This document shows, in pieces, positions 1-30,525 of a stretch of 30,525 bases of DNA. The translations under genes were made by a program, and so were the position numbers. The notes under the pieces are model-generated. The model had not been told where the DNA came from. It saw only the letters and a program-made list of their open reading frames with translations, and made no database searches. Where the stretch lies: IMG/VR virus record IMGVR_UViG_3300037010_000192, positions 1-30,525 of that record; one strand, given 5' to 3'. How positions within the stretch are numbered: position 1 is the first letter of the stretch; each line of letters opens with the position of its first letter. The stretch is from a virus.

Positions 1-230
1 TCGCTTCCGTTATTGCCTCGTCCGTGCTTGCCTTGGTGTAGTAGTCTGTCAACATTGCGGCCGTATTGCCGTTGGCTTGAGAGACGGCGGCGTTCTTCGC
101 TTCCGTTATTGCCTCGTCCGTGCTTGCTTTGGTGTAGTAGTCTGTCAACATTGCGGCCGTATTGCCGTTGGCTTGAGAGACGGCGGCGTTCTTCGCTTCC
201 GTTATTGCCTCGTCCGTGCTTGCTTTGGTG
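1..230 (-). repeat. 96-bp in-frame tandem repeat in the tip-fibre gene
   Basis: Bases 1-96 and 97-192 differ at one position (c/t in the gcttgc(c/t)ttgg stretch), and a third copy runs from 193 to about 228 before diverging. Each unit encodes 32 residues beginning YYTKASTDEAITEA. A diverged fourth unit keeps the 96-bp spacing (ggtgta at 227 and 323). The array continues past the left edge, so the true copy number is unknown and is a likely site of assembly collapse or strain-to-strain length change. Confidence 0.95.
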
Positions 231-2422
231 TAATAGTTAGCGATCAATGTTGCCTGATTGGCTGCTACGGTAGCCCCTAACGCTCTTGATGCTTCGGCGA
301 TAGCTTCATCAGTGCTCGCTTTGGTGTAGTAATTGTTCCTAAGAACGGCGGCGTTGTCGTTTATCTTGCTTGTAAGCGCTGTGGTCGCTTCCACCAGAGC
401 AAGCTCACCTTCGATAAGCTTTGTATTAACGGTATCTTTGTAGTACGCAAAATCGCCAGACAATCTAGCCACACCCTGTACCGCGTTTTCAGTCCCCAGC
501 GCGTTTAGCAATGCTGTCTCCGCATCGGAATCAGCCGTACTGGCGGAAATCATACGCCGCTCTAGGTTAGTCTCGACTGTCTTGGCGGCCGCATTGGCAC
601 GAGCCGATACCTTATCAGCGACTACTGCATTCAAGTCCAATACGTTGCCAGCAGCATCGGTGACAACTACCTTAGAAAGTGCCTCATTTGTTCTCTCAGT
701 AATCGCCTCGTCCGTACCTGCCTTGGTGTAGTAATTGGAGAGTGACGCTGCTGTGTTGCTATTAGCTTGGGAGATAGCCGACGTTTTGGCCTCGGTAATC
801 GCCTCGTCTACAGTAGATTTTGTGTAGTAGCTATTCGCCAAATCAGCCGACACTTTGCCTATTTGTGTAGCAAGCAGTAGACGGCTCTGCGCCTCTGCGC
901 TTATACCCTCATCAATCTTGGCGCTAAGGGTTTCTTTAGCGAAAGCCAGTTCTTGCGCCAGTGTAGCATTCTCGCGTATCGCGCTATCGCCAGTTAATAG
1001 GCTGTTCAAAACAGCTTCCGCGTCACCCTCATCGCCGCGTTTTGCCATGCGAAGGTCTCCAACAACATTAGCAATCTCGGCGCCATTAAACGACGATAGG
1101 GCGCTTTCCGCCGTGCTAACCCGGACGCTGAGGTTGGTGAAGTCGGTTGTGCCGACTTTACTGCTAATCTGCCCTTCTAACGAGTTAATGTTGTTTTCTG
1201 CTATGGTTACACGAATGTTTGTGGCGTTGAGGTCCGTTGTCGAGGCTTTGCTGGTAATAGCGCCCTGAACACCGTCCATTTCTGATTCTAGTGTGGTAAC
1301 ACGCCCGCGAATATCCCCAATTTCTGGCAGTTGCGTTGGGTCTAATTTTGCATTGCTGATGGCTTGCACTACATCGGTGTAGGTTACTTTCTGGGTTAGC
1401 GTACTTTTTACCGCATCTAGCTCTACTGCTAATTCAGAGGTTTTGTTTGCTGTATCATCAATAGCAAAGATGCGTGCTGTACCGCTAGCAGGGTCTATCT
1501 GAATACCTGCATCGCGCATTTCAGTACGCACACGCGCTATCTCGTCAATAGCTTGTAGTGCTGTTTGTGCTGCTGACTCCGCTTCTTTGATTGATTGGGC
1601 GACAAATGTATCTTTCTCTGCGCGAATGGTATCAACCGACGCCTGAAGGTTGGACTCTACACTGGAAATCACCCCACGCACATCAGTATTAACTTGTGCG
1701 ATTGTGGCGCGTATATCCACCGACTCGGTGTTTAGGGTGTTGCTAACCTCGGCAATAGCCTTATCAATGATACCACCAACATCAACGCGCTCGCGCAGAC
1801 CCTGTGCCAGCAAAGACGAGTCTACTTTACCCTGCATCATCTTTATAGCATAGCTAGGGTCTTGTTCAGATAGCACTTTAACTTCTTCTGACCAGTCACC
1901 AGCAATGCCCTTCTCACTAACAAAACGAATCTTATAGTAGTAGGTAACGCCATAATCTACGGGCAAGTCAGCATACATAGAACCAACAGGGGACGCAATA
2001 ATAAGCCCATCTACGTCAGTTGTGCGTCTGAAAATCTGAGTAGCTCCTACGCCCCTAGCATTGGGGAGCTGCCAGAATAGGAAATTAACGCCGATACCTG
2101 TTTTGAATGTCGGTGGCGCAGGTGTAGGCATCGAATCTAGGTGCGGTATGTCTTTCCAACCGCCGTCATAACCTCCGTCGCCGGGTTCTATGTTATCGCC
2201 GCCTCTGCCTATTTTTATCACGCCGGCGTCTACCAAATCCCTACGGGTTAAAGCCGCGTCTAGTGGGTCCCCGCGTTGGCCATCGAGCGTAGCGAGGCGT
2301 TCAACCGTGGCCTGTAGTCGAGCTAAAAGCTGTGGGTTAATGTTCGCGTCATTGGGTAGGATTGGCAATGCAGCGACATTACGCTTCATGCCGGGTTTGG
2401 ATGTGGCCGGGGCGACAGTCAT
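1..2422 (-). CDS. Central tail-tip fibre protein, J-like C-terminal type (partial, 3' end outside window)
   Basis: About 807 codons are present. The frame is open from an ATG at 2422 to the left edge, so the C-terminus is missing. The start is set by AGGAAGG upstream and an ATGA overlap with the stop of the preceding gene. An N-terminal segment of roughly 90 residues is followed by a fibronectin-III-like region (about residues 95-180, with GVTYYYKIRFVSEKG and WSEEVKV). Then comes a long helical, Ala/Thr/Glu/Asp-rich part with DUF1983-like phrases (TTLESEMDGVQGAI). At the end are six YYTK motifs, the last four exactly 32 residues apart. YYTKxxTDEAI repeats are typical of phage tail-tip fibres and probably form a trimeric coiled rod. 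Expected role: distal tail spike or fibre contacting the host surface. A J-like tip beside a nozzle-like protein is slightly unusual, since J proteins are best known from siphoviruses. Confidence 0.75.
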   Translation of the reverse strand, partial: MTVAPATSKPGMKRNVAALPILPNDANINPQLLARLQATVERLATLDGQRGDPLDAALTRRDLVDAGVIKIGRGGDNIEPGDGGYDGGWKDIPHLDSMPTPAPPTFKTGIGVNFLFWQLPNARGVGATQIFRRTTDVDGLIIASPVGSMYADLPVDYGVTYYYKIRFVSEKGIAGDWSEEVKVLSEQDPSYAIKMMQGKVDSSLLAQGLRERVDVGGIIDKAIAEVSNTLNTESVDIRATIAQVNTDVRGVISSVESNLQASVDTIRAEKDTFVAQSIKEAESAAQTALQAIDEIARVRTEMRDAGIQIDPASGTARIFAIDDTANKTSELAVELDAVKSTLTQKVTYTDVVQAISNAKLDPTQLPEIGDIRGRVTTLESEMDGVQGAITSKASTTDLNATNIRVTIAENNINSLEGQISSKVGTTDFTNLSVRVSTAESALSSFNGAEIANVVGDLRMAKRGDEGDAEAVLNSLLTGDSAIRENATLAQELAFAKETLSAKIDEGISAEAQSRLLLATQIGKVSADLANSYYTKSTVDEAITEAKTSAISQANSNTAASLSNYYTKAGTDEAITERTNEALSKVVVTDAAGNVLDLNAVVADKVSARANAAAKTVETNLERRMISASTADSDAETALLNALGTENAVQGVARLSGDFAYYKDTVNTKLIEGELALVEATTALTSKINDNAAVLRNNYYTKASTDEAIAEASRALGATVAANQATLIANYYTKASTDEAITEAKNAAVSQANGNTAAMLTDYYTKASTDEAITEAKNAAVSQANGNTAAMLTDYYTKASTDEAITEA

Positions 2423-4101
2423 ACAAATTCCTTCCTGTCATTGGTTAACACGACGCGGTAAATCTGTCCTCCGAAGTTAGACAGGCGGAACTTAGCAAAA
2501 ACCTCGCGCCCAGCGGCCAATCTGAACGGCTTCCTGTTGTTAACCGTGTATGTTCTGTAAGTGAACGTCGTCCCGGTCTCTGACGTACCAAACTCAAGCG
2601 TCACTGGGTAGGAGTCGGCGTCAATCTGTCCCCAAGATGGGGCAATGCCGTTGTTGCTGTGCAGTATCCGCGACTCCCACACACTGCCTGGAGTAAAATC
2701 AATACCGATTGAGTTCAGTGTTGCCGTTCCGTCTAGCTTAATGGCGTAGGTTAGGTCGTCTGTAGGGTCGTAAAAACCGCGATAGAACTGCGTTAGGTTC
2801 AACTTGTCGGTGCGGGTAAACACACCAGTATTGGTGTCGAGCACATACACGGGTGTATTGCTGGACTGAAACACATAGTAGTGTTTGATGCGCATTGCCT
2901 TAATGCTAGACGGGTTGACTGACTGCCAAGCGTGGCGGGAGAACGCTGCCTGACTAATCAGCTCGACGCTTTGCAGGCTCATTTTTACTAAGCCTATTGT
3001 TGACGCGTAGACAGCGTACTCCCCCATATCAATAATCGAATCACGGCTAACGCAACCTGCGTCCATTTCTAACTGCTGCAACTGTAGCGCTGAAGGCGTT
3101 GCTCCTAAAGCGGCATACTGCCGGCCGTTAGTAACAATAATTGCTCCGCCTGATACAGGAACAATGCCGAGAATGTCGTACTGTACGGGGTAGCTATAGG
3201 CAGACGGCCAGGCGTGCGGCAAATATGGCTCACTGCATACCAAGTGGCGCCCTGAGTAAGCGGCCATAAAGCCCCCCGACATGGCGACCAAACCCTTAAT
3301 ATCTACTGGCGGAGGCAGCCAATCGAGAGAGGGGCATACCTCGCCAAGTGCTGGGTACTTAGCTGCATCTCCCACCAGGGTTACGTTAGGCGTTGCCTTG
3401 TCGACTTCCTGTAGGAATTGCCATTGTCCGTTGTTAGCCATGTAGATGTTCCACTTGGCAATATCGGCGCCTAATGCCTCAGTAGGGCGCTCAATAGCCA
3501 CTGTAGTGTTGGAGTATATTACTGCTTGCTGTGACGCACTAGATAACGCACCCTCCTCTCCCCACTCGTTAGTTAGTGTAATTGCATAATAAGTGGCTAC
3601 TGGGGCCTCCCCGGTTGGCGGGGCAATAGTGGCCTGTGGGGTAGTGGTAGTAGTGGCGTCAAGGGGGACAACCTGCCCACCACCAAAACTAGGACCAGCA
3701 GCGACGCCGTTAATGGTGATGTCGGCAGCAGATGGTATCGGCACGCCTAATTTACGCACAACCGAGTTAGCGCCCAACAAGCGCCCGTCAGTGCCCCTAG
3801 AATAGACAACGTAGGCCGTCTGCCCGTCTACTGGGGCATCGTATGTGTAATATATGCGGCCGTTGGTGTCATTAGCCAAAGGCGAGCGGGCAACAAATCC
3901 GGCGGGTAACGTGTAGGTCTGGCCATCAATACGGACTACTGACTTGTCGTCCGCGGTGACTTGGGACACTTGCGTGACAATAAACGACTTAGGCACTAGG
4001 CCTTCGTCTAGCAATAGATTAGACGCAACATCGGCCGCATTTATAGGTTTACCCAGGTCGCCTTGCCCAGGCATCTCACCTAAGAAACTGGATATAATCA
4101 T
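2419..4101 (-). CDS. Tail nozzle / tail-tube-like structural protein
   Basis: This is a 560-residue soluble protein without signal peptide or membrane segment. The middle and C-terminal half read like a beta-propeller: successive strands such as GGFMAAYSGRHLVCSEP, ISGGAIIVTNGRQYAALG-type segments and YYVFQSSNTPVYVLDTNTG. The tail ends in an immunoglobulin-like strand region (FGTSETGTTFTYRTYTVNN). Phage propeller proteins of this size with a PxxWPxxY-type motif (here LPHAWPSAYSYP) are often the nozzle (gp10 / tail tubular B type) of podoviruses. It follows the spanin genes by 5 bp and overlaps the tip-fibre start, as expected for a distal tail component. The ATG at 4101 is supported mainly by context, because the ribosome site is weak. 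The nozzle role is inferred from size, fold impression and position. Confidence 0.55.
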   Translation of the reverse strand: MIISSFLGEMPGQGDLGKPINAADVASNLLLDEGLVPKSFIVTQVSQVTADDKSVVRIDGQTYTLPAGFVARSPLANDTNGRIYYTYDAPVDGQTAYVVYSRGTDGRLLGANSVVRKLGVPIPSAADITINGVAAGPSFGGGQVVPLDATTTTTPQATIAPPTGEAPVATYYAITLTNEWGEEGALSSASQQAVIYSNTTVAIERPTEALGADIAKWNIYMANNGQWQFLQEVDKATPNVTLVGDAAKYPALGEVCPSLDWLPPPVDIKGLVAMSGGFMAAYSGRHLVCSEPYLPHAWPSAYSYPVQYDILGIVPVSGGAIIVTNGRQYAALGATPSALQLQQLEMDAGCVSRDSIIDMGEYAVYASTIGLVKMSLQSVELISQAAFSRHAWQSVNPSSIKAMRIKHYYVFQSSNTPVYVLDTNTGVFTRTDKLNLTQFYRGFYDPTDDLTYAIKLDGTATLNSIGIDFTPGSVWESRILHSNNGIAPSWGQIDADSYPVTLEFGTSETGTTFTYRTYTVNNRKPFRLAAGREVFAKFRLSNFGGQIYRVVLTNDRKEFV

Positions 4102-4106
4102 TGTAT

Positions 4107-4586
4107 TTACCGTTGTTTATCTAGTTCTTGGGTAACGCCTATCGCCCATTCGTGACAGGCGTTGGCGTATCTTGCTGCGTCGTCAGCTTCTCTCGCCATG
4201 TTGACAAGAAGGTTGATACTCTCTCCTGAAAGTTCGGTTGTGGCGGTTGGGCTTGCACACTTGCAGGTAGAACCGGTTTTGGGCACGGCGCTACTACGGG
4301 CACTGGTGGACTGCTGCAACCGCTCAACGTCAGCAGCAAGCCTAATATTTTCGGCATGTGCGTCATTAATTGCTTTTGCTTGTACTGCATTGTTTCCCTC
4401 TATCTGTGCGTTCAATTGGTCAATATTATGTTCTTTGGCTATGGTAATTTTAGCTTGGTTGCTATACGCCTCATTCCATACGGCATGTAACGAATCAATC
4501 TCGGCGTTAAGCCTTAGCCCGTTTATATACCAACCAGCAAAGAAACCGATAGCCATTGCTGCAACAGTTGAATAAATCCACATCAA
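4107..4586 (-). CDS. Rz: Rz-like inner-membrane spanin (i-spanin)
   Basis: A 159-residue protein with one N-terminal membrane helix (about residues 3-22, IYSTVAAMAIGFFAGWYI) and no cleavage site. It is followed by a long periplasmic helical segment (about 28-95) and a C-terminal part with several cysteines (TCKC, NACHEW). This is the Rz architecture: an inner-membrane anchored subunit that, with the lipoprotein Rz1, spans the periplasm and fuses the two membranes at the end of lysis. It sits directly after the endolysin (4-bp overlap), and the partner is encoded inside it in another frame, the classic embedded Rz/Rz1 arrangement. Confidence 0.9.
   Translation of the reverse strand: MMWIYSTVAAMAIGFFAGWYINGLRLNAEIDSLHAVWNEAYSNQAKITIAKEHNIDQLNAQIEGNNAVQAKAINDAHAENIRLAADVERLQQSTSARSSAVPKTGSTCKCASPTATTELSGESINLLVNMAREADDAARYANACHEWAIGVTQELDKQR
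4139..4390 (-). CDS. Rz1: Rz1-like outer-membrane spanin lipoprotein (o-spanin), nested in Rz
   Basis: This 83-residue ORF lies entirely within Rz in a different frame. Residues 13-24 form a short lipoprotein signal ending in a lipobox (LTLSGC, cysteine 25). A proline-rich stretch follows (SSPPVPVVAPCPKPVLPAS), as in lambda Rz1. The mature protein would be an outer-membrane lipoprotein that binds the Rz C-terminus. The ATG at 4390 is preceded by GAGGG at good spacing; internal ATGs at 4366 and 4357 would also leave a usable signal. The lipobox and proline-rich signature in the expected nested position make this a strong call despite its length. Confidence 0.88.
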   Translation of the reverse strand: MQYKQKQLMTHMPKILGLLLTLSGCSSPPVPVVAPCPKPVLPASVQAQPPQPNFQERVSTFLSTWREKLTTQQDTPTPVTNGR

Positions 4587-5170
4587 TACAGTCCTTCGTA
4601 TTTCTTAGCACGTTCGTATACCAGCTTAATATAACCACGGTTAATATCATATGGGCTTTGGCCGTACCCTTTGAATGCTTTGTGGCTTTTAATGCTGCTT
4701 AACTCGACATTGCTGTACCACACATTTGGGTTACAGTTAGGTATAATGCTACACTTTAATCGTTCTTTACGCAAGCCACCAATGCCGCCGTTATAGGCGG
4801 ATAGCGTCATTCGATAATTATCATCCGGGGTTGATGCGCCCCTAATCTCGCTGCTTAGGTCGTGCATATAAACAACTAACCCTCGTAGCTGATAACGTGG
4901 GGTGTATGGGTTCTTAAAAGACCAATCACCGAATACGTTTGGATGGTTCTTTTTAAGTTCTTCTATGGCATCGAATGCAGCCGTCTTTGTGAACTGTGCC
5001 AAACCAGCGCCGAACTCTCTATCTGTTTTTAGTGTGGCGTTTACCTTCCACCCACTCTCTTGTTCTACTTGCCCAGCAAGTAGCGTAGGGTTGGGGTGGT
5101 CTTTCCAATACGCTACCTGCTCTTGTCTAAGAACAGGTAGCAGTGGCATTGCTAAGTCAATGACCGACAT
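4583..5170 (-). CDS. Endolysin, lytic-transglycosylase type
   Basis: A 195-residue muralytic enzyme with the lysozyme-like SLT fold. It shows the catalytic-glutamate region QVEQESGW (about residues 35-42), then GAGLAQFTKTAAFDA (about 53-67) and the AYNGGIGGLRKE motif (about 127-138), the signature set of soluble lytic transglycosylases (E-S, GLxQ/GAGLAQ, AYNxG). It would cut the glycan backbone of peptidoglycan. No signal peptide or membrane segment is seen, so release probably depends on the holin directly upstream. The ATG at 5170 overlaps the holin end by 14 bp and the stop overlaps Rz, giving a tight lysis cassette. Confidence 0.88.
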   Translation of the reverse strand: MSVIDLAMPLLPVLRQEQVAYWKDHPNPTLLAGQVEQESGWKVNATLKTDREFGAGLAQFTKTAAFDAIEELKKNHPNVFGDWSFKNPYTPRYQLRGLVVYMHDLSSEIRGASTPDDNYRMTLSAYNGGIGGLRKERLKCSIIPNCNPNVWYSNVELSSIKSHKAFKGYGQSPYDINRGYIKLVYERAKKYEGLY

Positions 5171-5435
5171 GGATTAGCGCCGCTAAGACGAGTGCAAACG
5201 CACTAATCATGATCGACATGCCAAGGAAAACAAGTCCCTTATCCGCACCATCGTCGATCAGCTTTCCCATATCCACGTACGGCATTAATATTTTTCTAAT
5301 GATGTGCGTAAATCCGGCAATTAAGAGCACAATAGACAAAACGCTTACATACTCAATCAATAAATCTAGTTTAATTAAACCTAGTATTACCGCGGGTACT
5401 ACGAGTAACCACAAATAACGGGCATCAAATTTCAT
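5157..5435 (-). CDS. Holin-like small membrane protein
   Basis: A 92-residue protein with three hydrophobic stretches: about residues 7-24 (YLWLLVVPAVILGLI), 28-47 (YVSVLSIVLLIAGFTHII) and 67-88 (GLVFLGMSIMISAFALVLAALI). They are separated by a basic/acidic loop (RKILMPYVDMGKLIDDG). It starts at an ATG after a good AAGGAG site and overlaps the endolysin start. Length, hydropathy and position just before the endolysin fit a holin that permeabilises the inner membrane. The family cannot be named from sequence alone; it could also be a pinholin-like or accessory membrane protein. Confidence 0.75.
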   Translation of the reverse strand: MKFDARYLWLLVVPAVILGLIKLDLLIEYVSVLSIVLLIAGFTHIIRKILMPYVDMGKLIDDGADKGLVFLGMSIMISAFALVLAALIHVGH

Positions 5436-5447
5436 ACGTTCTCCTTT

Positions 5448-5762
5448 TTAGCCAAAGTGCTTTACAATGAATTGAGATATAAAAGCCAAAATAACAGAGC
5501 CTATCGTTCCGTATGTAATAACCTTAGTCTTAAACGTCGAGAAGTCGCTAGACTTTGTGTCCAGCGAGTCTATGCGCTTATGGGCACGCTCGATCTCTTC
5601 CATCATTCTATCGAGTTTGTTCAGTATCTTTTCTTGTCTTAGCTCGCTTTGATGGGAGCTTTCATTGTTGGCTCTCATCTCTTCGACAAGTTTTTCTACT
5701 TGCTTCGTAAGCCTAAACATGTCGGAGCTTAATAACTTCAAATCAACTTCGACCTGGTCCAC
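5448..5762 (-). CDS. XhlA-like coiled-coil protein with C-terminal membrane anchor
   Basis: A 104-residue, highly charged coiled coil (about residues 5-75, LKLLSSDMFRLTKQVEKLVEEM and later MMEEIERAHKRIDSLD) is followed by one membrane helix at the C-terminus (about 82-100, YGTIGSVILAFISQFIV). This layout matches haemolysin XhlA-type proteins, which accompany holins and endolysins and help disrupt the membrane. The start is a GTG at 5762 directly after a strong AGGAGGG site. It is the first gene of the lysis block and ends 12 bp before the holin. An antiholin role is possible but not shown by the sequence. Confidence 0.65.
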   Translation of the reverse strand: MDQVEVDLKLLSSDMFRLTKQVEKLVEEMRANNESSHQSELRQEKILNKLDRMMEEIERAHKRIDSLDTKSSDFSTFKTKVITYGTIGSVILAFISQFIVKHFG

Positions 5763-5794
5763 TGCACCCTCCTAGCGGATTTAATTTCGAATAT

Positions 5795-5800
5795 ATTATA
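5795..5800 (-). promoter_or_regulatory. Perfect -10 box before the lysis cassette
   Basis: TATAAT lies on the minus strand in the 46-bp AT-rich gap between the AsnB-like gene and the XhlA-like gene. No convincing -35 is present at 17-18 bp (AAAGAA or TAAAGA), and there is no TGn extension. It may be a weak or activator-dependent lysis promoter, or chance in AT-rich DNA. Confidence 0.3.
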
Positions 5801-5808
5801 GTTTACCA

Positions 5809-6747
5809 TCAATTAGCTTCTTTACTTGAATTTTTAGCTACAAGTTCCTGTAGAGCTCTCGATCTTATAATCAAGTCATTGCCCGATCTTCTAGGCCTCA
5901 AGGAAGGTACTTTTGTCTTGTTGGTTCTATAAGCGTCGTCACCATTAGCAGCAAATATGTAATCTTTTAGCGGTTGTTTATACTGATTGTAATCGAGAAA
6001 ACTAGAATTGGCTAATGAATTATTCATTGCCCATTGTTGGAAGTAATCAGTATCATAAAAATGCTCATATGACGCCGTCTCTAATCCACCAAAGTGATTC
6101 TTTATTCTTGACAATGCTTTAGCATATTTTAAGGTAAAGTTTATTGCCCAAACATACTGACCAGCCGTGCAAGTTTCTAGGTTATCAACTACTTGTGAAA
6201 CAATCGGGTCAGTGTAAACCAAAAAACCCGCCGGGATATAATCTTTATATGGAGAGACACGTGTTTCATAAGACATTTTTGAAAACATATGGGAGCCAAA
6301 GCACTGATCGCCACCTTCGCCTGTAACAATTACAGAATTAGCAAAATCAATTGTTGGTATTGTAGTGAATATATCAGACCAACTAACACCAGGAACAGAG
6401 TTAGTTGTGATTTTAGCAGCTAATGCAGGATACTCTCTGTAAGAAGAATCAGACATAAGAACTGTAAACTCAATGTTAGCAGCAACTAAGGCATAAAAGG
6501 CAGTAGTGCTATCAATACCACCAGACCACATTAAATAAATGGTTTTTCCGGCTAAACTATCTTTTAACTCATTAGCTCTTCTATTGATTAAAACAGAAAT
6601 GTCATCCGTAAGAAGCGGGTCTTTGGCCGGAATAGGATGCAGCATTGTAGACGGAATTACCGAAGAACTAGAAAAATATCCGGTCCTATCGATCGGGTAT
6701 ACGGGAAAGAAAGTCTTAAAAGCCGCATAAAATTCAGACTCAGTCAT
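5809..6747 (-). CDS. Stand-alone asparagine-synthetase-type ATP pyrophosphatase domain protein
   Basis: This 312-residue protein has a PP-loop, YLMWSGGIDSTT (about residues 71-82), and a second motif GEGGDQCFGS (about 143-152). The second motif matches the GEGxDExFGGY loop of the synthetase domain of asparagine synthetase B rather than QueC, ThiI or TilS. The N-terminal glutamine-hydrolysing domain is absent and no catalytic Cys2 is seen. By family knowledge such domains adenylate a carboxylate and then form an amide bond. The substrate here cannot be read. The start overlaps the upstream zinc-peptidase gene by 8 bp, so the two are probably translated together. Base composition looks more AT-rich than the head genes, suggesting separate acquisition. 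It is not an obvious virion or lysis part and is best treated as an accessory gene. Confidence 0.75.
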   Translation of the reverse strand: MTESEFYAAFKTFFPVYPIDRTGYFSSSSVIPSTMLHPIPAKDPLLTDDISVLINRRANELKDSLAGKTIYLMWSGGIDSTTAFYALVAANIEFTVLMSDSSYREYPALAAKITTNSVPGVSWSDIFTTIPTIDFANSVIVTGEGGDQCFGSHMFSKMSYETRVSPYKDYIPAGFLVYTDPIVSQVVDNLETCTAGQYVWAINFTLKYAKALSRIKNHFGGLETASYEHFYDTDYFQQWAMNNSLANSSFLDYNQYKQPLKDYIFAANGDDAYRTNKTKVPSLRPRRSGNDLIIRSRALQELVAKNSSKEAN

Positions 6748-7201
6748 AATTATTCCCTAAGCCGCGTGTAATCCACCGCTGAATCTCGGTTTTTGCCTGC
6801 TCTTTGGTAATATCTAGCTTGTAAGATTCGTCCGCTAGGTCATCCGCCATATCATCTAAATTAGCGCCAGCTTCAACCTGCGCAGCGTACGCTTGTGCCT
6901 CGGCTTCTAACCGGTAGCTACGTACGAATAGATAGAGTAAACCGTGTACCCCTATCCCGGCGACAGCTACTGGCGCTAGGGAATAACCAATACTATCGTA
7001 AGTTCCGGCAACTAATAGCGCGGAAAACGACAGCCAAATGGCTAATACCTTATACCACTGCTTAACATGTGTGTACTCATGGTTATGAACGCCAACATCG
7101 TCCCTTAGTTCTGGTCTAATACGCACTACAAACGCATTAGTACGGCCGTTTACGTTTGGTGGTAGATTGTCAGTGTAAATAGTTAAGTGGGGAAGCATCA
7201 T
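6740..7201 (-). CDS. Small membrane-associated HExxH zinc metallopeptidase
   Basis: A 153-residue protein with the zincin motif NHEYTHVKQW (about residues 40-49) and a downstream ExxAY (RLEAEAQAY, about 97-105), which would supply the third zinc ligand. Two hydrophobic segments lie between them (about 52-68 and 76-94). Small phage proteins with a D-x-G-x-x-x-HExTHxxQW core and RxxAExxAY are a recurring family of unknown target. The active site would face the membrane surface. Its stop overlaps the start of the AsnB-like gene, and its own start overlaps the preceding gene by 4 bp, so all three are in one translational unit. Substrate unknown; a lysis-related or host-modifying role is speculation. 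Confidence 0.65.
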   Translation of the reverse strand: MMLPHLTIYTDNLPPNVNGRTNAFVVRIRPELRDDVGVHNHEYTHVKQWYKVLAIWLSFSALLVAGTYDSIGYSLAPVAVAGIGVHGLLYLFVRSYRLEAEAQAYAAQVEAGANLDDMADDLADESYKLDITKEQAKTEIQRWITRGLGNNYD

Positions 7202-7509
7202 ATCTCAACCCCACCAAACTTGCCTTGTAAAGACTTATACATAGTTACATAACCACGTTCAGCAGCGTTGTATTCTACTGAATGGTTAAACTCAGTAATT
7301 TTATTTTTACGAGTTGTTTCTGGAACTGCGGGCACATAGCCTTCTTTGCCCTCTTCGCCAATCGCTGCTACAGCGGGGGTAGTTTCAGTCGTGTATACAC
7401 CGACTAAAGCAGTCCAGCCTTCTTTTGATGCACCCCATAAGCGGTCAATACGGATGATTGCATCAGGAACTTGTACATTGTATAGGTCATAGGTTGTTTT
7501 AATAGACAT
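7198..7509 (-). CDS. Hypothetical small phage protein
   Basis: A 103-residue protein of mixed strand/loop character, no membrane segment, no recognised motif. The middle has a Glu/Gly/Pro/Ala-rich loop (AAIGEEGKEGYVPAVPE). It has a clear GGAGC ribosome site before the ATG at 7509 and overlaps the peptidase gene. Its place after the receptor-binding fibre, in a string of small ORFs, fits a fibre chaperone or small virion protein, but the sequence does not show which. Confidence 0.6.
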   Translation of the reverse strand: MSIKTTYDLYNVQVPDAIIRIDRLWGASKEGWTALVGVYTTETTPAVAAIGEEGKEGYVPAVPETTRKNKITEFNHSVEYNAAERGYVTMYKSLQGKFGGVEI

Positions 7510-7538
7510 AATAATTGCTCCTTGGTCTTAAACATTAA

Positions 7539-7613
7539 TTAACCAGGGGCCAATGCAGGAGAACCTACATTCGCTTTCACGGAATTAATTTGGTCAAGTG
7601 AATACACAATCAT
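7539..7613 (-). CDS. Possible 24-residue micro-ORF coupled to the preceding gene
   Basis: The ORF starts at an ATG whose ATGA overlaps the stop of the 120-residue gene. An AGGAGA site sits about 8 nt upstream, inside that gene's last codons. It encodes 24 residues starting MIVYSLDQINS and ending ALAPG, then stops 29 bp before the next gene. The coupled start and the fact that it fills an otherwise empty gap support translation; its shortness and lack of comparison data leave it uncertain. Confidence 0.35.
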   Translation of the reverse strand: MIVYSLDQINSVKANVGSPALAPG

Positions 7614-7972
7614 AGCGCAAATTCTCCTATTCTTTGTGGTCTAAAGTATTCTTTAGTAGTACCGTCCATATCGACATAACGCGCCGGAACGTCATACGGA
7701 TACACAGATTTATACAAGGCAAGCGCTTCTTCATCCGCAAATAACTCATCATATGTACCAAGTGATCGCATCGACTTTAATGTACCTACAAAGGCTAGCT
7801 CATCGTCCGTAAGAACAGACATGGCTAGACTGCCATTCTCATTCTTAATAACCGGCGTGGTTTGAATAGTCCACCCGACCACATTACCGTCTGTGTCTTT
7901 AACCTTATAACTATCAGGAAGTTCATCCATAAAAGCCTTGGTATCTTTACAGTATGTTATTACATAGTTCAT
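7610..7972 (-). CDS. Hypothetical protein downstream of the receptor-binding fibre
   Basis: A 120-residue acidic soluble protein with no membrane segment, signal or recognised motif. It begins MNYVITYCKDTKAF and ends with an Arg/Phe-rich tail (YFRPQRIGEFAL). It lies immediately after the fibre gene on the same strand, a common place for small fibre-associated chaperones, so a tail-fibre assembly function is a reasonable guess only. Its stop overlaps the start of a 24-codon micro-ORF. Confidence 0.6.
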   Translation of the reverse strand: MNYVITYCKDTKAFMDELPDSYKVKDTDGNVVGWTIQTTPVIKNENGSLAMSVLTDDELAFVGTLKSMRSLGTYDELFADEEALALYKSVYPYDVPARYVDMDGTTKEYFRPQRIGEFAL

Positions 7973-8005
7973 TGAATAACCCTCAAGGTTTTAGTGTTTA
8001 GTAGC

Positions 8006-9802
8006 TTACGCAAGTGACACCTCGTACGCTGTCAAAGCTCTATCGTAGACACGGAAGTTCGAGATGTGGCCGTTGAACATGGTTGTTCCGTAAATGTCTG
8101 TTGGGTCATATGAACCTATTCTTACGGTAGAAACACTGCTGTTACAAGTTGATGTAATTCTGCCGTCAGTATCTGCTTTGAAACCAGTTTGAATACCATT
8201 TTTATATGTGTAGTGTCCGGCGTTACTAACTACTTGCGCTAGTCTATACGGTGTTTTTGCCGATACAGCCCCGCCCGAAATGCTACTTGACTCAGTTGTA
8301 CTAGTTACTGATGAATAACAATACATTCCAGAAACAACAAGCATACCAATATGGTCACTGCCAGAGGGGTATAGTGCCCATAACCATTGGTTATATCCAG
8401 TATCGCCTAACACATCAACATCACATAAAACACTAATAACGCCGTTCGTTTCGATGTTAGGAATATTACCAGCTCTAGTGAAATTCAATATGTCAGCAGC
8501 TCTAGTAGCTGTACTACTAGTAGTAGGAATATATGATGTAGCAAAAGGTAATGCTTCTAGCTGTGCCCCGTAAATATATACACCATTTCCAGCAACATCT
8601 GTTGCAGAGTAGCTATATATAACGTTAGCGTAACTAGTTGCTGTAGTAGTTACTGTAAAAGTCATACTAATTCTTACCCAACCATTAGCTAACTCTACTA
8701 CACTTTTACTCTGTATGTTATTATGTGAGTCAGTAAAAGTTTTTGTATCGAAGTTATATCTTAAGTCTCTATTAGCACCATCTGAAAAATAATAGCTTGG
8801 ATATAAGACTCTTATAAAAGAATCTTCTGCTTTCTTAGCATATACAGAAGCCGTATAAGTTGTACCAGCCGTTAATGTAAATGGATTAACGAATACGTTC
8901 TCCTCAGCACCGGTGGTGGTTTTATAAAAATGAAATGCAGAATTTGCTACACCATCAGGGCCTGTGACATTCTGGGTAACTGTACCATTTTGAAGATTCC
9001 AGTTATCAAATTGATTGGAATTAGTAAATAAATTTGTACTAGAAACTTCATTCAAGTAACCTTGCTTTTCAAATCGTGGAGTATCTACGCCAGCAACCTG
9101 TAACATGCCATATCTATCTATATATGTGGCAGTAGACGCTCTTGTGAACGTTACATTACCAACGCCGGACTTCATAGCAAGTGAATTTTTAAGGGGCAAG
9201 TCAAACAACGGTGCATTAATATTACCGATAGCCAACAACAAATCTGAATTGTTTGCTTTTGAGTTACCGGCTACCGTAACAAATTCAGTTGTAGCCAACT
9301 GAGTAGTATTCGTACCTGGAGCGGCGGTCGGTGCTGTCGGTGTACCAGTTAATGCCGGCGAAGCAGTCGGCGCAAAGTAAGTGACGTCGTGTCCGTCCAA
9401 TAAATCGGCATCTAGCCCAGAACCAGAGCCATCAATCGTTTTCAAGTCGGTCAACAACTGGGCTGTAGTGACGTCGCCAGTGCGTCCTGATACTGAAATC
9501 ACACGGTTAGCGTACGCAAGACTGTAGTTGGACACCAATTCACCAGTGTTACGCGCTAGACTACGGGTATAGCCGGCAACAGGTACAATCGTGTAAGACT
9601 GGCTGTTTGCTGTAGCTCCTAGGTAAGGCGAAGCAAGGCTTAGACTGTTCATGCTCGTAACCGCGGCAATCTCGTAAAGCTTACCGTCCGGTGCTAATAA
9701 CGCCTCGCCTGCGTCCACGTTGTCGATAAATGACGTGCCCGTTGCATTTACGGTGGTACTGCCGTTGACGACATTAACCGTACCTGTTGAGTACCAAGCC
9801 AT
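8006..9802 (-). CDS. Receptor-binding tail fibre/spike with LamG-like C-terminus
   Basis: A 598-residue modular protein. Residues 1-95 (WYSTGTVNVVNGSTTVNATG) resemble a virion-anchoring N-terminal domain shared by many phage fibres. Residues about 125-175 carry the DADLLDGHDVTYFAP and ASPALTGTPTAP...ATTEFV linker typical of trimeric phage fibres. Residues about 205-430 hold the common phage carbohydrate-binding-like region (FTRASTATYIDRYGMLQ, TNLFTNSNQFDNW). The last 150 residues form a concanavalin/LamG-like domain ending FNGHISNFRVYDRALTAYEV. The role is host recognition at the tail. The part encoding residues after about 200 looks more AT-rich than the 5' part, consistent with exchange of the binding module. 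It starts with ATG after AGAGGA. Confidence 0.82.
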   Translation of the reverse strand: MAWYSTGTVNVVNGSTTVNATGTSFIDNVDAGEALLAPDGKLYEIAAVTSMNSLSLASPYLGATANSQSYTIVPVAGYTRSLARNTGELVSNYSLAYANRVISVSGRTGDVTTAQLLTDLKTIDGSGSGLDADLLDGHDVTYFAPTASPALTGTPTAPTAAPGTNTTQLATTEFVTVAGNSKANNSDLLLAIGNINAPLFDLPLKNSLAMKSGVGNVTFTRASTATYIDRYGMLQVAGVDTPRFEKQGYLNEVSSTNLFTNSNQFDNWNLQNGTVTQNVTGPDGVANSAFHFYKTTTGAEENVFVNPFTLTAGTTYTASVYAKKAEDSFIRVLYPSYYFSDGANRDLRYNFDTKTFTDSHNNIQSKSVVELANGWVRISMTFTVTTTATSYANVIYSYSATDVAGNGVYIYGAQLEALPFATSYIPTTSSTATRAADILNFTRAGNIPNIETNGVISVLCDVDVLGDTGYNQWLWALYPSGSDHIGMLVVSGMYCYSSVTSTTESSSISGGAVSAKTPYRLAQVVSNAGHYTYKNGIQTGFKADTDGRITSTCNSSVSTVRIGSYDPTDIYGTTMFNGHISNFRVYDRALTAYEVSLA

Positions 9803-9820
9803 ATTAGAATATCCTCTTAA

Positions 9821-10459
9821 TTAAGCGGTTGTGGTTGCGCGAGTAGTCGAGGCTACGTCAAGGCCGAGTTGGTTGTAGAACATCTGTCCGTAGTTTTGTG
9901 CTAAGTTAGCGTCTCCTACAGAAGCGTCTTTGCTATATGCGCGGTATAGTAAATAGTCAACAATCAAACCCGCGTAAGTGTCATCTAAACTAATCAAGTC
10001 GCTAGTGCTAGTGTGTGCAGTTGGGATACGGGCATACTGGATGGATATACTTGTTCCTGCCTGCGGCGCTGGGTATAAGTAAAACACCTTGGGCGAGTCT
10101 TTTTCATAGACGTAATACTTCGCTGCCTGATCTGACGTGGTGGCGTTGACTGTATGCCAGTCTGGGTTTTGGCTGTCTAATACGTGACGCTCGACAGGGC
10201 GAACAGCGCGTTTGCTACCGCTCTCGTTACGAACAACACTGATTAGATATGCGCCGTCTGCCGGTAATGTTTGTCGGGAGTCCGCGTTTGTTGAGATGTT
10301 TGCTGTTACTGAGTTGGCATCTGGACGGTGGCGCACAATCTCACGATACGCGCTGGCAGTCCAGCCTAAGAACTCGGTGTCTGACCAGCGAATAGCATCC
10401 TTATCTTGTAGGATGGTTCTAGCTTGGTCGATAAGGTTTTGTACGGTTACTGTTGCCAC
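9821..10459 (-). CDS. Head-tail adaptor protein (DUF6682-like)
   Basis: A 212-residue protein opening with LIDQARTILQDKDAIRWSDTEFLGW. It continues with a helical core and a beta segment containing VFYLYPAP, then YARIPTAHTSTSDLISLDDTYAGLIVDYLLYRAYSKD. This is the pattern of the phage adaptor family annotated DUF6682, which docks on the portal ring below the head. The GTG start at 10459 is chosen because AGGAGAG precedes it at normal spacing. It follows the giant virion protein by 12 bp. The family call rests on recalled similarity, not a search. Confidence 0.68.
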   Translation of the reverse strand: MATVTVQNLIDQARTILQDKDAIRWSDTEFLGWTASAYREIVRHRPDANSVTANISTNADSRQTLPADGAYLISVVRNESGSKRAVRPVERHVLDSQNPDWHTVNATTSDQAAKYYVYEKDSPKVFYLYPAPQAGTSISIQYARIPTAHTSTSDLISLDDTYAGLIVDYLLYRAYSKDASVGDANLAQNYGQMFYNQLGLDVASTTRATTTA

Positions 10460-10471
10460 TTGTGCGCTCTC

Positions 10472-13400
10472 CTAGTTTCTTCCTTTATACACAGATTTTG
10501 CTCGCTTGTCAAGCACAGATGCGCCGTACAGAAGAGCTGCCGCTTCAAGCGCATTGTCGACATATCCTGTCGGGTTTTGTGCCGCGCGCTCCAGGATAGA
10601 CACAGATGGCATCCAGTTGGCGATCTGCGTCGGGCCCCCTGGTGAAGTAAGCATATTCGAGTACGCCTCGCCGCCGAAAGCACCTCCGGCTTGGTAGCCA
10701 AGTGCTGTAAGTACCGCATCTTGTGGAGACATGGCCATCAACGCCTGCGGTGGTAGTGGGTTACCTGTAACGGCCGCTGGCAGCGCGTATTTGATAAGGC
10801 TGGCTGCATACAGACCTAGTAACGAAACCGCTGTACCTAAGCCGACAAAGTACATAGTCTGCTTGAGTGCTTCGCCGCCGTTCCCCTCCTTAGCGTTGTC
10901 CCAAATACCTTGGAACAGGTGGTTACCAACCGCGTAGAAGAAACCCTTAAACATCCAAGCCAAACGGCCAATCGGATGATCCGCCCACGGTGTTTTATCC
11001 ATCTGCGTTACATGAGCTACACGTGAGTCCATAAACGCCTTCATCGCCGCCGTGCCAGCTTTGACGTCTGCGATTGCCTGCGGGCTGGCGCCTGCGTCGA
11101 TAAGGTCCTGCTCAGACGGCTGACCAGCTTTTCTCCAACGTGACCATTGTTCTGCTGTTACACCTGCGCGTTCAAGGCGCTTCTGTGCTGCGGCCTTCTC
11201 TTTAGCCGAGACTTGTGGGTCATGTACGAACTGTGCGGCTTCGTCGAGGATAGCCTCTGCTGCTGAGAGAGCCACACGGCGGTTGAAGTTGGTGAACGCA
11301 TGAATACCAGTAGAACGCATGAAACGTGACATAAGCGCGTTTGCCTTGCCCTCAATACCAGAGATTGACTTAACATCAGACATGGCATCAATAGCGAAGT
11401 CGTGTAACGAATCCACGTACATACCTAACCGTGTATAACGCAGTTCCTTCTCGCGTTTATTCAACTTAGATACTTCATCGAAGCTGGCGATCTTGCGTAA
11501 TTCAGATGCCAGCGCTTTGAAACCGGCCGAGCGTTCGCGTGCATCCTTACCGGCCGCTATTTGCCAAGCCATGTCCCCGAAAGACATGAGCATGATAGTA
11601 GACATAGTAAGCATGGTAGCTGACGCGCGCAATACTGCACCAATCGGACGGAACCACTCGTAACGTGATTTTAAGTGCAGGCGGCCCATAGAGCCGTTGA
11701 TGGCGTCTACGAAGTGTACCATATCTTCCGGGCTTTTCTTGCCGAGTTCTTTTGCTACTGTAGCAATCTCGCTACCTTCTTTTAATTCAAGTAGCCCAGT
11801 GGTCAGGTTGTGCTGATAAGGGCCAAACTTATCCACATACTGTGTGTGCATGATCGTACGTTTTAAGTAGACCGGCACCACTGAACCAGGGTCTTCCATG
11901 ATGTAATCACGGAACACCAGGTTAGACATGTTCGCCAGATTACGTTGTTTCTGGTGGCCAGACTTACCGAGACCCACACTAATAGAACCCTGCTGGTACA
12001 CGTCTTTGTCTTGTGTCTCCATAATCGAGTCGTAGATACGTTCTGCATCGCGCTCGTCTACTTTTAGACGTTCCATCATGTCTTCGATGAACTTACCTTT
12101 GTTCTTGCGGAGAAACTCGAAATTCCAAATACGCGGAGCATAGACGGCGCGTTTACGTGCCAGCGTGTAGTCGCCACCAGAAGCTACTTTACGGAGCGTG
12201 CCGTTGGTTGTGTCCATCACGTAGTTACCCGTTCCCGGTGTGCGCTCGAACATGGTCATCGCTTTTGCATACGCACGTTCGTTCGGCTTGGTGGCGTCTA
12301 GGTGGTACGCCATCGCAGCAGCATTCAGTTCCTTGACGTAAGTAGGTTCGAGTTCGCGGTCATAGAAATCGGCCAGACTTTTACGTATCTTTTTAGCCGC
12401 TGCTTGTAGGTCCGGTCTACCCTTTAGGCGGTCAGCTTTAGACCCATCTACTACTTCATACAGAATGTGGTGCCACACCAATTTCGCGTCCTTTAGGCTT
12501 AGGTGTGTAAGTGGTGACAATATCATGTGCATATACTCGTTCTGCTTCTGATCCACTGTAGAAGTCATCTTGAGTAGTTTATCGCGGATGTTATCAATAC
12601 TTTTAGCCAAGGCCTCGTTGCCTGCTTTACGCTGTGCTTCAGCAATCGAGCCGATAGTGCCTGTGTGTGAACGAAACCAAGCAGCGATGGCTAGACCAGT
12701 ACCTGAACCGGCCAGAGCATCAATCGTATCAACGCCATCGACTATCGCCTTGGCCGGAGACTTCAGCATCTTTTTGGAACCATCTAGGAACGCCTTACGT
12801 AGAGCGAGGCCTGCTTTTACTGTGTCGCTCGCCATAGAATATTTGGCCGTGCCAGTACCCGCTACCTGTGCATTGTTAATGGCCGCATTAGCTAGCGCGA
12901 CCAAATCCTTAGCGGTGAAATTGGGGGCTAAGAATCCAAAACCATTCTGCTTTAGCCATGCCTTGACCTTGGCCACGATGCCAGAAAGCAATGATGGTCT
13001 AGCGCCTGCCTGCTCCATGCCCTCGATAAAGTAGGCTACCGATTCCGACTTAGATGGTTTGCCTTCCGCTTGTGTGGCGCGTTCTATGGCAGCTTGTGCT
13101 ATCTCATCGCCATTAGCTGCTAGGCGTTCTACCGTGTTGTATATCTCGTCGAACTGTTTGCCCAAAACTTCCTCTAGACCGAAGTGAGACCCGATCTCGT
13201 GCAATAACTTAGCGGCTGCTTCGCCTTTATTCATATTGCTTGCATACAAAGTAACCGTGCCGTCTGGTCTAATGATCGCTGCTGCGTTGCTGCGTTCGCC
13301 GTCGCGCGGCGCGTCTTCGATAGTCAGCTTGCCGCTAGAGAGTAGGGCTTGAATAGGTAGTTTCTTAAAACGACTCACTAGGTCAGCTACAACTTCTTCT

Positions 13401-16042
13401 TTAGAGGTGTAGCGATCGCCTTTAGTGTCTGACTCGCTATACTGGTTTAATTCGTCAAACGTGGGGTTGCGTAGGCCGCTGTCTTCCTGTTCGCGCGGTG
13501 CTCGCTCCGTTTTCTCGTTTAGATCATAGCCTGCCGAAGGCTTACCTAGCTTCTTAAACTTGCCTTCTCGTTGCCCGGCCTCGATCATGGCGCGGCGTGC
13601 TGCACGTTCTTCATTCTCAAACATGTGCGGCGCTTTTTTGTATATGTCACTGTCTAGGAGTGCTTGGTACGCTGCTTGTGCTTCGGCGTGCGTCAAAACG
13701 CGGTTTGTGTCTTGTAGAGGAGCAACGTCTCGAACAGGAACGGCTTCTTGTACAGGAGCGGCTTCTTGTACAGGAGCGACGTCTCGTATAGGAGCGGCTT
13801 CTTGTACAGGAGCAACGTCTCGAACAGGAGCGGCTTCTTGTACAGGAGCGGCTTCTTGGACAGGAGCGGCTTCTCGTAGAGGAGCGACGTCTCGTAGAGG
13901 AGCGGCGTCTCGTAGAGGAGCGACGTCTCGTAGAGGAGCGGCGTCTCGTAGAGGAGCGGCGTCTCGTAGAGGAGCGGCTTCTTGTACAGGAGCGACGTCT
14001 CGTATAGGAGCAACGTCTCGAACAGGAGCGGCTTCTTGTACAGGAGCGGCTTCTTGTACAGGGGCTATTTCGTGCGTTGGCTTACTGCCTGTGAGAATGT
14101 CCAATGCCTGTTGCGCATAGACTTTAGACGTACCTTTCAGTTTCTTAGTCAACTCAGTAACAGCGTGTTCGAGCGTGGGTGCTGCGGCGACAATCTTAGC
14201 CGCTGAGGTGCTAGGCTTGAGCGTTGCGGCTACGGCTGCCTTGCCCTCCAAGAATCTCGCTTTGTTATCCGCCGCCTGCTGGATAGTCTGCTTTGCAGCC
14301 TGACGTTTCATATCCATGAGTACGGCGTTATCGTCTTGCTGTGCGATAGCCTCGCGGCGTGCTTGTATCTCCTGCACCACGTCGCTAGGTAGTCTAGTGT
14401 TGTTCCGTTGTGGTACTACTCGTACCTGCGATGGGTCTGTCTTTACTATCAGCCCGTCGGTAATATCTGCGGCTGGCGTAGGACGCCCGTCTGGACCAAA
14501 CAACGCTGGTTGGCCGCGCTGGTGCATCGGTGTCGGTGCAGCTTCCTGTACCTGCTCTGGGTCGGCATTATACGAATACTCGCCAGTGAACATGTCTCGG
14601 TGCTGGCCTGGGAGTGCTTCTTCTTTAAGACGCGCCTCTCTTGCCATGTTAGCATCGGCTGCTGCCGCTTCTTGTCTATCCAATTCGTTGTAGGTTTCGC
14701 CTACCTCACGGCGCGCTGCCATCTGGTGCGCTAACTCTTTATCCCGGCGATCTTGATCTAACATCAAGGCGATCTGGGTGCGTTCTGCCGCGTCAGTAGC
14801 AGATCGTTGTCCTTCACTAGAGAAAGGCGTACTCGCTGGCGCCGGCTCGATTGTTTTGCCTGTGTTGTATGATGGGTCAACCATTGTAGCGATACTACGG
14901 GCCGCTCGCTTGATAGCGTCGTTAGACCATGTAGGTGCGTCTGCTTCCGTTGGCGCTACATGCGCTAGAGCTAAGGCTGCCACGTCTGGAGTAACACCGA
15001 AATCGCTGGCTAGACGGTGTTCAGCGAACTTATTGGCCAACTTGCTAACTGGCAACGAATCTACGAATGCGTCTAGTGACTGTACCGCGTTATCGAGCAC
15101 GTGTTGTTCTGTCGGTGCTACGTCGCGTGGCGGCACGCCTAGCCCTAAAAGTTCCTCCGGCCCGGTCAGGCGTAGACGCTCCTCTGGCGCTTGTAGCCCT
15201 AACCGTTTGTCCGGAGCTGGTAATGCTAATAGCGCCGGCTTGTCCTGTTCTGGCTGCGGCGCCTCTCCTTGAGGCACAGACAACAAAGTAGGTCCTGCAA
15301 TGGTGCCTGCGGTTAGCGCACCTATCTCGGCGGCGCGGTCGCGGTCGTATGTAAGGGTTGGGTTGTCCCACGCACCTTCGTACGCCGTGCGTTGGTTGTT
15401 TAATGTCTGCCCCCATTCCTTCGCTGCTTCCTCTGGGATGGTGCCAAGTCTCGCCAAACGATTCCCATGTAAAAGCGCCAACGGTGTTAGTGAATCAAGA
15501 GCGGTGTTCTCCGTAGCTGTTATCAATGCGTTATCGCGAGCCTCGTCAGGCGACATGCCCGCGGCGCGGTTCATCTGGTACCCTTCGCTCACATGCTGTG
15601 GATATGAGTATAAGGAGGAGCCGGCGACGACCCCCGCCATCTCGCCGGCAGCAGCGCCGCGTCCTGCCATACCCAACGCGGTGACGCCGAGTTTGGCCGC
15701 ACGACCGAAAGGCGTTGCGGCAGCGATGTTACCTACTAGGTTCGGTACTTGGGCCAGAACTTGTCCAGCGGTGTCGTCTGCCGGCGGCGCATAGCCTTTG
15801 CCTCGCTCGATCCACGAGGCCATTTTCTCGCTATTGTCACGTAGGCTATTGTTTAGACTCGCGTCGGCGTCGGCGATAATACCTAAACCGCTTAACATAC
15901 TGTCGGCTGTAGCGGCCGCGCCGTAGTTAAGTGTTTCTCCTACCGTGTTGCCATAACGGTTGTTGAAGTCGATGGCCTGCGCTGACGGTCTGACACTTGC
16001 TTCTTGGAACGGCTGTGGTATGGTAGGTAGGTATCTCTGCAT
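10472..16042 (-). CDS. Giant internal virion / polyvalent protein (1,856 residues) with HExxxH zincin-like motif
   Basis: The largest gene. Residues 1-260 form an Ala/Gly-rich partly hydrophobic domain typical of ejected phage virion proteins. About 300-650 is a charged helical region. Residues 660-779 are 20 six-residue repeats (APVQEA, APVRDV, APLRDA variants). About 947-952 contains LLHEIGSHFGLEEVLG, an HExxxH variant seen in large phage polyvalent proteins, followed by a Glu/Ser-rich helix (SKSESVAYFIEGME). About 1120-1700 is a long helical region resembling polyvalent-protein-associated (LPD-type) domains. Near residue 1755 is a membrane-like segment (VGLGTAVSLLGLYAASLI). Expected role: packaged in the head and ejected with DNA, forming part of the envelope-crossing channel and possibly acting on host targets. 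The ATG at 16042 follows AAGGAAA. A virion RNA polymerase was considered; no such motif was found. Confidence 0.7.
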   Translation of the reverse strand: MQRYLPTIPQPFQEASVRPSAQAIDFNNRYGNTVGETLNYGAAATADSMLSGLGIIADADASLNNSLRDNSEKMASWIERGKGYAPPADDTAGQVLAQVPNLVGNIAAATPFGRAAKLGVTALGMAGRGAAAGEMAGVVAGSSLYSYPQHVSEGYQMNRAAGMSPDEARDNALITATENTALDSLTPLALLHGNRLARLGTIPEEAAKEWGQTLNNQRTAYEGAWDNPTLTYDRDRAAEIGALTAGTIAGPTLLSVPQGEAPQPEQDKPALLALPAPDKRLGLQAPEERLRLTGPEELLGLGVPPRDVAPTEQHVLDNAVQSLDAFVDSLPVSKLANKFAEHRLASDFGVTPDVAALALAHVAPTEADAPTWSNDAIKRAARSIATMVDPSYNTGKTIEPAPASTPFSSEGQRSATDAAERTQIALMLDQDRRDKELAHQMAARREVGETYNELDRQEAAAADANMAREARLKEEALPGQHRDMFTGEYSYNADPEQVQEAAPTPMHQRGQPALFGPDGRPTPAADITDGLIVKTDPSQVRVVPQRNNTRLPSDVVQEIQARREAIAQQDDNAVLMDMKRQAAKQTIQQAADNKARFLEGKAAVAATLKPSTSAAKIVAAAPTLEHAVTELTKKLKGTSKVYAQQALDILTGSKPTHEIAPVQEAAPVQEAAPVRDVAPIRDVAPVQEAAPLRDAAPLRDAAPLRDVAPLRDAAPLRDVAPLREAAPVQEAAPVQEAAPVRDVAPVQEAAPIRDVAPVQEAAPVQEAVPVRDVAPLQDTNRVLTHAEAQAAYQALLDSDIYKKAPHMFENEERAARRAMIEAGQREGKFKKLGKPSAGYDLNEKTERAPREQEDSGLRNPTFDELNQYSESDTKGDRYTSKEEVVADLVSRFKKLPIQALLSSGKLTIEDAPRDGERSNAAAIIRPDGTVTLYASNMNKGEAAAKLLHEIGSHFGLEEVLGKQFDEIYNTVERLAANGDEIAQAAIERATQAEGKPSKSESVAYFIEGMEQAGARPSLLSGIVAKVKAWLKQNGFGFLAPNFTAKDLVALANAAINNAQVAGTGTAKYSMASDTVKAGLALRKAFLDGSKKMLKSPAKAIVDGVDTIDALAGSGTGLAIAAWFRSHTGTIGSIAEAQRKAGNEALAKSIDNIRDKLLKMTSTVDQKQNEYMHMILSPLTHLSLKDAKLVWHHILYEVVDGSKADRLKGRPDLQAAAKKIRKSLADFYDRELEPTYVKELNAAAMAYHLDATKPNERAYAKAMTMFERTPGTGNYVMDTTNGTLRKVASGGDYTLARKRAVYAPRIWNFEFLRKNKGKFIEDMMERLKVDERDAERIYDSIMETQDKDVYQQGSISVGLGKSGHQKQRNLANMSNLVFRDYIMEDPGSVVPVYLKRTIMHTQYVDKFGPYQHNLTTGLLELKEGSEIATVAKELGKKSPEDMVHFVDAINGSMGRLHLKSRYEWFRPIGAVLRASATMLTMSTIMLMSFGDMAWQIAAGKDARERSAGFKALASELRKIASFDEVSKLNKREKELRYTRLGMYVDSLHDFAIDAMSDVKSISGIEGKANALMSRFMRSTGIHAFTNFNRRVALSAAEAILDEAAQFVHDPQVSAKEKAAAQKRLERAGVTAEQWSRWRKAGQPSEQDLIDAGASPQAIADVKAGTAAMKAFMDSRVAHVTQMDKTPWADHPIGRLAWMFKGFFYAVGNHLFQGIWDNAKEGNGGEALKQTMYFVGLGTAVSLLGLYAASLIKYALPAAVTGNPLPPQALMAMSPQDAVLTALGYQAGGAFGGEAYSNMLTSPGGPTQIANWMPSVSILERAAQNPTGYVDNALEAAALLYGASVLDKRAKSVYKGRN
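13706..14065 (-). repeat. 20 x 18-bp in-frame repeat (AP-x-x-x-x hexapeptides) in the giant virion protein
   Basis: Exactly 360 bp divides into 20 units of 18 bp encoding hexapeptides of three main types: APVQEA, APVRDV/APIRDV and APLRDA/APLRDV. Units of the same type cluster (six consecutive APLR units in the middle), suggesting growth by slippage or unequal exchange. The encoded Pro/Ala stretch with alternating charge is probably an extended flexible linker. Confidence 0.95.
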
Positions 16043-16071
16043 TATCGCTTTTCCTTGTATTAGTGCGGCTT

Positions 16072-16080
16072 ATTATAACA
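16072..16080 (-). promoter_or_regulatory. Extended -10 promoter before the giant virion gene
   Basis: TGTTATAAT on the minus strand (TGn plus a perfect TATAAT) fills the start of the 38-bp gap between the stop of the upstream gene at 16081 and the ATG at 16042. No good -35 is found (CACAAG at 17 bp), as is usual for extended -10 promoters. The core shares GTTATAA with the portal, HNH and capsid promoters. Confidence 0.5.
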
Positions 16081-17553
16081 CTATTTCTTAACACCTTGTG
16101 CGCGTCTTCCTATCCACGCCATGTCCCCGAAGGCACCGAAATCTCGTTCGTCTTGTGCGGCGATGTCTGCATTATACGACGTGATTAAGTCATCTCTCAA
16201 CCGCGCCATCTGTCCTCTGTAAGCAGCGGCTTCGGAATCTCCTAGTTTGCCAAGACCTTGTAAACGAGAAACCTCCGCATCGATGTCCCCGCGAAGAGCG
16301 CTAAGTTGCGAGCGAGCAGCCGCCTCTCGGTTATTCAATACCGATAATCCTGCGATGTCTCTAGCCTCTTGTCCGCGTGCTAACGCTAGACGGCTGGCCT
16401 CAGATGCGATAACGTTGTCGTCTACCGTTGGCTGCTTTTGACGGGCCGCAAGTTCTCGACGGACGATCTGTGCCGTGTCGTCCACAAGAAGTGGTCTATG
16501 TAATTCGTCGCGTCCTAGGGGTGCTTTGTCGTCAGGAGGGAACGCGGGTGTTGGCAGCCCTTGAGGGAGTGCAGGTGTGGGCTGCTCTTCACTATGCCGG
16601 CTTGGTGGACGGTCTCCAAATTTATGAAGATAGCCCTTAAAAGCGTGGGCTGGCCGCGGTTCTGTGAGTTCTTTCGCTCTAGTTGCGCTAGGTGCTAGCT
16701 CATTCGCATACTTGTTAAAATTAGCGCCCAAGTCGTCCATTGCTAGTGCGGTCTGTTCACCATACGACCGTGGGCCATAGGCCGCCTGCATCTGCCGCTG
16801 TAAGTTCGCCTTATCAATCGCATCTACAAAAGGTGTGTTTCTATTGCCCTCGAAGTCTGAACGACGCGCCGCATATTTAGCTGCCTCGTACATAGAGTCG
16901 TTCTCATTTATCCATGAACCGTGTGCCGGTCCAAATATATCTCGCTCAGTAGCGTTTCTAACGAAGTCCTCTGGTGACATGCCTAGACGCACGGCCTGAT
17001 TACGCACGGCCTGTGTGAACGGTAGCGCGCCGTTAGGGTCTCTTACGTTCGCATTTCCTGCGCTTATCACTCCCTTGTTCTCGTCGTACATCTTAGCAAG
17101 GATCGCTCCGTCGGTCATCAAACGTGGCACGACCTCGCCTACGGTGGCTCCTTTCGCTAGTGCCGTAGCAAGCATGGCCCGACCGTTAGGACTATCCAAT
17201 GCGCGTAACACATTGGAAGCCGCGATAGACTGTTGGGTAGGCTTGCCATCAGCCGACATTGCGTTAGCGGTTTTCTGTAAGGCTTCGTATGTCGAATCGA
17301 TGCCTTTCTTTAATTTATCGTCTACCTTTACCTGATTACCATACTGCGTATTATCCATCTGTGACTGCTGATATACCGTGGGGGGCTTAGGGACGGTTGC
17401 CGTACTGCCGAAAATACGCAGTAAAGCCGCAGCCTTGGTCGGACTGACTATCGCCAACTGTGCTAACGCCATGCGCTGTTGTGGTGACAGGTTTGCGCCT
17501 GTCGGTTGGTAATACGGCTGTGTTGGCGCCTGATCGTCGTATTGATCTTCCAT
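16081..17553 (-). CDS. Putative internal virion / ejection protein (490 residues)
   Basis: A soluble, mainly helical protein with no recognised catalytic motif. The N-terminus is Gln/Pro/Tyr-rich (EDQYDDQAPTQPYYQPTG), followed by a helical region SPQQRMALAQLAIVSPTKAA. The middle has FTQAVRNQAVRLGMSPEDF. The last 100 residues are a coiled coil (REAAARSQLSALRGDIDAEV onward). The ATG at 17553 is preferred over one eight codons upstream because GGGGGG lies at suitable distance before it and the upstream gene stops at 17555. Its position between small Ala/Gln-rich proteins and the giant protein matches the ejection-protein block of podoviruses. The role is inferred from context only. Confidence 0.6.
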   Translation of the reverse strand: MEDQYDDQAPTQPYYQPTGANLSPQQRMALAQLAIVSPTKAAALLRIFGSTATVPKPPTVYQQSQMDNTQYGNQVKVDDKLKKGIDSTYEALQKTANAMSADGKPTQQSIAASNVLRALDSPNGRAMLATALAKGATVGEVVPRLMTDGAILAKMYDENKGVISAGNANVRDPNGALPFTQAVRNQAVRLGMSPEDFVRNATERDIFGPAHGSWINENDSMYEAAKYAARRSDFEGNRNTPFVDAIDKANLQRQMQAAYGPRSYGEQTALAMDDLGANFNKYANELAPSATRAKELTEPRPAHAFKGYLHKFGDRPPSRHSEEQPTPALPQGLPTPAFPPDDKAPLGRDELHRPLLVDDTAQIVRRELAARQKQPTVDDNVIASEASRLALARGQEARDIAGLSVLNNREAAARSQLSALRGDIDAEVSRLQGLGKLGDSEAAAYRGQMARLRDDLITSYNADIAAQDERDFGAFGDMAWIGRRAQGVKK

Positions 17554-17554
17554 G

Positions 17555-18031
17555 TTATTGACCCCCCAGGTATGCACGTAGCTTCGCCAGATTCTGATAT
17601 AATGACGCGACTTCTGGGTCTAACGGCGCCTGGGCTCCAGGCTGCCAGTTTCCTCCTAGATTATATAATGCCGAGTTCGTCCACTTCATCTCGCCATTGA
17701 GTTTGTTGGCCTCTGCGGTCGCTTTCAAGCCGTTCGCGTCCGCTACCTTCTGGTTAGCCATTGCGTTAATCCAGGCCGCTTTGTTGCCCGGTGAATTAGG
17801 GTCCGCTTTCAGAGCCAGTTCGCCATTATAGTAGTCAATGGTGCTTTGTGTGCGACGTGCGCTGTCGGCTAACTCCTTGTCTTTAAGTCCGAACTCTCGG
17901 TTGTCCTTTTCCTTGGTATAGGCGTCCTGCTCTTTCTGGTGCGCATCTTTTAGATACATACCATACAGCTCGCTCAACCCGGCTAGAGGGGAGTAAATTG
18001 GTGTGTTTGGGATATTATAAACTTGTGGCAT
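17555..18031 (-). CDS. Small helical virion-associated protein
   Basis: A 158-residue protein with a strongly charged coiled-coil section (about residues 28-60, DAHQKEQDAYTKEKDNREFG), then an Asn/Ala-rich helical part (LKADPNSPGNKAAWINAMA) and a tail with NWQPGAQAPLDPEVASLYQN. No membrane segment or known motif. Start supported by AAGGAGC before the ATG; 17 bp downstream of the previous gene and 1 bp ahead of the next start. It likely belongs with the internal virion proteins around it, but cannot be named. Confidence 0.6.
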   Translation of the reverse strand: MPQVYNIPNTPIYSPLAGLSELYGMYLKDAHQKEQDAYTKEKDNREFGLKDKELADSARRTQSTIDYYNGELALKADPNSPGNKAAWINAMANQKVADANGLKATAEANKLNGEMKWTNSALYNLGGNWQPGAQAPLDPEVASLYQNLAKLRAYLGGQ

Positions 18032-18048
18032 TTGTTGCTCCTTATATC

Positions 18049-18597
18049 TTACAGCAGCATAGCTAACATAGCGGCCCCGCCAATCATGGAGTTGGTTGAC
18101 CCCATATTGGCTTGGTTTTGTGCCTCAACCACCTGCTGATATTGCTGTTGTTGCGCCATGTAGTTGCCGTTTGCTGCCCCCAAACCACCAGTAGCCTGAC
18201 CAATCATGCCTAAACCTACGCCTGCTAGCTGGCCTTTTAGTGCCATGTTCTGGTTAATGGCGTTGTTGGCAAAATCAGTTACGCCTTTAGATGTTGCTGC
18301 TGCTGTATTCAGTCCTGCTAACCGAGACCGGTCAACCTGCTGCCCTGGCATAAGCCCTACGCCGTAACGCTGCATCGCTCTATCTTGTATACCTGACTGC
18401 ATAGCGTTGCCAGCGCTGAACATGTCCTGTACTTTACTAATATTCGCCAGCGGAGATTGGTTTGCCTGTGCTAATAGGTTATCCTCGAACGGTCTATAAT
18501 TTGCATTATAGTAATCGTACTGCTTCTGGGCAATGTCCGCCATTGTTTTGCTGTATTGGCTCTCTTGAATTGGCGGTGGTGCGCTGCCTTTACTCAT
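18049..18597 (-). CDS. Ala/Gly/Gln-rich virion protein, paralogue of upstream gene
   Basis: A 182-residue protein beginning MSKGSAPPPIQESQY, nearly the same N-terminus as the next gene upstream. It continues with a helical Asn/Gln/Ala/Gly-rich body (NNAINQNMALKGQL, GYGMIGQ-like repeats, YMAQQQQYQQVVEAQNQ) and a hydrophobic C-terminus (MIGGAAMLAMLL). The ATG at 18597 is chosen because it overlaps the upstream TAA as TAATG, has GGGAG at the right distance, and aligns with the paralogue; a TTG six bases upstream is less likely. The composition is typical of small podovirus ejection proteins that interact with membranes. Function inferred. Confidence 0.6.
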   Translation of the reverse strand: MSKGSAPPPIQESQYSKTMADIAQKQYDYYNANYRPFEDNLLAQANQSPLANISKVQDMFSAGNAMQSGIQDRAMQRYGVGLMPGQQVDRSRLAGLNTAAATSKGVTDFANNAINQNMALKGQLAGVGLGMIGQATGGLGAANGNYMAQQQQYQQVVEAQNQANMGSTNSMIGGAAMLAMLL

Positions 18598-19271
18598 TAC
18601 CAATTACTCCCTGTATATCCACTTACACCCGCTGGTAGTCTGCCCATCGCGTTCCAATCAGGCTCAAGCATGGTAGTAGTCGTAGTATAACCAGAACCAA
18701 AACTAAACGGCAGCTTGCCGCCAGACATCTTATACTGGAGCCCAAGTTTACTTAGGTCATTCAGTAGGGATGAATTGGCGTTCTGTTGTGCAACGTTAAA
18801 ACCTACCTGCTGCGCATAATTGCTGTTGATGCGAGAAGTGTCGGTATCTGCTATTGACTTAAACGCTCCAAGGGAACCGTCAATCTGCCCTGTGCCTAAC
18901 TTAGCCACGCCTTGCGCCTGATTCAGGTAGTTAGCGCGTTGAGCACCGTACCCGCCAAAAGCAGCGTCTGCTGCTGCATTAGCCCCTGCGCTACCCAACG
19001 CCATTAGTTGTGATGCGCTTCCCCCCCGTGCCATATTAAGCACTGCGTTTTGTGCTGCTGCCCCTGTCTGCTGCCCCGCCTGTGCCAAGCCTTTCGACAT
19101 AGCCCCTGCATATGCGTCATCTGAGTTAAGACGTTCAACTGCGTTACGGTACGCAATTTCATTAGGCTGAAAACGTGTTAGGTAGTCGTCCCATCGCTGA
19201 TTGGCTATATTAGCCAACGTCTTATTGTATTGGCTTTCCTGTGGCGGTGGTGGGGCTGAACCTTTAGACAT
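18597..19271 (-). CDS. Ala/Gly/Gln-rich virion protein, paralogue of downstream gene
   Basis: A 224-residue protein opening MSKGSAPPPPQESQY-NKTLANIANQRWDDY, matching its downstream neighbour over the first 40 or so residues and then diverging. The centre is an Ala/Gly-rich helix (AGQQTGAAAQNAVLNMARGG, GSAGANAAADAAFGGYG) and the C-terminal third is polar with a Thr run (GSGYTTTTTMLEPDWNAMG). The ATG at 19271 lies within the end of the acetyltransferase-like gene (8-bp overlap) with AGGAG upstream. Probably an internal virion protein arising from duplication of the N-terminal module. Confidence 0.6.
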   Translation of the reverse strand: MSKGSAPPPPQESQYNKTLANIANQRWDDYLTRFQPNEIAYRNAVERLNSDDAYAGAMSKGLAQAGQQTGAAAQNAVLNMARGGSASQLMALGSAGANAAADAAFGGYGAQRANYLNQAQGVAKLGTGQIDGSLGAFKSIADTDTSRINSNYAQQVGFNVAQQNANSSLLNDLSKLGLQYKMSGGKLPFSFGSGYTTTTTMLEPDWNAMGRLPAGVSGYTGSNW

Positions 19272-19701
19272 CCCATACTCCTAAATTTAATAACGTATCT
19301 GGCTTCATACGGCGTGCCCAACCTTTACGGCGCGATATGCCGACGATATTCTGTGCGCCTAGTTGTGGTGCAATGGCCTTCAAGAAATCTATCAATGCGT
19401 CGGTAGCGGTCACGTGCTTCCGCGCCATATACATTGCAATAATGTGCATGGCCGTAAAGGTGTCGTATGGTGACTTAGTGACGTGGTATAGAACGAAGCC
19501 TACAGGGGTACCATCAGCCAACACGACTAAGTTGCGCAAGCGCCCATCTATAGCGTGGGTTATCACCGTTTGGACGTCCAACGAATTACCGGAATGCGCG
19601 TTTACGGAAGCTAACCCCTCATACAATAAGTCGGAGTGTGGTCCGGTGATGGCGAAGTCGGCTGTGGCGACTAGGTGGTTAGGTGTTAGGCTATAGATCA
19701 T
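19264..19701 (-). CDS. GNAT-like acetyltransferase (putative)
   Basis: A 145-residue protein with a GNAT-type layout: a central strand pair around RNLVVLADGTPVGFVLYHVT (about residues 56-75), then MHIIAMYMARKHVTATDALIDFL (about 84-106), where the acetyl-CoA binding loop is expected (Y-M-A-R-K-H-V-T-A-T-D-A-L), and a terminal RRKGWARRMK. The canonical Q/RxxGxG/A is degenerate, so the call is moderate. Similar small GNAT-like proteins sit among podovirus head genes, with unknown targets. The start is coupled to the upstream peptidase by an ATGA overlap and its end overlaps the next gene, so it is inside the structural operon. Confidence 0.5.
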   Translation of the reverse strand: MIYSLTPNHLVATADFAITGPHSDLLYEGLASVNAHSGNSLDVQTVITHAIDGRLRNLVVLADGTPVGFVLYHVTKSPYDTFTAMHIIAMYMARKHVTATDALIDFLKAIAPQLGAQNIVGISRRKGWARRMKPDTLLNLGVWDV

Positions 19702-20552
19702 CGTCCCTTATACCCGTGTATCATTTTTTTCAACCTATCGATCGTTCCGAGGCTTTGGTTCTCGTGGAGTGAGTCTAGAGTATCTATATATCTTCCGGCC
19801 GGTGTGCGCGCGGTGTCGTCTAGGTTCGCCGTGTTGTAAGCGTATAAATCTGAAAGCATACTATCGAAATATCCATCGCCGACGGACTCAGAAGAACCAT
19901 AATGCTCATTAACACGTATGCCCGCTCGTGACAGTAGTTCCCTAGCCATGCCATCGGCCGTTGCCTCTGTCTCAGCTCTACCGAGTGGGAATCTGCGGAT
20001 AGCAGGCCTGTCTAGCCCGTAGTAATGGGCTCCCTCATGCGCTAACGTGTGCTCTAAGGCCTTCTCTGGTTCCTTGAAGATATCCATCGATCCCGTATAG
20101 ATATTAAAAGACTCGGGGACACCAGTTCTCGGATTCTTCATGACAGAACCAGCGACGTTGATTGGTGGTGTCGGGATTACTCGTACTTTATATGGTAGGT
20201 CTGCCTTGAGTTGTTGTGCTCTCTCCAGCGCTGCTTCTTTCGCCCCTGGGTTTCTGTTGTCGGTGTGTTCAGCGGTTAGGCGTGCCAGGTCAGCTAACCT
20301 CGCCAATGGAGAACTGTCCTCGAACTGCACGTCATTCAGCACTTTCTCAAGCACAGCGGTAGGCTGACGCATCTTGTCATAAAACTGATCTGGGTTAGCT
20401 TCGCGCAGTTGGTTATACGCATTAGCATAAGATGCTATGTTGGGTGTGCCCCCATTCATGGCGGATTGGGCATATCTCATTGCCATTGCGTCCATGCGGT
20501 CCGATATGTCGGTAGGCTGCCACTGTTGTTTTGCGTTTGGTCTAGTAGGCAT
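19698..20552 (-). CDS. HExxH zinc metallopeptidase in the head-gene block
   Basis: A 284-residue protein with TLAHEGAHYYGLDR (zinc motif HEGAH at about residues 172-176) and a downstream RAETEATADGMARELL (about 192-207), giving a plausible third ligand in E-x-x-A-x-A-D. The N-terminal 120 residues are polar and helical (YANAYNQLREANPDQFYDKM). The ATG at 20552 is preferred to a TTG six bases upstream because GGAGG is well placed. It follows the connector gene and is coupled to the acetyltransferase-like gene. It could be a virion-packaged protease or a processing enzyme; it lacks features of the known U35/S49-type prohead proteases. Target unknown. Confidence 0.62.
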   Translation of the reverse strand: MPTRPNAKQQWQPTDISDRMDAMAMRYAQSAMNGGTPNIASYANAYNQLREANPDQFYDKMRQPTAVLEKVLNDVQFEDSSPLARLADLARLTAEHTDNRNPGAKEAALERAQQLKADLPYKVRVIPTPPINVAGSVMKNPRTGVPESFNIYTGSMDIFKEPEKALEHTLAHEGAHYYGLDRPAIRRFPLGRAETEATADGMARELLSRAGIRVNEHYGSSESVGDGYFDSMLSDLYAYNTANLDDTARTPAGRYIDTLDSLHENQSLGTIDRLKKMIHGYKGR

Positions 20553-20554
20553 TA

Positions 20555-21166
20555 TCAATAACCTCCGTAGGTCGCTACTAATGCGCCATTGTTCTTAGGC
20601 CGTTTTACGCGACCCTTAGCGTAATTAAGTCCGGCCAACCAACGATTTTCGTAATACGATGCTAACTTAGGTTCGCCGAAGTCTGTCGGGGCTGCGAGTA
20701 CGCGGGATAAGGCGCCGTCTACGATGGTGTCTCGGTAGAGCGCGAAAACATCGTCTGGAATGGTAGAAGTATTAGCCGCCATCGCGCAAACAATGCGCGC
20801 GAGCCCTGTCTCCGGGATGGCCGGTGCGGGATACACCACGAGAATGTTGCCGCTTACTTGGTTATACACACGCGGCGTTCCGGCGTCTACCGCCGGCTGA
20901 ATAGCGAAAACATCGTCCGGCATGGGGTCTAGCTTCCTAGTAGACAACGTCACCCATGCTGTGCGTACAGCGACAGCGCCTGTAGGCGGGCTTAACAGTA
21001 TCTCGTTATTGCTAGGCGACACACCGATCTGTGTGTTTACCTGCCACACCTCTGCTTCGATGCAAAGAGTCTGAACCGCATCAAACAGAGCGTTCTCCAC
21101 AACGAAGTCTGGCGCCTGTTTAGCCACCAGTAAGACACGTGTTAGGAGCTGATTGATGTCGGCCAT
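20555..21166 (-). CDS. Head-tail connector / adaptor-like protein
   Basis: A 203-residue protein: N-terminal helices (INQLLTRVLLVAKQAPDFVV, AVQTLCIEAEVWQ) lead to a beta part (NEILLSPPTGAVAVRTAWVTL, NILVVYPAPAIPETG) and then helices (DDVFALYRDTIVDGALSRVL). This helix-beta-YPAP-beta-helix order parallels the 212-residue adaptor further downstream, and the first gene cluster after capsid is where a connector is expected. The ATG forms TAATG with a 17-codon micro-ORF. The role is inferred from architecture and location. Confidence 0.6.
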   Translation of the reverse strand: MADINQLLTRVLLVAKQAPDFVVENALFDAVQTLCIEAEVWQVNTQIGVSPSNNEILLSPPTGAVAVRTAWVTLSTRKLDPMPDDVFAIQPAVDAGTPRVYNQVSGNILVVYPAPAIPETGLARIVCAMAANTSTIPDDVFALYRDTIVDGALSRVLAAPTDFGEPKLASYYENRWLAGLNYAKGRVKRPKNNGALVATYGGY

Positions 21167-21219
21167 TAGTCAGAGCCTCTATTGCCTGGTGTACACGAAA
21201 TACTATCGAAAAAACCCAT
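21166..21219 (-). CDS. Possible 17-residue micro-ORF before the connector gene
   Basis: The ATG at 21219 has GGAG seven bases upstream (within the end of the 61-codon gene). It encodes 17 residues, MGFFDSISCTPGNRGSD, and its TAA overlaps the connector ATG as TAATG. It could be a translational coupler or a real micro-protein. The alternative longer reading from 21348 overlaps the 61-codon gene and has no ribosome site. Confidence 0.35.
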   Translation of the reverse strand: MGFFDSISCTPGNRGSD

Positions 21220-21223
21220 AACC

Positions 21224-21409
21224 CTACTCCGCGTCAGTCGTTGTCGCCTGTGGCTTGCTTTGCGGCTTTTTGGCCTGTACTGCTGTAGCGCCTGCTGCAA
21301 GCGCGGTGTCCAAAATGCTGTCAGGGATTTCTGTAGGTGTCGGTCCAATGACTACAGTCATAAGACCTAGAGATACACTCACTTCCACTGGAGCGGTTAC
21401 TAATGCCAT
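21224..21409 (-). CDS. Small hypothetical protein after capsid
   Basis: A 61-residue protein, hydrophobic at the N-terminus (MALVTAPVEVSVSLGLMTVVIG) and polar, Lys/Gln/Thr-rich at the end. A strong AAAGGAAG ribosome site precedes the ATG. It is the first gene after the capsid and its hairpin pair. Possible roles are a small head-decoration or completion protein, but nothing in the sequence decides this. Confidence 0.6.
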   Translation of the reverse strand: MALVTAPVEVSVSLGLMTVVIGPTPTEIPDSILDTALAAGATAVQAKKPQSKPQATTTDAE

Positions 21410-21429
21410 GTGATTCTTCCTTTAAGAGG

Positions 21430-21476
21430 TATTACCATAAGTTCGTTATGGCAATACCCCCTATCGCTAGGGGGTA
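21430..21476 (-). terminator. Two adjacent hairpins after the capsid gene, one with a GNRA loop
   Basis: On the minus-strand RNA the first hairpin is a perfect 9-bp stem (UACCCCCUA / UAGGGGGUA, plus coordinates 21455-21463 with 21468-21476) closed by GCGA, a GNRA tetraloop. The second is an 11-bp stem with one G-U pair (21430-21440 with 21446-21456, loop CGAAC). They share two bases, so only one can be fully formed at its base. No U-run follows either, so this may be an attenuator, RNase processing or mRNA-stabilising element rather than a simple terminator. Confidence 0.6.
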
Positions 21477-21489
21477 AGGTGGGTGTCGA

Positions 21490-22623
21490 TTAGATTCCTA
21501 ACGCGACATACATTACAGACACACCGAAGTCTTCGCTAGTGTGGGAATACGTGCTTGTAAATACAGGCTTACGCATACCAAACATCTTACCGATAGACAC
21601 ACCGAAGTTGTTGCCGTAGTCCTGTTTTTCTTCTTCCCAATATGGAGCATCGATGTCCGCGAACGCTAACGCTTGTGCACCACAGATCAGAACATAAGCA
21701 CCTTCGACCTTGCCGTCAGAGCCAAATTTTGAACCACTAGCAGCGCCCAAAGTAGTTGGAGCATAGACTGTTTCGTGTACAACCAATCCATCTACTGTAG
21801 GGATACCGCCTTTGAAGATTTCACTGTCACGACCTACTGCCGCTGCCGCAGCGCGTAAGTTAGCCAAGAAATCTGGGTCTAACTTCAAGTTAGCCATAGA
21901 GATAGGGTCGATGAACACATGGTACGTCTCTTTACCATTGATACGGATACCTTTGATACGTTTAGATACCATGTGAGCCTTAGCCATAACCAATGCTTTA
22001 TAAGTGATCTTGTCGCTAGTAGTGACATCAGCCGTAGAAGCCGCAGTAACCAACTTAGAGTTCGCAAAGTCCCAACGAAGGCGACGTAACGCAGTAGGTG
22101 CAGTAACAGTGGAAGCGAACTCTAACAAACTAGCTTCGCCGACAGTACGCGCAGAGCCGTCTAGGTTCATCGTGTAAGGGATACCCGCTAAAGTCTGGAA
22201 CGACAATTCGTCAACGAACTTAGCCATGTTGTACGCCAAATGGTCTTTAGCAACTTCACGGAATTTTACAACCGCTTTTTGGTCAGACATACGACCTTTG
22301 TTAGCATAAGCCATACGGTACTGGTCAAACACGACTTCCATTTCTTGAGTGGTGATCGTATCTTCCTTACCACGCAACATGTTGTCACCAGCCACACCAC
22401 CAGATACTTGGTTAGGTACTAATGTGATTACTGCGCGGTTACCCTTGTTAGTAGCCTTCAATTCGCTTACGCGTTGAATCATACTGTCAGGGCCTGAGCC
22501 TAAGAAGTTGGTTACAAATGATTGGTTACGAACTTCTTTCCAAAAGTCAAAAGACCATGTACGTAACGCCGTAGCTGGTAACGCACCGAAGTCGGTACCA
22601 ACAATTAGTGGTAAACTCGCCAT
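21490..22623 (-). CDS. Major capsid protein, N4-gp56-like family
   Basis: A 377-residue protein with the landmarks of the N4 gp56 family coat proteins (HK97 fold): an N-terminal arm, RAVITLVPNQVSGGVAGDNML (E-loop region), DQYRMAYANKGRMSDQKA, LAYNMAKFVDELSFQTLAG, a central IKGIRINGKETYHVFIDP, GGIPTVDGLVVHETVYAP and VLICGAQALAFADIDAPYW. It is slightly shorter than N4 gp56 itself. It assembles the icosahedral head around the scaffold encoded upstream. The ATG follows AAGGAG. Expression is set apart from the scaffold gene by an intrinsic terminator and its own sigma70 promoter, with hairpins downstream, consistent with the need for hundreds of copies per virion. Confidence 0.88.
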   Translation of the reverse strand: MASLPLIVGTDFGALPATALRTWSFDFWKEVRNQSFVTNFLGSGPDSMIQRVSELKATNKGNRAVITLVPNQVSGGVAGDNMLRGKEDTITTQEMEVVFDQYRMAYANKGRMSDQKAVVKFREVAKDHLAYNMAKFVDELSFQTLAGIPYTMNLDGSARTVGEASLLEFASTVTAPTALRRLRWDFANSKLVTAASTADVTTSDKITYKALVMAKAHMVSKRIKGIRINGKETYHVFIDPISMANLKLDPDFLANLRAAAAAVGRDSEIFKGGIPTVDGLVVHETVYAPTTLGAASGSKFGSDGKVEGAYVLICGAQALAFADIDAPYWEEEKQDYGNNFGVSIGKMFGMRKPVFTSTYSHTSEDFGVSVMYVALGI

Positions 22624-22839
22624 AATAAGTTCTCCTTATGTGATTGGCTTGGAAAAACAATAAAAACTTGTGTGGACAAAAGCCACGTTTTCGCTTTGTT
22701 TTTACGCGCCAGCAACGCGAGAGAGACCTTATTTTTGAGAGGGTGAGGACCTCTTGAACTTGCACGGTATCTATTCTTTTTAACGCTGTTTAAGGTCGCA
22801 GCGTGCCTTGGCGATACGTAGGAAGTTCCTATTACTGTC
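22624..22839 (-). other. Non-coding leader of the capsid transcript
   Basis: About 210 nt between the capsid promoter and the capsid ATG contain no credible gene. Small potential stems are visible on the minus-strand RNA (CGCUG/CAGCG, AGAGG/CCUCU, GUGG/CCAC), and the last 60 nt are U-rich up to the AAGGAG site. An 87-codon reading through this segment starts upstream of the transcription start and lacks a ribosome site, so it is not counted. Confidence 0.5.
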
Positions 22840-22868
22840 TTTATAACATAAGCTATCCTAGTTGTCAA
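22840..22868 (-). promoter_or_regulatory. Sigma70 promoter of the capsid gene
   Basis: TTGACA (22868-22863), 17-bp spacer, TATAAA (22845-22840), with start predicted near 22833. Perfect -35 and 5/6 -10 at optimal spacing. It lies 17 bp downstream of the intrinsic terminator after scaffold, so capsid transcription restarts here. Confidence 0.85.
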
Positions 22869-22878
22869 TAAACGGACT

Positions 22879-22908
22879 AAATAAAAAACCCCGCTAGTGC
22901 AGGGTTTT
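22879..22908 (-). terminator. Intrinsic terminator after scaffold
   Basis: The minus-strand RNA forms a 10-bp stem (AAAACCCUGC / GCGGGGUUUU with one U-G pair) closed by ACUA and followed by a run of six U residues (four shared with the stem). It begins 27 bp after the scaffold stop and is the clearest intrinsic terminator in the window. Confidence 0.88.
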
Positions 22909-22934
22909 AGTCTGTTAACGGGGAAGGACGGAAG

Positions 22935-23912
22935 TTACATGCCTTTCAGTCGAGCGATAACGTCCTTGGGTAGGCTTTCATACTCTTCATAGCTCATATT
23001 AGCAATGTCTGGCAATGCACCTGGTTTGCCTGCCGACCCTACCGAACGTGAGCTAGGCGGTTGTTGCACTGTCGTTGGTGCGCGCTGGACCGTCTGTGGA
23101 ACTGCTGGCGCGGCCTGTGGTGGTTGGTTAACTTGTGCGCTCTTTGGTTGAATACCATACGCACGTGTGGTCAACTCAACGGCGCGAAGCATAGCGTTAA
23201 CCTGTGGGTGGCCAGCGGCAATCAAGCCTTTAGCAACCTCATAGGCTTGCATCGTCGCTTCTTCGTTGTACTCTGGTGAATTTTCAACGAACTGCGGGAA
23301 GTCAGCCAACACATTGTTTAGGGTCTGGTTAAAGCGCGCCTGCTCCTGCTGCGCCGTAGAATACTGTTGAGTCTCTTGCATAGCACGGCTGAGGATTTCT
23401 CGCTCGATCTCGGCGCGGCGAATGTTGTCCATAACATCGGACAGTTCTTCGGCCTTGTCCATATCGCCTTCTAACAGGGCGGCATGGTACTGTTTGCGCA
23501 GGTCTTTTACACTAGGTGCCTGCGGCTTCTGCGGCTCTTGTGGGGCGGCCAACTGCTGTAACGCTTCGCGCATCAGACGGTTTTCTTCTGCTAGGCGTTT
23601 AGCTTGCTCTTCCGCTTCGCGCTTTTTCGTGTTTACCTCGTCGAAACGCGCTTTAGGGATGCGCTGGTCGGCCACCGTGTCCGTGGGCTGAGTGTCGTGT
23701 GTATTATCTGTTGCGGGCAACGGTTCGCCTTCTGCCACGACTGCTTGTGGGCCATCCGTTGGCGTACTCTCTACGGGTGCTGTATTATCAGAGCTTTGTG
23801 GCACTTCTTGTGCCTCTGCCTCTGGTGCAACCTCCGGCTCAGGCGCTGTGCCAGCATCTGCTGCGGGGTCCGTATTTTTAATAGCATTTTCTTCTTCCGT
23901 CATCCAGTCCAT
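22935..23912 (-). CDS. Scaffolding protein
   Basis: A 325-residue acidic protein between portal and capsid, the canonical scaffold position. The first 80 residues are disordered and Glu/Ala/Pro/Thr-rich (DAGTAPEPEVAPEAEAQEV). A coiled coil spans about residues 85-130 (FDEVNTKKREAEEQAKRLAE). Another helix covers about 140-185, a Gln/Pro/Ala-rich linker follows, and there is a short C-terminal helix (SYEEYESLPKDVIARLKGM) of the type that binds coat subunits. The ATG at 23912 is preferred to one five codons upstream because GGTGGAG is correctly spaced and the HNH stop is one base away. It would guide coat assembly and then leave or be degraded. Confidence 0.8.
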   Translation of the reverse strand: MDWMTEEENAIKNTDPAADAGTAPEPEVAPEAEAQEVPQSSDNTAPVESTPTDGPQAVVAEGEPLPATDNTHDTQPTDTVADQRIPKARFDEVNTKKREAEEQAKRLAEENRLMREALQQLAAPQEPQKPQAPSVKDLRKQYHAALLEGDMDKAEELSDVMDNIRRAEIEREILSRAMQETQQYSTAQQEQARFNQTLNNVLADFPQFVENSPEYNEEATMQAYEVAKGLIAAGHPQVNAMLRAVELTTRAYGIQPKSAQVNQPPQAAPAVPQTVQRAPTTVQQPPSSRSVGSAGKPGALPDIANMSYEEYESLPKDVIARLKGM

Positions 23913-23913
23913 A

Positions 23914-24351
23914 TTATTCTCCACCATGTTTAATCAATAGTCTGTCACGCAACTCCTCGAAGTTGTCGGGAAGCGCTGTGCTCTTTTTGAGGTTATCCTT
24001 AGCCCAAATAGGCATAAGGTTACTCAAATCGTTTATCACCTCTGGGCGGTGAATCTTGTTCACAATAAACCACCGCAATGGAATTACGTGGTCTATGTGA
24101 ATTTCGTCAATAAGCTCCCAACACATGCCGTCGTGGAACGATCGTTCTACGTGCTCCATGAACTCAATATGGTCGTAGCCTAAAATGGCGCGGACTGGGA
24201 GTTTAGGACGTGGGACTTTCATAGCGCGGAACGTGCGTCCAATATTCTGGCGCACTGTCCACTTGGCCCATACCCTGCTGTTTCCCTTGCGTCGAACTTG
24301 TCGTTTCTTACGCTTGCGCTTGGTTACTTCTTCCGTCTGTAGTTCTGTCAT
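23914..24351 (-). CDS. HNH endonuclease (GYxxxE / IDHVIPL type), inserted between portal and scaffold
   Basis: A 145-residue protein with a very basic N-terminus (TKRKRKKRQVRRKGNSRVWA), then GYDHIEFMEHVERSFHDGMCWE, and the nuclease core EIHIDHVIPLRWF...LSNLMPIWAKDNLKKS, i.e. histidines in IHIDH and Asn in NL/DNLKK. This matches free-standing phage HNH nucleases. It starts 5 bp after portal and ends 1 bp before the scaffold ATG. It may act as a mobile homing-type nuclease, or as a nicking partner of the terminase as in some HNH-assisted packaging motors, though those HNH genes usually adjoin terminase. Confidence 0.8.
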   Translation of the reverse strand: MTELQTEEVTKRKRKKRQVRRKGNSRVWAKWTVRQNIGRTFRAMKVPRPKLPVRAILGYDHIEFMEHVERSFHDGMCWELIDEIHIDHVIPLRWFIVNKIHRPEVINDLSNLMPIWAKDNLKKSTALPDNFEELRDRLLIKHGGE

Positions 24352-24356
24352 GCGTC

Positions 24357-26459
24357 CTAGTAAGTACCTGCCATGTTAGACTGCTGCTGGTCATAGCGGC
24401 CTATGTGTGCTTGGCTCGCGCGTAACTTGTTAGCCTCTGCTTGGAGCCGTGCAATCGCCAACTTAGTCTCGTTCTTACCTTGGTCAGTGGCCAACTGTGC
24501 CTGAGCCTTAGCCACTGTGCCTTTGTAGTTGATAGCGGCATCGAGAGGTGCAGACTGTGCCTTAGCCAAGTTAAGTTGGGCTTGAGACTGTAATTCTTGA
24601 ATCTGTGCTTGCAGTTTGCCCATCTCGAGCTGGAACTGCTGCATCTGCATCTGCTGTTGCATCTGCGCTTGTTGCTGTTGTTCTGGCGTAGGTTGGCCCA
24701 TACCCAACTGCTGACGAATACGCTCTGCCACTTCGTGCTTACGAGAGAAAGTAGATAGCTCAACAAGGATGTCTGGAGGGATAGGCACGCCGGCTTGGAC
24801 CAACTGAATGGCCTGGGCAAACTGTGTGTCCTCGAACGTAGCACGGCTTGGCTGTGATGAAACCACGACGTCATAGGTACCGACTGTCAGGTCGTTGATA
24901 ATGCGTCCAGTAACAGGGTCAGGTTGGTTGATCGCTATCTGTTGTTGCTGATTCGGTGCCGCATTAGCCTCATCAGTTGTGATACGCAAGATGCGTGTAT
25001 CTGTGTAGAACGTCTGAATAAGGCGGATTATGCGCTTGCCTAAAAGCGTACGTGAGTAGTCTAAACTATCAAAGATCGGCTGTAGCTGTGTCAAGTTCTG
25101 ATTAACGCGGCTCTCTAAGGCGACACCGGATACTTCTGGGCTGCCTTCGCCCACCATATAATCTGATATGCCGCTGATGCGTTTCAAGAAATCCTGTGAC
25201 GATGCCGCGAGATTCATCAGACCCGTAGGAATCTGGTTAGGCTGAATCTTAGTTAATTCTTTGTTCGGTACCTTAACGACGACCAGCCCAGTCTTGGAGC
25301 CGTTAGCCGCCAATTCCTCTGGTGTCATGTTGGTAACTGCGCCCTCGTCCATGATCCATCCACTATTGGCTGTGGTGTTAACAACGTGTAAGGCTTGACT
25401 AGATAATTTGTTGACCTGTTCCTGCGCGTCTAGTAGGTCTCGCACCACGCCTAACGGCTTACCGCGTCGGAACTGAGGGAAATAAGGAACAACTGTGAAA
25501 TGCTTATAAGGTGACCAGTCGTCGAAGAGCACAACGCCGGCGGCCGTGATCGTCCAGCGGACCTTGCGTTCCTCTTTAGTGATCACACGGTTGCCGGTCA
25601 GTTCTTCAAAAGCCGCAATATCTTCCGGAGTAGCGTCTGCTGGTACCGGTGTCTCCTCGCCAGTAGCGGTGTTAACTGCTACCTTGTATGTGTCCATACG
25701 GAAGTATTGGCGTTCGATCACGCGGATACGACGCACGTCACGATCGCCGGCTGGTACAGCACCGTATTGGAAGCCGTAGTCCGGAACACCGAACGTGTTG
25801 CGACGGGTATATTCGACGAAGTTCACACCGAAGGCGGAGGTTAGCGCGTTTTGACGTGCTTCCTCCGCCTTCTCATCCCCATACAGAACGCTTAGGTCGT
25901 CCTTGCTCATCCACTTGGTAATGTACACCTCGCGCCATGAGTCTGGGTCATATTCTTTGGCTTGTGGGTCTACCACAACTTCTTGGGGGTCGATGGACTC
26001 AATACAGATTAGCCCTTGCGGGTCCTCGTCATAGTCCATGCGAACGTCAAAATATCCTCGGTCAGATACCACGCCATCCGTGAAAACCATTCGTTCGACA
26101 TGATCAAAGTTGTTTTGGTCGCATACTTGCAGTAGAACTTTATTGAGCACATCTGCGATCTGGTCGTCGCCGTCTGAGCGTGGTTTGATGTTAAACGATG
26201 CACGTTTGTTGATATACTGGCCGAGAATTGCAGAAACCGTAGGGCGAATTAGATTCAATGTTAGGGCTGGACGTTTCGTATCAGCCAACTCTTTCAGGTC
26301 GGCCTCATCCCACTGTTCCCCCGCGAAGAACGACTCACAACGATCAGCATCGGCCATCCATTTCTGGTGTTTTGCGTCGTATGCGCGTCGGAAACTCGCC
26401 ATCTGGTTAGCGGCTACTTCGTCTAGGTTCGTGGGAAAGTCGTTCTGGTTTACGTCCAT
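24357..26459 (-). CDS. Portal protein, P22-type
   Basis: A 700-residue protein of about the same length as P22 gp1 (725). The N-terminal 130 residues show the family pattern (CESFFAGEQWDEADLKELAD, RPALTLNLIRPTVSAILGQY). The core continues with FTDGVVSDRGYFDVRMDYDE, ESIDPQEVVVDPQAKEYD and EVYITKWMSKDDL. The crown region is at about 470-560, and a Gln-rich C-terminal coiled coil occupies about 595-690. Twelve copies would form the DNA gate at the head vertex, binding terminase during packaging and adaptor proteins afterwards. It starts with ATG behind its own promoter, after the HNH gene. Confidence 0.88.
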   Translation of the reverse strand: MDVNQNDFPTNLDEVAANQMASFRRAYDAKHQKWMADADRCESFFAGEQWDEADLKELADTKRPALTLNLIRPTVSAILGQYINKRASFNIKPRSDGDDQIADVLNKVLLQVCDQNNFDHVERMVFTDGVVSDRGYFDVRMDYDEDPQGLICIESIDPQEVVVDPQAKEYDPDSWREVYITKWMSKDDLSVLYGDEKAEEARQNALTSAFGVNFVEYTRRNTFGVPDYGFQYGAVPAGDRDVRRIRVIERQYFRMDTYKVAVNTATGEETPVPADATPEDIAAFEELTGNRVITKEERKVRWTITAAGVVLFDDWSPYKHFTVVPYFPQFRRGKPLGVVRDLLDAQEQVNKLSSQALHVVNTTANSGWIMDEGAVTNMTPEELAANGSKTGLVVVKVPNKELTKIQPNQIPTGLMNLAASSQDFLKRISGISDYMVGEGSPEVSGVALESRVNQNLTQLQPIFDSLDYSRTLLGKRIIRLIQTFYTDTRILRITTDEANAAPNQQQQIAINQPDPVTGRIINDLTVGTYDVVVSSQPSRATFEDTQFAQAIQLVQAGVPIPPDILVELSTFSRKHEVAERIRQQLGMGQPTPEQQQQAQMQQQMQMQQFQLEMGKLQAQIQELQSQAQLNLAKAQSAPLDAAINYKGTVAKAQAQLATDQGKNETKLAIARLQAEANKLRASQAHIGRYDQQQSNMAGTY

Positions 26460-26486
26460 TTCTAGGCTCTAGGGTTGATTATGTCC

Positions 26487-26516
26487 TTTATAACACGCGG
26501 CCCACTAATATGTCAA
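26487..26516 (-). promoter_or_regulatory. Sigma70 promoter of portal, -35 overlapping HNH stop
   Basis: TTGACA (26516-26511), 18-bp spacer, TATAAA (26492-26487), with start expected near 26480. The TGA stop of the HNH gene (26515-26513) lies inside the -35 box. The -10 context TGTTATAAAG is the same as at the capsid promoter. Confidence 0.78.
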
Positions 26517-27064
26517 TAGTCGGCTACGTGTTTCCATTTGCGCCGTTTATGGATTAGGCTTACTAGCTTGTGCGATATACCGTACAAACGGCCCACATCA
26601 ACGCCACTAAAACCGAGTTTGCGGAGATAGCGAATCTCCTTAACTTCGACTTCTTTTAGTTTGGCGAGCGGTGAACGCTCTCCACACGCATGAAGACCAG
26701 TAGCTACAGCGTGTGCCCTATTCTGTTTGCTAGTACACCACTCTAGGTTTTCTACTGAATTATTAGTCTTGTCACAATCTATGTGGTTAACTTCTGGCAA
26801 ATTGTCTGGATTAGGTAAGAACGCTTGTGCTACTACCCTATGAGCTTTGATTGTTAGTGTTTTTGCGTGATCTAGCGCTAGATTGCCTATAAGGTACCCA
26901 TCATGGGTGTGGCGTAGTTTTACGTTTCTTTGGCGCAGTCTGATCCGAGACACCCCGCCCCACCTATTAGCGCGAGTTATTTCGCGTGGAATTGTTCTGA
27001 TGTTGCCGAAGTTACTAACTTCGTGGGAATGTTCTAGCCCTACTACGGGTTTCCATACTTCCAT
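26513..27064 (-). CDS. Free-standing HNH homing-type endonuclease (NUMOD4 + HNH)
   Basis: A 183-residue protein. An N-terminal NUMOD4 motif (EVWKPVVGLEHSHEVSNFG) is followed by an HNH_3 core: HRVVAQAFLPNP (about 91-102), EVNHIDCDKTNNSVENLEW (about 106-124) and QNRAHAVATG. At the end is a DNA-binding helix-turn-helix-like module (AKLKEVEVKEIRYLRKLGFS...LYGISHKLVSLI). This is the standard layout of phage homing endonucleases. It sits between large terminase and portal, two essential genes normally adjacent, with its own promoter and a structured leader, and its stop is reused by the portal promoter. Probably a selfish insertion. Confidence 0.88.
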   Translation of the reverse strand: MEVWKPVVGLEHSHEVSNFGNIRTIPREITRANRWGGVSRIRLRQRNVKLRHTHDGYLIGNLALDHAKTLTIKAHRVVAQAFLPNPDNLPEVNHIDCDKTNNSVENLEWCTSKQNRAHAVATGLHACGERSPLAKLKEVEVKEIRYLRKLGFSGVDVGRLYGISHKLVSLIHKRRKWKHVADY

Positions 27065-27081
27065 AATGATCTCCAGTGATG

Positions 27082-27150
27082 AGTAGTGGTGTTGAGGAAT
27101 GGGGCGTGCTGAGTCACTACTCTCAGCGCGGCTTGCAATCCGCTTGCCCC
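27082..27150 (-). promoter_or_regulatory. Structured leader of the HNH gene, possible pseudoknot
   Basis: In the minus-strand RNA a 6-bp hairpin (plus 27108-27113 with 27122-27127) has an 8-base loop. Seven loop bases (27115-27121, cactact) are complementary to 27082-27088 (agtagtg), close to the ribosome site. An outer GGGGC/GCCCC pairing (27101-27105 with 27146-27150) is also possible. This could be an H-type pseudoknot or two alternative folds controlling translation. Confidence 0.45.
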
Positions 27151-27156
27151 ATGTTT

Positions 27157-27186
27157 ATTATAACCGCTTCGTATCCTAAAAATCAA
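27157..27186 (-). promoter_or_regulatory. Sigma70 promoter of the HNH gene, -35 overlapping terL stop
   Basis: TTGATT (27186-27181), 18-bp spacer, perfect TATAAT (27162-27157). The TGA stop of the large terminase gene (27185-27183) lies within the -35 box. The spacer carries TAGGATA, which is also found just after the -35 of the capsid promoter. Confidence 0.75.
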
Positions 27187-28715
27187 GCGCTCATGTGCGT
27201 CGTTCCGCCACGCACCCCTAGGCGTTTAAGTCGATCTTTCCACGATGGTTTAGGCTTCTCTTTCGCCTCCTGTGGCGCATAAACCAAGTCCATCATATAA
27301 GCCATATACGCAGTGGAATCTACGCAATCGTCGTTTTTGTAGGCCGGGAAGTTCATCAACTCAGTCTGGTAATAACTAAACCACGGCGCGTTAACAGGGA
27401 ACAACACTTTACCCTGTTCCATACGCGCTATGATTGACATCGCGCGCGCTACTTTATTAGCTCGACCTGGTTTCAATTTGTCTATGGTAATATACTTCTT
27501 ACGCTCAGACATCATCTTATCTAGTATCGGTTCGATTGTAGAACTAATCTGCCCAATTTCTATGCCCGTCCTTTGTAGCCCGTACTTATCATGCGTCTCT
27601 AGGATTTTCTCGCAAAGCTCTAGCGACGAAAACCGTCCGCGCACTAAATCAATCACGTATATATCGGAATTACGGTCTATACCCGCTACGATGCCAACAG
27701 AATAGTCGGCCCCTTGCCCTGTAGACACGTCCCAACACGAGAAAAGCCCCATGTCCGTTAACGGTGGGTGCTCCTTGTATGGGCGAAACATCTCGCGCTT
27801 AAATAGGTTACCGCTGTCCGGTACTGGGCGTTGTTGATAGAGACTGGCCCAGTCTCGCTCGCCAAGCGTGCGCCTGATCCTATTTAGTGTGTCAATGTCA
27901 TAACGGGCTGGATGCAGCGCCTCGCCGACTTTGCGATGCTCGTCGTCCTCTTCTGCTATCGCTGGATAGGACATGATGCGCCAGTTTTCTCCAGATTCCT
28001 CTGCTGTCTCTAGGATACGTCCTGTTAAATCGTCGCTCGCCCAACGCGTTCCAATTACGATCACTCCACCGCCTGGAGTAAGCCGTGTGTATGCTACACT
28101 GCGGTACCAATCCCACACACCATTTTTTACAGTTTCAGATTCTGCCTCTGCACGGTCCTTTAGGCTATCATCGATTACCAGAATCGAAGCCCCCTTACCC
28201 GTCAGACCGCCACCCACACCTACCGACGTGTATCCACCGTACCGCGTTGTCTTCCATGCGTCCACACTGGACATATCTTTGTGTAGCTTTGTCCCCGGGA
28301 ATATGTTGCTATATTCGGGGTCTCTTAGGATTTCCCTAGTCTTCTTAGACATCTCGTCGGATAAGTTAGCGGCATAGGATGCCAATACAATCTCTTGCGT
28401 AGGGTCGTTACCGAGAACCCATGCTGGGAAACGTATAGATGCTAGCTCGGTCTTGCCAAACCTCGGCGGAAGCGCTATCACCAAGCGTGGGGACTTTCTG
28501 GCCTTAACGTCCTCGTAAAACTGCATGAGCGCGTCTGCCAATTCTCTGTGTACCCAGTTATCTTGGTATAGTGGCATCATCCTCTTTACAAAACGCAGTA
28601 GATCGCGTCTGGCCAACTCACGGCTGGCGATCTCGCGCTTGGCACTGATGGCCAACTGCGCCATTTTATCCTCATTGGCGAAGGGTTTCGGCGGCTCTTT
28701 GTACTCTTCAGTCAT
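27183..28715 (-). CDS. terL: Terminase large subunit
   Basis: A 510-residue packaging motor. The ATPase domain shows Walker A ALPPRFGKTE (about residues 81-90), an IVLASYAANLSDEM adenine-side motif (about 109-122), Walker B SILVIDD (about 177-183) with coupling residues, and IGTRWASDDL (about 221-230). The nuclease domain shows FSCWDVSTGQGADYSV (Asp about 329), RTGIEIGQ (about 382-389) and a C-terminal acidic motif NDDCVDSTAYM. It translocates DNA into the prohead through the portal and cuts the concatemer. The ATG at 28715 has GGGGGAG upstream and overlaps terS by 8 bp. Packaging strategy cannot be read directly. Confidence 0.92.
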   Translation of the reverse strand: MTEEYKEPPKPFANEDKMAQLAISAKREIASRELARRDLLRFVKRMMPLYQDNWVHRELADALMQFYEDVKARKSPRLVIALPPRFGKTELASIRFPAWVLGNDPTQEIVLASYAANLSDEMSKKTREILRDPEYSNIFPGTKLHKDMSSVDAWKTTRYGGYTSVGVGGGLTGKGASILVIDDSLKDRAEAESETVKNGVWDWYRSVAYTRLTPGGGVIVIGTRWASDDLTGRILETAEESGENWRIMSYPAIAEEDDEHRKVGEALHPARYDIDTLNRIRRTLGERDWASLYQQRPVPDSGNLFKREMFRPYKEHPPLTDMGLFSCWDVSTGQGADYSVGIVAGIDRNSDIYVIDLVRGRFSSLELCEKILETHDKYGLQRTGIEIGQISSTIEPILDKMMSERKKYITIDKLKPGRANKVARAMSIIARMEQGKVLFPVNAPWFSYYQTELMNFPAYKNDDCVDSTAYMAYMMDLVYAPQEAKEKPKPSWKDRLKRLGVRGGTTHMSA

Positions 28716-29094
28716 CGATCAGCTCCCCCTCAATCACATCACTGGTATCATTAATAAGTCGTAGTAGATCGTCGTTGGACATAGATGTGATCTGCTTCTG
28801 TGCTTCCTCGAATGTGCCTTGTATCGTCACCGTCTGTTCTGGGGCGTACAAGCCATGCAGCTTACCCAGCTCTTTAGCCGCGTTTACCATCTCTGAAGAG
28901 GTGTCTGCGTTCTCGTATGCCTCAAGTAACATGTTAGTGACAAGACCACGATTGATCTGGCGTCGTGCGCGGGATGAGATTCGGTCTAAGCGTGACATGC
29001 CTACCCTCGTTATTTCTTTAATATGGTTCGGAGAGTAGCCGTCCTGCTGCATTATAAAAGCGACTTTCTCTGCCGTAGACAGATGTACTTTCAT
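28708..29094 (-). CDS. terS: Terminase small subunit
   Basis: A 128-residue protein with an N-terminal helix-turn-helix-like part (STAEKVAFIMQQDGYSPNHIKEITRVGMSRLDRIS, discontinuous reading). A central helical segment resembles small-terminase oligomerisation regions (EMVNAAKELGKLHGLYAPEQ). The C-terminus is acidic (VIEGELIDD) and would contact TerL. It is the first gene of the leftward unit, overlaps terL and has AGGAGA before the ATG. Identification rests mainly on position, size and the KELGKLHGLYAPE phrase. Confidence 0.78.
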   Translation of the reverse strand: MKVHLSTAEKVAFIMQQDGYSPNHIKEITRVGMSRLDRISSRARRQINRGLVTNMLLEAYENADTSSEMVNAAKELGKLHGLYAPEQTVTIQGTFEEAQKQITSMSNDDLLRLINDTSDVIEGELIDD

Positions 29095-29118
29095 TATGTC
29101 TCCTAATAGTGCTTTGGT

Positions 29119-29147
29119 AGTTTACGGGGTAGGGGTCCGTATGTCAA
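29119..29147 (-). promoter_or_regulatory. Sigma70 promoter of the terminase / late unit
   Basis: TTGACA (29147-29142), exactly 17 bp, TAAACT (29124-29119, 4/6 match), predicted start near 29112, only about 18 nt ahead of the terS ATG. The spacer is very GC-rich (CGGACCCCTACCCCG), which may make opening depend on a phage factor. Confidence 0.65.
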
Positions 29148-29487
29148 GAGTTCGGAATTTGTGGGAAATTTGCGCGTAGATTATCTCCCCCTGTCCCACC
29201 GACGCGGGGGCATCAACCCGATTCGCCCTTTCTGCGTGTCACTTTTCCGATTTTCAAATTCAAAAAATCAGTAAGTCGTTGATTTTATTGGCTTTTATGT
29301 GTGCATATCCGCCTTCAAATTGCGCCTTGATATCCGCCCATGCCTAGCTAACCCGTTGATTTTGTTCGCTTTCTATGTGTCGTTGCTTGTGCTCGCTTAT
29401 GCTTATATATAATATGCGTCGATGATTAACGTCGGTTGTTAGTTAAGCCGTTGTTATATATACCTTTATTTATTTTCACTTTACCCC
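29148..29487. other. Non-coding control region between divergent units
   Basis: No gene is seen over about 340 bp. It contains: a CCCCC...GGGGG pair (29187-29210); a diverged direct repeat of about 26 bp beginning cgttgatttt (29277-29302 and 29354-29380) and ending tatgtgt; ATATCCGCC twice about 26 bp apart; TTCAAATT twice; an AT-rich patch with TATAAT on the plus strand (29404-29415) preceded at 19 bp by TTGCTT; and TTAAC...GTTAA (29427-29445). It could hold an origin or operators; neither is proven. Confidence 0.5.
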
Positions 29488-29527
29488 CTTGACGTGTTGC
29501 CACATATTCGGCAATACTAAAAGCGTC
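29488..29527 (+). promoter_or_regulatory. Early promoter repeat, copy 1, with operator-like palindrome
   Basis: TTGACG (29489-29494), 18-bp spacer, AATACT (29513-29518). The spacer and -10 contain TTGCC-N8-GGCAA (29497-29514), a perfect 5-bp inverted repeat as expected for a dimeric regulator. All 40 bp recur 86 bp downstream. Confidence 0.65.
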
Positions 29528-29573
29528 GCAAGGCAAACACGCCAAACGACAAAAGAAAAAAGTGCGAATACCT

Positions 29574-29613
29574 CTTGACGTGTTGCCACATATTCGGCAA
29601 TACTAAAAGCGTC
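29574..29613 (+). promoter_or_regulatory. Early promoter repeat, copy 2, with operator-like palindrome
   Basis: This is an exact 40-bp copy of 29488-29527: TTGACG (29575-29580), AATACT (29599-29604), inverted repeat 29583-29600. It is the proximal promoter of the 210-residue gene, with a leader of roughly 85 nt. Confidence 0.68.
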
Positions 29614-29697
29614 AAAGGCAAAACGCCTTGATTAAAACGATACGCACAAGCGTATCACGTAACCAAACAAACGCCATAAGGCGTAAAGGAATCCATC
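29614..29697 (+). promoter_or_regulatory. Hairpin-rich leader and ribosome site of the early gene
   Basis: Three small stems in series: AAGGC/GCCTT around 29616-29630, GATACGC-ACAA-GCGTATC (29639-29656, perfect 7 bp) and ACGCC-ATAA-GGCGT (29671-29684). The last ends directly at the AAAGGA ribosome site (29685-29690), seven bases before the ATG. Such placing may tune translation or RNA stability. Confidence 0.5.
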
Positions 29698-30330
29698 ATG
29701 ATTACTACAAAAACACTTACCGCTTCTGTACGCTTGTTAATCGCTAGTCATAGCCAGAACAAAGAAGACTTGCGAATCCTCGCCGCGCAAGGTATTAAGC
29801 ATGCTTTAGAGCATGGGGATAGTAATGCGTTAAATGTAACACGTGAGTTGATAGCGATTGACCACACAAAAACGCTCGAAAAAGTCATCCGCATGATTGA
29901 CTTCGATATGCCTAATAAATTAGGGCGCAAGTATGCGCTAAATAAAGCGAGAAACAACGAGAGCGAGGCTCTCAAGTTGTGGGATTCAGCCTTTGAAGAG
30001 GCAGAAGCAAAAGAGTTTGATTCTGCATCTGCAAACACCTATGCGGCAGAAGTAAACGCAAAAGCGGCTGTTAATGCCGCAAAAATTGCACAATTATCGG
30101 AATGGTTATCTGCGGCAACGGATGCACCTAGCGTAGCGTTAGAAGCCGTTGGCAATGCGATTGACTCGCTTCATAAGCAAATTACAGGCTACAAAGCCGA
30201 CGTTCTAGCCGTTGCGTTTTTAGCGAACGGCTCGAACGATTACCCTAGATTATCAGAACGCGATTTTGCGGCTTTCGAGCGCGCATTGGCGAGAATGGTT
30301 AGAAAATTTGGCGGTAAAATGCCAGAATAA
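29698..30330 (+). CDS. Unknown early protein (210 residues)
   Basis: The only clear rightward gene. A soluble, almost entirely helical, Ala-rich protein with no membrane segment and no motif that I recognise. It opens MITTKTLTASVRLLIASHSQ and has NKARNNESEALKLWDSAFEE and AAEVNAKAAVNAAKIAQLSEWL in the middle. The C-terminus is basic (FERALARMVRKFGGKMPE). The start is fixed by AAAGGA seven bases upstream. Expression from two strong-looking repeated promoters suggests an abundant early product, perhaps a regulator, a host-takeover protein or a nucleic-acid-binding accessory. No function can be read from the sequence. Confidence 0.8.
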   Translation: MITTKTLTASVRLLIASHSQNKEDLRILAAQGIKHALEHGDSNALNVTRELIAIDHTKTLEKVIRMIDFDMPNKLGRKYALNKARNNESEALKLWDSAFEEAEAKEFDSASANTYAAEVNAKAAVNAAKIAQLSEWLSAATDAPSVALEAVGNAIDSLHKQITGYKADVLAVAFLANGSNDYPRLSERDFAAFERALARMVRKFGGKMPE

Positions 30331-30340
30331 TAACCATCAT

Positions 30341-30366
30341 AGGTATCACCTGCAAAGGTGATACCT
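30341..30366 (+). terminator. Perfect hairpin after the early gene
   Basis: AGGTATCACC-TGCAAA-GGTGATACCT: a perfect 10-bp stem with 6-base loop, 10 bp after the stop codon. The following bases (ACTTAAC) lack a U-run, so termination may be weak or the hairpin may be a processing or stabilising element. Confidence 0.6.
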
Positions 30367-30381
30367 ACTTAACATAGTGTG

Positions 30382-30408
30382 CAAATATAAAACGTTGGTT
30401 TATATTTG
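30382..30408. repeat. AT-rich perfect inverted repeat
   Basis: CAAATATAAA-ACGTTGG-TTTATATTTG: 10-bp arms around a 7-base centre, 16 bp after the hairpin that follows the early gene. It may be an operator or a second RNA hairpin; the arms are pure AT except the ends, so an RNA stem would be weak and a protein site is at least as likely. Confidence 0.55.
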
Positions 30409-30525
30409 TTCATTAAAAACCTGTACGAAAAGGAATGCGGTATCTGGCTTATAACAAAGGCAGGGATACGCGCGAAAACCTTTACTTCAATAATTGACGG
30501 CTTTTAATGGTCTGTTAATTTAGGG

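Follow-up and report, generated by a model that had tools for sequence, protein, structure and literature searches.

The window, that is, the whole stretch of DNA analysed here, is a 30,525-base IMG/VR virus record and represents the late half of a tailed phage. After the tail fibre gene, the gene order is a 120-aa protein, a 103-aa protein, a membrane protein with an HExxH motif, an AsnB-like protein, a DUF2951/XhlA-like protein, a holin-like protein, an endolysin and an Rz-like protein (the last named by eye). The features of the window are as follows:

27183-28715: terminase-like protein, named by eye
24357-26459: portal-like protein, named by eye
21490-22623: capsid-like protein, named by eye
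9821-10459: SU10-type adaptor (Pfam and PHROG matches)
8006..9802, minus strand: tail fibre or tail protein, upstream of the HExxH gene (phrog_5939 tail protein, 5.8e-57; Laminin_G_3, 1.6e-6)
7539..7613, minus strand: 24-codon ORF with an AGGAG-like site upstream
7198..7509, minus strand: 103-aa protein, upstream of the HExxH gene; same order and ~80% identical in two viral loci, L124 and L125
6740..7201, minus strand: HExxH membrane protein (zincin-like), 153 aa (phrog_13761, 4e-25)
5809..6747, minus strand: stand-alone AsnB-type PP-loop (ATP-pyrophosphatase) protein, 312 aa (motifs, homologues, fold)
5774..6769, minus strand: segment inserted or replaced relative to L124 (996 bp in the window, 114 bp in L124)
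5448..5762, minus strand: DUF2951/XhlA-like protein, downstream of the insert (phrog_276, 6e-8; DUF2951, 3.5e-5, below the cut-off)
5157..5435, minus strand: holin-like protein (phrog_8226 holin, 2.7e-5)
4583..5170, minus strand: endolysin, SLT transglycosylase-like (PF01464, 3e-5; phrog_669 endolysin, 1e-21)

Several other features were recorded. An 18-bp tandem repeat of 19.7 copies (13709-14062) lies within the gene for a 1856-aa virion protein (10472-16042) and encodes repeated peptides, among them PVQEAA and PLRDVA. The same protein carries a metalloprotease-like HEIGSH, not a strict HExxH, and the metalloprotease-like motif HEGAH occurs in a 286-aa late protein (19698-20558). A 96-bp tandem repeat (2.5 copies, 98% match) occupies the extreme left end of the record (1-237). 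Two look-alikes of small HNH-type endonuclease morons were seen by eye between the head genes (23914-24351 and 26513-27064).

The HExxH reading frame, with the motifs that the earlier note on this DNA had reported, is present: HEYTH at residues 41-45 and ExxA at E101-A104. It is a real gene and not a chance ORF, because it matches phrog_13761. Residues H41, E42, H45, E101 and A104 are invariant across nine homologues, and the HExxH motif with a conserved downstream Glu corresponds to the sequence pattern of gluzincins. A hydrophobic helix follows the HExxH motif. The structural model reached a pLDDT of 72, and the best Foldseek match was no lower than E 3.9. From its sequence, the protein is best seen as a putative membrane zincin of the tail/lysis cassette.

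The PP-loop frame was likewise found as described, with MWSGGIDST at residues 73-81 and GEGGDQCFGS at residues 143-152, and it is also a real gene, because viral homologues match it (phmmer, 3e-43). The 312-aa protein gave nothing above the cut-off in Pfam (including PF00733) or NCBIfam and no phmmer match in the PDB; in PHROGs it gave only a 37-residue PP-loop match to the QueC-like phrog_1550 (2e-4). Among 40 members of its family, 13 matched PF00733 at E up to 1 (best 2.6e-4). An N-terminal class-II glutaminase domain with Cys1 is absent, the protein being 312 aa long with its PP-loop at residue 73, and no glutaminase ORF adjoins the gene.

The AlphaFold model of the protein (pLDDT 86.9, pTM 0.86) was compared with the PDB using Foldseek. 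The top matches were carbapenam synthetase (1q15) and human ASNS, followed closely by E. coli AsnB and beta-lactam synthetase, all at moderate significance (probability 0.90-1.0, E from 2.6e-3 and worse, TM ~0.4). In BFVD, the structurally closest entries came from uncultured Caudovirales and bore the name 'Asparagine synthase' (E 3e-12). Profile-profile comparison with AsnB gave local matches around the PP-loop (E 4.6e-9 and 5.6e-8), and a global profile alignment placed GEGGDQCFGS on GEGSDEVFGG and K277 on the lysine of the E. coli AsnB RQK motif, the catalytic Lys449 (Lys450 counting Met1). Nitrile synthetases 9lei and 9leh were among the weak PDB sequence matches of the family profile (E 0.02). 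The protein combines the SGGxDS PP-loop, the GExxD motif and the AsnB-like fold (of moderate significance) that define the superfamily. The earlier description of an AsnB-type protein lacking its glutaminase domain was therefore borne out.

The two genes, both on the minus strand, overlap by 8 bp (6740-6747), as the earlier note had observed in proposing that a protease-like and a synthetase-like protein form a coupled accessory cassette. Five viral loci with relatives of the HExxH protein (82, 83, 78, 48 and 35% identical; L123-L127) were fetched, and none of the fetched stretches contained an AsnB-like gene; the close relatives (78-83% identical) sit in the same tail/lysis neighbourhood without it. 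A search of the whole records behind L123-L125, which may be fragments, with the AsnB-like family profile (alignment A1) found no AsnB-like protein either. A distant HExxH homologue is present in six Alteromonas phage records, and in the two of these loci that were opened no AsnB-like gene was annotated around it. The two genes are thus not co-conserved, and the coupling, for which the earlier note had itself named co-conservation as the check, fails.

The locus L124 allowed the junctions to be placed. Window positions 6770-7524 aligned by blastn with L124 4043-4796 (78.9%), and positions 4114-5773 with L124 4911-6569 (79.8%). The segment between them, 5774..6769, contains the AsnB-like gene and the final 10 codons of the HExxH gene. 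Because these codons lie in the non-homologous segment, the 8-bp overlap is a side effect of how the junction formed. The AsnB-like gene also has the lowest GC content (37.6%; GC3 29.7%) among the 24 genes compared, which were the main late genes. This base composition and the break in synteny with L124 uphold the accessory status that had been proposed for the PP-loop gene. It is a moron whose insertion site is the 3' end of the conserved HExxH gene, in the interval between tail fibre and lysis genes, and was either gained in the lineage of the window or lost in others, base composition favouring gain. A single cassette of the two genes is ruled out by the relatives that lack the AsnB-like gene and by the L124 synteny break; the HExxH gene is a member of a separate, conserved tail/lysis cassette, and an overlap between two phage genes does not show that they function together. 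In L124 (1-6828), the HExxH/XhlA/holin/endolysin cassette is also found behind tail genes that look P2-like by eye, and it therefore apparently moves between different tail types.

The AsnB-like protein is one of a large family whose members come from uncultivated tailed phages and from some bacteria. Searching viral contigs with a degenerate DNA pattern for MWSGGIDST identified at least 119 stretches, most of them encoding proteins alignable with the window protein, and jackhmmer started from the window protein recruited 143 proteins (alignment A1), typically 300-420 aa long. Across 87 members, R21 and WSGG-DS are present in 100%, E105 in 99%, K257 in 98%, W239 in 97%, K277 in 95%, G143 and D147 in 94%, and K279 in 93%; R21, W74-G77, D79, S80, T81, E105, K277 and K279 are all kept in 93-100%. 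The window protein carries the family signature, comprising DR-T, MWSGGIDST, E105, GExGDQ-FG, FQ-WS and K---K-YI----Y---K-K--S. In the tree it groups with cupin-linked members (L037 and L102) and with members linked to DctP-type proteins (SH-aLRT 90), the nearest being 37% identical.

A tblastn search of 50,697 phage records gave zero matches for the window protein or three other family members, and the cupin described below was likewise without a match among cultured phages. A peptide-pattern search from the single window protein found no near relatives. A scan of bacterial and archaeal genomes identified 37 bacterial loci, mostly in Bacteroidota, Verrucomicrobiota, Planctomycetota and Gammaproteobacteria, the last including Xanthomonas albilineans. 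The family is large, numbering well above one hundred loci among metagenomic viruses, and current libraries have missed it: Pfam, PHROG and NCBIfam give the window protein no curated assignment.

Some loci have further peculiarities. AsnB-like genes occur in tandem sets of two to four (L082:4535-10277, L006:2680-8255, L016:2024-5493, L050:719-5397), in which each often overlaps its own 180-240-aa companion of no recognised fold (alignments A2 and A3). These companions were considered as a split Ntn/glutaminase domain, for which PDB and Pfam searches gave no support. In Xanthomonas-type loci (L152:3029-9981, L163:3035-8928, L317, L333) Baseplate J and tail genes precede the AsnB-like gene, as in the tail region of a prophage.

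The recurrent neighbour of the AsnB-like family is a cupin-fold protein (PF07883/PF02311), with weak PDB profile matches to small cupins, BacB and DMSP lyase. A cupin gene lies within 2 kb of the AsnB-like gene in 24 of 30 bacterial members, in 11 of 58 viral members found by pattern regardless of cupin, and in 20 of 59 viral members recruited by a profile built from the closer relatives of the window protein (the two viral sets partly overlap). The cupin and AsnB-like genes often overlap by 3-21 bp. Adjacency to a cupin is therefore common in the family, not universal, and hence not defining. Searching the window ORFs of at least 40 aa with the cupin profile gave no match in the 30.5 kb; the window copy may be an orphan, or its partner cupin may lie in the unsequenced part.

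An independent scan from the cupin side recovered 475 viral loci, and the following counts rest on 80 of them: 45 had an AsnB-like gene, 25 a PAPS-reductase-like gene, 10 neither, and none both. The PAPS-reductase-like partner is itself a PP-loop protein (PF01507 + DUF3440) and is accompanied by ParB-like proteins. In a cupin tree built by a quick method and weakly supported in parts, there were at least five changes of partner, and both deep clades use both partners. Since the pairing arose repeatedly and independently, the cupin and the PP-loop enzymes appear to be functionally linked; the product is not indicated by this pattern.

Among the loci in which a cupin accompanies a ParB-like, a PAPS-reductase-like and a second ParB-like protein, with no AsnB-like gene (L239:2291-6573; also L234, L230, L249, L256, L266 and L241), several lie upstream of terminase, and L239 additionally contains a separate glutaminase-like ORF of the MCGIFG type plus one more PP-loop gene. 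Three verrucomicrobial loci (L131:3543-6987, L132, L149) carry a full-length AsnB-like protein beside the cupin and the stand-alone AsnB-like gene. This full-length protein begins with MFSVV or similar, not MCGI, and the arrangement resembles a small biosynthetic cluster.

We tentatively propose, at somewhat less than even confidence, that a PP-loop enzyme and a cupin form a two-gene module that occurs in bacteria as well as in uncultivated tailed phages, has either an AsnB-like or a PAPS-reductase/ParB-type PP-loop component, and performs some ATP-dependent modification, the window carrying an insert-borne member. The enzyme type is known. No account of the family, of its association with a cupin or of the switching of partners turned up in the libraries or in the open-access literature searched (most subscription journals were outside its scope), and an overview of jumbo phages (PMC7824862) mentions neither AsnB nor PP-loop proteins. 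The cupin pairing and the exchange between two PP-loop enzymes offer a concrete, testable pair that could lead to a new phage-borne reaction.

Taken together, the 312-aa protein is probably a stand-alone AsnB-type synthetase domain, encoded by an accessory gene and acting as an ATP-dependent amide-forming enzyme. Judging from the conserved residues, its PP-loop would adenylate a carboxylate, and an amide or related bond would then be formed with ammonia or an amine; because the glutaminase domain is absent, these would be taken from solution or from the substrate. The cupin of the relatives may act on the same substrate or product. Since the alignment with AsnB is weak beyond the PP-loop and GExGD, and TM is ~0.4, the reaction could differ, with thiolation, nitrile formation or deamidation as candidates. 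The protein would be expected to act late in infection, together with the structural genes, and its candidate targets include the tail fibre and other virion proteins as well as small molecules. The neighbours of AsnB-like genes vary widely and indicate no single pathway, PHROG and Pfam tallies of 113 neighbours having found none in common, and many viral members are without a nearby cupin.

Two more specific versions of this explanation differ in the target. The protein may be the product of an auxiliary metabolic or biosynthetic gene that forms the amide of an asparagine-like or amino-acid-derived metabolite, with the cupin as the next enzyme, a version that we regard as possible and somewhat doubtful. 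In 25 of the 122 viral members with a readable upstream gene, the AsnB-like gene follows a DctP-type solute-binding protein (e.g. L101:3919-4875, L288:3701-4672), and TctC-type proteins are found as well (L086). The Verrucomicrobia add their second, full-length AsnB-like protein to the pair, and the nearest solved fold, carbapenam synthetase, itself acts on small molecules. However, the DctP-like (TRAP) proteins have no obvious signal peptide, which makes uptake doubtful, no complete pathway is recognisable, and none of these features is present in the window.

It seems unlikely that the target is instead a tail fibre or a different virion protein, which the enzyme (with the cupin in relatives) would alter, for instance by amidating side chains or forming an isopeptide crosslink, with an effect on adsorption. 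The window copy and several closer relatives adjoin tail-fibre or late structural genes (some named by eye), a location with which late expression and a possible virion target would fit. The gene directly follows fibre-like proteins of 1370 and 1668 aa in L201 and L232, with a gap of 15-16 bp, and in L243 it comes after a Peptidase_S74 fibre protein, with further cases in L206, L295, L296 and L292; it follows Baseplate J and tail genes in the Xanthomonas loci, and many viral members overlap the upstream 180-240-aa companion. Yet the interval between tail fibre and lysis genes is a usual site for morons, so that position is weak evidence, and other members adjoin genes for DNA polymerase, Fe-S or solute-binding proteins, while most bacterial copies have no evident phage context.

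A tRNA- or nucleotide-modifying PP-loop enzyme of the QueC, TilS or PAPS-reductase type is decidedly improbable. It could account for the weak PHROG matches, to phrog_1550 and to PAPS reductase (phrog_424), and for the cupin family's alternative pairing with ParB-like genes and a PAPS-reductase-like PP-loop protein. These matches, however, span the PP-loop only; GExGDQ-FG and the C-terminal K-x-K are AsnB-type, and the fold matches favour AsnB-type enzymes. No full-length match to QueC or another nucleotide-modifying family was found; the earlier note had taken such a grouping as evidence against its reading, and beyond the short PP-loop match the protein falls into no known family of this kind.

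The earlier note had also raised, as a speculation, a lasso-type system, and had pointed to small upstream ORFs, one of them of 24 codons. The 24-codon ORF exists; none of the fetched loci has a homologue of it, not even the syntenic L124, where the neighbouring 103-aa protein is ~80% conserved and the ORF is absent, and it was rejected as a precursor peptide for that reason. None of the components of lasso biosynthesis (a precursor, B1/B2 proteins for leader recognition and peptidase activity, and a full-length AsnB-like cyclase) was found in the window, which leaves the idea without support. That the HExxH protein as protease and the AsnB-like protein as cyclase process a small precursor into a lasso peptide or another RiPP is thus extremely improbable in spite of the 8-bp overlap of their genes, given that relatives keep the HExxH gene alone, that the ORF is not conserved and no B1/B2 protein is present, and that the family partner is a cupin.

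The favoured reading, a stand-alone AsnB-type synthetase, can be set against four known systems. The PAPS-reductase-like and ParB-like phage modules, which we take to be IbrA/IbrB-like, also combine a PP-loop enzyme with the same cupin family, and several of their loci lie just upstream of terminase; they differ in using another PP-loop family (PF01507 + DUF3440), which never occurred with an AsnB-like protein among the 80 of 475 cupin loci. AsnB-like enzymes are known to act on peptides in lasso cyclisation, C-terminal amidation and nitrile formation, the last by PesC, the nitrilobacillin nitrile synthetase (PMC13060819). The likeness to these RiPP enzymes lies in AsnB-like chemistry, whereas no precursor, leader peptidase or recognition element was found here and the relatives have a cupin partner. 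Carbapenam and beta-lactam synthetases (1q15, 1mc1) are the nearest PDB folds, at a TM of only ~0.4, and form an amide without glutamine hydrolysis; the chain of the window protein, in contrast, does not include an Ntn-like N-terminal domain, and no beta-lactam pathway genes were seen. Compared with asparagine synthetase B, the AsnB-like family lacks the glutaminase domain, and the 312-aa window protein has no Pfam or NCBIfam match, while the family keeps a DR-T motif at the N-terminus, a W-rich middle (WW-F-K-Q) and an FQ-WS block. With the C-terminal domain of that enzyme (PF00733) it shares the SGG[IL]DS PP-loop, GExxD-xFG, the aligned lysine and the AsnB-type fold.
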